Assembly: GCF_019649055.1 (NCBI RefSeq) | Contig: NW_026570258.1 | Span: forward strand, 1,116,001-1,180,000 | DNA length: 64,000 nt | Reading direction: 5' to 3' | Source of the DNA: Paramacrobiotus metropolitanus | Taxonomy: Eukaryota; Tardigrada; Eutardigrada; Parachela; Macrobiotidae | In this document: positions 1 through 64,000 of the stretch, piece by piece | Numbering within the stretch: position 1 is the stretch's first letter | Layout: every line of letters begins with the position of its first letter | Position numbers and translations under genes: made by a program | Notes under the pieces: generated by a model | The model's input: the letters and a program-made list of their open reading frames with translations, nothing else | The model's database searches: none | Told to the model about the DNA's origin: nothing

Positions 1-1128
1 GCAAAGATTATCCAATGATCAGCGTACGACACATCTTCAGGATAATAATTATACGGTGTGCAGCTTTGTGTACGAAGAAGTATGCTTCGTAGAAGTACGT
101 TCCCTTCAAGCCCGGCTTCCTAAACCGTCAACAAAAATATGAATAAAAGCCCAGCATATGATTCAAATAACAGCGGCCGTTATCATACGGCCGGTACGGC
201 GTACGATAGTTTCCTCCTAGTGACCCGTTATGACAATGTGTGGCGTGTCAAAACAGTCAAAGCGTAACGGTTTGTAATAGCTGTCAAGCGTAGAACATTG
301 CCAAATCGCACAACCCTGCGACTGGAAACCGGTATCGACGCCGTCAGTGCCCGAATGTTGCACAGAGACTCAATCAGTTCTGTACAACGGCGGCAGCGAC
401 TGTCAAGACGAAAGGACATGCACGCAGTTCCAGCATCGCCTTGCAGCCGACCACTGTGTTGTGAAGTGGCACAACACAGCCAATTATCGGCAAAAGATGG
501 CTGTAACGGCGCAAAACGTCCGGACGTCTGACTGTTTGTGAGATGTGCGGAGTGCGGACGTATTGGTCGGTTACAGATGGCGCGCAACATCCGCATTGTG
601 GGCATAAAGGTTAAGCGAACGGTGCTGCGAACTGCAGAGCGACTGCAAATCTACAATTACGGATCCTTCCAAATCTTGTGCAGAGCAAAAAAGACAGTAT
701 ACTGGGTCTCGCCGTCTCACACCAGTCCGACTGCTGCCGTTTACCGGACGATACGTCGTCAATGTGCTGGCGTGTAACGACCCAGCGCCACGTGACACTC
801 CCGTGGTGGAGCCATTTATCAACTGTTTCCGAAGCGCGGCCGTGAAGAACTGCGATTTCTTCCACAACAACCAACAACAAACATGCCGAAAATTCCATGC
901 CGAGTCGGAATTGCCGACGTGCTTGGGTGCCATTTATTAATATTGAAATGTACTCGCCGCTACTCGGTATCGATTGTCTGTGCCGCATTCGCTCTTGATT
1001 AACTTTTTATATGAGTACTTCTAATTACGCAAATAAAAGAACCGCATCCAATTACAAAACGATTTAATTACAAAACTAACTTTAGTGCCGGATTCCAGAT
1101 TGTACTGTACAGCTCTTTGGCTAATGTT
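1..1128. other. Intergenic, repeat-bearing flank of the large element
   Basis: No convincing gene is seen here. Short open frames exist on both strands but overlap each other and lack family motifs. The only structure I can support is a dispersed repeat at about 298-610. The stretch ends in CCCATATAC, the left target-site duplication of the 9.8-kb element that follows. Confidence 0.6.
298..610. repeat. Dispersed repeat copy 1, with stem-loop end
   Basis: About 310 bp that align, at visibly high but imperfect identity, with 13085-13398 in the same orientation; both contain GCACAGAGACTCAAT and GTACAACGGCGGCAGCGA. Near the right end, 22-nt arms at 501-522 and 555-576 are inverted copies (CTGTAACGGCGCAAAACGTC and its near complement), forming a hairpin that the second copy also has. 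The element type is unknown. It may be a non-autonomous transposon whose hairpin end is retained. Confidence 0.7.
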
Positions 1129-1137
1129 CCCATATAC
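1129..1137. repeat. 9-bp target-site duplication, left
   Basis: CCCATATAC directly precedes the left terminal inverted repeat and is repeated exactly at 10936-10944, directly after the right one. A 9-bp duplication is typical of Mutator-like transposition. Confidence 0.9.
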
Positions 1138-1248
1138 GGCAGGGGATAAAAGGTGGCAGTGGCACCTGCCACTGGCACCTGCCACCGGCAGGGGCACTTG
1201 CCACTACGCGTTCTGGCAAGCGATAAAACGTGGCAACTTTTAAAAATT
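1138..1248 (+). repeat. Left terminal inverted repeat
   Basis: Begins GGCAGGGGATAAAAGGTGGC and contains several GTGGCA/TGCCAC palindromic sub-units, then a GGCAAGCGATAAAACGTGGC stretch. It matches the reverse complement of 10825-10935 over its full 111 bp with four differences. Confidence 0.93.
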
Positions 1249-1922
1249 CAGAATCAGCTTGAGACAATGTTCCCATCCAACGAAAAGTTCTAAGGAGAGC
1301 TTTTTCGTATTTTCACAGATGGACTCTACAGAACATGTCTATGGACGCACACCCCAGCTGAGTCTTGTGTCCGCGCCTTCCAATGCAGTATTAAAAAGGT
1401 GCTGCAAGCCTGCAACTCTGTTTAGCAGACGAAAGTGTCACCGATTACACTCACAATCAGTGCCAGCGCAAGCGCAAGGTTTCTTGCGCGGAAAAAGCGC
1501 AAGAAACCTTCAAAAATTGATAAGTCTTAAATGGCTAAAAAAATGTTTTCTCTGTACGAGTCAGGCTGCAATGCCTGGGGGGGGGGCGCATTGTCCACTG
1601 ACGAATGTGGCGCATGTAACGGTGACCGCATAATGTGCCAAACACCGGCTTAAAGTCCTCAAAGGTTTCAGTTACGCCCAATAGACTGTAAGACAACGAA
1701 AAAGTAAAAAAACTTGCGCTTGATTCTGGCAAACAAAGAGCGCTTCTGGTTATAATTTTTTATGAATCTGTGCTGTAGATACTGCAGATGTAATCGGTGT
1801 GCAATATTTTTATTTTGTTTGTTTTCGTTTTTTATCTTTTTTGACAAACCCTGAGCGAACCATCGGTACGCACTCGGTTCGGTATCCCTCGTACTAAGAC
1901 GCGTCAAGAATGTTTTTTTTAC

Positions 1923-2093
1923 GAAGTGGCTATTTTGCCGCAGTATTTGCGGTAAAACAGCCTTTAGCTATTTTGCCGCACTATGGCCGGCAAAATAGCC
2001 ATTCACTATTTTGCCGCACACTGCGTTACAATAGCCTTTAGCTATTTTACCGTAGTAAGAGCGGCAAAATAGCCCTTTACTATTTTGCCGCAG
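1923..2093. repeat. Left subterminal array of CTATTTTGCCGCA repeats
   Basis: At least six copies of a 13-15-nt core (CTATTTTGCCGCA and its complement TGCGGCAAAATAG) in alternating orientation, each pair able to fold into a short hairpin. The same motif is clustered at 10518-10690 inside the right end. Such arrays could be transposase-binding sites, but that is inference. Confidence 0.8.
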
Positions 2094-2670
2094 TTTCCTA
2101 ATATTATCGTGAGAATCGGCGTATTGATAATGTGGTTAAGTATTGTAACGAGAGTAATCGAATGACCGCCTTGTTTACAGTGTTGTTGGTTTTCTTTACT
2201 GTTCATTGGTTGTTGTTTTCACTGTGTAACTGAGTGATTCATCCTTCTTTTTCTCTACACTTTTACCGGGCAAACGTCTAAGAGAATGGAACACACTTTT
2301 CATTAGAGTCTTAGAGAATCCTCTGAATGGATGCTTGCCACGCTTGCCAAGCTTGCCCTGCTTGTACACTTGTTGATTAAATGCTTGGAAACGACGTTGT
2401 TTTGTTTGACTCCCCGGGATAATGCACCCATCATTCCGCTCGTCATTGTCACTGTAAATCCACTTCCGATTCACTGCTGAGCTCACGCCCGGCAGTGCCG
2501 GCATTTCCATCACCAGCCGACACAATATCGTGGTACGGTCAACACACCAACCCACTAGAACGCCGGCATAACCGCCCGCGTTACAGTATCCACTTGTTTA
2601 ATGTGTCTAGACTTCCCTTCCTGTCAGTTATCGGTCACATTAGGGAAGTCGTGCCGCAGTTAGTGTCAGA

Positions 2671-2890
2671 CACGGGGCACACCAAAAAAGAGAGTTTAGT
2701 GTCAGACAAGGTAGACATTAGTGATAGCGTGTCTTAGTGGGTGTCAGGTACTGGGGACATTATTGACGATTCGTCAGAACTGGCGTCAGACATAAGGACA
2801 ATAGAAAAGCGTTCACAGGTTGGGAGGCATGGATGACATTCCTGACGGCGGGCTTAACTGATGTCAGACAAAGGGAACAATAGAGACGGT
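2671..2890 (+). repeat. Left inner array of GTGTCTTAGT-GGTGTCAG units
   Basis: Three to four degenerate units sharing TCAGACA, GG-ACA and ATTA blocks; the clearest is GTGTCTTAGTGGGTGTCAG near 2729. Inverted relatives lie at 9209-9420 (GTGTCTTAGTTGGTGTCAG on the minus strand). This is a third symmetric layer of the element. Confidence 0.7.
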
Positions 2891-5800
2891 GTGTTTTGCA
2901 TGTGCTGACTCTGGCCCCTTCCTCATCCAAGCTACTCGCCTCATCTTCGGAGTCGATGTCCGACGACTGGTCGTCCGAGTCATTCGATGGCAGTCGGTTG
3001 TGCTGGCGAGCTCCGAGCCCAAGGGGTCCAGCGATCCCTCCGTATCCATCTGCATCGCCAGGTTGGTTTACGATCTCGAGCCTGAGCTTTCTGCAACGGG
3101 CGGGCGCATCTAGCAGCCAGCTGATCTTGCACTCCTTCGGCTGATGGTAACTGTGGCGGAACCGATTTAAAATCCGTGTCGAATCGCTGCGTCGGTACAT
3201 CGTCCATTCTTGAGGTGGCAGCGTCGGCCTGCTACCTTACTCCTGTATGTCACCATCCGCAAAGTAACCTATCCACGCAATACGCAAACTGACCTGTCCA
3301 CGCAGTGGGCCAAAATGGAGCAAGGACAGTAACATCCTAGGACAGTATTGCCGCCAGAACTCGACCGGAGACTGTTCTCGCTGAGGCACTTGAACAGAAC
3401 TTCGGCCCGAGTGGCGGCCCACGCCGCGCAGCGCTAAGGGAATGGTGACATGTCGCTCCGTAACTCAAACTATATTTTGTCTAGCTCGATCTTCCATAAA
3501 ATCTTTTCTACCGACATGTCTCCCCGCTCGGTCAACATCCGCTCGATAGCGACTTTGGTCGACCAGGACTAGAGTCGGCCGGCGAGTAACGTCAATGCTC
3601 GTTGTTTTTTTCCGGAAAAGCCCTTTCGGGTATTCAAACTTTCTCTCGTACCAGGTGCGGTACCATTCGAACCTAACCGGAGCAAGGACAGTAACATCCT
3701 AGTAACAAGGACAGCGTTTGAAACTTGTCCGGTTTCGCTTGTACGCAAAGTAGGTGAGGGCTGCTTCGGCCTTTCAATGTGACGGTTGCCGTGCAGCAGT
3801 GAGTGACGGCGAATTCCACCGACTCTGACAATCATCTTGTAGTATTCGAGCACTTCCGTTTTAACGTTTCCTCTTCTCGGTATTCTGAAAAAGGCCATGA
3901 CTCCGGTATCGAGGATCGCCATTGTCAGATTCACTCCGATCGCTACCTCGTCTATCCAGGCCGGCACTGTAATCGATCGAAGTATATCGGTCGGGCTCGG
4001 TATAGGTATTGTAAATATAACTGCTTTCAGCGTATCAGCAACACTGGGCCGGGATCATTAGTTGCTAGCGCCGGGATCATTAGTTGCTAGGGTTACTCCG
4101 ACTCGTCGGTCCGGCTGTCCTCGCGCTAATCGGTCGATGCAAGTTTCTTCGACTGGTCGCATGACTGCGGTAAAGCAGGGAGTGCCCGGGGCGGAAAACT
4201 CCCGGGCTGGTAACTCAGTAACTGCAGTAGCCGTGGTGACGGCTTCAGAAGACGAGGTGGAAATAACTAGGGTATGCCGCCGATGGTGCAGCCTGAAAAC
4301 CTTGCGTCCCGGAAGATTGGCAGAAGGTCCCGGTATACCCGAAGGATGCAATGGGGGCGCCAAAGGTTCAGTCTGGCCAGATAATAATATTATAACAGCA
4401 GCTGCCGATTTAAACACAGCCGTTGATGTAATAGTTCGAACCGATGTATGTCTCGGTGCAGATTGGTCTGCCGAGCAGCCACACAGCGCCAGTCCTGATG
4501 CCCAGACAAATATTTGGTTGCCAGATAACGCCCGCGGGAACGCAAACGGTAGGTGAGTGTGGGCGGCTTGCGGCTTGCTCGGCCGAAGATCTTTACCAAA
4601 ACCAGCGAACATGACCCGATCTGGATGGACTAATGGAGCGCCGGGTAGCAAAAATGCGCCTGAGGAGCGACCATTTGGGCCGGAAGGCGCTTTTCTCTTT
4701 TGTACATAAAACCAGCGCCTGTCGATACCGATGTCACCGTCCAGCGATTACGGTGCCGAATGACACAGTGGCGGCCGAGCAGTGACACCGACAGGAGATA
4801 TTTAATTCCTCAGGCTCGGACTCGGACGACGGATATATTTCTAAGCTGCCGAACGCGCCAAGGAATCCAACCTGTCGGGGACATCATGGGCAGCGAGTTC
4901 CCTTTTAAGCTGGATAAGTTTACCAGCCGGATTAGTTTACCAGCCCATCTGGACGGGGTAATCGACTTCGCGGTAACCCGCCGACGGGGGATGCGAAACG
5001 GACGGACGAACAACTCGACCCCATCGTAACCACTCGACGGTACGGTCTTCATACAGCGACAAGACGTAAGTGGCTCAACTCGTAACGTACGATCGACGTC
5101 GACTGCTGCGGGGTGCGCTTTGGACAGCAAAGGCGAACAGTACACTTGTACGACCGAATAGAGATTCCCGACTGCTCAATACCCTGGTAACTGGGACGTT
5201 GAAGCCCGGAAGAAAACTCACGCCCAGTTTGCAGTGCAGCGCAGGCTTAGAGATGTCAACGGTTCGACCGGTTCGGTTCGGTTTGACAAGCGACTCGACT
5301 TCACCTCCGGGTCACTAATCTCCATCGGTTCGAAATGCAAGTCACTTTAATCGGTTCGGTTGCAGCGGTAAGTCGAAGCGAAGCGAACCGAACCGACTTT
5401 AACCAAAAATTTTAAGCGCCTTCCCTGCCTTTGTTAAGGTTGTAAAACGAAGGCCAGTTCGATTTGGACTTCCCGCGCCTACTAGATTGCCAAAATTCTG
5501 GCCGGCTCCATTCCATCCGTCGTCGGTCCAGTTCTAGTGAGCATGGCCGTCGTCAAAGTTATCACAGACACTTCTTCACCGCTTCCGCGCTGCTGGCCGA
5601 AGTTCCCTCCGTAGCCAGACTTCTATAGTGTCGTTCTATCGTCTAGTGCCGTTCTCATAACTACCTTTCGGCAAGATATGTTCCCCGTCTTGCATTGGAG
5701 GAAGGTGGCGTACACAGGGCTGACAGCTGTTGAGCTACTAGCAAATGCCAGCCCGAGCGATGCGGATCCGTATGTCGGCTGCACCGGCACGTACATAATC

Positions 5801-8800
5801 TCGAAAGCCAGTGTTATTTTCGGCGGCGGTCATTGATGCTGCAGGGTAGCTAGTGGTGCCGCCAGTCGATGTTCTGTGCCGCCGCCACATTGGCTCATGC
5901 AGTCGGCTCAGTCTCTGGTGACAGCGGAGTGGCGTGTATCATCCGGGCGGCTGCGCTCTGAGAAACCAGCTACGTGTACTTAAACGCCTTGTATCTTGGC
6001 TTTCCGACCTAATAACCGCGGAGTAATCCAGGTACTTCTACAGCAATTAAATGACTGCGGATGTCCAGAGCGTGCTTCAGCTGCTAACCGTCCACTTTCT
6101 TGCACACGAAGTGCAGGAAAACCTTCTCTTTAAGACTGGGCTGCGACTGTATGGCTTTAATTGCGGCGTGAACTGCTCTGTGGTATCGAATCCTTGTCGA
6201 TACTATCGCCCGGCATCTTCGGCCAAGGCATGGATGCGTTCTTGTTTGGCGAAATTAACCGAAATCCTGGGCATCTGGATATCGAACGACCATCTTCCCT
6301 CCGCTTCTGCTGCCATATGCCCCTGGTACCTGCTTCCAGCATCAATGTCATGACTCCTTCTTGGAGGCGTCCACTTCATCAAGCTGTAGCTCCTCAACCT
6401 CTCGTTTGCGGCTTTACCGGGCGTGCCGATGCCTTGGTTTTTCTTTTGTCTCGGTCAATTCTATCGACTTTGTCACAGTCGCCTCGTCGAGGTAAAGTCA
6501 ATTTTTGTTTCTGGGGAGCCAATTTTTGTTGCTGGGGAAGATCCTCTTCAATATAAATCATTGTAATCCTGACCGCCGTTGTTGGGCTGTCAATTTCGCC
6601 CGACCAATTCCGTTGGTATTGGACCTCTCTCGGCTGCCGCACCCCTGTTCGCCTCGGGAGGGTATATCCTCAAGGTGTCATGTGGCCCCGACCGGCCACT
6701 GTTTTTGAACAGCTGACCGAGGTGTAGGGCCGGGTTGTCCTCCTGGTAAGACGGGCTGCTGTCCGGTGATGGCGGCGGATCGTTGTACAAAACTGGGGTG
6801 CATTCCGGCCTGTTGAAGTATCGGGCCGACCGGCTGTCCGAACCCAGTTTCCTGCTGCGGCATCATGCCGGGCATTTGTACAGGTAGAAATCACCATCCG
6901 CTGAAGAATAAAGGTTATTGAATTCGGTTTGGCAACACTTTACCGACAAAGCATTAAGGCGCTGTGCCAGCTCTTATCCAAAGTCGCGCTGATGTGACCT
7001 ATCGGATAAGTCACCAGCTGGGTCCGCCATGTCAGTCGGGTCCCTTGTGTTTGCCCAATTCGTTCGTGGTCTGGCCCGCCGCTCCGGGTGATTTCTTCCC
7101 GCTGCTACAACTGACATTGTCCTTCCTTCCGACGTTGACCTTCCAATGTTCCGACCTGTAGCGACTGTCGGTCCGGATTCTTGGATTCGTCGTCTCATCG
7201 TGTCGGTAGTCCGGGTTGCCGTGCCGTTCGTTATGACTAAGCCATCCGGTCGCGGAGGCGCACTCGATGCATCAGTCGAGGTCTCCGGTCTGGTCGGCAT
7301 GAACGTCGGGCGTTCCTGACTTCAATGCATCATGCCGATGCTGAATGCCGCCACCAAATTTGGGATGAACTGACCCACCCATTCCGACCCGTCGTATCTA
7401 GTAGAGTGCTTACTCCGTCGCGGTTGTAGTATGGAACCAGGTGGGTGTGATAGGATGACGGGTCATCTTCCACGACTGACGGCATAGGGACCAGAACAGG
7501 ACCGCCGTACAACCGGCAATTAGTTCAGATTTGTATCTCTGGATGGCGAAACGTTTCAACGCTGAGATGGGTTTCTTTTACGCCTCCGCTGGGCTTTCTG
7601 CTTCATGGTCGCCGACCTCTAACGAAACTGAGCTTCCAGTCCGGTTATGGTCTGCCAGATTATTGACAGGGCTGTTTTTAAGCCGGCTACTATTTTTTTG
7701 AACTGTTCCACCCGGTGTATCGTTGCTTTTAGTTCCGCATCTAGACTTAGGTGGCCCAAGTGCAGGTCAGACAACTCCTTTGCCGCTGCGACCCTCAATG
7801 TGATGAAACTTGACCGACATCGACCGACATCATATCGTACTTTTTGTTGCACTCTTCCCCGTTCATCCGTTGCCATCTGGAGGTGCTGTCGCTCGGTTTG
7901 TCATCTCATTTTCGTTGCTACGCACCTATATAAAATTGGCGTTCTCAGTGCCATTATATTCAACCGCTTCTGGAGTCAGTCGGTGGCTTCCGTCAGGTTC
8001 GAATTCTTTGTACACAAAGTGGAATTGGTGATTTCCTTGTCAGCTAAGGCTTACTTCATCTGGTCAGTCTTGTTCCAGGCGGCTGCCAACTGCAGTTCCA
8101 GATAAGCTGATTGCACGGTTCTGGTGTCCCATTCGGTTATAAGCCGGTTGACTGTTTGTGCAGGTCCCTTTCTTCGGTTTCCAACCGCTCGACTGCTGAG
8201 TCAATCTCGGCAAGCGCTTCCACCCATCAGGCGTTATGCTTACAAGCGACCTTCAACTGCGCTTCCGGCTTGCCCACGTGGTCGCTAATCTCTATCAAGT
8301 CGTCGTGACAGTGCTTCTAGCGGAACCAGTGTGGCCCGCAGGTGGCTTTCCGTCGTTCCCGGTTGAGTTTCTGCGAGCCGCTTCTTCAAGCCGCCGACTC
8401 TATCTATACTGCCCATCCACAAGTTTTTGTTGGCTTTAGGCAATCCCTTGCCACCTTTAGTTCGTGGTGCAATTCCGTTGCCTACTGTCGTTTTCCACGA
8501 CATCCGTAATCTGGTTCGATTGCGCTCAGTAAAGGTGTCGAGACCCGTTATTCTCCTGCCACGCTACCGGTTACTATTGTTCTTTCGGCGCCTGAAATAT
8601 CAACTTTGTCGGGTCGGGTCGGCTTCTGTCCATCTTAGGTGTCGACTCAGGACAGCCGCAAACCAGTGACACCGGAGCAGCCGCGGCTTGAACGGTGCCG
8701 ATCGGCGACAGCATGGTCGAGTCGTCCGTCATAAAGTTGCTAGAACTCTATGTTGCTCTGTTGAGTGACCGTTGGCGGGTTCAGATCCGCGCCGGCAGAC

Positions 8801-9265
8801 CTAACTGCCGAGCAGAGCTGCGGTCTGCCCGCTGCGGTCCTCTACCCGTTCACCGGGGTGTGATGTCATCGCTTCGGCCTGACCAGCTTTGCCTACCTTG
8901 GCGCCGTGGATGACGAGGGCCGCGTGGACTGATTCTCCGTTCGTGCCATCAGGGTGTTCCGATTTTAGATCGGCCGACTTCGGAACGACCACCATATCAG
9001 ACGGAATCACCTTGCCTAGGTTGTCTTTGCCTACGTTGTAGTCAGGCGGATGTATCGACTGGTAACGCCGCTTCCATAGCTCCCTCGACCATGTTGAGGC
9101 ATTTAACGCATTCAAGTTTTTACTTTTAACGCTGGATTGCACTGACATCTCAAGCGCTCGGGTCACTTGAGCGTTAACGCTCAGCGTCGACTCAGACCAC
9201 CTATAATATCTCCATTGTCTGACACCAACTAAGACACACACCGGCGTGACGCCGCCCCTATGCAC
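2760..9265 (-). pseudogene. Decayed minus-strand coding region inside the element
   Basis: No product is recognised. Several minus-strand frames have protein-like composition rather than shadow composition. They are: 8801-9265 (about 154 codons, polar); 7619-7876 (a helical, coiled-coil-like stretch with heptad-spaced leucines and isoleucines); 6670-6897 (Pro/Gln/Gly-rich, with PGMMPQQETGFG); and 2760-3200 (Ser/Asp/Glu-rich, with SSDIDSEDEASS). They are broken by stops and frame changes, and I could not chain them with splice sites. They may be remnants of one long structural or gag-like protein carried by the element, or of a captured host gene. The alternative is that they are chance open frames in G+C-richer DNA. 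Confidence 0.25.
4048..4090. repeat. Short direct duplication of 21-22 bp
   Basis: GCCGGGATCATTAGTTGCTA occurs twice in immediate succession (first copy 4048-4069, second from 4070). It is a simple local duplication inside the large element. Confidence 0.85.
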
Positions 9266-9420
9266 CCATGCCTCACACCAACTAAAGTTCGCCGTTTCTT
9301 TTATTGTTCTCCTTGTGTGACATCAACCAAGACACGATGTCCCAATGTTTCCCTTGTCAGAGCCCGACTAAGACACGGCGTCTGGAATGCTCAACATGCC
9401 TGACACAAACTGAGACACGC
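9209..9420 (-). repeat. Right inner array of GTGTCTTAGT-GGTGTCAG units
   Basis: Minus-strand counterpart of 2671-2890: repeated blocks reading GACACCAACTAAGACAC on the plus strand at about 9219, 9271, 9311, 9362 and 9401, each separated by roughly 40-50 bp. Confidence 0.7.
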
Positions 9421-9599
9421 CTGTAACCGCCCAAAACGTTCGAACAACTGAGACCTCCGGCGAACGTTTCGTCGCGTAAACCGTCCAAAACTATCGGGGC
9501 CGCCCAAAGTCCGCCGGATATTTTGCCACCTAGTTTGTTTTGCCTTTTCCAGCGCCGGCCGCAAGAGCGAGACTAATTTTGTATCTGGAAGGTTTTGCC

Positions 9600-9830
9600 T
9601 GACCAATAATTCGTACCCGTTCGTTGTGGCCTGAGTCCTTGACCAAACAATTCGTATCCATCCAAACGTTCTGACTTGACCAAACGATTCGTATCCGGTT
9701 GACCGCACAGCTGGTACCGTGACGTTTTTAGCTGACCGCCAATTCGTATCCGCCCGTTTCTCCTTAACTATTGATATGTATCCGCTTGTTTTGGTCTGAA
9801 TTCTTATCCGGTCGTTTCTGTCGGAGTGTA
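9600..9830. repeat. Degenerate AATTCGTATCCG repeats
   Basis: ATTCGTACCCG, ATTCGTATCCA, ATTCGTATCCGG and ATTCGTATCCGC recur at roughly 30-60-bp spacing (about 9607, 9649, 9679, 9741), with related TATGTATCCG and CTTATCCGG further right. I saw no mirror copy on the left side of the element. Confidence 0.55.
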
Positions 9831-10517
9831 ATTTCGTTACCCTGTTGTTTCTGCGGCAGTAAAGTTTTGTATCAGGTTGTTTCTGCGGAGTGTAGTACAA
9901 ATTTTGAGGCCCGGCAGGCCACAACGTCCGAATACAATATATGCAGGCAGGTAAAAGCGTCCGGGTAGGAGTTGTGCGGTCGTCCAGATACGAATTGAGT
10001 GGTCAGTCCAAAGCGTCCGGATTGCCGTTTGCCGGTTTCTTTAGCCGACTGCCGTTTGTCGGTTTCTTGAGACGTCATGCTTGCTAATTTCATCACTGTA
10101 CTCACGGCAACAATATAAAAAAGGCTTTTTATTTTTGTGAATTAAATTTGTATTCATATCTTAATCTGTATACGGTCGTAGTTTCTGTCCAGATTAAGCG
10201 CAGCGGCTGGCGTGCCGTGGCTTCATCATACAAATTGATATCTTTGATTCGCGATCCAGGCACATCATTTACGGCTGTATGCAAGCAAATTTAACAAAAA
10301 CGCATTGTATTTGCCAGACGAGAACTGTTTGTAACGTCACAGGAGTTCACTCAAGTAACAGGTTAAATCATCGAACCAGAAACAGCTACTGTGGCGACCT
10401 GAACCTCACTCCGATAGTCGCTAAAGGCTATTACTTTAGCATACTATACCGGTAGGTGGCCGCAGCATAGCAGTGATGATAGCACGTCAGCTATCTTTAC
10501 GAACCGTACCACCGAGT

Positions 10518-10690
10518 AAACTGCGGCAAAATAGCGAAGGGCTATTATAACGCAGTGTGCGGTAAAATAACAAAAGGCTATTGTGCCGCACATACTGCGG
10601 CAAAATAGCGAAAGGCTATTGTAGCGCAGTGTGCGGCAAAATAGCAAAAGGCTATTTTGACGCACTGTAAAAACTGTGGCAAAATAGCCT
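10518..10690. repeat. Right subterminal array of TGCGGCAAAATAG repeats
   Basis: Repeated TGCGGCAAAATAGC and GGCTATTTTGACGCA-like blocks at about 35-bp spacing, mirroring 1923-2093. Confidence 0.8.
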
Positions 10691-10824
10691 TAGCCTTTTT
10701 TTTATAATCAGGGTTCATCATACCTGACGTGGACCATGCACATGCACGCCTTCAAGAGTTTAAGGTTTTTTGAGTTGTTAATAACGAGAAAAGTGGTGGC
10801 TTCCTTCATAATTTTTGATTTTTT

Positions 10825-10935
10825 AATTTTTAACAGTTGCCACGTTTTATCGCTTGCCAGAACGCGTAGTGGCAAGTGCCACTGCCGGTGGCGGTTGCCA
10901 GTGGCAGGTGCCACTGCCACCTTTTATCCCCTGCC
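10825..10935 (-). repeat. Right terminal inverted repeat
   Basis: On the minus strand it begins GGCAGGGGATAAAAGGTGGC, like the left terminus. It is immediately followed on the plus strand by CCCATATAC. Confidence 0.93.
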
Positions 10936-10944
10936 CCCATATAC
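10936..10944. repeat. 9-bp target-site duplication, right
   Basis: Exact repeat of 1129-1137 (CCCATATAC). It places the insertion just downstream of the broken gene that ends at 10985. Confidence 0.9.
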
Positions 10945-10984
10945 AGACAACAGACAGGAGAAAAAGCTAAGAAACTAGCAATCA

Positions 10985-11945
10985 CTAAACTAACAGCTTT
11001 CGCACATTCAAGTTTTTACTCCTCTCTTCCTCGTGATCGTCGTCGTCTTCCTTCTCCTCTTCGGACTCGTAGTCGCTGGGTTGCTCGGCGTGGCCGGACT
11101 GCTCTTCGTGATCCCAGTCCTGCATGCAGTGCGCTAAGGCAGCCAGGCAGAATTTGTTCAGCTGGCCGACGTCCACGCTGGCCATGTTGTACAACCATCG
11201 GCGTCCCCGATAATGTGCCGACAGACGGGGATCGCTGGCCTGGTGCACCCGCAGAATCTGCAGTAAACAGATACCCTACCGTTCTGCACACTTGAAACTG
11301 TACAGAGCGCTACTGTTCAAATTCTGCATACAGGAAGGCCATTTTGTTACAGCCAGTATAACTTGAGTAATATCTCCAATTTTACAATCAGTTCCAGAAA
11401 TCGAAGGAGCCAATTTGAAATTGGACAAGACTGACGGAAACCTGGTTGCGTGGTAAAAACGATCTTTAAACCGAAGCGCTTTTACGGGATGATTCGAATT
11501 AGATCGGTTTGCACTTCGCACACTACCTTGCAACCTTGCCGGACCTTCTCCTCGCTGTCAATCATATCGGCCACGTAAATGGTAACCCCGTTGCATATCC
11601 AGCGGCGGCCCCTCGCAGCGCAGATGCTCCTCCAACATGTCCGGATTCTTCGCCTCATCCATCTGTCCCCCCGTGATGACCACCAGGGGAATGCGGCACC
11701 GGAAGAGGGCCATAGCGGATCGCTGTGCCACCACGGTAAGGCAAAATCTTTCAGAATCAAACGATCACAGGATGCCGCCAGCTTGGAAATCGATCCCACC
11801 CGCGATTATCTCCACCGACAGCCCTCCCCGCTTCCACTCAGCCAGTCCCTTCTCACCGAGCCGGGACGATCGGTGGTCCTGGTCCACGATGAAACGCTGG
11901 ATGCGCGGCATGCTGACCGAGCGCAAGAGATGCGTGAATACGTAG
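10985..11945 (-). pseudogene. Broken minus-strand gene with acidic C-terminus
   Basis: Two coding blocks are visible. The terminal exon (10985-11257) follows a good acceptor (TTTACTGCAG) and encodes about 90 residues: a folded-looking part with YRGRRWLYNMASVD, then an acidic tail with DYESEEEKEDDDDHEEE. The upstream block (about 11555-11945) includes QRFIVDQDHRSSRL, RCRIPLVVITGGQMDEAKNP and VTIYVADMIDSEEKV. Reading it through requires passing an in-frame TGA near 11772 and a frame change near 11590, so this copy looks inactivated unless the assembly has indels. The spacing of hydrophobic blocks and the IPLVVITGG segment faintly recall XPG-N/Asteroid-type nuclease-like proteins, but I would not name it. 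It lies between the 9.8-kb element and the Argonaute fragment. Confidence 0.45.
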
Positions 11946-11954
11946 AAGTGCCAG

Positions 11955-12136
11955 CTAACTGTTCTTAAAAACTGAAGCACGAAAGCACTTTCTGACGCCC
12001 TGAGCGCCAAACTGCTAAACACTATTGTGCCAATCCACATAGTCGGCAAATCGCGGTCAGGCGTTGTAAAGGCCTTGCAGTTCCTTGTGCGTACGAATGC
12101 GCTGGTTCAGAGCATCTAGATCCGGCGCCGGTGCGC
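11955..12136 (-). pseudogene. Duplicated fragment of the Argonaute last exon
   Basis: The minus strand encodes [20 protein letters not shown] followed by LQGLYNA and a stop (12057-12059). This is nearly identical to the C-terminus of the complete Argonaute gene at 14120-14237. The similarity continues about 100 bp into the 3' flank (plus-strand block GCACGAAA...GCCAAACTGCTAA at 11970-12020 versus 14040-14090). The copy stops abruptly at the palindrome centred near 12140, so it is a truncated, non-functional duplicate. Confidence 0.88.
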
Positions 12137-12167
12137 GGTTACCGCACCGGCGCCGGATCTCTAGATG
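12113..12167. repeat. Near-perfect 55-bp palindrome at duplication breakpoint
   Basis: CATCTAGATCCGGCGCCGGT is followed after a short centre by ACCGGCGCCGGATCTCTAGATG-like inverted sequence. The left arm belongs to the duplicated Argonaute exon; the right arm is its inverted copy. This is a fold-back junction of the kind left by template switching during repair or replication. Confidence 0.85.
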
Positions 12168-13084
12168 GGTGAGTGACAGAGCTACGACCACTGGCCAGTG
12201 AGAAGAATCTTTAGATGAAAGAGTGACCGAGCTTCTACTGTACCGCAGTCCAGTCAATGCGTGGTTCAACTTATAATTTTTTGGTTGGACACATCAGCAA
12301 TCCAATCTCGATTCTAGAGCCTTTCCTCGAGACGTTGTACAAGAACGGCTAAGGCTGTTAGCCTGTTAATACATTTACTAACGAATTAAACGAATTCTCC
12401 ATTCAAACCGGCCGTGGATCACAATAAACGCAGAGGCGAAGCCGAAGCTGTTTCTTGTACAGTATATGATAACTTTATTCAGTAGAAGTATGCGTAACAA
12501 AGCGCAACGCCTTGCTTTCCCGTGTTCTGAATGAAAAATCCTTTCCAGTTAACATGAGACGGAGCAGTTCCCAAACGCGCTGAGCATTAATACCACGTTG
12601 AATTTCTTAAACCTTGAACCTTGAAGAAAACAGGTACGGTGGAGCGGTTTTCTCCCGTTCGAATATACAGTTTTTTGCCGATTTCCTTCAACAGATTAAC
12701 AGCAGCGTTGCACCACGCACCAAAGGTTACACAACCCCACGTAGCAAAATAACAACGATCAACAAAGGACTCGTATTTCTTGTTCTTTTCCACAAACGCT
12801 TGTTCTGCTGCCGCGCCCGTATTTTTCGAAGTCGTTCCAATGTAGGAATCGCACTTAACCTTAAAATTACTTTCTCACTTCGTATTCGCGATGCGTGTTG
12901 TGCAGTAAGTATTGCTTTTTAGCCAACGGTTCCCAACCGTACTAAACAATTTGCGGTGCAAACTTTGCACCAGAAACTGTGGTTGTACTCATTGTTCCGC
13001 AGGGAGACGCGACCTGTACGGCATCTGAAAATGGTACTCCATGGGCTCCGCTAAATCGTCATTGGCCGTTGGCCACAACACTTC
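12168..13084. other. Intergenic, no gene seen
   Basis: Mixed-composition spacer. Short open frames have no motifs. Part of 12170-12460 shows patchy similarity to 48410-48720 (shared GTGAGTGAC/GAGTGAC and ACAA-AAACGC-G-GGCGA blocks), which suggests an old dispersed repeat. Confidence 0.4.
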
Positions 13085-13398
13085 CGACGCACCCTGCGCT
13101 AGAAACTTGAATCGACAATGCTGTCAGTGCTCGAATTCTGCACAGAGACTCAATACTGTACAACGGCGGCAGCGATTGTCCAGATGAAAGGGCATTCACG
13201 CAGTTCCAGCAGCGCTTCCGCAGCCGACCACTACAACTGCCGCCGGCCTCTGTTCTGTGAATTTGCACATCAAAGCCAAATAAGTACAACGATGGCTGTT
13301 ACCTGTAACGGCTCAAAACGTCCGGACGTCTGACAATTAGTGAGATGTGCGGACGTTTTGGACGGTTACAGTTGGCGCGCAACATCCGCATTTGGGGC
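13085..13398. repeat. Dispersed repeat copy 2, with stem-loop end
   Basis: Direct-orientation relative of 298-610. Its hairpin arms are at 13303-13324 and 13350-13371 (CTGTAACGGCTCAAAACGTC and near complement), separated by a 25-nt loop. Retention of complementary arms in both copies, despite point differences, suggests the hairpin belongs to the element. Confidence 0.72.
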
Positions 13399-13410
13399 TT
13401 AACGGAGATC

Positions 13411-13645
13411 CGATACAAGTACATGGTGCCAACACTGTCAAATTCGGGTACATACACAAAAACTTTCACTTTCGCGCACTACCAAAATTTTTTTTATCGG
13501 TTTTGCAAACGGTTATCATACTAACCTGTACAAATCATTCGGCTACAAAATGCAATAAACGATGCAAGAGCGTGTTTGCGAGTGCGCAAATGTGAAAGTT
13601 TTCGTGCATGTACCCGAATTTGGTGCCATGTACCGGGTCACTTCT
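13411..13645. mobile_element. Fold-back MITE related to the 56160 element
   Basis: The left part (GTACATGGTGCCAA...AAATTCGGGTACAT...CTTTCACTTTCGCGCAC) and the right part (GTGCGCAAATGTGAAAG...ATGTACCCGAATTTGG...CCATGTACCGGG) are inverted copies of each other. The right half, including GGCTACAAA and ATGCAA blocks, aligns with 56304-56393. No clear target duplication was identified here. Confidence 0.68.
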
Positions 13646-14119
13646 CTCAAGCCCCAGCGTCCAGAGACATTCATAAACTTCATGAATCGTTCTTGAGGTA
13701 CTCTTTCAACCCTACTGATACATTAGTTGTATCCATAAAGTACGATTTTTTTATTGGCGGACGCGATACGAGCAGTCACAAATACAAAGTAAATTGAAGA
13801 ACGGACAATTCAATGCTTTCCGGTATGGAGGCAGCGGGAACTACTAGAGTAGTAACCTACCGGTACATTCCAACAAACTAAAGTTACACCGGTAAAGTTT
13901 TACAAGCAAAAACATAAATACGGGACAAAAATCCTAATTATATCAAAACAACGGACACTTTCTGCAACTGCAGTCTTTCCAGATACAAAAATAAGCAGCT
14001 GCCTTCGTGCTAGCTAACAGTGCTTAAAAAAGAACTAAAGCACGAAAACAGTTTCTGGCATCTTGAGTGCCAAACTGCTAATCTCTGTTGTGCCCCTCAA
14101 CATAGTCGCCAAATAGCGG
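13646..14119. other. 3' flank of the Argonaute gene
   Basis: No open frame of note. The part nearest the gene (about 14005-14119) is the source of the 3'-flank similarity found at 11955-12056 and presumably includes the 3' untranslated region. I could not assign a poly(A) signal with confidence. Confidence 0.5.
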
Positions 14120-17100
14120 TTAGGCGTAGTACAGGCCTTGCAGTTCCTTGTGCGTGCGAATGCGCTGGTTCAAAGCATCCAGATCCGGCGCCGGTGCGCG
14201 GTTATCGCGTTCTCGTTCAGGCGTTTCTTCGCTGGCACTAGAAAAATACACCGATCGATTCTCAAACAGTAGCAAGAATCATCAAACATTCGCTTCGCAT
14301 TTTGCTAATACCGCTTCGATTTGTTCCTGCAAGACTGCAACAATGTATAACTGGTACATCGTAATTATTTTTTTTAGATAGAATTGATAGATAAGTAAAC
14401 TTTAGTCAAGATTTCGCGAGATCAGCATGCCGCAGCTGAAATAGTTATTGTCCACATAAATTTATGACAAGCGCGCTCAGAAATTTGGCAATATAGACAA
14501 CAGTAGAATAAATAACGGGAAAAAATTCTCCGAATTTTTATTGATCATCTTGAATCAGATTATACATCCAGGTTGACGCTGGGAAATGGAATAATTACAA
14601 AACTGACCTGTCCAAATAGATGCCGGTATGCTGGAGATGGTACCGCGCCCGGAAGGCGGCCAGATGGGCATAGTAAACCGGCGTGGGGATGCTGACGCTG
14701 CGGTTGCAACGCGCGGAGAGAAACGCCAACGAGTAACTGAAGAGCTCGATCTGGTCGGCGGACAAATGACTATCATCATACAGCACATGATAATGTGCCG
14801 GACGGCTGGTGCCCTACACAATGTAATAACGTGTATGGCAGTATAAATAATAAATTAATTTATGTCTATAAACACATTAGTAATAGTTATAGCACAAATT
14901 ATTGACGTATTTGAATCAGAACGGATACCTGAATGCCAGCGTGACTGGCGAGGTAAAAATCGAATTCCTTGAAATGGGTAATGGTGGTATCAACGATGGT
15001 ACCTGTGACGATAAACGATAAAATGAAATAAGTTGTTAGAGAAATGGACAAGGTGTACATGCCATGATACCGGTACATTAAAATTTAAAGGAGAGAATCC
15101 TAATTTATAACTTCATTAGTCAACGTGCAGCATTATGCTTTTTTGTACCAGGCGGGACGTTTCCGGAATGGGTAGTAGCTTCGCGTTCATTAGCATGGAA
15201 CAGCCGCACATGATGACCTTTGCCGACGATAACATAGGTAAGGGGCGGCATGTACTTCCCATTCGGAACCAATTCCCGACAAGCTTGCTTGACGGAATTC
15301 ACTTCACGCTCCATGACCTATATGTACAGACAGCACAATTGTACACAGTACAAGCAAAAGTGTTGATTCATGTGCATATTGTTGCAATACAACACGAGAT
15401 ACTCCATGGAATTGCTCTAAACTCGTAATGTTAAGTGGCTTAAACCTTATAATAAGTATCATGTCATAAGTACAAACTTGTTACTAGAAAACATTTATAA
15501 CAGAAACACTTCCTCAATGCTATCCTGATCGGGAATTGTACCCATTACATAAATCGCAATCCATATTGTTATTAATATTACTACTACACCGTGACCTACA
15601 CAAGAAGACCGCAAAGACATTTCTGTTAATTATAGTAATAACTTATTTGCAGCGTCAGCGCACGTACTTGCTTATACTGGCCCTCGGACACGCCGTCGCG
15701 ATAGAAGACGATTTGTGCCGGTTCAGTTTTGTTGCGATCGTAGAACTCCAACAGCAGCTCGCGAACCATCGCCGCGAGATCGGTGATGATCTCCTGTGTA
15801 GCGGACTTCTTCTCGGAGTACGGATTGACACGTTTGGACTGCGCGCGGACACGTTGCATATATCGTGTGAAGGTGTCATCGTAGCTGGCCACCACAGCGG
15901 CGATGGACGGTTTGGCAATGTCCTCACCCGCTCCCGGGTGCGTCACGTCCGCACCGAATACAATGGTCGGCTGTAAGCGTTTCGTAAATATATTTCTAGT
16001 ATCGAGATATTAATAATTCTATAATTCCAGATAATAATATTTAAAAACCGAATGGATTTCCATTTATCGGTTTTTGTGTTTTGATCAATGTTAATGTACT
16101 AATCCTTTCGATGTTATTAATTATTTGTTTACATTTTGTTGGTAAGTTCTAATGAAAAGAGACAATTTAATAAATACTGCACCTTGTTCCTGAAATACGC
16201 CAGCGGTGAACTGGTGGGACACTTGTCAAGGCTGGCGTTAATATTGTTAACGCCACCAAGTTTCGCGTTGATCTTCAGCAGAAGATTCCCGGCATACTGC
16301 GCCAGTCCTTTCGGGTGGTTTTTCATTAAGGTCTTCGTCAAGACCACCTGTAAGAAATAGTCACAATTAAGATTACTTAATACTTAAACAAACTGGAAAG
16401 CCGTCCACATTAACAGCCACCCTGCATACGTGCAAAAATTTACATGTATTACTTTATAACCTTTCTCTCGTATCACTAATTATTTCGCCACTTCAGGAAT
16501 TATTTGTACTGCAGATATCTAATGCTAACTTAGTCCATTGTAACTTAGCCCATTTGTTTACTAGTGCTCTGCAATATACAGTACCTGTGTAGCCACGCCG
16601 CACTGTACATCGCCGGCCTTTTTAATGTCACCGTACAATTCGTACTGATGAGACACGATCATAATCAATTGGACGTTCTGCCCTCGACCACTGTAATACG
16701 ACCGGATATCTTCGATGATCCCAGCGAAGTCCGGGTGGGCGTCATGGGCACGGTACATGTAGGGCGGTTCGATGGTCATGCCGCGCTGTCGCGCCAACTC
16801 CGTCAGCTTTTTCAGGAAATCATTGAACACCCGTTGCTCGTGGAGGTTATTGCGTATCACCACCGCCCAGGCTGTCAGCGGTACGGGATGGACAAACCGG
16901 GTGCGCCGCGTATCCCACGTACCTGAAGATACCGATATTTCCATGCGCTAAATTCAAGCAGTACTTACGTATATTAATAAAACCAGTCGGGTTTCCTTGA
17001 ATATTTTCTATCTACATAGCTACGCTACTGTATAATGATTTTCCATCTACAACGTTGGAAATTATGTACTAAGCTAAAATTAAGTAATAAGTTAAATTAA

Positions 17101-20100
17101 GTAATCAGTTAAAATGAATCCGTTTCGCACTTGCCAGTAACCACATGCAGTTAAAGACATTGCCGGAAGAGCTTATGGACGAAATGAAATGTAGTGCCAA
17201 AAATAGTGCACGGAGTGAAAGAAAATTCGAAAGGTTTCGAACCGGGTGAAAGGTCATGAAAAGCTGTTAACGCAGGGATACGCTTTAAATTATAAGCGAG
17301 TTACACAATAGAATCTGCGTATATGCTGACTGCTGTTGCATTTGTATAACCCGCTTGAAATTTAAAATAATATACAAGTAATTTAATAGCGAGTAATTAC
17401 TTAATTATTTAATTAATTGCGTATTTTCATTAATTTAGCTAGCATCTGTTAAAACTTAATTATTATCGGCCAGCTGTCCGACCGGGAAGATGCAAATGTT
17501 TTCACTGAATTATTTTCGACAATGTATCAGCTACTTTATGATAACACAATTACTCGCAGAATGTACCGTGGCTCTCGTCCACAGCCAGCGTCTTCGCCTC
17601 GCCCTGTCCAATCTTGGGCATCGGCAGAACACGACCCTCCAGCGCCTGCATATCCCGCGCCACGCGGATCCCGAACTGTCGCATGTGCTCACTATCGTCA
17701 TAGCCCACCGCGTGTGTCCGAATATCCTGAATTTGGCGCTTGCGGACGCCAGCTAAATGTTGATGAAACAATGAATATACGTACCACTGCCTGTCAAATA
17801 CAGTAGTACGTATATGCACGCGCAAGTACTTATCCTGCACCGGAATCTACATACCGGGTTTAGCACACGCTCGGACCATCATGGCCGTCTGTTGATCCGT
17901 CAGCTTCCGTTTGACTTTTTGCCCGTCGACCACCGTACAAAGTTCCACAGGCAGGAGACATTTGTTGGATGTCTGCAAATATACAATTTTATAGTTTGCG
18001 TAACGTCGGCGCAAATACAATGGACTTCAAAATTTTGTTACACTTATATAATCACAAAACGCGCGCAACCAGGCACTTTTCTGTACTTGAACAGCCAAAT
18101 TTTGAACTGGCCATCGGCCTGCTGACATTAACGCTGACATCTTGCGCATTTCCCAAACGGAAACCTTCGAACGATATCTCAGACGAATAAGAAAAAAATT
18201 TCAAGAATTTTGATACCAAACAAGCTGTGTTTTATGAGATCTAAGAGAAAATCGACGCATCTAAAGTTTTTCATAGACCTAGCATAGGATTTGAATCCAC
18301 GGTTTGATTTCAGTTTTCACACATAATCGTATGCTTTGTCTATGACAAAATAAAAATGGCTCGATTTTCTCTTAGATCTCATAAAGGATGACCTGTTTGG
18401 TATCGAAATTCTCAAAATTCTTTTCTCTTGCGTTTGGTATATCGGTTGATGGTTTTCGTTGGGAAATGCGCAAGGTGCAGGTGTTCAAAGTCTTGCACGT
18501 TCCCTTTTCATTGGTCATTTGGTCGCGGCCATTTATTTTTACTGGTCATTCGGTCCCGGACCGAATGTAACAAAATTTTGAAGTCCATTGTACATGCAGT
18601 AAATTTCTGCACCGGAATCGCAAGAATAATAACCGAAATTTTAACCGTATCTGGAAAAAATTATTGTGTCGATGTACTTGTAGTGCAGCTAGCGTATGCA
18701 ACTGGCTGATATTTATAGCAAAAACATGAAAATGCAAAAAATACATGCAAAAATATATGCAGGAATAAAATGTACGATAAAACTTGCAGTTATTAACAAC
18801 TTGAGTATTCTAGAGACGACAGACAAAAGTTGTCTTGTGTACAAGCTTGTCCTGAAATTTCCATCATAAAGGTATACTGTAGCACATACTTAGCGGAACT
18901 GGGCTATGAGCCACTACATTACGCCTGCCACAACGACAAATTCACTGTATTATAATTTCTTCCCACAAAATTAGTGTTATCTAGATAATTATGTACTAAT
19001 GCGCTTGTTTACCTCCACCATCGGCAATCCGGGAAACTGCAGCCGGTAGTTGTACTTCCGGGCAAAGTAGTCCGCAACCAGCACCTGTTCCCCGTTCATG
19101 TGGAAGGCACACTGATCGGCCGCCTCGCGGGACAATCGCGCGACGGTGTAGTAGCGCATTTTACCGCCGACGCCGGTGCTGATCTGCAGACCCCTCAGAT
19201 CCGCCATGACCCGACGCAGTTGCTGCTCGTTCATAATTGGAATGGGCGGGGCGTTGTCTCGTTGCTGTACTATGGCCGTGATCAGATGGTGCAGCGGGAT
19301 GTTGGCATAGAATACACCGTGCGCCACGTCCACATTCAGCGACATCCCCAACTGACACAGCCGCGCACTCTGAAGAATTACGCGTTCAAAATTTACATGC
19401 AGAATTAATATGCCAGACATCGCAATACGGATACATCGCAATCCCTGTTAATTATGCAGCTACCTGCGCAGATCAAATTTTTAAAACGCACATTAATTAA
19501 GTAGCGCACACACTGCGCATGTAATTTTATTACTCGTTTCGTTACTGCCAAATAAATCACATATGTATTTCAACGAAAGCGGCAGAGGAGCATAAAAAAA
19601 TTATTATATGAGCAGCAAAACCCGATTGTCAAGCGAAAATACATTTAACCCATTTCTGTAATTTACTTTAGCGCTACAATAAAATAAACAGATAAAATTA
19701 TGCCAAATAAACAAATTAATATTTAGAAAAAAATAAAACGGTGAAAATAGATTTGACACAACTTACCGCGAAAAATCCCATCCACATTATACGGCCCCCA
19801 CCGAGCGTGATGGCATTGGTGTCATGGTGGAAGTAGGAACTACCGGCTGGCACATTGTGATCAACGGCCAGGGCGGCCTCGCGGAGAATGGTGTTAATGC
19901 AGGAAATGACGTGTACCGGCAACTCCGTGGTGCGCCCTTCCATAGCCTCCCGGAGAACTCCCCTGAAAGCATGATTTCGTCACAGAACCAGGGTAGAAGG
20001 GGTGACTCGAACACATACATTATGCGGCTGTGCAAATCAGTCCAGGTCAGATTACTGTATTTACATTTTACAGTAAATAATCATGATGAACTACATACAG

Positions 20101-20906
20101 TATATTAATCATTACGTACGTAAAGACTCTTCAAGAGCGGCGTAAACAAAATTTACATACCATAGTACCTACTTTATATCATTTTCAAAAACACTTGTAA
20201 TACGTGTAGGAAACAGGTAAACATGTATACATGTACGTAGGAAACACGTAAGAAATAGATTTTGGAATAAAGAAATTGATGAAAGTAAACAAAACAATCT
20301 TGAAATAAACTATAAGGATAAACAAAATGAATAACCTACGAAGCCAACATAAATTTATCTGAAAACAGTCTGCCTGTGTATAGTGAATCCTTACCAGGAA
20401 AACCGCAGCGGATTGCACTCCCGCAGGGTCACTCGCACCGTTGCCCGCCGATGCTCCTTCTCATTGGGAAGCTCTACGATGGTCTCCACAATCCGCTCCG
20501 CCCGCTTCGCCGACAACAGCCCCGGATCCTGCAGCTCCACCACGGAGAGCAAATTGCTCTCTCCATCAAACACCGGCAGCGTCCCCTGGAACAACGCCCG
20601 GTTCCCCGCCACCAAGCGATGGATGGCACGCCGGCGGGTATCCTTCCGCACCGGTTTCCCCAGCACCACCAAGACCGGGTCCGCCTCTCGGTCACTGACC
20701 CCTCGCTGGGCCATGATGTCGGTGGTAGCGCGCTGATGACTGCGCTCGCGGGTTTCCGGCGCGCGCCACACCAGGGCCTCCATTTCCACGTGGTAGTGGT
20801 AAAAGTAGCCATCACGGGGCACCTCCAGCTTGAAGTGGTTGGCGAGTAAACGGATACCGCGGCCCAGTGTCCCAACGTCCGGACGATTAACCGAAACCAT
20901 CTCCAT
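14120..20906 (-). CDS. AGO: Argonaute (AGO clade), slicer-competent
   Basis: A small-RNA-guided RNA endonuclease of the cytoplasmic silencing complex. Twelve coding exons, all with GT-AG borders and matching phases: 20906-20395, 19962-19767, 19369-19013, 17972-17855, 17752-17567, 16922-16585, 16347-16183, 15970-15668, 15317-15149, 15002-14929, 14813-14608, 14237-14120; 913 residues. It starts at ATG 20906; an upstream in-frame stop and an acceptor at 20918 imply a 5'-UTR intron. N domain: [16 protein letters not shown] region: exons 3-4 ([25 protein letters not shown]). MID 5'-phosphate pocket: QLIMI...[10 protein letters not shown]...ATQ and INAKLGGVN. The PIWI catalytic tetrad is intact: D632 in GADVTHP, E684 in TQEII, D716 in [10 protein letters not shown] and H856 in [13 protein letters not shown]. 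It ends LQGLYYA, like animal AGO C-termini. The family match is certain; whether it loads miRNA or siRNA is not shown. Two inverted-repeat elements sit in the intron between exons 3 and 4. Confidence 0.96.
18018..18590. mobile_element. TA-flanked (Tc1/mariner-type) non-autonomous element in AGO intron
   Basis: Perfect inverted termini: 18016-18042 reads TACAATGGACTTCAAAATTT onward, and 18566-18592 is its exact complement over 27 bp including the flanking TA. TA duplication is the Tc1/mariner hallmark. It has no coding capacity. A second inverted-repeat element (18187-18428) is nested inside. The whole lies in the intron between AGO coding exons 3 and 4. Confidence 0.82.
18187..18428. mobile_element. 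Fold-back MITE (family 2) in AGO intron
   Basis: Arms of about 70 bp at 18187-18257 and 18358-18428 are inverted copies at roughly 85 percent by eye. They share AAGAATTTTGATACCAAAC and TATGAGATCTAAGAGAAAAT. The centre carries CATAGAC...GCATAGGAT...ATCCACGG. The same termini and centre recur at 38456-38682. Confidence 0.82.
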
Positions 20907-20918
20907 TCTTCACGGTTT

Positions 20919-23106
20919 CTGCAAAACATACAAGGTACTTCACTCCATTTACTTCCCGTTAATGCCCTAAACAGTACACAAAATATTGGCGAAATTATTA
21001 CGTACGTTTACAGCTTTTCGTACCATCGTATGAAAATAACAGAATTACCAATATAATACTGGAACCTTCTTAAACGTCTTACAGAGTTTTGCCGACGCAG
21101 CGGTGGATGCGATGTACTGTATTAAGGATCTTAAGGAGTAATAGCAATACTTACACTTACCTAAAGAGTAACTTTGGATTTAAAAAAAAAACATTAAAGA
21201 AAACTAACGCCGTCGCGTTCAGCACAGGTGGAAAATGTTTCGCACCATTCACATACGATTTATTTTAAAAACGATTTCTTCTAGCACAAAATATTACGAC
21301 CGCCCAGAATAGTTATAGTTCAAATTATTTTCAAATGAAAATACTAATTTCCAAAGTCTTCACATTTTACTTATGGTAATAATTATTTTTTCTTGCCCAC
21401 CCTGTTGGCGTTAGCAGATAAATATACAACCTACACACACTAAAAACTGCAGACCGAGAAATACGAGAAGAACAAAGAAACCCATAACGGCAGTTGGTCG
21501 TAAAATTACAGTATTTAGTATTATTTACGTTACCACTATAACCCATGATTAAAAAATTATCACAGCTATGTAATATTCTTCCCTACCTGTGACAAAGGAA
21601 TCCAAGGATCTTCTTACTCCGGAAACAAGGACAACGTAAAACGGAGTAAACAAGACAACAGAACTACAAGAATCAAAAAAGAATTATAAAGTCCAAATCC
21701 AATGTGGCGTAAACACGCGTGGAAATTTTAGAATTCCGCCCACCTCCGAGGCTCAGATAATGCAACTCAAAGTCGCTGTTTCAGACGGATTTATCCCCAT
21801 CCTAAACCGAATGTTATACAAATATCAAGATAGTGGAAATTTAAAACTTTAATTTTAGAACTTTGGAATTTCTGGTCCCCGCTCCCAGTTTACACAAAAT
21901 GCAATGGATTTTACCACAATTCCAGGAAATGGAATTTAGCGTAGCGCGCACTGCACTGTCTTTACTCTGCACTAAAAAAGATTTTCCGAAAAAAATTTTT
22001 TAACGAATTCGTTTAGAGACGTAAATACTGATTTTATGGTAGTAATCTTTGGCGATATTGTCTTCGTAGGTTCCGCGCGCTGGGAAAAGCTCCATCATTG
22101 CAGACATTTATGGTCATTTATCTCCCGCAAAAAATGTTTACGTTCGTAGATGTTCTGGATAATTCGCTGAATGCGCACGCGATATAAAGTCGAAATAATT
22201 ATAGCTGTAATTACTACTAATTAGTCACGTTCGCGCAGACCTTTTGATTCGACATACACCATACAAGAACAACAAGTTCCACCGGTTTTTTTAAATATGT
22301 AAATAAAAACTACGATAAGTATTTAAATGCATTCGCCATTCGGACGCTATACCGGGCGCACAGCCATTTTACGTCTGCCCGAACTCCGGGCGCAGAGCGG
22401 TACTTCGTTTATTTTCTTACCTTTTACTATGTTCAGAATAATATGATTAAAACTACACATGCACATCGTTTTATACGGATGATTTCAGCCAGGCGGAATA
22501 GTTATTTTGATGTTCCGGTTTTGTCGTAAAGTAGAAAAACAAATACGACTCGCATTCAGTTTTACGCAACCCAGTCTGCTGCAGCCAAGATGCAGTTTTG
22601 TACCGGCTTGGTGTCGCACTTTACGTGACCTGGGACGATGAAGCGAAAAAACACTTATGAACGAAAACAGAAAGCGGTATAGCGACTGCCACCGGCCAGA
22701 GAGTTCTTTGTTCAGCGGTTATCTATGCAACTTCCACACGGAAATGCGGCACGCGTCCTAACCAAAGCAGCATAAAGGAAACGCTTTTACTGTGAATCTT
22801 TTTCAACCGGTAGTCACTTAACGAGTTATTACATAAAGTATTTTTACCGATAAAGAGATAGCCTTGCATTTATCTTATATATGTAACCAATTGTTGAGAT
22901 TGAGAAACTCGAAATTGTTAACTACAGAAAGTAAACAAAGAAAAAGTATGCAGAGCCATGCACACGCACCACTGATATCTTCATCAGGCTAAACTAAGGT
23001 TGTTGGCAATTAACGATAATCAAGTTGTATCTGCTTACTGCTAAAAATAATGACAAAACCGAACACACAGTAAAAGAAGAATAACCGAGCGTTCACAGCT
23101 GCATGA
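20919..23106. other. AT-rich spacer upstream of AGO
   Basis: No coding sequence supported. It must contain the AGO promoter and non-coding first exon, which I cannot place. Its distal part (about 22705-23106) is similar to 26400-26721, the 3' flank of the next Kelch gene. This shows that the Kelch duplication unit extends beyond the coding region. Confidence 0.5.
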
Positions 23107-25763
23107 TCAATCATCCAGACCGGTTGGCCATTCGCTAGCTGCGTCATTTTCTACATACACATAACCGTACTTCCGATTGTACTCATCAGTCATCCGGTAG
23201 TGATAATTCACGTCCTCGGTGTCAGAATAAGCATCACTCTCATATTCCACGTATTTCCGACCGTCATACACCGGCGGAAGGTGATGCTGCAGGGGCAGAC
23301 AGACGGTCTTCTGTGCGTAATCACCCCCGGCCACCTCCGCTTGCAGTTCTTTCGTCATCGGCACATCCACCACGGTCCACTGATTCTCTTCCGCATTGTA
23401 TCGTTCAAAGGACATCAGCGCCTGTTTCCGCTGATTGTCCCCGTTGACATGGGTCGTTCCGCCGTACACCCACATCTGACCGTCTCTGATGAAGACACCG
23501 TGCTGGTAACGCGCCACGTTCAGGTCCGCGATTCGCTCCGGTTCGGCCTGGGCGTGGCTGAGTGAGACACGGTAGCAGGCGGTCACTGCCGTTGCCAGCT
23601 TCTTCCAGTCAAAAAAATGGTTGTTGCGATCCACGCAGCCGCCGGTGAAGTAGAGATATCCTTGGAAAACAATAACCCCGCACTGACGATGGAATTTGCT
23701 GTCGTCTGTCCAACTAGTGTGCTTCGTCCACTGGTTGCTGCGGATGTCGTACGTCTCCACCACACTTTCCGGATGACCATCATGCTTCTCCTGAACGGAA
23801 CCAACTGACACGAAGGCAATTCGGCCATGAGGAAGCGGGTAAGGTTCCATTGACGCTCTGTGAAAAGGCTCATTATTTTTGCTCGTGATTCTCTGGTAGT
23901 CCTCAACGCATTAATAACTGCATGCTGAACTACATTCCCTTAATGTTAGTACGTTTCGCGGACAAAAATACTAGCTTCTTACCGGTGATAGCGGTAGAGT
24001 GCTCCGGCTACGTCGCCGTAAATACGGTCTTGCAACCATTGCAGCTTGAACGTTTCAATGTCATCCAACTCAGGAATGGCTCTAATTTCTTTGATGACGT
24101 TGGGAGGCTCTTTCTCAAAGGTATAGTATGGCAGTTGGCTGGCTCGCCACAGTTGTCCCCTGGCCACATCAAAGCTGTACCAGTTTCGAGAATCAATTTT
24201 TGTATCGTCAGCACCGTAAATCCGACTGCCCACCGCCACAACGCACATGCAGTAGTTAAAGGGTGAATCTTTCATGAGAGCCCGTGTACAGCCGGTGACG
24301 CAGTCGATCGCCACCATTTCATCCGAATACGCGTCGTACGGTGTGGTGCCGACAATCAGCTCCCGTCCCACGGCCACCGCGAATCCATCGGCTTTAATCT
24401 TCGGCCAGTGCTCGGCTAACTTCTCCTGCACCGGTGTGTTCAGCTTGGTCAGTTCGTTGCGGAGGAAATCGAAACGGAGGAGCTGATGCGGATGCCCTTC
24501 GCGCATGTGATAGAAGATGGCATCCTTCGGTGCCGCACGCTTCAGCAGTGCTCCACCACCCATGAGACCGCGGTGGCGATCAGCCAGAATTTGAGTCAGC
24601 GCTTCATGCAATTCTCCGGTGGTGGATGTGATCAGCGCGTGGATGTCCATCTGATCCCACACGATACATGCTTCCAGCAGATGATGCAGGTGTTGTGTGC
24701 GCTCGGTGGCGTCGTGCGTGCACCAGCTCAGTACCGCCTGCAAAGGTCAACGTCCTAACAGCTAAAACCACACACAATTGCTCTGAATTGAGTCAGGACT
24801 TCGGAAGTGTTACCAAAACATCCAGCACAGTCCTCAGTCTTAATAAACGGTTTAACACGTGGCAACATGATAGTTATCGGCGATAACCATCATCGATTAT
24901 CGGCGATATTTATCGACGATATTCAGATATTCTAGATTATTGGCGATATTTACTAATAATTGTAATAAACCGTTTCAGCTAACATAACGAAGTGAGCGCA
25001 TAATTACGGAATTACACGCTGTTGCAAACAGTAAAAGTCATGTACCTTACAATCAGTTAAGAGGTGATACTGCGGTTAAAATGTGGGTTAGCAGGGTATA
25101 CTGGTCGGGCGGTGCTACAGAAACAGAATGCAGCCCTAAATTCCAAGCTGCATGGTAGATTTAGCGCACACATACCTCGTATACAGTAGTCTCACAATCT
25201 GGAGCATACTCTTCATGGGTCAGCAGGACAACCACCTCGTCTACGCTGCACTGCAAAAACACCTCCGAACCGGCGAACTCGACGTGACGTGGCAGTTTCT
25301 GGAGAATTTTTGCAAAAGTCAGTTTTTCCAGATCTAACAGGCCATCCCGACGAGCCAGGCGCCACAGACGGTAGACGTGCTCCGGTCGCTGCATCAGTCG
25401 GTTCAAAATCCGCGCGGCCCGTTTTTCGGCATCGTCCATCTGCAGATATCGGGCAGCAATCCACACTTTCACGGCGTCTTTTCGTTCAATGGACAATTCC
25501 GGATCTCCGTCGCTGAGGTTCTGTACCATTTTGACGAAGGTTTCCATATGGACGTTCTCCGGTTGCTGGAGTTCGATGACAGTCTTCTCGGTTTCTTGGA
25601 AATTTCCGGCTAACATGGCGGCGAAGTATGGCGACCCGGCGATCAGTGCGTCTTTATCCACGCATAACACGTCATCGCCGATTTTTAGCTGAATCGTAAC
25701 TGGGGTCAGTCTCTGCTGTTCGGCCGCCATAGACTTCTTGTTCTTTGTACACTTCGAAGACAT
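23107..25763 (-). CDS. BTB-BACK-Kelch protein, paralogue A
   Basis: A predicted substrate adaptor for a cullin-3 ubiquitin ligase, as inferred from family membership. Three exons: 25763-25176, 24737-23983, 23857-23107; 697 residues. The start was placed at the ATG of MSSK because this motif aligns with paralogue B, although an upstream in-frame ATG exists at 25784. BTB domain: about residues 25-125, with VCVDKDALIAGSPYFAAML-type core. BACK-like segment: ARRDGLLDLEKLTFAKILQK and onward. Kelch region: about 290-690, with repeats such as QCGVIVFQGYLYFTGGC and DGQMWVYGGTTH. The C-terminus is WPTGLDD. A 438-nt intron holds degenerate ATCGATTATCGGCGATA repeats near 24880-24990. Its sister at 26722-29666 is nearly colinear, with identical intron phases. 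Confidence 0.93.
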
Positions 25764-25799
25764 GATGGATCTAGATTCGTCCATCAGTATGCTGGTTAA

Positions 25800-26721
25800 A
25801 TTCCAAACTTCCGACTGAACTGAAAATTAAGACTTTCTAGTTTTAATTAATAATGTTTGTTTAGTTTTTATTAATAATATTTAGTTTTAATATTTTCAAA
25901 TAATTATACTTATTTTTAACCAGTTAGCAGCAAGAACTGAAACTGATCTGATGGTTATAAGAACTGAAGGTACGGTACTAATTTTGCACTGCATAAAACT
26001 GATTTTGTCTCTCCTAGCATAACCAATGGTACAAATACTAGTACAGTAAGTCCTAGCTATCTGTCACGGTCATGCTTATACTTACATGGCTCATGACCGC
26101 TTAGTTTCTTTTGTTCTCGTAATGCCTGGCACTGATCATGAGCTGCCTAAAGCACCTTATCCAATCACAAACGTGAATCACGCCCTTTGGTAGTGTTCTG
26201 CTAATTCCTATATGCTGCTGTTTTACTTTCGGTACAAGATACGCGTACGCGTACGAACGCTCAAACTTGTTCAAGCTTTTCTTCGTTGTAACTTGTATTG
26301 GTCATTGCTTCTTTAATACAGTGTACACTGTACAGTATTGCCGCTGTGCGTTTATGGATAAGTACGTACCTAAGAAACCTAAGAAACGCGCAAACGTTTT
26401 TTTGTTTAGCGGTTGTCTTTGCAACTTCCACACGAGAATACGACACGCGTTAATCAATGCAGCATAATGGGAAAGGTTTTTTGCAGGGAATATTTTTGTT
26501 GTTCAAACGTTGGTCACTTAACTAGTAAACAAAGAAAAAGCATGAAGATCAAGTACACTTACCATGGATATCTTCGTTAGACGAAACTCAGAAGGTTCTT
26601 GGTAAAGGTTAACCAAATTGTATCTATCTGGCACAACTGCACACTGTAAGGTTGAATGGCACAACTGTACATACAGTAAAAGAGCAAAATAACAGAACAG
26701 TAGACATTTCAAGCTGTATCA
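25800..26721. other. Spacer between Kelch paralogues A and B
   Basis: No gene. The left part is AT-rich with TTAATAATATTTAGTTTT repeats just upstream of paralogue A. The right part (about 26400-26721) is the duplicated 3' flank shared with 22705-23106 (for example GCAACTTCCACACG and GTCACTTAAC blocks). Confidence 0.55.
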
Positions 26722-29666
26722 TCAATCATCTAGACCAGCTGGCCATTCGGTAGCTTTGCTATCCCTTTCTTGACGAGAACCGGGCTCCTTATTATACTCG
26801 TCTTTCATCCGATAGTGATAAGTCATGTCCTCACTGTCCGACGAAGTATCACTAGACTCGTATTTCACGTATTTCCGACCGTCATACACCGGCGGAAGGT
26901 AATGCTGCAGCGGCAGACATACGGTTTTCTGCGCGTAATCCCCACCCGCCACCTCCGCTTGTAGTTCTTTCGTCATCGGCACATCCACCACGGTCCACCG
27001 ATTCTCTTCCGCACTGTACCGTTCAAAGGACATTAGCGCCCGCTTCCGCTGATTATCTCCGTCCACGTGGGTCGTCCCACCGTATACCCAAATCTGGCCG
27101 TCCTTGATGAAGACACAGTGCTGGTAACGCGCCACGTTCAGGTCGGCGATGCGCTCCGGTTCGGCCTGGGCGTGGCTGAGTGAGACACGGTAGCAGGCTG
27201 TCACCGCCGTTCCGTTCTCCTTCCAGCGGTAGAACGAGTTTCCAACATCCCTGCAGCCGCCGGTGAAGTAGAGATATCCTTGGAAAACAATGATCCCGCA
27301 CTGATGATGGAATTTGCTGTCATCTGTCCAACTAGTGTGCTTCGTCCATTGGTTGCTACGGATGTCGTACGTTTCCACCACACTTTCCGGATAACCGTCA
27401 TGCTTTTCCCGAACGCATCCCACGGACACAAAGACAATTCTGCCGTGGGGAAGAGGGTACCCTTCCATTGACGCTCTGCAAAGATACTAGCTTGAAGTAG
27501 CTTCACAGTTGTCACTGCATCTGCACCAAATTTGTGACTGCAGGTCGGTCGGTAAGGGAAGAGACCGGCACATAGTACCATATTCGTGTACATGCACAAA
27601 CCCTTTCACTTTCGTGCACTCTCAAACACGTTTTTGCAAAAACCATCTGGCTACAGAATATTATTATAAAATAAAGTTGAGAAGTACTTAGCAGTCCGTG
27701 AAGTGAAAGTTTCAATTAAGGGACTGCTTTATCTTTAGTACAGCACACGATTTATTTTCGAGTACATGCACGAATACACGAATACTGTACCACAAGTTCA
27801 CATAAAGTACAGATGCACGAATCTAGTACTTACCATGTACCGGGCCACTTCCCGTACTTACGTTAACGCCAAACGTTTTTTTCGATAGTCCACAACGCGT
27901 TAATAACGCACGCTAAATATCTACAGATATTAGCTAGTAGTACAGTTCGCCGAAAAACACTCTGGACTCACCGGTAATAGCGGTGGAACACTCCGGCTAC
28001 GTTGCCATACAGACGGTCTTGCAACAACTGCAGCTTGAACAAATCCATGTAATTCAAATCAGAATTGGCTCTCACTATTTTAGTGTAGTTGGTGGGCTCT
28101 TTCTCGAAGGTGTACTGTGGCAACTGGCTGGCTCGCCGCAGTTGTCCTGTAGGCACATCAAAGCTGTACCAGTTTCTGGTACCGTCATTGTTGTCCGCAT
28201 CATCAGCACCGAAAATCTGGCTGCCCACCGCCACCACGCACATGCATTCGTTAAAGGGTGATTCTTTCATGAGAGCCCGTGTACAGCCGGTGACGCAGTC
28301 GATTGCCACCAATTCATCCGAATACGCGTCGTACGGTGTGGTGCCGACAATCAGCTCCCGTCCCACGGCCACCGCGAATCCATCGGCTTTGATCTTCGGC
28401 CAATGCTCGGCCAACTTCTCCTGCACTGGCGTGTTCAGCTTGGTCAGTTCGTTGCGGATGAAATCGAAGCGGAGGAGCTGATGCGGGTGTCCGTCGCGCA
28501 TATGGTAGAAGATGGCCTCCTTCGGTGCGGCACGCTTCAGCAACGCTCCACCGCCCATCATGCCGCGCTGTCGATCGGCCAGGATCTGTGTTAGCGCTTC
28601 GTGTAGTTCTGCGGTTGCGGTTTCTATCAGAATTTTGATATCCAGGTCATCCCACACGATACATGCGTCCAGAAGATAACGCAGATGCTCCTTACGTTCG
28701 GCAGCGCCGTGCATACACCAGCGCAGTACGGCCTGCAAGGGTCAAAACGCAAAACATGTTATTCCAAGATGCGAAGGTACAGTTTAGCACTTCGTCACCA
28801 CATTTTCGAAAGAATCTTGTTAGACAGTTACGGAATTCAAAATTACGTATTATTAGGTTACACATGTAATGTGTTTGCATATGTAATGGTTTATCGAAGC
28901 GTAACGGAAGCTTTAATGAAAAATTACCTAGTACTTTTAAAAAGAAGACTAATCTGATGCATCTCAAAGGAATAATTTGTGCTGGAAAATTTTGTCGTCC
29001 TAAACTTCAAATTGGATATGCCAAATGTTACAGAGCATAAATTTTGCTGCGATACTGCATTGTAGAGATACGGTAAGGCAGACTGACCTCATACACGGAA
29101 GCTTCACAATCTGGAACATAATCATCATGGGTCAGCAGGTCAGTCACTTCGTCCACGCTGCACTGCGAAAACCACTCCGAATCGCTAAACTGAACGTGCC
29201 GGGGAAATTTCTGCAGAATTTTCGGAAAGGTGAGTTTCTCCAGATCAAACAATCTATCCCGACGAGCCAGACGCCACAGACGGTACGCGTGCTCCGGACG
29301 CTGCATCAAACTGTCTAAAATCTTCGCGGCCCGCTTCTCGGCTCTGCCCATTTGCAGGTATCTGGCAGCCATCCACACTTTCACGGCGTCTTTCCGTTTG
29401 ATGGACAATGTCGAGGTGCCGTCGCTGAGGCTCTCCACCAGTTGGACGACCGTTCCGAGGTGAACATTGTCAGGTTGCTTAAACTCGATGACAGATGTGG
29501 TGGCCTCCTGGAAATTTCCCCCTAACATGGCGGCAAAGTATGGTGACCCAGCGATCAGTGCGTCTTTGTCCACGGATAACATTTCATCGCCTATCTTCAG
29601 CTGAATTGTAACTGGAAGTTGTTGGGCCGCCCTGAATTTCGTATTCTCCTTAGACTTTGAAGACAT
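26722..29666 (-). CDS. BTB-BACK-Kelch protein, paralogue B
   Basis: Same family and architecture as paralogue A. Exons 29666-29088, 28732-27972 and 27475-26722; 697 residues, identical in length to A. The start is at MSSKSKENTK. The BTB core SVDKDALIAGSPYFAAMLGG is intact, and the BACK segment contains ARRDRLFDLEKLTFPKILQK. The Kelch part differs from A mainly in acidic loops (YESSDTSSDSEDMTYHY here) and in the extreme C-terminal loop before EWPAGLDD. Intron 2 (27476-27971) has expanded relative to A and contains a partial copy of the GTACCGGGC-type MITE. The highest divergence lies in surface loops, which suggests paralogues under purifying selection on the fold. The cellular target is unknown. 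Confidence 0.93.
27540..27680. repeat. Partial copy of the GTACCGGGC MITE family in Kelch B intron
   Basis: Contains ACCGGCACATAGTACCATAT, CATGCACAAACCCTTTCACTTTCGTGCACT and TGGCTACAGAAT blocks in the order seen at 56170-56330. A related single terminus (CATGTACCGGGCCACTTCC) lies at about 27834. The copy is degraded. Confidence 0.6.
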
Positions 29667-30250
29667 AATAGGATTGCAGAACGAAGGAGAGATGCACAAA
29701 ATCAGTTTTATCAGTGCAAGTTATTTTTAGTTCTTGTAAACCACTACTAACTGGATAACCAGAGTAATGCGTGCTAGATTATTTGGAACTGACTGACAAA
29801 GAACAACCACGACCAGGCACGTTATGGCCTGAGGCCTGTTCTTGCTTTCTCGGTATGATCGGCCAATCACTAACACATAATTGGAGCAACCTGGTTCAAT
29901 CACGGTTTGTGATTTTGCCGACAATGAGTTTTATACGGTGGTGGTAAATATTCATGACATTCAAACTTTGTTTTGTAGTATTACTACTTCACCACTGTAC
30001 AGATACGAATATTTCTTCTTTGTTGTTCGAATACAAATATTTTTCTTTACCTATGTTGTACGAATACAGTACTTTTGAGTTTGCTATCATCGGTGCATAT
30101 GCACTTTAATTGCTCCTCTTGCTCAACGCGGACTTTACATTTCAAGTAGTCCTACTTCGAAAAAATGGAAATAGTCAAGAAAAAATCAGCCTAACATCAA
30201 ATTAACGCATCACCTTGAAAATTCTTACGTAAAATACGTATTTTACAACA
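29667..30250. other. Intergenic between Kelch B and the transporter
   Basis: AT-rich; nothing beyond short frames. The two genes are convergent with neither, both lying on the minus strand, so this holds the Kelch B promoter and the transporter's 3' flank. Confidence 0.5.
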
Positions 30251-33200
30251 TCAAACTGTCTGGGCAATCTTTTCCTTCTGAACGTCCACATGAAGAGATT
30301 TCAAATAGGCGACCCATTCGGTCTCCTCTTGCTCCGCGCGGACCACCCGGAATCGTCCGTGCACGAATCTCACTAATCGGCCGTTGGGCAGACGGAAGCG
30401 CAACCGTTCACCTTCCACACGCGGCAGTTTACGATCCCGTAGATCGGTGGGTACGAGAACCGCGAGGATGAGCGCTAACAGTACCGGTCCTAGTATCCAA
30501 CGGAAATTCAGATCGTACCTAAATCGTCCAAATCAGGATTTAAATCTGGAGACTAGAAATAGCGGTCGTCTGCAAGATGATAGGCTAGTCATACGTCTGC
30601 GATATTGTGGATAAGTTGGCAAGGAATTATTTAGCAATGCATAAACCTGTTTCTGAATATCAACGTGAAATCAGTTTGTTGGACTTCAGTAAAAGAATAA
30701 TTTGGAGAGCGGAGATAAAATAAAAATTCAATGTAGTCAATATCTCGTTTTTGTACCTCATCCGTGTCGCAACTCATGCAGAACAACAATACGGTAGGTT
30801 GAAATACCAATTATGCATACGAATGAAGAAACAAAACTGTCTACGTACCACATGATATCGTCATCAGGATACGTTATTCTCTGTTGGTTGTACACAGCAG
30901 AAAAAATCAATCCACCGCCCACCCCAGCAATCGCCCATGCTGTAAGGATCTACGGATAAAATAATGCGCTATCAGACTGCTATTAGATACATGGTTACAA
31001 CTCTCACTAAGCGATATATGTATTGTACGTAGACCAAAACAAATGGACAGTGGTAGACAAGAGATCTTTATTTACGATATGCAATAACCCTGGAAATCTC
31101 ACCATTCCATGCGTTGCTCCGACATTTTTCGCTCCAAACTGATCAGCCAAAAACGCCGGGATCATCCCGAAGCCGCCACCGTCTAAGCAAAGGCACAGTT
31201 ACAGCATCAGTCAATTATTTTGCACTTGCTCATTTTCTTTCTGTTATCGCGATCATGAAAGGTGAAAATACTTAGGACAATAATACATTAACACTGCTTA
31301 CAAAAGAACCCAATGATTAGTGTACAAGCCAGCACTCCACCCAGACTTTCGGCATTCAGAGCGCTCGGCAGGCATCCTAGACAGACGGCTTGGCATGTCA
31401 GCGACACAATGAAAAGAGCTTTGCGGCTTTTGATCAAGTCGGATATCAGCGGTAGTATTAGCCGGCCCAGCACGTTTGCCTGCAAAATTACAAATGGTGC
31501 TTCTAAAGACTTTTATAAAGGTCATGCAACTATGTACCAACCCCTCCAAGTCCGGAGTTGATATCAGCGGATTCCGCATTGGATCGCCTGAGCTGATTAT
31601 GTGCAATGCTCTGCACTTTGGAGATGATCAATAAACCGGTGATCTCCGATCCGAGAAACATGAAATACTACAATTTCACCAGGTGACACCGTTGCTTGAA
31701 AACAGTCGTAAAACGGTCGGATGTGAATTTGACATAAACAGAAAGCGTAACTCATAGCGGTCATTAACGATTTATACGGTTTGCATACATTTACGTAATT
31801 TTGACTTCGGCTTCTGACTTCGGCCTAGATTTTGAAGATAAGTTGCGTGATGATGTTCCAGTCATTCAAACACGCGTACCAAAAATAACCAACTTGTAGA
31901 TTATATAATCTACAAGTTGGTTATGTTTGGTACGCATTTGGCATATATGCCAAATATTAACTTAATTTGTCACCGTATCTTTACTCGTTTTGTACATAAA
32001 AATAATAAAAGAGTTTACGTAAGGTTCTGATCTACACATGCTACGTAAAATTTCCATTTATGAAAATATGGAAATCTGTCTTGTACTGACCATCATCCAA
32101 TACTGCGGTGACGTTAGTGCTTCCTTCAGTGTCATGGAAAAATGTTTGGCGTAATCCGGGATGATCTCCACGACCGAGCTGCCGCGTGACCGTGCCCGTA
32201 CTTTCGCGGTGAGTTCCCTCTCGATCGTCGCTAGCTCCATTTTGTTCTTCTCCGTTTCTTGACCAGGTTTCGGTAGGTCATCCACCAAAGCCTTCTTAGT
32301 TTTGAATAGGTTTTCCGCGCCTTTAACTGTGTACACTGTCACGCCTTTTACAGTGTACCCTGGCCTAAAAATTCCAAATGGTCAACACAGGAACAGTCTT
32401 TCATTTCCCTACCAGATTTGATGGTACTCTTACGGTGGCATGCGAAGAACTAGAGCGCTGGTTGTCATGATGACAAAGTAGCAGGAACCCAGGATAACGA
32501 ATGTCAGTTCCAAACCCAAGAAAACCTTCCCGGTGTTGGCGTATTCCGGTCCGATTAGCTCCCGCTGTGTATAGGGTGAAAAAACGCTGCCAGCTCCAAA
32601 GCCGCAGACTGCTAAACCAGCCGCAACGCCCCGCATTTCGGGGAACCATTTTTGCAGAGGCGACACAGGCGAAATGTAGCTGATGCCGAGTCCCGCAGCG
32701 GCAATCACACCATAACCTGTAATTTGGTAATAATAACCGTGAACCGGTTAAGTGCACCGCGGAATATAACGTAATGTACCGATATAAATAAGCCACATCT
32801 GGTTAACGTAGATGGCCAGAGCGGTGGTCAGGTTGCCCAGATAAAACAGGCACGAGCCCAGGAGTGCCCCCTTCAACGGACCGTTGCGTTCCAGCCAGGG
32901 TCCCAGGAATGCCGCGTTCAGCGCAAACACCGCCACAGCCAGGTAAAAGACGTTGACCGCTAAACACAGCCGGTTTCGGTGTCAATTCAATGGTGGTTAT
33001 ACATGTGCAAAACATAAACAGTTGCAGTAAGAACTGATGAATTTTTAGCCATTTTCAGTTTGTAAGTTACCAATGGCGCGATCCTTCGCGTCGTTGAATC
33101 CGTACATTCTGGCTTCTATGGGCAGATTGTAACCGCTCCATGCGTATAAGGAACCACAGCATACCTACACAAAACAGGCGATACCCAAGGAACGGCTACG

Positions 33201-33606
33201 TAACCACGCAGTTGGCAGACTGCATGCGATCGTACCAGCCATGACGCAAATGTACAGATAGAACGTTATTAGCAACCGTGTATCCGTTGCATACGCTTAA
33301 TACGCCGACAAATGAATGCACGACACCTTTCGTCAAAAACCGTACGTAAACGTAGTACAACTAACCGTTCTCACAATGCTACGTTAAAACAAGCGTTACG
33401 CAAGCGAAATTTAGAAACCGTAAACTGCCGTAAAATTACGGTACCTGACTGAGAATAGCAGCCGGCATCAGCATGTAGCGACTGAACGGGATCAACTTTG
33501 GAATGAGCCATCGTTCCCGTTCCAGCTGTTCCTCGGTGCGGGCATACGTCGTCTCGGTGTAATGATAACGTACGGCACTGGTAATTTTCCTCCACACCAC
33601 ACTCAT
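30251..33606 (-). CDS. MFS transporter, oxalate/formate-antiporter-like
   Basis: A predicted 581-residue plasma- or organelle-membrane carrier of the major facilitator superfamily. Ten exons: 33606-33445, 33164-33071, 32959-32780, 32716-32434, 32364-32091, 31667-31542, 31479-31302, 31182-31103, 30949-30849, 30518-30251; all phases join. Hydrophobic segments suggest about 12 helices. Family signatures visible: GISYISPVSPLQKWFPEMRG with GFGAGSVF in the first half; a PPGYTV linker before the central loop; and NVLGRLILPLISD plus FYGGGFGMIPAFLADQFG in the second half. These match the OFA branch (oxalate:formate and monocarboxylate-type carriers), which is commoner in microbes than animals. Nine introns argue for long residence. 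The exon 6 donor was chosen as GTTGGT to keep frame; GTACAT four bases on would break it. Substrate unknown. Confidence 0.88.
31874..31935. repeat. 62-bp near-perfect palindrome in transporter intron
   Basis: Two 31-nt arms meeting at TA, beginning GCGTACCAAAAATAACCAAC and ending in the complement, with one mismatch. It lies in the intron between exons 5 and 6 (31668-32090). It could be a deletion-derived core of a fold-back element. Confidence 0.93.
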
Positions 33607-34367
33607 TTTCCACGCTTATTCCGCGCACACTGTAAACAACCTGCTGTTGCTTATGCTGATCCTGCTCGCACTCCTGACCAACGCCAAGTGAGCACTTTTT
33701 TACAGCGCGCCACTCTCTCCAAAGGCAGGCGCGATTTTTTTTACTATGTCAGCACGCCTGAGTGCGCATGATGACACCGGTAATTAAACTGTCGTTCCGT
33801 ACTGTACATGTGTGTATAGGCAGGTGATTTTTTTATGACTGATAGTCGTTAGTCATACTTGACTTGCCGGCAGTTAGGTAAATATGTACTTGCATGCATA
33901 AGGGGAAATTCTTAGGGATCAGATTGGGTGTATTGTCAGCACCAAATATTTAATGTTGTACTTAAAGTTTTTCAACAAGCTGATGGTGTCGAATAATTTG
34001 CTGTAACGCCAAGGCAATTTATGGTTACTGCAAAGCGTTGTGGAGCTATAAAACTTTGACAGCTCTGAATACATAACATACACACAGTCACCTTGTTTAT
34101 GAAGAAACTGATTTCCAGTACAGTACTTATTATGAGAATTGAGACGGTTGCTATTGTGCTCACAGCCTCTCGTATACTTATGCGAAGACAACGCAGGTTG
34201 AAAATTGTTACTTATGTTTTTGTCATTTTCATCATGGTATTGTTTTGTATCCGTGACAGCAGATCAAGTCCCACCATTCTTTTTTATTCGCGATGCAAGA
34301 TCGTGCTGCATCTGATCCGTTCAAATAGTCTTACGGTGGTAAAATGTGAATATGCAAGCAAGTACAG
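33607..34367. other. Intergenic upstream of the transporter
   Basis: No gene supported. Short frames on both strands at 33919-34260 overlap one another and lack motifs. Confidence 0.45.
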
Positions 34368-34527
34368 CTTAGGACTAAAAAGACGCATAATCCCACACCC
34401 AGATATCTGTACGCATGTGGCAAGTGCACTTGTACGACTACCAGATATTTTGGCTGAGTCGTACAGCGCACTGCGCCTCATGCGTTCGGAATGCTGTGGG
34501 TGGAATTATGCGTCTTTTTGTCCTAAG
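34368..34527. mobile_element. 160-bp MITE
   Basis: The termini are inverted: CTTAGGACTAAAAAGACGCA at 34368 and CTTAGGACAAAAAGACGCAT on the minus strand from 34527, with similarity over about 30 bp. An internal pair (CAAGTGCACTTGTACGAC) adds hairpin potential. No convincing target duplication, so the superfamily is unknown. Confidence 0.75.
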
Positions 34528-34644
34528 TATGTATGTACCTAAAGTATTTTAAAGACTTAGTATGTATTTTAAAATTTTTCTTTTTATTTATGTTCACTCA
34601 GCGACATAACAGTCAATCAATCCACTACGGCCACTACTGCACAA

Positions 34645-35151
34645 TCAAGAATTCAAAAAACAACCAAAATCACTGTTGTCAACAACTTTATTCTTTCCCG
34701 GCAAAGTTCCTAAAATCGCGGCCGCATTGCCTTTAATAATTGCAAGGCTAATGCGCTGCTTTAGAAAAGCCGTGGATCTGCCTTCTCCGGTTCTCTCCTT
34801 GATTTTCCGACCAAAAAAGCTGACCATTTCTCTGGCTCCTTCGCCGAGCACTCCGAGTGTTTCTACAGCAAAAGGATAAAACCAGTACTGATCGCCCAGA
34901 TCCCGATAATTGTATCGTTTTCGGCATTCTGCTTGGTGTGCCGCTGCGCCCGCTGCCTTTGCAGACCGTTTAAGGTACGACTGTGCTAACGTGTCCGCAA
35001 AGGTGGCGTCCCATACCAACTGCTTTCCCTCTCGAACCGGCACCAAGGTCAATCCATCTGGACGCTTTCCATTGTCCCTGGATAACCCTACGGGTTCCAA
35101 CTCGCAGGGAAAGCCCGCTGCTACGCATCCTCGTTCCAGTATACTGTTCAA
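34645..35151 (-). pseudogene. Mobile-element-associated protein fragment (RPDG...VWDATFADTLA type)
   Basis: A 168-codon open frame with RPDGLTLVPVREGKQLVWDA, FADTLAQSY, YWFYPFAVETLGVLGEGA and FLKQRISLAIIKGNAAAILG. This arrangement recurs, as far as I recall, as the C-terminal part of reverse-transcriptase-bearing or other multicopy element proteins in many invertebrate genomes. The PDG...VWD pattern also resembles a PD-(D/E)XK nuclease core, which is inference. It has no upstream partner domain here and starts at an internal methionine, so it is probably a truncated insertion. Related ATGTATTTTAAAAT strings occur on both sides (34560 and 35151), possibly a duplication border. Confidence 0.6.
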
Positions 35152-36376
35152 TGTATTTTAAAATTATGTAAGTATGTATTTTAAATGTAAGTATGTAAGG
35201 TTACTCTATTCCTTCCAAATGAAACGGTTTACTGTGAGAATAAAGCAGTCCCATTACTGCATTAATGATAACCGGTGCATTGTAGCAAGCATTTTACTTT
35301 GGGACAAATGCAGGAGAAAGGGTACTTCTAGTTGTCTTGTTGTACCCACCTAAGTACCCACGTAAATGCCTTTGCGGTGACGCACGCACCGAGTAAATGT
35401 AGTAACGAATAACGATAGAACTTTGATTGTAACGCCAGGAGCCCTGTTGGTTGCATTTATCTACCGATTTAATATTGGTTGTTCTGTTAACAAAGACCTG
35501 AACCCCTAATTTTAATATTTTTGACCGCATCCCCCGATCAGGAGTATCTTTGAAATTAGTCTTGCTGCAGCTCGTCTTTATTGGTCAAATCAAAATGCAA
35601 TACTCGTACACAATTATTAGAAAAGACACACAAACTACTACAGAAAAATTTCATTTAGTTTGTCCAGCCCTTCCATCGCTTCCAGCACTGTAGCTTGTTC
35701 TGAATCTTATTAACACTGAATCTTATTAACAGATTTTTGTCCCGTACTTATGCGCGTCACGCTGCTGGTCAGCTTTCTTTGCTTGCCTAGCTAATGAACT
35801 CCCGCAACAACCTTGAGTTGCTTTGTTAGTTGTTACGTAACCGAAATAAGGTAAGCGTGCATCCCGGGTGCCTAGAGGCAACAGTCATCGAAAAACGGGG
35901 TGCCGGCATTAAACAACTGACTGGGCTTGCCTACATCAAACAGGAGTGATGCCTATAGTATCCGCATTATTCTTAAATGCATGTTTACCTGCACAGTCTT
36001 ATCACAACGCAAACGGAAGGTTACAGATTATAGCCGAATATGCTAGCAGCACTATTTACTTTATCATTAATAAACAACGTTAAAGTCGCCCAAACTCACA
36101 CAAATCAGCAGATGTTACAAAGAATACATCCGCGCAAACAAAGGACAGTTAAAAAATTAAAAGCAGTAGCCCAAAGCATTCAAGAACAACAACCGAATAA
36201 ATAAAAAGGATTAGAAAGAAACAAACGCTAATAATTAAAAAGGATTAAAAAGAAACAAACGCTACTGGTACGGCATTCGGAGCAGCGTTAAAGCAGAAAT
36301 GTTTCTATTACACAAATTAGCAAGACAAAGAGAGAACAGACACAAAAAACCGGAATAAACCATTACCAGCGCATCA
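35152..36376. other. AT-rich spacer
   Basis: No coding sequence supported. It includes a two-copy 34-bp direct repeat at 36202-36265 and ends at the 3' end of Kelch paralogue C. Confidence 0.5.
36202..36265. repeat. Two-copy direct repeat
   Basis: AAAAAGGATTAGAAAGAAAC followed by AAACGCTA, repeated once about 34 bp later with one base changed. Confidence 0.8.
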
Positions 36377-39300
36377 TCAATCATCCAAACCAGTGGGCCA
36401 ATCGGCAGCCGACTTATCTTTCAAAAGACCATGTTTCTTGCGATATTTTTCCGTCATGCGATATGGCTCACCTATGTCATCCTCTGCGTGTATAATATAA
36501 CGACCACTGCACACTGGCGGATGGCGATGCTGCAGCGGCAGACAGACCGTCTTCTGCGCGTAATTGCCTCCCGCCGCTTCCGCCTGCAGTTCCTTGGACA
36601 GGGGCACATCCATCACGGTCCACTGATCAGTCTCGGCATCGTACGCTTCAAACGACGTCAACGCCCGCTTCCGCTGATTATCCCCGTCGACATGGGTCGT
36701 CCCGCCGTACACCCAGATCTGCCCGTCCTTGATGAAGACGCCGTGATGATAGCGCGCCACGTTCAGATCCGCAATACGCTCCGGTTGAGCATCGGCCAGG
36801 GTCAACGAGACGCGGTAGCAGACGGTTGTCACGATGCCATCGCTTTCCCAGTATGATAACGGCGGGGGATACATACAGCCTCCAGTGAAGTACAGATAGC
36901 CGTGGCAGACAATGACGCCGCAGCGATGGTGGACCTTCGTTTCGTCCTTCCAACCGGTGTGCTTCGTCCAGGTGTTGCTCGGGATGTCGTAGAACTCCAC
37001 TATGCTCTCCGGGTGAATTTTGTATTCCTCAATAAAAGAACCAGCCGACAGAAAGCAGATTCTATTGTTCGGAAGGACACAGGCCTCCATTAGTGAACTG
37101 TAAAAATATCCAGAAAATGAAATATAAAAAATGTAATAAAATACTGTATAAAAATATGATATCTGGTTATAAAAAAAAACAAAAATAAACATAAACAGAA
37201 TATTAAATATACCTAGAACATTTAAATATAAAAATTCAATAAGCATTGAGCATTCAATAAGCACTGATACGTTTTACGCAAACTGATACCGACGCAGACA
37301 CTTCCAGTCTACGTCTACGCAACCTTAGCTCAACATAGCGCAATGCAAAAATCATCAATGACAGCACCGTAAGCGCAATAAATAACCACGGTATGCATTC
37401 TTTGTCTAATGGGACGGGTGCAGAAACTTACCGGTGATATCGCAAATATATACCGGCCACGCCACGGTAGCGCTCTTCTTCCAACTCCTCGAATCGGATA
37501 CCATCCATTCGCATCTTGTCAATCGTCTCGCTGCTAACCCACTGACCACTATCAGGATCCGATCGGTCGTGCAGGAAACGGACCCATCGTTCCGGTATTC
37601 GCTCGTGCTCGTAGCGTGAGACTGGCCCGATCCGGCGCACTTGTCCCGTAGCCATATCGTAACAGTACCAGTTTTCGCCAAAACCACCCACTTCCTTTTC
37701 CAAAGCACAGTAGAGCTTACCGCCTACGGCCACCGCCGACAGAAAATGCTCCCACTCGCTGAAAGGCGATCTCTCCATGAGTGTGCGTGTAGTGCCCGTG
37801 ATGCAGTCCATCGCCAGCACTGTATCATAGGTATCGACGATCAGCTCCCGCCCGACGGCCATCGCATAACCACCACGCCCGCCGTTCAGTGTACGCCAGC
37901 ATCCGGCCAACGTGGCCTGCAGCGGTGAATCTAACTTGGTCAGTTCGTTGCGGATAAAGTCAAAACGGAGGAGCTGGTGCGGATGGTCTTCGCTCATGTG
38001 GTAGAAGATGGCCTCCTTCGGCATGGCTCGCTGCAGTGACGCTCCACCGCCCAACAGACCGCGGTGTCGATCGACACGAATCCGGGTTAACGCGGCGTGC
38101 AATGGCCCTGTGGTGGAGGCCACCAGTGGCTCAATGTCCAGATGATCCCACACGATGCTCTTATCCAGCATCTGATGCATGCGCTGGCCGGCGTCGTGCA
38201 TGTACCAGCGTACCACCGCCTGCACACACGAGAGTAGGAATTAGGTACGAGGACACACTAAGTATACGTGATAGACAAAAAATTAAGCGAGAATAAGTGA
38301 TAACCATGCCCGGCTCATGCAACGCGGGCAACCACCCAGGTTTGCAGTTGCTTGTAAGCACATAAAAAATGACTGACTGAAAATTATGCAAACTTTCAAC
38401 GCTGATTTCTCGTGCACTCTGGAACGTGACTATTCAACCAATATAACAGAAGACGCAGAAAAAAATAACACGATTTTTTGATACCAAAGAGGTGAGAAGA
38501 TACGCTGATTCAAACAGATTACAGCTATTTTCATTTTCTCGTAGACTGAGCATAGAATCCACGGTCAAGGGTTCCCCACAGAATCCTATGCTATGTCTAC
38601 GAGAAACTCAAAACGCTATCTCTTGTCTTAATCGCTATAAACTGCAACTTGTTGGGTATCAAAAATCTTGTAGATTTTTTCTGCATCTTTTGCTACATTG
38701 GTCAAATTGCTTCGTTCCATAGCACACAAGGAATGAGAGCTGGAAGTCAGCATACGCGTCTATGAAGACGAGCTGTTTACTACGCAGTACTTGGACCGCC
38801 AACCCTTGGTGGCTGGGTGTGCTGCACAACACGTGATTGGTTATCATTTATTCTCGCTGGTTTTTTGGTCTATCACGTATACTTAGTGTGTCCTCGTACA
38901 GTATTATGATGCGCATGGCTACGTGGTTTTAACCGCTTAGAAATCATAACACTTTATAATATTAGCTGCCGGTTGCAGATTTTGATAAATTATTTAATTA
39001 ACACCTTTTTGTTTTAAACGTCAGTTCTTGAAATAATTTATAAATTGCGAGTGTTTATTGCTTTTAAGAACTTGCTTGAACTGATGCATAATTATTACCA
39101 TAATTAATTCAGCCAGTAGACAGTAGAAACTATTACGATATTAACTGTTAGAAATCCAATAATCATAAATTAGTAATAGTAATACACAATTTACATCAAT
39201 AGGCAAAACCTGGAAGTTCTGGAAAGCAATTTCAAAAATTACCGATCGAAAACTAGCCGCTAGCGCCATCTTATTATTTTAAAAATAAATTAAATATTAG

Positions 39301-39964
39301 GCAATATTCTGCCGTATGGATGTCTCGAATAATTGTAGTTAAATAATAAAATTTCAAGAAAATGCACCAACCTGATAAAGTGTGGCTTCGGAATGCGGAA
39401 CGAATTCCTGATCCAACAGGTGGGAGACCTCTTCCTTGCTGCACTGCAGAAACATCTCGGAATCAACAAACTGAGGACGGCGTGGATGCGGCTGCAGGAG
39501 CTCCGCACAGGCCAGCCTTTCCAAATCCACCAGTCCATCCCGACGGGCCAGACGCCACATGCGGAGAACGTTCTCCGGTCGCTCCATGATCTCACGCAAG
39601 ATCTTCTCGGCCATTTTAACGGCGTGGTCCATCTGCAGGTATTTCGCGGCCATCCACACTTTAACGGCGTCTTTGCATTCGAAGGCGAACTTCGAGTCCC
39701 CGCAGCTCAGGCATTTTATCAATCTGATCAGTGTTTCCAGATGGACGTTCTCGGGTTGCTGGCTTGCTGCATCTCGATCACGGTGGAGTCGCTTTCCTGG
39801 AAATTCCTGGCCAACATGGCGGCAAAGTACGGTGATCCGCGGATGAGAGCATCTTTGTTCACGGACAATGTTGTGCCACCGATTCGCAGCGGGGTTTTCA
39901 CTGGGTTCTTCTGCTGCTGTTGCGCTGACTGTGATTTCTTCGAATTCGTACGCTTCTTATCCAT
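36377..39964 (-). pseudogene. BTB-BACK-Kelch paralogue C with frameshifted BTB exon
   Basis: Exons 39964-39372, 38219-37432 and 37097-36377, with the same intron positions and phases as A and B but more divergent sequence. The BTB exon begins MDKKRTNSKK and has VNKDALIRGSPYFAAMLARN. At 39756-39769 the sequence TTGCTG is repeated with GC between (an 8-bp gain), shifting the frame and giving an early stop after about 78 codons. Setting those 8 bases aside, the three exons total 2094 nt, exactly the length of A and B (697 residues). The remaining BACK and Kelch exons are open and look conserved (GVIVCHGYLYFTGGC, DGQIWVYGGTTH, end WPTGLDD). It is therefore a recent null allele, an assembly error, or a gene starting from a downstream ATG without a complete BTB domain. 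Confidence 0.85.
38456..38682. mobile_element. Fold-back MITE (family 2) in Kelch C intron
   Basis: Inverted termini with GATTTTTTGATACCAAA on the left and TTGGGTATCAAAAATCTTG on the right. The centre has GTAGACTGAGCATAGAATCC and CCTATGCTATGTCTACGAG. Termini and centre match the element at 18187-18428 inside the AGO intron. Confidence 0.8.
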
Positions 39965-40227
39965 ACTGACGCGATATTATAAGGAACCGAAGGAAGTGAT
40001 GCACAATCAACGCTGTGCAATGCAAATTGCGGTAAATTAATATTCAGCAGGAATTATTTCAAGATCAAGCGATGAAAAATAATCTGGAGATTCGCAGCTA
40101 AGAACCGCAGACGAAGGACTGCATGCATGCCGCATGGATGACTACGGGTAGGTAGGGACTGAATCAAACCAGCTGTGCAGCTCTCTGGTCTGTTGCTGGT
40201 CGGGTGAATCATGACTGTACGAGCAGA

Positions 40228-40369
40228 CCTAAACATCACGGCTGATCTAATCCTCCTGGAGGGATTGGATGGGTGCTATTCACGCACTTCGGTTCATTTT
40301 ATGGACTTAAGCGTCGTGCTCAGTGGCAGCGTTTACACATCCAATCTGCCACAAAACCCATTGGAAGTT
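40228..40369 (+). repeat. 142-bp exon-like duplication, copy 1
   Basis: Nearly identical (two differences seen) to the reverse complement of 54587-54728. Both copies keep an open frame reading LNITADLILLEGLDGCYSRT followed by SVHFMDLSVVLSGSV. The frame looks like part of a secreted or extracellular domain, but I do not recognise it. Here it is preceded by an acceptor-like GAGCAG. Confidence 0.85.
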
Positions 40370-40441
40370 GTTGTTTTTCAGTGCCTAAGCGCAAGTCCAA
40401 GCACGAAAATAATTAATATTATTTGAAATTAAAAATTTTAA

Positions 40442-40495
40442 TTTCTGTCAAAAGGAGGGCTTAAAAAGTTTCTGTCAAAAGGAGGGCTTAAAAAG
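40442..40495. repeat. 27-bp tandem duplication
   Basis: TTTCTGTCAAAAGGAGGGCT plus TAAAAAG, twice head-to-tail without differences. Confidence 0.93.
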
Positions 40496-40864
40496 CAAAG
40501 CGCAAAACGTATCGACCCTGATAACAGATACCCGATTTTCTGTTATTATGGTTCTAATCTGACTAGCGTGTGGAACATTATGTGAATTGTAAAAGGTACC
40601 AGACATCGACATATGCCTCGTATATGAAGAAGAATAGAAGAAGAATTTCTCTCGTTCGTGCTAAGTTTTATTTTGGCCAAATCAGAAATGAATCTTTTTT
40701 CAGATAACTTTCCGTATGTTACACTTTCAGACAATGGAAGCATTATAAAACTGTTTTTTGTTTAAAATGAAAAGTCAGGGACCGTTTTCGTCCTACCAAA
40801 ACATGCTTACAAAGAATTCTAAAATATCTATATTATCACTTCCACTCAAGGAAAACCTTCCGAC

Positions 40865-40985
40865 AACACTAACGTGAGCACTCGGGTTAATACTATGGTC
40901 AAAACTAACGTCAGCATTTGGGTTTTTACTTTGGTAAGAACTAACGTTAGCACTCGGGTTAGGGCTCTGGTCAAATTAAGTGCAA
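40865..40985. repeat. Degenerate tandem repeat, about 40-bp unit
   Basis: Three units, each with ACTAACGT(T/C)AGCA, CTCGGGTTA or TTTGGGTTT, and TGGTCAAA. Related single units lie at 42945-43055, outside the neighbouring C48 element. Confidence 0.7.
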
Positions 40986-41084
40986 GACGAAACGGGCATA
41001 CCATTGTTAGGCTGAAGTCTTAGTTAGATAGTTAATTCGATGGAACAACGATTCAAAAAAGTTTAATTTTTCTGATTGATCATT

Positions 41085-42185
41085 CACCACCTTTTGGCTG
41101 TTCGCAGCCCCTTTTTAAAAATATTTTTGCCACCACGTTTGGCTATTGTCACCACCTTTTTACACCTCCTTTCGACTATTTCCACCTCCTTACATCTTTT
41201 AATAATATTATTATGTTTATAAATACTTTAAGTCGCTACGGAGATCTTTCTTTTATAAAACGATTGTAAAATCATATTTCTATAACGTTATGCGTTAAAA
41301 CGCACGACCTTTAGAAGCCGGGAAAAGTAAACCCGATATTACTTGCCGGTATAAACAAGTACTAGCAGGTGCAAAACCATGAGATACAAGTCAGTTAAAT
41401 ATGACTGCATCCGCCAAAAAGTGCATGACGCTAAAAAAACTGGGAAATGACCATTCCTGCCGGCGAGCCGAATGCAATGCCACTCTAACCGTAGCGGCCG
41501 GCACGGCTGAAAGAACACCGCCTCATCATTACTAAGCAAAATACGTATGCGGCATAACTATCCTCTTACCAAGGATGGTTGGCAAAACGTGCTGGAAAAT
41601 CGACGGTTGGATCCGAAAGAAGTTGTAGAAGTCCGTGAACTGATAGAATCGCGAGTGAATTTAAAAAAGTGCGAGTGCGAGTGAATAAAAAGCTACTGAA
41701 CTTTCAAGAAGGCCAGTCGATCGACATTTTGCTTTCTCGGGTACAGCAGCAAAAAAATGGATACGACTGTGGCGTTTTCGCCATTGTTTTTGCAGTTGAA
41801 ATCATTTTCCAGCGTCTACCGGAAGAAGCCAGACTCAGCAATAAGAAGATGCGAGAACGTTTGGCAAACAGCTGCAGCACGGATAAGATGCGCCTAGATA
41901 CTTTTCCGGCCGGCGGCGGCCTCAACCGTAAAGAAAATGCGCCCCTAACGGCAAAGCTTTGAGCTTTTGTCACGAAGTCTTTTATAAAACTTACTGTGTA
42001 AAAAATGCAATAAAGAGGTGAGAATAGCCAAAAGAGGTGTGAAGAGGCGGTGGCAATAGTCAAAAGGTGGTGTTAGAATTAATTCTTAAAAGGTGGTATA
42101 AATAGCCAAAAAATGGTTAAAAATTCGTGAGAATAGCCAAAAGTTGGTGCGAGGTGGTGGGAATAGCCACACCCTTTTAAAAAAT
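41085..42185. mobile_element. Decayed inverted-repeat element with C48 protease fragment
   Basis: Clusters of a CCACC-TTTGGCTATT motif at 41085-41190 (plus orientation) and of AATAGCCAAAA-GGTGGT at 42014-42185 (opposite orientation) bracket two coding fragments: 41548-41685 and 41669-41962. The bracket arrangement and the protease fit a DNA transposon or a related large element, but no transposase or target duplication was found. Confidence 0.6.
41548..41962 (+). pseudogene. C48 (Ulp1-like) cysteine protease fragment
   Basis: The first frame (41548-41685) starts MRHNYPLTKDGWQNVLENRR and stops. The second (41669-41962) carries QQKNGYDCGVFAIVFAVEI, which matches the C-terminal catalytic Gln-...-Asp-Cys-Gly block of Ulp1/C48 proteases. 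The upstream His and Asp of the triad are missing, so it is a remnant. C48 domains of this kind occur both in SUMO proteases and in several eukaryotic DNA transposons; the flanking inverted repeats favour the latter. Confidence 0.65.
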
Positions 42186-42189
42186 GGGT

Positions 42190-43192
42190 GGTTTTAAAGG
42201 ATAGCGTAGAAACAGAAATTCGGACTTCCTCATTTTTATATTTCTGCTACGGATACTCAACTATGTACTGTATATTTCTGTACCTCAGGTTACTATTATT
42301 TGTTTATTTCGTTACTATAAAGAAATGCGGCATTCTACTGACCGTGGCGGGTCAAGAAACGAAAGATCTAATACTCCGGACACTTAACTTTCGTGAAGGT
42401 TTTCAATTCGATGGGATATACAGTCTGTATTTTGATAGCAATCACAAACCACCTCTTCGAAGCCTGGCAAAATTCAAACATGGTTCCGAATTTAGTTTAT
42501 AGCTGTATACTATATAGTACACTAAACTTATTATACAGTACACACTAAACACTTAATATTTTAGTAAACGTTCTAAGCAACTGGAACTGCTATTATATTC
42601 AAAGTTACATAAAAGTTTTACAGGAGCCAGTTTTGCCGGAACCGGCATCGGAGGGACGGGTTAGAATAATTTTAATAGAAATAAAATACATGTGACACAG
42701 TTTCTGATCATGCTGAATCTAATGGCGTTTACAGGTTTTTCCAGTATGTTATGGTTTTTTAAAATCTCGATGTCCCAGATTTCTTTTGTAATTAAATTAC
42801 AGACCATGTTCCTTGATGACCGATCTACGCAACTCCACGACCAGTTCAAACTTAGATTGCTTCCAGTCTTCCTAAATTTTTTGTTTCTCCCTCTGGCACT
42901 AAGCGCTAGCAGTTCATTTCTGTTAAGGTCCCGCTCCCAATAAAACTAAGATAAGCACTAAGGTTAAAACTTGAGTGAAAACTAAGAGCAACAATACAGT
43001 ATCTACTCCGGTCAGTCTTAAGATATGCACTCGGGTTAACGCTCATGGTCAGTAACACGCAATTCTTCTTTAAAAATTTCAACTGCTCTGTAAAGGGTAA
43101 ATCTTGCTTAATTGAAGATAGAAAAACGAATTTGGGGAAATTAATATTCTGGGTGTTTCACTTGAACGACCATCGCTCATTCACTAATCATG
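42190..43192. other. Intergenic, AT-rich
   Basis: No gene supported. A plus-strand frame at 42188-42502 is hydrophobic at its start but lacks any motif. The segment at 42945-43055 carries CTCGGGTTAACGCTCATGGT units like those at 40865-40985. Confidence 0.45.
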
Positions 43193-43200
43193 GTGTTTCG

Positions 43201-44077
43201 TAGTGTTGCTTTACTTAGTAAAAGTAAATAGTAAACCTACTTAGTAAGCTTTTTTTGTGTTTTAATAATTAAGTAAAAAGTAAGTAGACTGCAAACAGAA
43301 AAGTAAATAGTAAGTAAAAAGTAAGAGCAGCCGAGTCGTGAAAAGTAAATAGTAAGTAATAGTAAGAGATACAGTATGGAGAAAGTTTATTTAGTAAATA
43401 ATTTTGTTTACTATTTGTCAGCAACAATATAACAGTACCAAAACTCTGTCAAACTCAATTTTTTGTAAGATTTAACGTTTGGCAATACAGGTTTCTTTCT
43501 GCAGCGCTAAATTTTCGCTGCACTGCAGACGCTAATGAGCACTTGATGCGCGAGTTACGTGACAGTTAGATGGACTGTAATACTGTGTCTATATAACACT
43601 CGTATAGTAAATGCATTCGCTTATTTATGAAATTTTGCTAATTTTATTCGCTATCGTGCTACCATGCATATTTTACATGTATGAGTCGGTTTGTCAAGCA
43701 CAGTAACTTTTAGCAAAAAACAAAATCGCTTCGACGGAAAAATGCACAGTCAAAGTACCAAATTTTCTGCGAACTGTTAAAATCGCAGTTCAAGTAATGA
43801 TTTTTATATTTACCGCTCTGTAAAAACAAAGATTGCAATATATTAAATTTGTTGCGTACGCGGTTCATGCAAAATCTAACAGGAATAGTAAATACTATTT
43901 TACTAGTAATTACTAAGTAAGTAAAAAGTAAGTAAGACTGCGACGGAAAAGTAAAAAGTAAGTAATAGTAATACCGGAAGATTACAAAAAGTAAATAGTA
44001 AGTAAATAGTAAAACCGACGGCAGGAAGAAAAGTAAAAAGTAAGTAAGTCGCTGGACCAATAGTAAATACAACACTG
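43201..44077. mobile_element. 877-bp hAT-type non-autonomous element
   Basis: The ends are TAGTGTTGCTTTACT on the left and, on the minus strand, CAGTGTTGTATTTACT on the right. They are flanked by a perfect 8-bp duplication GTGTTTCG (43193-43200 and 44078-44085). TIR beginning with (C/T)AGTGTTG and an 8-bp duplication are hAT hallmarks. Both internal ends are filled with AGTAAATAGTAAGTAAAAAG-type repeats. No transposase. Confidence 0.88.
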
Positions 44078-44392
44078 GTGTTTCGCTTGAACGACCATTC
44101 GAGTAGTTAGTGTAGGCTGTATAGGGCGCTTGTTTACGTTGTCGGGATACCAAGCTGCTACCTGTCTTGGGGTGGCTGGCATAAGTACACAGATACACAA
44201 GACAGTCACGGCTATCCAGTATTCTTCCCATTGTTGTTATTTACTCTTGCTGAATTTCGGCAGTTATGGTGTTCTGACGTGTTTATTACTATCCTTAGAA
44301 TTAACGCCTCCATGATTTAACTTTTGAAAATTCACGGAACATTGCTCTGTTTTCTCATTTCTAGCAACGTAATTTCGGCATTAGCTGCAAAA

Positions 44393-47300
44393 ATGTCAGC
44401 GTTGCCCTTTCCAGTAGGACAGATCGTTTGGGCAAAGATCAAAGGTATGGCTGCGGATAAGCTTGCATCGGAAGGGTCCCCATGGTTTTCAGCTGTCAGT
44501 ATACTATTAGCAAACTATAAAAATTAACGCAGGTTATAACCGCTGGCCGGCGTGCGTTGAAACGCCACCGGAGAATGCCAGAAACCGAGGCGTTTACGTG
44601 CAATTTTTTGGAACCGATAAACCGGGGCAATTCGGTTGGGTTCCTAAAGGCGGTAAGCTGCAAAGCAGTCAAATAATGTAGCACCATAGTTTTCAACGCT
44701 AAATAATGAAAAATGTGATGCATTGCTTGATAGGACTAGAGCCATTCACAGTGGGCGATCAGTCCATGAGAGAGCTGTCCAACACGCAGCTGCAGGCATG
44801 CGTGAAACTGGCTGCGTTAAAAAACAACGGGAATACTGTCGCTCCTCCAGTCGTGCCTCCGATTCCACAATGCGGTACATTTTTTAACTTGACAATTTTT
44901 TTGAACTAATCCGCAATACTTTGTACATGACTTTGTGGGTTGTTATGCACTTTTTTGTATAGATAACTAATGTACCACTCTTTTATGTAGAGGTTGACAC
45001 TGTGCAAGTACAAGGGGAAACTCAAGCCCAATCAATTCTCGCGTCCGAGCTCAACCAGACTCCAGGTAAACTAAAATAAAACGTTATCTATAAAAATAAA
45101 AATATATACAATCGATGCAGGTAGAAAGCATACCACTTCGATTTGTACTCGGGTTAACTGTACACTCCATTACTTTCAGCTGCACTAAGGTCTGCATTAA
45201 GGTCACCACCTGTGTATACACTACGTTTATCACTTTCCATAACACTTTTCTACAGCAGGTTAAATTTTTGCGGCAGATTGCAGGTGTTATACTACGTATA
45301 TTTCAGTTGTCAGTACAACAGAAATCTTACAACAATCGTAGAAAAAGTAAGCACGAAAGTCAGCTTTGTTGTAGCATTTTTGGTTTAATTCTTGAAAGCA
45401 TTGACGCAAACAGCTGTGAGAAACATTTTGTATTTCGAAAAATTTGTTGTAAATCGATGTTGTAGTAGAAGAAAAAGGCTTTTCTTCTTTTTTATAGCAA
45501 TCGTGGCAAACTGGTCAATGGGCAGTTTTGTGAGAATCGCCGAATTACAACTAATTATCTGTATGCAGTTTCAATCCATGCAATTATGGATACGAGTTCA
45601 GACGTACTTGCTTTTAATTATTGCTGATGACTCCACATCATAATTATGTAACATCTGAATTAGCGATACCAAACCTGAAACCGCACTGCACAACCAAACC
45701 ACACTGTATGTAGGTTGATTTTTCGAAATGGTAAAGCCGATTAACAAAATGGCCAAAAGCGTGCGCCCGTCAGCGTCCACGTCCAAAAAACCGCGTCGTA
45801 ATGCGGACCAGGAAATCTGTATGCATTTTACGCAAGCCGTTCACGAGCACCAAATATGTGGAAGCGAGCTTTGAAAGAATTTTGCGAGCGCGATAAAGGT
45901 GCCGGAAAACACAGGGCCTGGAAACATTACTACAACATCTTGGAAACTGTAGTTCCCATTTTAAGACTACGATTTGTTGTACAACTTTGTCTTACAACTA
46001 AAGCATTGGCTTAGCATAAGCCGAATCCTAAAACATCAGCTAGCTGTAAGCGCTGAGATCAGCAGTAGCGTGGCATGCAGTGCACATAAGCAGCAAGTTT
46101 TAATCGAAATCCCTGTGCGAACAAAAGAAGATCGTGTCTTTCCCCAGCCATTGGCCAGCTGAGCTCATATTGGTCAGTTCGTGCACGCCAACTATGCTTA
46201 CGTGACGTAGTGGTCATTAGTGGGTGACGCTGGTGATTTTGCCAGATTGACGATGACATCAGTGTTATGGAGAGTAAATGTGTGCAGAGTCTGTACTTCG
46301 TAGAATGAACTTGTACTCAGGCAAAAGATGTAAGCGTACAGTGCGGGCCAATCAAAAGACAGTAATCAACAAACTTGAAATCTGACATAGTTCGAGCATA
46401 ATTGAGTTCGAGCATAACTGCCAGTATATTAGCTTGTTGTTGTACGTTCCATACTGTAATCTACGTTCGCGCAAAGGACAGAAACAAAAATGAAGAACGG
46501 ACATCGTTACATCAGCAAACTGTTTGGAATATAATATTACTCGCATGATATTACGGAGCTACCTGTTAGTATAAAACTAACCTAAGCACCGCTAACAATT
46601 TCTCATTGAAAAAAACAGCTGAAAGAATGGCAGTTCCAAAAAAAATTGTTGTGAAAAGATTTAAAGTTTAAAAGGTAGTGCAACGCACATAAAGATAGTG
46701 CCGAATGTTTGTGTACGGAGTAAAAGGTCGTGCACAAAAACTTCGAGTGAAAGGTACCGGTTATGCACGGAAAGAAAGTATTGCAAAGGGTTGTGTACGG
46801 AGTAAAAGGTAGTGAAAGGTTGTGTACCGAGTGGTCACCTATAGCGGTTCCTATACATAATTTTTCTATGCTACAAAAAATGATCTCACAATTAAGATAA
46901 CAAAATTCGATCTCGTTTTTTGGTGTGTCTCTAGCTTTCATGAATGTCAATGCAACTGATTCCTTATCTGGAAATTCTATTGCCACAATATCGCCGGCCG
47001 CTGAAGTAAGCACTCCGGATCTGTCGCACAATTATTCATTCCGCGGCGACGAAGTTCCGGCAATTTCTGAACAGGTGAAACAAATAGAAACAAAGCCGTA
47101 TCCGTATCCACAAAACTAAAATTGTTTTACTTAAACGATTTTATTATCTTGATATTTAAGATGGAATTTATAGGGTATCTGTAAATCACCTGCGGTATCT
47201 GCTCCGGTTTTACATTAGACCGAGTTTGTGCTGGTTTTATTATTTAGCACCAGTGAAGCTAATTTATCAGCCTTGCATTACAAAAACTGAGCGTCTTATT

Positions 47301-47868
47301 ATAACCAAAGTGTATTTTGTTACATAATTGCTTGAGTTCATACATGATTAATTTTGTTTCAGGATGTAATTTCCGAAGTGTCAGGCAGCACAACCGGACG
47401 AAACAAGGGGATCATTCCCCTAGAAGAAGTGGACAGCTGGTAGATAAATTTGCGAACATTGCAACAAGAGACTGCTTATACTTATTTTACTAGTATTGTA
47501 GCTACAACTTACTAATTTTTTCAGGATTAGCGATAATTTTTTGCCTAGCAAGACAGCACAACTGAAAAGTGACCTGATTTGGCATTTCTTTGAAAGGTAC
47601 AACGGCACCAAAGCCTCGTTGCATTAATAAAAGATCTATATAATATTGCAGATTTTGCGCAAGCAAAAATTATGTCCCAATGCCGAACTTTCGAAAAAGC
47701 CTTGGCCGGCGATTGTCGAATCGGTTCAACGTAAGCGGGGGTTTCAACTGCGGAAACAAAAGTGCTAAGGGACAAAAAAGGTCCGGCATTAAGTTGTCCG
47801 AAGAAGGAACTGTTGCGTTTGAAAGTTTGACAGGGCATAATGTGACGAAAATTATAGTACGCTATTAA
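44393..47868 (+). CDS. PWWP-domain nuclear protein
   Basis: A predicted chromatin or DNA-binding protein of 297 residues in eight exons: 44393-44444, 44533-44652, 44734-44874, 44991-45065, 46935-47074, 47363-47439, 47525-47596, 47652-47868; every junction keeps phase and GT-AG. The N-terminal PWWP domain (about residues 1-58) is clear: FPVGQIVWAKIKGYNRWPA then PPENARNRGVYVQFFGTD and GWVPKGG. The middle is low in structure (TVAPPVVPPIPQC, TQAQSILASELNQTP). The C-terminal about 110 residues (VDSWISDNFLPSKTAQL, WHFFERFCASKNYVPM, LGRRLSNRF) are basic and have the spacing of a small helical or winged-helix DNA-binding fold. I cannot name it. A 1.9-kb intron after exon 4 contains a separate broken coding fragment. 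More exons could exist there. Confidence 0.78.
45725..45970 (+). pseudogene. Broken coding fragment inside PWWP intron 4
   Basis: The plus strand reads MVKPINKMAKSVRPSASTSK and continues to a stop at about 45873. A shifted frame continues WKRALKEFCERDKGAGKHRA and HYYNILETVVPIL. Lysine-rich start and helical continuation look like real protein broken by a frameshift. Family unknown; possibly an element-derived gene or a lost exon. Confidence 0.4.
46690..46845. repeat. GTGTACGGAGTAAAAGGT repeats
   Basis: Three to four imperfect copies of GTGTACGGAGTAAAAGGT in about 150 bp. A similar AGTGCACGGAGTGAAAG occurs at 17206-17222 in an AGO intron. Dispersed low-copy repeat. Confidence 0.6.
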
Positions 47869-49497
47869 CGTGCCGTTTTATTGTTAGCTTTAAGTGTACT
47901 TGTATCATGTGCTGTAAATCACATACAAGCTTGTCACATAAATTCCTGCGCATGAATGCAACAAAAAACACAAAAATTATTTGGTAACGACAGCTTTGCA
48001 ACTGTAATGATTACATTATCGCAGTAATTACAGATGTACAAGATATACTTGTACCGAACGCAAAGTAGTACTAGTATCGTACTAAAATAATCAGATTCTA
48101 GAGATAGATCTTTATTACCATAAAAAAATTGAAAAGGGATAGCTAACCCAGCTTTACCGAACAGAATTAGCAAAAACCATTTCCACTATCTGAAAGCCCA
48201 TATTCCAAAACTTCCAAAACTATACCAAAACAAATTGAAATGCCCTTTCATACTACATTTACATAAACTGCAACCACAGTACAACAGTACAACACCTAAC
48301 AACAGTACAACTAACAGTACAACACCTAACATGTAAATTAAAATGACGTTTCATACTATAATTACATACGCTAGTATTGTTTTTTATTGTCCAAGCTACT
48401 ACTACTGTCAAATGCACAGGTCCCGTTGGGTGAACGAGTGACTGAGCCGAGTTACCAATACTGTCCAATGCACAGAGCTAGTAAGTTATCGCGGTAAGTG
48501 AGCAGGTGACCGAGCTACCATCAAGAAATCCCAATGCTTGAAACAGAAAGATTCAAAACAGAAGTCTCAGTGTTTTTGCGCATTTGTGATGTAGCGATTC
48601 AGGTTCGAATTTAGATATTCATTCGAAATCAAATAAAGTGGCCAATGGCCATGGACCACAAGAAACGCGGCGGCGAGTTTCTTGTACTAAATAACAGTAC
48701 ATACAATGGCATTATGCCTAGAAAAATAGCCTAAATAACGCTTTGATAAACTGAATCATTTGCTGTATGACACAAGCCAGCTATTTGTATTTATCATAAC
48801 ACCATGTTCAATGTCGCACCTTGCCGGTACTTGCCTCTAAAAGCGCTTTTGTGCCAGAATGCGTTGGTTCAGAAAATCTCAATTCGGGTACAGTGTATTT
48901 AGGCTAGGATATAATTATTATGACTGTAACGTATCGTATCAACATTATATATATTCGGGGTTGTATATACTCGTACTGTGCATACTTTTACTACTGTATA
49001 TGGATATACTCGTTACATTATACTCGTATTAGTATTATAATCGGCGTCCAGCAGAAAAACAGTTTCCAGGTGGTTGCTGGTCATAAAAAAATTAAACCAA
49101 TTTGCAAAACAGGGCACCGGCGCTTCTGAGTACCGAAGTGATTTCCAGCTGTACAGCAGCCGGGCAGCATCCGTGTTCAGCGTGTTAAAGCCGACCGGCG
49201 TTGGGTGTGGTCACACTGGATAATTTTGGTTATCAAATACTGATAAACTTTAATGCAGATACCCTTGTTTACGGACTAATAGCCTTGCTCAATGGTTCAG
49301 AAGTACACGTTACCAGTACAAGCTAAATCTAAATAAAATCTGAGCAGCAAAGTTAGTATATTGAACGCAAGTCTACATCATAGTCTCAACCCGAGTGATA
49401 AAGCTATCACAATGCAGAGGTTAAATTATAGTCCAAACCAGAGTAACAGAGTTAGTACAACTACAAACGTAATCCAACGTTATTCGCTTTGGGAACA
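47869..49497. other. Intergenic between PWWP and transposase genes
   Basis: No gene supported. It contains ACAGTACAACACCTAAC tandem repeats at 48278-48335, and 48410-48720 has patchy similarity to 12170-12460. The genes on either side are convergent. Confidence 0.5.
48278..48335. repeat. ACAGTACAACACCTAAC tandem repeats
   Basis: About three units of AACAGTACAACACCTAAC, with intervening shorter copies. A second duplication layer is seen in the flanking TTTCATACTA-ATTACAT strings at 48248 and 48350. Confidence 0.75.
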
Positions 49498-52400
49498 TTA
49501 AACTTGTTTAGTCTTCTTCTTGGACTTCTTAAATCTGCGCGGCTGACGTTTTAGTCTTGAATTTCTTGCTTTTGCTTCTCGAATTCCGGCTGTAGAAATC
49601 TGACTTAACAAATCAGCTTTCGTCCGGTGTTTCTGAATTAACGCAGCACACTTCGACACCAGCTCCAAGTTTTCTGGACTCTTGTTGTCCGTGGCGTCAT
49701 TTAAAAAATCGCGAAGTGTCTGCAACTGCATTGTATATTTCGACCCAGACGATTGTGGCACAGTTGAAGCGCTCTGTAGCGTGGACATTAGAAAGTCTGA
49801 CCCCGCCTGGGCGACATTTTCGAAACCGAAGAAGTCAGCCTGCAGATCAAAAAATTAATTTAGTAATGGTCATAATTAGAAGTACATGTCGCTCATACTG
49901 TTTGTTGGGAATCTTTAAGAAGAGAAGACGACTGCAGTTGTGCTTTTTTGGATAGACAGAGCAAATGGACGTGATTACAAGCCCGAAACCCTCCTACTGC
50001 AGAAGGACAGTCGCAAAGAAAACCGTGAATACAAATCGCAACATTGCATCCGGTGCAAACCGTTTCGCAGTTTCTTGTAGCACACTCAGCAAGGATAATG
50101 ACATGTTCATTAAAAGTAATCAAGTTCTTGCAAACATATCGAGATTCTGCCTCTTTTTCAAACGAATACTTCGAAATTGATTTTACGGCCTCCCGGTGAT
50201 TTCGCTTAATTTGCTGCTGTCGGTACGATGGACTGGCAGTCACGGTATCAGTAAAAAGCTTAATTTCAAGCTGCTCGATGAAGTCCAGTAGGCCGCCGTA
50301 CAGCTCATCAATTCGAAGGCCGGTTTTTGCATTCAGATGTACGCGCTTAAGAACTCTGAAATAAACCACAAACTGCATTACAGCTACATAGACTGCAGAA
50401 AGAAACGCCTGACTAATTAAATATTGAGATTAATCAATAGTGCTATTCGCCAGGCATTCCTTGCGCAAAACCATGCCGGCAATCAAGGCGCAAAGTCTAT
50501 ACCGGTAGCCCCTCCATGCGCCAGTGTTCATGTACGGTTCCCGCGATTGAGTGATAAGCGGACACCGTGACCTTCGCGCGGTTCTTTTCATTTAACAGTT
50601 CCGGTAAACACGCACTACCAGCGAGCAGTTGGCCGGGCCCCGCATGGGTATCGGTCCCGCTCTCATACGGTCTTAATTCTGGGAACAGTAATACAAGTTC
50701 CTGAAATTTTAGCATTTTAGCCTATTTCACCCCAGATGATGTAGCAAAATGTGCATTATGTTAAAATATTGCTAAACTTATCGTGAACTAAGCTCATCGT
50801 GAATAGCCGCATCAATATTTTCTTGTATTCCAAAGTCAAATCATTACGCTTTCGTTTGCCCATGATGATTGATTCATTTACGGTAATTCACTCAAATACT
50901 GCCAACAAGTGTACTTTACTTTTTTATCTGCTTGACGTAGCTGAGTTCTGTCACTTATAAGTTACAAAGCATTAATCGCGGACGTATCGTTGTAACTTTG
51001 TCTGTTTCGGCCAGACTGTATGTAATCGGCAAATTCGTTTTCATGGATATTTTGCATCCGGTCCAAAATAAAAGTGTATGTAAGCCTAATTTGAAGGTGT
51101 ATTCAGTGTGCAGGATGCCCCTGTGCCGGGACGCGCCGGTTAAAATTTCAGCGTATTATCTTTTCGGGTACAGTATTTATTTACTAGGTGTATGTAAAGG
51201 CAGGTTTTACTGTACAGAAGCGATAGCAAATTTCAACGACAGATTATCGGGCGCGTTACAAACTGACTACGCGCCAGAAAAACGGCTTTGGCAGTTTTAG
51301 AAAAAAGAAGTACTATAAAATTAAGTACTTACCTGTGGAAGCTTTCTATAAACGCACTGGTCGAAAAGGCAGCGCCGATGCGGTAAGGCAGTGACCACTC
51401 GCTTATGCGTTCCAGATACTGGGATAAATAAGAATACACCTTCTTGTCCGTGCTGACCAATCTAATCAGCTCAGCGCTTTCGGCTTCCGCTTCAGATATT
51501 CCGCGAGCATACATAATATTGCCGAATCGCTTTTTCGCATCGGTAAACGAACGCGCGTGTCTGTCAAGCCACTGATTCACATTTTTCCGTACATGCCATG
51601 TACATAGTATTTTTTTGGCATTGCATCCAATCACTTGCTGGTAAGCGTTAAAAAACGCAGGAGCATCATCAGATAAAAACCACTCCGCATGGAAATTTAG
51701 GATTTGCTCTTTCAGCATTTTGAAAAAAGCCGAAACTGTTAATTCGTCTTCGTGATTTGCAATACAATGTGCAACTGGAAATCCGCGTTCTGCAGCATCG
51801 ATACCCATTAGCGTTATAAGTTTAAATCCTCGCTGGCCACAAACACCATGTGTTGCATCAATACACAGACTTTTGCGGTTTAGTCTTTTAAACTGTGCCC
51901 TTTGAAAAGGCGTCTGAAGAACGGCAATAAAATAGGATTCGGGTAATTCCGGGAATTGCATACATTTTTGCGAGATGTTTTTTAAGTATAACAAATTCCT
52001 TTCCTGAAATGGAACCGTGTTTTCGTACGCAGCTTCAAGTCCCATTGACTGGTATTCACAGGCTTTGCGTGGCTCCCAGTGCAGCTTTAGTTCGCGACGA
52101 ATGTTGTATACATCTTGCAATGTAATGTATAATGCACGCGAATGAACACCCTCTGCAAGGTTCGTATAATATCGTACTCAAGCAAAAATGACCGCCGTAA
52201 AAAATTTCTGTGGTTTTTACAAACCTTTCTCGAGCCTTTCCCATGCGCTTTTTCGCACATCTCGCACAATTACGCGTGGGTCTGCGCTCAAAGCCAGCCT
52301 ACTTCCGATATCGATCCGAAGTCTTTCGGGAATCTTTTGAGCATGAAGGTCAGCGTTGACATCGTGGCCATAATGTTGCTCACAATAAGACGCTACCACA

Positions 52401-54341
52401 CTTTCACTGGTGGTTTTAACCTAAAAAATAAATTTGTCGTCATGTTACTGTTAAAGTTAGTGCTATGCGCCCTGACAATCCGGGCGTGGAATGTTGATTA
52501 ATTAAAATTATGTATATATTAGCTATGCGCTCCAAATACATGTACTGTATTTCCTTTTACAGAGTGTACATATCCCGAGGTATCCGTATTACCTTGCGAC
52601 TTGCGTCATCAAATTATTAGTTCGTGTTTTAATTTATGGATGCAAGTACTTTTATAGGCACGTCTTCCTACTTCCGTTTAATATTGGGATTGGAGGATTA
52701 GGACCCTCCGTAAGAGGCAGAACGTATGTCAGTAAATGTTTTTGCGCATGTACAAGGATTTGGTTTTATGTACCGAGTCACTTCCCAGTTCCCAGTAGCC
52801 TAATATTAAGCTTCGGTAATCGGTAAGCAGCAACGTTTGGGACATTTACTAACAGTAACAGTAAGTAAGGTTTTTAAAATAACAGCAAACTGTAAGTAGA
52901 AAGCAGGATGGTGTTTGAGTTTTTGCACACGTTTAGCTTAGAATGATGTTATTACCCACTCTGTCATTGTTTTTCCAAAAAATGAGCTCTTTTGCTGGTT
53001 TATTCCATTGAGCGCTCGTGCGCAAACGCTAAAGCGAAAGGGCACACTCGATTCCGTTTCTTTGATTTGACAGCCTTACACTGGCTTACAGCTAGCCGTT
53101 ATCCGCTTTTCGGCAAGTCAAAATATACGTATAAGAGTATCTAGATCGTTATGCAACCCACCACTGTATGACTTCGAAACCACAAATTAACATAAGGTGG
53201 TGTTCTGATATTGCCGGTAGTAATAAAATATACATGATGGTGTCGCAGAAATGGCCCGAGACAAAACGTGGTGCAGACAGTGGTGTACAGAGCCTGGTGG
53301 TGGTCAAATGTGGTGTGCAGCGACTTTTGGTGGTACAACTTTACGGACTACGGAGCTTTCTCGTTATGTATGAATATGATGTTGTTACTAATAAGTATAC
53401 TAGTACTGTACCTGCATGGCACAAACAGCACAGTAAGTACTGTAAGTACATACTAGTAGCAAAAGTCTTTTGAGTATGTTCGTACAAATAGATACCCGGC
53501 CTTTTGCAGTTGCGACAATTTTCTAAATAGCAGTTTTCCACACATAGTATTATGGTTATTCGTATAACGCATAAAGTGCAAGTAGTGCTTACCATTACCT
53601 AGCAGTAGGTATAAATCAAACTTTAATCAATAACAGAACGTGTTTTCCGCTTCGCTTTAGATGCAATTGTGCACTAACGTTAGCACTAATTAAACGCTTG
53701 TCTTCTCTACGCTCTTCTCTGCACTATGCTCTGCACTATGCTCTGCATGACCTTTGTTACTACCCCCAAGAATTGCACTGAGTTCTATCTGTAGACGCTA
53801 AATTGGTGAATGTTCTAGGCTCTAGCTAACAATGATTGATGACATACCTTAATAAAAGCGGTACATTTAAATTTTCGTTCTTTTTTCGAACTCCCGTCTC
53901 CGGTAGATTTGAAATTTCGAAAGCAAGAATACATTCTGAGAGATTTTTCAGCTCCAGTTTTTTTCTCTCCATTCGCATGGTTGAATTGGCTGGCAGTCAA
54001 ATCTTCGAAATCAGCTTTCCAAGATACAAATTCATCGAAATTTTGAAATGTTTTCTCCTTCACGCTGAATTCAACCCGATTATGGAAAGCACAGAGATGT
54101 GAAATCAAAGATTCAAGGTGATAAAAGACAAATTGGCATTCCGGCTCTTGACATTTTCCCGCTACGACACAAACATCTAAATCTTTACGAGTTCATCTTG
54201 CAATCATTTTTTAAAAAACCTACCAATTTTTGGAACAGAAAATTCTGGATGGTGCTTTTTAACGTGACGGTTTAAGTTTGACTTCGTCGTATAGGATTTT
54301 GCTCCAGTACAATGATCACAGCGTAGATCTTTAGAGGACAT
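49498..54341 (-). CDS. MULE-type transposase, intact reading frame
   Basis: A DDE transposase of the Mutator superfamily, or a gene domesticated from one; 748 residues. Six exons: 54341-54224, 54161-53848, 52420-52225, 52152-51333, 50355-49899, 49839-49498; all junctions are GT-AG in phase. N-terminus: a C2H2-like finger (RCDHCTGAKSYTTKSNLNRH, VKKHH), then a second Cys/His cluster (CQEPECQFVFYHLESLISHL, CAFH). The MULE core is in exon 4: first Asp at about 308 (CIDATHG), second at about 371 (WFLSDDAPAFFNAY, then CTWHVRKNV), Glu at about 479 (AFIESFHR). A SWIM-type finger follows in exon 5 (CDCPSAVGGFRACNHVH). The C-terminus is strongly basic (RRFKKSKKKTKQV). No stop or frameshift interrupts it. 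I found no terminal inverted repeats close to it, which would favour domestication, but distant or degraded ends are not excluded. Confidence 0.9.
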
Positions 54342-54586
54342 AGTGAAGGGAAGCCGACAGCGACAGTATTCCACCAATAAAATATGCAATTAGCATTGCA
54401 AGAAAGCATTCGTTCAAAATATCAAGATTGAGATAGAACCGTAAAGAATTCAAACAATTAATTATTGACTATTATGGCAATCATCAATCACCACGCAATT
54501 ATTAATAAATTACATACCACATTCGCTTTTTTATTTTTTACAGTTTTATTGCAACCGTACGCTCAGAAGCGTTTACTAGTAGTTGA

Positions 54587-54728
54587 AACTTCCAATGGAT
54601 TTTGTGGCAGATTGGATGTGTAAACGCTGCCACTGAGCACGACGCTCAAGTCCATAAAATGAACCGAAGTGCGTGAATAGCACCCATCCAATCCCTCCAG
54701 GAGGATTAGATCAGCCGTGATGTTTAGG
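54587..54728 (-). repeat. 142-bp exon-like duplication, copy 2 (inverted)
   Basis: Minus-strand copy of 40228-40369 with two differences. Its open frame extends beyond the duplication on both sides, through TVAITVIGIATAARN upstream and STTSKRF downstream, because the flanks differ. It abuts the hairpin at 54738-54826. Confidence 0.85.
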
Positions 54729-54737
54729 TTACGAGCA

Positions 54738-54826
54738 GCAGTAGCAATACCAATGACTGTAGCAATAGCCGTCCCGTGGTCCGTCTACGAGACGGCTATG
54801 GCTATAGCCATTTGTATTGCTACTGC
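54738..54826. repeat. Imperfect hairpin with 36-nt arms
   Basis: Left arm GCAGTAGCAATACCAATGAC onward (54738-54773) and right arm 54791-54826 are complementary at 32 of 36 positions around a 17-nt loop. The arms contain internal AGCAATAGCC / GGCTATAGCC motifs. It sits directly at the edge of the 142-bp duplication. Confidence 0.85.
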
Positions 54827-54889
54827 CGCACCTTGCCCAAATTGTCTAATATTTTTGTCAGACGGATGCGGAACCGCTTGTACGTACTG

Positions 54890-55985
54890 GTCACACCCAG
54901 CACGTGCAGTTGAGACAAAAGAGCCATGTTGATTGGGCAGCGTCAAACGCAGGCAAGCGGTGTAGCGCCAGCGCGTGCGGGCACACCGAGCGCAAATACG
55001 TAACAAAAGCAGAAAGCCGTTTAAAATTTTTTTGAAGTTTTGTCGGAAAAGTGTACGTACATTGTATGCTATACACATTTGCTTTTGATAATAATATTAT
55101 TAGATAATCATGGTTGCACAGCCGATAGCGCCATGCATACGGGTGGGTTTGTATTACCTTCATTACGAGGTCCACTGCAATGAGCTGCTCGCACCCAGCG
55201 GCCAGCGTGACCACTGGCCACCACTGCACATGGGATCAGATCCAAAAAAACAGCCACATTATTAGCGCTGGTCAATGCCATCACCGTATAAACGCGGTTC
55301 GAACCAGCCATTCGTCCAGCACATCATCCACTCTGAACCAGCATCGATACCGACCGGCATACTCCCACCGGAACAATCAACGCCACGTAGCAGACGCGCC
55401 CTTTGGCTTTCAAGAACCAGACGAGGTTTTCCGATTACGCACCCGGTGACGCAGATGGTCGGCGCCATGGCACAACTACATGAGAATGTCGCGTTCGTTA
55501 GTCCACATGAAGCGCGTCGCCAAATCGCCAAGCATCCGGTTAAATTTCACTTGACAGCACAGCTCCACACACTCACCAATCATGGCTGATACATTGTGCA
55601 TGGGTGGCGTAAAGAGCTGTTGCGCGGTGAACGCAGCGCTAACAACATACCGCTGACTAATAAAGACATTGGTGCCGCTGCGCCACACACACTCATAAGT
55701 CATATTCCCGGGTACTCGCGTGACTGAAATTCATCAACGTGAAACTGGCGAATGTGGAATTGTGATCAGCGACAATAAAGCCGATGAACGGTAATGTGTG
55801 CTTGTGCATCCACAACTGCTACCACGGAGGACCGGAGGTGATCTGTGGTATAATTCCCCAGGGTATTTTCCCTTGTGTGCTCTATTCCGTTTCTGCGGAC
55901 CGCTAGGTAGCGGTTTGGATAAAGAGGATGCGCAGTACGGTTGTCGTGGCAATGGAACGTTACCGGCGCTCCTTTCGCTGCCTTG
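54890..55985 (-). pseudogene. Degenerate immunoglobulin-fold gene copy
   Basis: The minus strand shows Ig-like segments in shifting frames. One reads GAPVTFHCHDNRTAHP and NRYLAVRRNGIEHTREN (55985-55790). The next reads FASFTLMNFSHAST and TYECVWRSGTNVFISQRYVV (about 55750-55640). A second domain follows with GECVELCCQVKFNRMLGDLA and RFMWTNERDIL. The order parallels the intact plus-strand gene at 56661-57856 and the exon at 58170-58567. At least two frame changes and an in-frame stop separate the blocks, so it reads as a pseudogene. The upstream end is cut by an ATTAATTATTATTAATC repeat. Confidence 0.65.
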
Positions 55986-56159
55986 ATTAATAATAATTAA
56001 TGATTAATAATAATTAACATACTGGTAAGAAATTATTTTTTAGATTTCGTGATACAACTATTTGGAACCTAGTTAGTGTTACTATTTAAAAGGAAGTAGT
56101 AGTTAAGTTAACTTAAGTAGTAGCTTGTGTTGTGAAACTGTAGAGTAATAGGCATTTAA
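55986..56159. other. AT-rich spacer
   Basis: Contains ATTAATAATAATTAATGATT simple repeats and AAGTTAACTTAAGTAGTAG; no gene. Confidence 0.5.
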
Positions 56160-56393
56160 GGGATTTGGCCCGGTACATAGTACCAATTTCGGGCACATCC
56201 ACGGCAACTTTCGCTGTCGTGCACTTTTAGTACACCTCCGCGCGTTTAAACTTTTGGAATTTTATTTCACTAATAACTTCCAAACCGGATGTATAAAAGC
56301 TCTTTGGCTACAAATATCATAAAGCAATGCAAAAAAGTGTTTGGGAGTGCGCGACAGCGAAAGTTGCCGTGGCTATGTACCGGGCCAAATCCC
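56160..56393. mobile_element. 234-bp TTAA-flanked (piggyBac-type) MITE
   Basis: Inverted termini GGGATTTGGCCCGGTACATA and its complement, flanked on both sides by TTAA (56156-56159 and 56394-56397), the piggyBac target signature. Sub-terminal CACGGCAACTTTCGCTGTCG is also inverted. Related, more degraded copies are at 13411-13645 and 27540-27680, and a single terminus is near 52735-52795. Confidence 0.85.
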
Positions 56394-56660
56394 TTAAGGA
56401 AAACTCGTATGGTTTACTACCAGTACCAGAAGAAAAGGAAAGCCTTTTTCGCACTGGTGTAGACGTTAAGTTGATTGTGAGCAAACAAAATAATAAGTAA
56501 ACACAGCATTTTTCTAGATACAGTACTCTGGCAAGATGACAATGTTGTGACATGACAACAGACAGCTAGGTAAATGTTCAATGGCATCGTACAAAAAACT
56601 GGGCGTACGTACGTACATGGTATGTACTTATCGTAAAAAAATATAAAAAAATTGGCATTA

Positions 56661-57856
56661 ATGCGTTTGTGGGTGGTGTGGAACGTAGCGTGCCTGCAGC
56701 TGAACGTGTGCTGGGGATGCCTGCCAGTGACACCTACTCTTACCATTCAATGGCCACTGTCACCGACCAGTGTGGCTCCGACGGACCGTAAGTGGCTATG
56801 ATTTTTGGGTGGAGAAAACTACAGCATGGGCGACACTACAAAAACATTGCATGTAATTCGTTTCAACGCAGATTGCGCAAACCAGTGCTTCTCAGTTCCA
56901 ATCCGATGCTGGCGACTGGCAAATCACATTAACAGGATTTTCTTACCTAATTTTTGAGCGACCGAATGCCCGATTTTCTTCTTTGTGTCCTACAGTGCAT
57001 GTGACATACTGACATACCTTCTCCGTCTGCAGTGGCAGACATGATTACGGATGCGATGCGGACCGGCCGGCAGGACGAGCGCATCACTCTCCATCTGGCC
57101 CCGGATGAGGGCATTATGCAGGGAGAACTTCGCCGGCCCCGTTTAGGCGAGGACGCCATGTTCAGCTGCGAAGCACCGCCCGGGGGCGACTGGCGCATGC
57201 TGACCTGGCTGCACCGCGGACGGACCATTTTCGAAGGAGGCCACGCCCCCGCTCAGCCGCCCGATCCTGTACAGCGCTACAATGTCAGTCGTTCAGGTGA
57301 CCGCGGCCTAGAGCTAGTGGTCCTCAACGTCACCGCCTACTCGGGCGGGCCAGTGCTGTGCGTGGATGCCACGCCCACCCGGCTCTACACCAGCCAACCG
57401 CGCATTCTGCGCCGCTTCACGCTCCTTCCACTAATTACACGCGCCAGCGAAGTCTTTGCGCCGCACTCCGAGGGCAGTGCGGCGCGCGTGGTCAACGAGG
57501 GCGGTCGCCTCAACATCACGTGCCGCATCCGCTTGCCGCTCCCGGAGGCGGTTTTGCACAACCAGGATAATTATTTTTTCTGGCGCTACAAAGGCCGCAT
57601 CATCAGCCAGTACACGGAGCCGCCGTACGGTGCGCTGTTCCACAGGAAAAACCCGCCCATCATCGGCTATTCAGTCGCGACATCGAACCACGAAGAATTC
57701 AAATTCAGCAATCTTCCCGGTCAATTTGTTAACTACACATTACATTTGGCGAATTTCCAAGCCAACGGTGACGGCGAGATTCAGTGCTTCATCCGGCCAC
57801 ACGAAGGCATCCACGAGTGGATCTTTCAAACTACCACCATCACTGTTCTTGCCTAA
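56661..57856 (+). CDS. Secreted protein with two immunoglobulin-like domains
   Basis: Two exons, 56661-56787 and 57033-57856 (GTAAGT donor, CTGCAG acceptor, phase 1); 316 residues. Exon 1 gives a hydrophobic N-terminus starting MRLWVVWNVACLQ, a probable signal peptide. Exon 2 contains two Ig-like units with the expected Cys pairs: FSCEAPPGGDWRMLTWLHRG to GPVLCVDATPTR, and LNITCRIRLPLPE with YFFWRYKGRI to GEIQCFIRPHEG. Several NxS/T sites (YNVSRSG, LNVTAY, LNITC, NYTLHL) suggest glycosylation. No transmembrane helix or GPI signal is obvious; it ends ITVLA. Function is unknown; adhesion, secreted receptor or defence roles are all possible. Minus-strand relatives flank it on both sides. The exon-2 codon use is G+C-rich compared with its surroundings. 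Confidence 0.82.
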
Positions 57857-58169
57857 TGGTGATACTGACGCATTAAGTCCATATACGAAGCCTGTCGTCT
57901 GTAAAGCACTGTACGAGTACAGTATTTACAAGATAAACAGCAAGATCCCTTACGAGTAGACCGGACGCACTACTCTAGTTGTCGGCTCCGCTAAGATCAG
58001 TGGAAGTGACAAGTTAATGTACTTTGGCTAAGTTTTCGACCATGTCGCACACTGAAATGGTCTTATATTTTTATGCGGCTCCCGAACTAACGTAAAAACT
58101 AATATTTTTAATATGTAATACGCTAGCTTCGTAATATTTCGTTGGTGCTAAAAAATTAATCAAAAAACT
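57857..58169. other. 3' flank of the Ig gene
   Basis: No second gene seen. It contains the shared 3' region between the plus-strand Ig gene and the convergent minus-strand Ig exon. Confidence 0.45.
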
Positions 58170-58567
58170 TTACCGCAAGGCGACACTGGCAAATGTGGAA
58201 TTATGATTATCGACCATAGAGCCGTTGAAAGGTGGTGTTTCTGCATCCGCAACTGCTACCGCGTTGGTGAACTTGGGGTAATTCCCAAGGGTAATTTCCT
58301 TCGTATGCTCGACTCCGTTCCCCCGGACCGCTAGGTAACGGTTGGGTTCACCCCAACCGTTCGTTCTACACATCCTCCCCACCCCAATCTGGTGAGGAGG
58401 ATGCGTAGTACGGTTGTCGTGGCAATGGAACGTTACCGGCGCTCCTTCCGCTGCCTTGATTAATAAGCGCCATTGCTTAGATTCAGGCGAGGAAGGGTTG
58501 GTTAGGTTACCCAAGTATTTTGTCTCACTCGGGTTTAGCAGCACTGTTGCGTCTAATTGCTCTAATA
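58170..58567 (-). pseudogene. Ig-like gene fragment, one exon
   Basis: After an acceptor (TTCCTTTCAG, exon from 58567) the minus strand is open for about 130 codons: LEQLDATVLLNPSETKYLGN, EGAPVTFHCHDNRTTHPPHQ, GEPNRYLAVRGNGVEHTKE and NHNSTFASVALR, up to a possible donor GTAAAG at about 58174. It matches the first Ig unit of the broken copy at 55985. No signal exon or second Ig exon was found on either side within this spacing, so it is either a fragment or a gene whose other exons I could not see. Confidence 0.55.
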
Positions 58568-58616
58568 CTGAAAGGAAGAAACAATGGGAAGTACGAGGTA
58601 TATGTACGAGTGCAGT

Positions 58617-58656
58617 CATAATATTACTAAAAATACTAGCATTTAGTAATATTATG
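58617..58656. repeat. Small inverted repeat CATAATATTACTAAA
   Basis: CATAATATTACTAAA at 58617 and its complement at 58642-58656. The motif TAGTAATATTATGGTACAG recurs at 58687, giving a local direct repeat as well. Confidence 0.8.
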
Positions 58657-58809
58657 GTACAGTCGTAATACTACTTAGCCATAATATTAGTAATATTATG
58701 GTACAGTATATTGTACGTTTACCATACTTAGCTAACTTGTCCAAAGTTTTAGACTACTGCCGTGACAGAGCACGCAAGGACGCTTTCCTGAAGAAAGCGT
58801 TTAAAAGAC

Positions 58810-59090
58810 CAGACCTGGGCAGTTATAACTTAACTCTATAACTTAACGCGAGTTATTTGCGAGTTATCGAGTTTTAACGTAACTCTGTAGCGTAACTCGC
58901 TACCCAAAAAACTTAACTCTAACGTAACTCGCCTGAAATTTGTATACGTTGTCTATGGTAGCGTAACTCGCGGTATAACTCGAAACTCGGTTTTACCTGC
59001 ATAAATAGCGTAACTCGTAGCGTAACTCGCACGCTACCTGTAACTCATAACTCTAACGGTGGGTGCATTTTCCATAACTGCCCAGGTCTG
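58810..59090. mobile_element. 281-bp hAT-like MITE with GTAACTCG repeats
   Basis: Inverted termini CAGACCTGGGCAGTTAT, a typical hAT start. The flanks TAAAAGAC and AAAAGTAC are compatible with an imperfect 8-bp duplication. The interior consists largely of GTAACTCG / CGAGTTA motifs in both orientations. No coding capacity. Confidence 0.82.
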
Positions 59091-60282
59091 AAAAGTACTG
59101 TAAGTTTTTCTATTACAGATTTTTGTTTACTACAGAACTTCTTTACATTTTTTTAAAAGGTCCCTTTGACCACAAGAATTCTCTTCCTCAAATTTTTGCT
59201 CTTCCTTTTTGACCATAAAATCTCCTTCCTTTCCTTTACTTTATTTCCTTTTTTATTTCCTTTATTTATCTGTCTAGCGGATGCCGCATGGCGCATGCAC
59301 GAACCACTTTCACGCCAAGTCATTTGGCTCCAGAATGTCATGAAGCAATAAAGAATTCCCAGGTCCCCGTTTTAGACAAGATGTGAGGCAAGGGATACAA
59401 AGACTGTACGTTACAGACTGCAATAATTGCTTATTTAAAGGATCGCATCTGCTCGGCATGAAATTATGTTTTAAAAATGTATTGTAATCCTAATCAGCGA
59501 CAGTAACTTCTGCTCCTCCTATCCTGCCCGGTTTGCTGCCGGCAGAGAACCCGCATGGTAACCTGAACAGATCGATATATTATCGTCTTTCAGGGCACAT
59601 AATGAATGCGGTATATTAAGGGCCCACGGAGTTGGCACGGCGAGGAGAAATTACACTATAGGTGGCATGAATTACGTTTAGTAATCACGTTGCAGATGCA
59701 TTGCTGCAAATTGCAATTACTTAACATATCCCAAAAATATAATCCAAAAGAAAAAAGTATTCTGTAGTGAGGATGATTTCGGTTAATAATAAAATGGTAA
59801 TGTAAAAATCGCTTTAGCCATTTAACGGTAACCTCATGCGCAGTAAGTACCGTCTGTAAATGTCTTACATTGATGATATTAGAGTACGGTACTTCAAGTA
59901 GTACATAGGCTCGAATCGGTCGAATGCCTTCGGTAACAGCCAAAAAGTAATTATTATTACTGTATTATGTATTTATTTATAGGGTTTGCTTAAAAGTTAC
60001 ACTAAAACTAGGACAAGTCTCCTTTCTTACTTTATACATAATTGCTGAGTGGCAACGATAAGGTTAGGATAAGCGACACAAATACGCACAAAGTTGTACT
60101 GAATAACTGAGAACAAAGACAAACACAAGAACTTCCGCAGTCAGTCCCATTTTTGAAAAAAAACCCGTGCCATTTCCAGACAATGATTCTGTAACTGTAC
60201 CTTGTAAACAAATCCCGGTGCAGCAAATTTCTAGCTATGCTATGAAAATCGGCAAGATCTGACTGTAACAGTACTGTAGTGT
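59091..60282. other. Intergenic, pyrimidine-tract rich
   Basis: No gene. A T/C-rich tract at 59160-59275 (TTTCCTTTACTTTATTTCC type) and otherwise unremarkable DNA. It includes the 3' flank of the PITP gene. Confidence 0.5.
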
Positions 60283-62519
60283 TTATGCCGATGCGCCGCT
60301 TTCGCCATCGTCAATAGCCTGAAAACTGGACCGTACGTTTCCACTCATACGCTGTACATCCAGCTCCTTTCGCGTATGCTCCTCCAGCTCACGGATATCC
60401 TGCATGGTCAGTCCATACCAGTGATCAATGGAGCAGAATACTTGACGATGAAAGTTGGTAAATAAACGCTTCTCCGCCTAAAACAGCTGACAATTGTCGG
60501 CACAGCGTCTTTGTCACAAAATGTATAACAGAAAATGACTCTCCACCTTGTGAATAAAGTTTTCCACTTTGTTCTGCAGACCGGTCCATTTGAACTCCAC
60601 CGTAACCAGTTTGTAGCAGCACATTACAGGAGTGGCTGAAGCCTATCAGAATAAAACCAGCCATAATTGTCAAAGTTGTACAGGCCGGTCCATAAAATAA
60701 TTAAGCATGGATGTATTTTCAAACACTCCACTTCAGTCTTAAATTACAGAGGTAGTAACTTTATAAAAACCTCGACAACATACCTGCCAATCGCTGCCGA
60801 GAGGTCCTCTCCCAGTTTTTGTTGATCTGAACTTCTGAGGATCATACTGTAATTTGTAATCCTGTTGCGAACAACGAAAGCGCGATATATTACTATCAAT
60901 AAATAAACAGGTACCGTGTCCATGGTAGTACTCGATGGACATGTCAGCTGTGTTAAAATGTCTGCCGTCTATCTTATTAGACCGCGAAAAAGACGAATGC
61001 TGACATACTTTTGATGATATCTTATCGTTGGCAATGTCGACGAATACAACATCCCGCTTTTTCAGTTTGTCGGGGGAAAGCTGGTGCACCTAAATGCACA
61101 CGGCGAAACATCTTCAAACGTGTGGAAGAGTGCATTGGCGACAGTTAAGTAATAGTGCGCGAGAGAAAAATTCAGGCGGTTATTGACCTTTACCTTACAT
61201 TGTATGAATTTCCGCGATCAGGGAGGTGGAGAGATTCAACGGTCAAAAGGAAAGCCTCTTTCATGTAAGATGGATTCTGCAATAGCCCAGCTGTAAAACG
61301 GTCCTCGGTGCGCAGCAGAAACCCGACAGTACAATACGAGTAGAAAACCGCTGAGGTTGCCAGTGCAGTATTATGCATTTTTATAGTACAGTTTAGCTGT
61401 ATTACGATTGTCCGCGGTAACGCGGTAGCCGTGGTGGATACCTGGTCGCGATGACTTGAAAGATTTTAAGTGTATTTAAATGTTCTACTACCGGTCAACT
61501 TGAACTCCACCGTAACTGCAGCAGCAGTGTTTTGCTTGCCGCTTCTGTTATTACGAATGAGAATAAAATGGGGTGTTATGCAAGTGACAATTAAACCCGC
61601 AAACGACGGCCATTGAACAACACTAAGGGCTTGCGAACAGGTCGCAACCAGGTACTAGTCGAGTACCTTACTTATCGTAGTTTTTAAATTTTGAGTTGTT
61701 AATTGTTGTTTCGTAGTAGTTTCATGATAATGCCCTTTTTGAAAATTTTGATATTTCACTGTTAAAACGGGACGGCTCAGCTGAATAAGACAACAGAACA
61801 GCATTTACAAAACCAATCAAAGTGCTGACTTACGTACGCTAAACTCCGTCTTGCAATACGGATAGGCATTCCATGCTTTCTCCGTGAACTCTAGCGAACC
61901 TTTGGGAGCGATCGTGCGGACCCAGCTGGGTACTTTACTGTAAATACGGTAAAGCGTAAATTTCTCAATTTCAGCAGTCCTGGTTTTCAAGAAAATAAAA
62001 GCAAAATAGTGTTCCGAATTTTGAGATCACTATTTGTAAGTGTTTGCAGTTTCTCTATTTGCAGTTTAGAGATCCGATGATGTTAAATGCGAGCACTGGA
62101 AAGTTGCAGCATTTACAAAAGCCTCAGAAGTATTGACGCACAAGAGGAGTTTATCGTCACCTTTGAAGATAATACGTCTTGTGTGTGAACTGTCCACGAT
62201 CCGGCTGACCATCCAGAAGAGGAAAATTCTCATAGGGCTCATTCTGTAGTACCTGCACGCCCTCGCCGCCACCCGTTTCCCCTTTGGACGCTTCGGCTAC
62301 GGCGTACAACTGACCAATTTGATACTGCAATAACCAAAAAGATCCACACCTTCGTTCGAAATTGGCAGTGTTAAGAAACTGAGCATAGAATAATGATATG
62401 ATAAATACCTCTTCCACCGACATGGGCATCACAATGCGACTGAAAAAGGCAAATAAGCATAATCTGACGCACACATCTGGAACTCTAATTTTCGGAACTT
62501 ACTATTCCTTGATTATCAT
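60283..62519 (-). CDS. Class II phosphatidylinositol transfer protein (RdgB-beta/PITPNC1-like)
   Basis: A soluble lipid carrier that moves phosphatidylinositol (class II also phosphatidic acid) between membranes, 279 residues. Nine exons: 62519-62503, 62439-62409, 62324-62161, 61937-61838, 61276-61199, 61089-61009, 60861-60784, 60642-60547, 60477-60283, all in phase. The first exon is only 17 nt (MIIKEY). Recognised blocks: [115 protein letters not shown] and [21 protein letters not shown] and GRGPL favour class II over class I. It stops 40 residues after the PITP fold (ends GESGASA), so the DDHD and LNS2 domains of long RdgB proteins are absent. The exon 4 donor was taken as GTACGT to keep the frame with exon 5. 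Confidence 0.93.
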
Positions 62520-64000
62520 TGTGGAAGAGTTGTGGCTAAAACAGTAGAATATAGAGCCGAAACAGCTTCTCAAAAACAATAATTATTGCACTATAAATTG
62601 TGCATAATCCTCACTCATAATAAATTTCCGCATGCCCAACAATATTTTGCGGGGAACTTTCCAATTATTGATTGGAACTTGGTTAATCAATAAAATAAGA
62701 CTGTCAACGTTGACGTGCAGCACTGTGCTGTACACTTAGCAACGCGGAAAAATCGTTCTTTATACAGAAACTGCCGAACCAGACAGCTTTCAGTAGTCGC
62801 TTAAAACGCTTTCTTGGCAGAATAATGCTTTTATATTGTGGCATAAAATAAACAGATTTACTCGTAGCATCTTGACAATTTCGCAGTGTGGGCTGGACTC
62901 ATTGCCCTTTCAGGATAGAGAGTGTTGTAGATAATAAATTTTGTAGGTCTTTTAATCGCAAATTCGCCTGATCTTGTGCTGCATTGGCAGAAAAATTTAT
63001 GATTTCCCAGGGTTTTACGAGGAAGTATTACCCAAAAAGATTTTTAAAGAAATATTCTGCAAATCATATACAGGACGTGGTTGATTTTTTCAGTTATTTG
63101 CTTGAACTGTTGCCATGAGCTACCGCAACCGATTAGACTAATAATGGATATAATCCGTCCCAGACGGCTGCGACTGCTTTGGTACAATACTGACAGGTGC
63201 TGTGTTCGATGACCTTTCGATCAGCTGTGCCATGCGCGGCAGCCCAAGCACTGTCGTCTGTCAGTCGACAGACTTCACAGAATGCATTTGTCTGGGAAAA
63301 GCTGATGTTTTAAGCTTGTACCCTTGAAATAAAGTTCTAGTGATATTACAAGAGGATTACGAGATTTGTGATACTTCGAGATTTATGACTTGTGCTGTAA
63401 ATATAGGTTAACAAGCATTTTTGTTTTTTACTTGATTGAGGATTGCGCCGTACTGCCGCGCTTATTGCTAACTTGCCGCCAAAACTGAACCTTAATCATA
63501 ACGCAAGAAGATGCACAACTTTCTATCTGAAGCGGCGCATGTAAAAGTTTAAAGAACACCGCATACCTATTTTATACTTCTAAGGCGAATAGTTGATACG
63601 TCTTTATACACAACGTCGTAACGTATGTTCCTGTTAGTACAGTACATACTGGACTACACTTAAGTTTCGCATAGTACTGTGGCTGAATAAGGGATACCAA
63701 ATAAAACACTGCCAACAATAACCTTAAACTGCCGTAATACGTGGCTCTGAAATCCACGGACCCGAATTTGCCGCGAAACCCATATTTCCTTTGGAAAAGG
63801 CTTGGTCAGACTTTTGCGTAACAATATTCGGTTTCGAATACAGGATTCCGTTTTATTTTGTCGATAGTATGAGCGTTTAATTAAGTCGCACGTGCATTTC
63901 TTGCCCAGAAGCTTTGTATTCAACAAGCTTTCCTGAAGCGGGGCTATTCATTCGAGCTCAACCAAGGTTTATCAGACTTTTTCGTAGTTCTTGCGACAGG
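62520..64000. other. Right end, no gene supported
   Basis: Upstream region of the PITP gene, then spacer. Minus-strand frames at 63572-63926 have no recognisable motif and overlap one another. Nothing else is supported to the window edge. Confidence 0.45.

Follow-up and report, generated by a model that had tools for sequence, protein, structure and literature searches.

Does the 9.8-kb stretch enclosed by perfect 9-bp duplications near the start of the 64,000-nucleotide window (the whole stretch of DNA analysed here) represent one large Mutator-like element (MULE) or more than one? The initial annotation had treated it as a single element and, arguing from its size, proposed that it was either a cargo carrier or an autonomous element of a new type. 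We found that the locus very likely consists of two nested non-autonomous MULEs, the inner one having come second (Table 1), each with candidate autonomous partners elsewhere in the genome.

The outer ends are as clean as had been described. Six mismatches were seen in the 116 aligned positions of the terminal inverted repeats, four of them within the first 111, which reproduces exactly the count given initially; the 9-bp target is identical on both sides. The terminal 21-mer (≤3 mismatches) had 4 matches in the window versus 0 in 100 shuffles, and the terminal 27-mer (≤2 mismatches) had 113+120 (233) matches in the genome versus 0 for a backwards control. As these matches far exceed both controls, the outer ends are not a product of chance; other copies of the terminus are indeed present genome-wide. 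Long terminal inverted repeats are common to the copies of this outer family, and of the 10 copies looked at, all had exact 9-bp duplications, one of them (L013) once its end was moved by one base; MULE target duplications measure 8-11 bp, commonly 9.

A second pair of inverted repeats, overlooked in the initial annotation, starts near positions 1922 and 10695, inside the first pair. Its tips recur in the genome: the left one (≤3 mismatches) with 92+89 matches (control 0+2) and the right one, searched as GGCTAWGGCTATTTTGCCGCAG (≤2 mismatches; the window's own right tip has 1 mismatch to it), with 80+75 matches (control 0+0). Furthermore, the outer element has short relatives with matches to the window on either side of the insert. 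With its two flanks joined, the outer element aligned without a break to four of four relatives compared (L012, L014, L015 and L016); in L016, window positions 1919 and 10697 are only six bases apart. The rejoined outer element is 1,015 bp long: a MITE-like, non-autonomous MULE. The target of the inner element is a T-run, with two Ts fewer in three of the four relatives and one fewer in L016, and the exact start of the TTTTTTTTA duplication could slip.

Table 1. Coordinates of the two nested elements and of features inside them (positions in the window)
Feature	Position	Strand	Basis
Left 9-bp target-site duplication, outer MULE (CCCATATAC)	1129..1137	.	flank read
Left terminal inverted repeat, outer MULE	1138..1253	+	inverted-repeat pair
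Outer element, left part; one copy of the inner element's target forms its last 9 bases	1138..1921	+	alignment to uninterrupted L012, L014, L015, L016
Left 9-bp duplication made by inner element (TTTTTTTTA)	1913..1921	.	tip-pair test; uninterrupted relatives
Inner non-autonomous MULE, 8,774 bp, inside outer element	1922..10695	+	own ends, duplication, uninterrupted relatives
Inner element left tip (CGAAGTGGCTATTTTGCCGCAG)	1922..1943	+	genome tip search
Composite left inverted end, ~38-bp units (periods 38 and 74)	1929..2094	+	periodicity and inverted repeats
Solo LTR, 442 bp, TG...CA, 4-bp duplication GTAT, nested in inner element	2144..2585	+	repeat comparison
Decayed gene-like region with relatives in other inner-family elements; in-frame stops in window copy	7060..8760	-	copy comparison
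Fragment of repeat found elsewhere in genome also as inverted pairs	9416..9541	+	genome matches
Stretch resembling tandem arrays on contigs C252, C48, C35	9801..9894	+	genome matches
Composite right inverted end, ~36-bp units (periods 36 and 74)	10522..10668	-	periodicity and inverted repeats
Inner element right tip (GGCTAAGGCTATTTTGCCACAG); first 6 bases unlike left tip	10674..10695	-	genome tip search
Right 9-bp duplication made by inner element (TTTTTTTTA)	10696..10704	.	tip-pair test
Outer element, right part	10705..10935	+	alignment to uninterrupted L012, L014, L015, L016
Right terminal inverted repeat, outer MULE	10820..10935	-	inverted-repeat pair
Right 9-bp target-site duplication, outer MULE (CCCATATAC)	10936..10944	.	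flank read

A candidate transposase of the outer family is present in a longer copy with the same ends, L028 on contig C169 (4,291 bp, outer terminal inverted repeats, duplication AATTTCCGG). Its 344-aa ORF matched the MULE domain with E 1.6e-4, at 22.5 bits against the Pfam curated cut-off of 27.6 bits. The L028 protein had 62 matches in the genome; a MULE-domain match above the cut-off, C29:1211448-1211723, lies inside a 79%-identical relative (C29:1211436-1212359). The label ‘Mutator-like’ was thus right for the outer termini. The Phantom criterion combines a FLYWCH zinc finger with the MULE domain; FLYWCH was not reported by Pfam at E≤0.1 in the L028 protein, and its N-terminus is FLYWCH-like by eye only.

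For the inner family, tip pairs were taken from the first 100 left and the first 100 right tips listed. Among these tips we found 62 pairs with a median length of 7,153.5 bp, 36 of them between 5 and 17 kb; therefore, with the median at ~7.2 kb, the 8.8-kb inner element is ordinary in size. An exact 9-bp duplication was present in 12 of 18 pairs tested, the window's included; the other six had mismatches (2 in C135 and in C105, 4 in C13, 5 in C36, 6 in C57, 7 in C258). A reading of the inner-family duplication as 8 bp was replaced by 9 bp on the basis of tip-pair flanks. KDZ, considered as the inner-family transposase from the 8-bp reading, was rejected: there were three KDZ matches in the genome, and the two loci inspected had no inner-type end motifs.

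Three of the 62 pairs (among tips listed) carried a PF10551 MULE domain; they were 20.2, 20.3 and 21.7 kb long, all three with an exact 9-bp duplication, and the domain was reconfirmed on the DNA of two of them. In these ~20-kb copies, on C31 and C1, the gene for a ZSWIM-type MULE transposase comes first, then an Ulp1 (C48) protease and a PHD-finger ORF; the PHD match is below the cut-off, and the ORF that contains it is distinct from Ulp1 and downstream of it. In the C1:885k copy, the E-values were 6.5e-14 for MULE and 1.4e-6 for PF02902, and the transposase matched ZSWIM1-3 models. Two of the ~20-kb coding copies are 95.9-99.0% identical in the stretches compared. We also considered a diverged coding copy, C149. 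Where its left end would be expected, it has a right-type tip (3 mismatches) together with composite units, and the other side offers no more than a left-type match at 5 mismatches; its ends being unsettled, C149 served solely for comparison of the genes. Compared with C31 and C1, its MULE, CxC...CxH, Ulp1 and PHD ORFs have an excess of third-position substitutions and, as judged from this pattern, show codon-level constraint. A 14.0-kb pair on C13 with an Ulp1 match was not counted as a coding copy: its Ulp1 is opposite to the C31 order, and it had no duplication. Outside the ends, the interiors of the window copy and of the C31 copy had no match longer than 90 bp or 20 aa; as the interiors are thus unmatched, it is the shared ends that carry the whole case for mobilisation of the inner element in trans.

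What, then, is in the interior of the inner element? No transposase was visible as far as tested, in agreement with the initial annotation: none of 10 minus-strand ORFs (2196-10002) was above a Pfam curated cut-off, the best match among them having E 0.075. The initial annotation had advised looking for a shared minus-strand gene; a shared gene-like region does exist, but it belongs to the inner family and is without clear coding constraint. No consistent third-position signal was seen across 11 copies of this region, nor in comparisons of the window, C58 and the other copies, where single segments were uneven (for example, 0.16/0.42/0.31 at window positions 7240-7061). The dN/dS was 0.69 in its own frame and 0.69 also in one reverse frame; the coding-constraint test yielded 1.06 for one pair of open copies and 0.76 for another. 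The in-frame stops of the window copy were found in C38:1124574-1124759 and C38:1123949-1124116, 2 in each. An LTR pair related to the solo LTR of Table 1 was observed in L020 (367-2775), flanked by ATAC.

One could read the whole 9.8 kb as a single Pack-MULE-like cargo carrier, in which the outer ends would have captured an unrelated 8.8 kb and transposed with it as one unit; the outer ends and their exact 9-bp duplication speak for it. However, the 8.8 kb has its own tips, recurring 181 and 155 times, as well as its own duplication, and it interrupts a sequence that all four relatives keep whole. Also, among the 35 outer-family pairs found among the first 100 termini listed, the window's is the only one longer than 4.3 kb. 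We consider this reading highly improbable. With the 8.8 kb being a separate insertion, the argument from size for a cargo carrier or for an autonomous element of a new type loses its support, and the outer element was rejected as a Pack-MULE with captured host gene fragments.

The carrier idea could be moved to the inner element, which would then hold captured fragments of host genes. Copies with the same tips do have differing interiors, and in several of them the gene-like region contains open frames whose translation is coiled-coil-like, the region's frame having the fewest stops of the six (67 stop-containing codon pairs versus 135 to 449). Yet among the best candidates scored (in a genome with gaps) the interior matched mainly copies of its own family and known repeats, with no evident host gene outside; a parental host gene was not found among these best-scored matches, and codon-level constraint was not clear. 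Such capture seems to us unlikely. The window's inner element might also descend from an autonomous element of its own sub-lineage, by now decayed and without the transposase: the 17.5-kb C58 copy, in which ~4.1 kb of the 8.8 kb recurs piecewise at 65-88% identity, indicates that the sub-lineage is old and that its members can be long. Against this, no transposase domain was found in the window copy (Pfam, 10 ORFs), no PF10551 match was listed inside C58:113852-131323, and the ~20-kb coding copy on C31 has a different interior; we see this origin as quite doubtful.

Returning to the two nested MULEs, the order of events is as follows. The outer MITE-like MULE of ~1.0 kb entered the host target CCCATATAC, duplicating it, as its flanks show; later, the 8.8-kb MULE of the second family inserted in the T-run of the outer element, duplicating TTTTTTTTA, as shown by its own tips and duplication and by the uninterrupted relatives. 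For the outer element, the transposase acting in trans was presumably that of copies like the 4.3-kb element on C169; for the inner element, it was presumably that of the ~20-kb C31 and C1 copies, which have the same ends and the genes. The rest of the inner element is an old interior common to other copies and now drifting, plus the solo LTR; relatives of this interior have no clear codon constraint, and it was perhaps once coding. The two elements of the window thus probably travelled as passengers, relying on enzymes that other loci of the genome encode.

Even between clean outer ends and a perfect duplication, the interior may be a different element, and a tempting misreading is corrected here. 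With two non-autonomous families tied to candidate autonomous partners in one genome, movement in trans becomes testable. The nested locus itself is ordinary; of more interest is the large Ulp1/PHD family, together with its passengers of 5-17 kb. Its ~20-kb coding copies, with Ulp1 and PHD ORFs constrained at the codon level, bear on the size limits of transposons and on how transposons meet the host SUMO pathway.

Among known systems, the outer family resembles Phantom and other animal MULEs as described in PMC6446971 and PMC13359780 in having a transposase copy (here of 4.3 kb), inverted repeats (here of ~110 bp), 9-bp duplications and short derivatives. Pack-MULEs and Pack-TIRs, in the accounts of PMC8277862 and PMC6431247, resemble the inner element in being non-autonomous and in having, between MULE ends, a long stretch that lacks a transposase; they carry host gene fragments, whereas for the inner element no parental host gene was found among the best-scored matches. 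A maximum of 7 kb is quoted in these accounts for the Pack-MULEs of Jiang et al. 2004, and a search of 100 animal genomes, with interiors limited to 5 kb, is reported to have found none (PMC8277862, PMC6431247).

The closest architecture is that of Tm1, a Mutator/Foldback family of root-knot nematodes described in PMC3169594. Both have 9-bp duplications, composite inverted ends made of tandem units, asymmetric ~7-bp tip motifs outside them, and MITE-like as well as longer members; the likeness is one of architecture, not of sequence. For Tm1, the same account gives a nested insertion too and, in the isolates studied there, a single coding copy, which has a MULE transposase. However, the end sequences differ: the units are ~14 bp long in Tm1 and ~38 bp in the inner family, and the tips are CGGTTAA/CCTACCC and CGAAGT/GGCTAA, respectively. 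The Tm1 transposase is placed in Phantom (PMC3169594), whereas that of the inner family is ZSWIM-type and is encoded in ~20-kb copies alongside Ulp1 and PHD ORFs. The inner element was therefore not assigned to the Tm1 family proper, having neither the Tm1 end motifs nor a Phantom-type transposase. An SL1 leader pattern had 0 matches (≤1 mismatch), a negative from which nothing follows about the host. In Rehavkus, as presented in PMC6446971, the PHD finger is in the transposase and a minisatellite precedes the 3′-end; the sub-cutoff PHD match of the inner family is in a separate ORF.

Mutator transposons with an Ulp1 domain in hydra, lancelet and plants are cited in PMC2836005, where a figure legend describes an Ulp1/PHD alignment including Mutator transposases; going by that description, the inner family resembles them in encoding Ulp1. 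Going by these sources, Ulp1/PHD in animal Mutators and the asymmetric composite ends of Tm1 are already in print. As to size, full-length MULEs span 1.4-10.0 kb in an arthropod survey (PMC13359780), compared with ~20 kb for the inner family's coding copies, and cut-and-paste transposition is said to fall off above ~6 kb (PMC6431247). One could speculate, as a possibility rather than an expectation, that the inner family represents a lineage of animal MULEs in which coding members of ~20 kb keep a conserved SUMO-protease (Ulp1) and PHD module, and which has repeatedly amplified drifting passengers of 5-17 kb, above that fall-off; the Ulp1/PHD module, or the long two-tipped composite ends, would then enable such long moves.

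The arms of the outer element, a ~1.0-kb MITE-like MULE (116 bp each, 1138-1253 and 10820-10935), differ at six positions, four of them within the first 111, and CCCATATAC stands identical at both outer flanks; both the four differences and the exact 9-bp duplication had been reported in the initial annotation. The further copies of the terminus that it proposed to look for were found as well: the terminal 27-mer (≤2 mismatches) occurs at 113 forward and 120 reverse places in the genome (backwards control, 0), and the 132 left-end bases gave at least 40 matches (best 40 of 324 candidates scored). Among the first 100 of the 233 places listed we saw 35 convergent neighbouring pairs, from 140 bp upwards and with a median of 1,720 bp, the largest besides the window's being 4,291 bp. 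Nine exact duplicated bases were present in all 10 outer copies examined (the window's, seven fetched short copies and fetched stretches L028 and L029; in L013 once its right end is moved by one base). Given these copy counts, pair sizes and duplications, the outer ends belong to a real multi-copy family, of which the 9.8-kb window copy is atypical. The longest stop-to-stop ORF listed as beginning in the outer element's left part has 129 aa.

The whole 9.8 kb had been taken for a single element, either a cargo carrier or a new autonomous type. Within the outer pair sits a second inverted pair (I2-I4), its ends made of ~36-38-bp units (1929-2094 and 10522-10668). Short outer relatives align with the window to ~1919-1921 and resume at ~10697; in relative L016 the counterparts of 1919 and 10697 are only six bases apart. 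The window's outer parts, joined with a single TTTTTTTTA (1,015 bp), aligned unbroken to all four relatives compared (L012, L014, L015, L016), and TTTTTTTTA is present on both sides of the insert (1922-10695). The insert is thus a later arrival into a pre-existing outer element, and the single-element reading fails in either form, since the relatives are uninterrupted and the insert has its own tips and duplication. As the target is a T-run of varying length (shorter than the window's by two Ts in L012, L014 and L015 and by one in L016), the start base of the inner duplication could slip. There were two sequential insertions, each with its own duplication; the locus is one non-autonomous MULE nested in another, an ordinary arrangement, and the finding is explained. 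A solo LTR (see table) makes a third nesting layer; in fetched stretch L020 two copies of the LTR enclose a 2.4-kb unit flanked by ATAC. This LTR has 15 more near-full-length matches in the genome (84-93% identity), some as direct pairs ~9.4 kb apart (contigs C24, C492).

The left tip of the insert, CGAAGTGGCTATTTTGCCGCAG, occurs 92+89 times in the genome (≤3 mismatches; control, 0+2) and the right tip, GGCTAWGGCTATTTTGCCGCAG, 80+75 times (≤2 mismatches; control, 0+0). The ends are asymmetric, since the first six bases are unlike (CGAAGT on the left, GGCTAA or GGCTAT on the right); a common GGCTATTTTGCC or TGGCTATTTTGCC follows. Tips were paired with the nearest correctly oriented partner no more than 30 kb away, a rule that may have produced some false pairs (two left tips share one right tip on contig C36). 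Among the first 100 tips listed for each side, this gave 62 pairs spanning 47 bp to 28.8 kb, with a median of 7,153.5 bp; 36 of the 62 measure 5 to 17 kb, and the window's own is 8,774 bp long. An exact 9-bp duplication was seen in 12 of the 18 pairs with flanks read (the window, C58, C106, C121, C31, two on C1, C443, C11, C8, C74, C70), the others having two mismatches (C135, C105), four (C13), five (C36), six (C57) or seven (C258). The pairs whose tips lie only 47 or 91 bp apart (see table) are either minute elements or self-pairing repeat units.

Beyond its ends, the insert matches mainly copies having the same kind of ends. A 17.5-kb copy (C58:113852-131323, duplication GACAAGTTT) has ~4.1 kb in common with it, in pieces at 65-88% identity, one of them inverted; copies of 4.7-9.8 kb on C145, C376, C367, C8, C23, C44 and C96 match portions of 7139-8926 as well as some further stretches. 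That the interior encodes nothing recognised was borne out: for ten interior ORFs the best Pfam E value was 0.075, and no match passed the cut-off. As for the suggested shared minus-strand gene, a gene-like region does recur (73 genome matches to a 141-aa frame from fetched stretch L004); it is the inner family's and bears no clear sign of maintenance. The window's two matches have two stops each; several elsewhere are open. The frame has the fewest stops of the six (67 stop-containing codon pairs versus 135 to 449). No consistent third-position signal was seen across 11 related copies; dN/dS was 0.69 (one reverse frame also gave 0.69) and, for two pairs of open copies, 1.06 and 0.76. Hence this region may once have been coding, with no evidence of upkeep by selection in the codon-position and dN/dS comparisons.

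A genome search with Pfam MULE (PF10551) gave 39 matches, three of them within inner-family pairs (among the tips listed). The coding copies are given in the table with the ORFs of the C31 copy, which was read as three pieces. In the C1:885467-905719 copy, 95.9-99.0% identical to that on C31 over four aligned stretches, the protease frame is open over 215 aa (PF02902, 1.4e-6, above cut-off); of nine PF02902 matches in the genome two come from the two C1 elements, and of these one carries a stop and the other is stop-free. A diverged coding relative on contig C149, known by its genes, has MULE, CxC...CxH, Ulp1 and PHD ORFs in identical order. Compared with C31 or C1, it differs at codon positions 1/2/3 by 34/22/110 substitutions (MULE), 123/95/185 (CxC...CxH), 79/48/136 (Ulp1) and 44/39/85 (PHD). 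The coding lineage has conserved ORFs, and the third-position excess in all four means that selection has maintained them.

The outer family has a candidate coding partner too: a 4,291-bp copy on contig C169 (L028), with outer ends and a AATTTCCGG duplication, has a 344-aa ORF with a sub-cutoff Pfam MULE match (1.6e-4). Genome-wide, 62 places match its protein; one of these, C29:1211436-1212359 at 79% identity, coincides in part with a PF10551 match above cut-off. In both families the ends are common to non-autonomous and coding copies. Presumably the window's two elements were moved in trans, by cut-and-paste, by transposases of such coding copies.

Other features were seen in the window and genome (see table). 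The 282-aa ORF is either a further transposase or a transposase-derived gene. The recurrent ORF, with the by-eye pattern RPD(G/V)(L/I/M)T ... D.T..DT.A.SY, occurs within two inner-family elements and close to a KDZ (Kyakuja-Dileera-Zisupton) transposase fragment; the two copies put to Pfam received no name.

Coordinates of features in the window (no contig name), on contigs (C) and in fetched stretches (L)
Feature	Location	Size	Remarks
Solo LTR	2144-2585	442 bp	inside inner MULE; 4-bp duplication GTAT
Coding copy	C31:380374-400584	20.2 kb	exact 9-bp duplication
C31 ORF 1 (from left tip)			ZSWIM3_N (E 0.0046), FAR1 (0.046), weak, both sub-cutoff
C31 ORF 2			MULE (1.3e-13), ZSWIM1-3 RNaseH-like (8e-20)
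C31 ORF 3			CxC...CxH, SWIM-like by eye; no SWIM from Pfam
C31, fourth			protease region, frame interrupted
C31, last ORF			PHD (0.0044), sub-cutoff
Coding copy	C1:885467-905719	20.3 kb	exact 9-bp duplication
Coding copy	C1:448187-469897	21.7 kb	exact 9-bp duplication
Closest inner tip pairs	C3:81875-81921; C63:581601-581647	47 bp	
Closest inner tip pairs	C37:103208-103298; C1:2943849-2943939	91 bp	
Short-period tandem arrays	L004 1078-1805; L010 120-1295; L027 4489-5589; L026 6000-8000; L059 1140-3333		recur in inner-family interiors
Inner-family-like stretch	34365-34527	163 bp	92% identical to interior of 10.6-kb C36 inner-family element (L033 4659-4821)
ORF	51329-52177 (-)	282 aa	MULE 2.1e-7, above cutoff; ZSWIM1-3 RNaseH-like, sub-cutoff
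Recurrent RPD-pattern ORF	34645-35157 (-); L031 2637-3065 (+); L038 3212-3862 (-); L060 4480-5007 (-)		
KDZ transposase matches	C65:648378-648803; C129:165370-165705; C515:8600-8935		above cutoff
BTB/kelch-like ORFs	~23100-40000 (-)		three tandem sets of similar ORFs (by eye, ORF list)

The inner family, with large coding copies and large passengers, merits more interest than the locus itself. In the open literature searched (Repbase and most subscription papers lie outside this scope) we met no ~20-kb animal MULE with Ulp1 and PHD, and we do not claim its absence from print. Full-length arthropod MULEs measure 1.4-10.0 kb in one survey (PMC13359780). A review (PMC6431247) cites Jiang et al. 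2004 for Pack-MULEs of no more than 7 kb, and a survey of 100 animal genomes, limited to interiors of at most 5 kb, found no Pack-MULE (PMC8277862). For MULE groups and Rehavkus the source is PMC6446971. Mutator elements with Ulp1 domains are mentioned for hydra, lancelet and plants in PMC2836005, along with a Ulp1/PHD domain alignment taking in Mutator transposases. Tm1, from root-knot nematodes (PMC3169594), has ends of the same kind as those of the inner family: composite repeats of tandem units with asymmetric 7-bp motifs outside them, and 9-bp duplications. Its members are both MITE-like and longer, with just one coding copy among the isolates studied.
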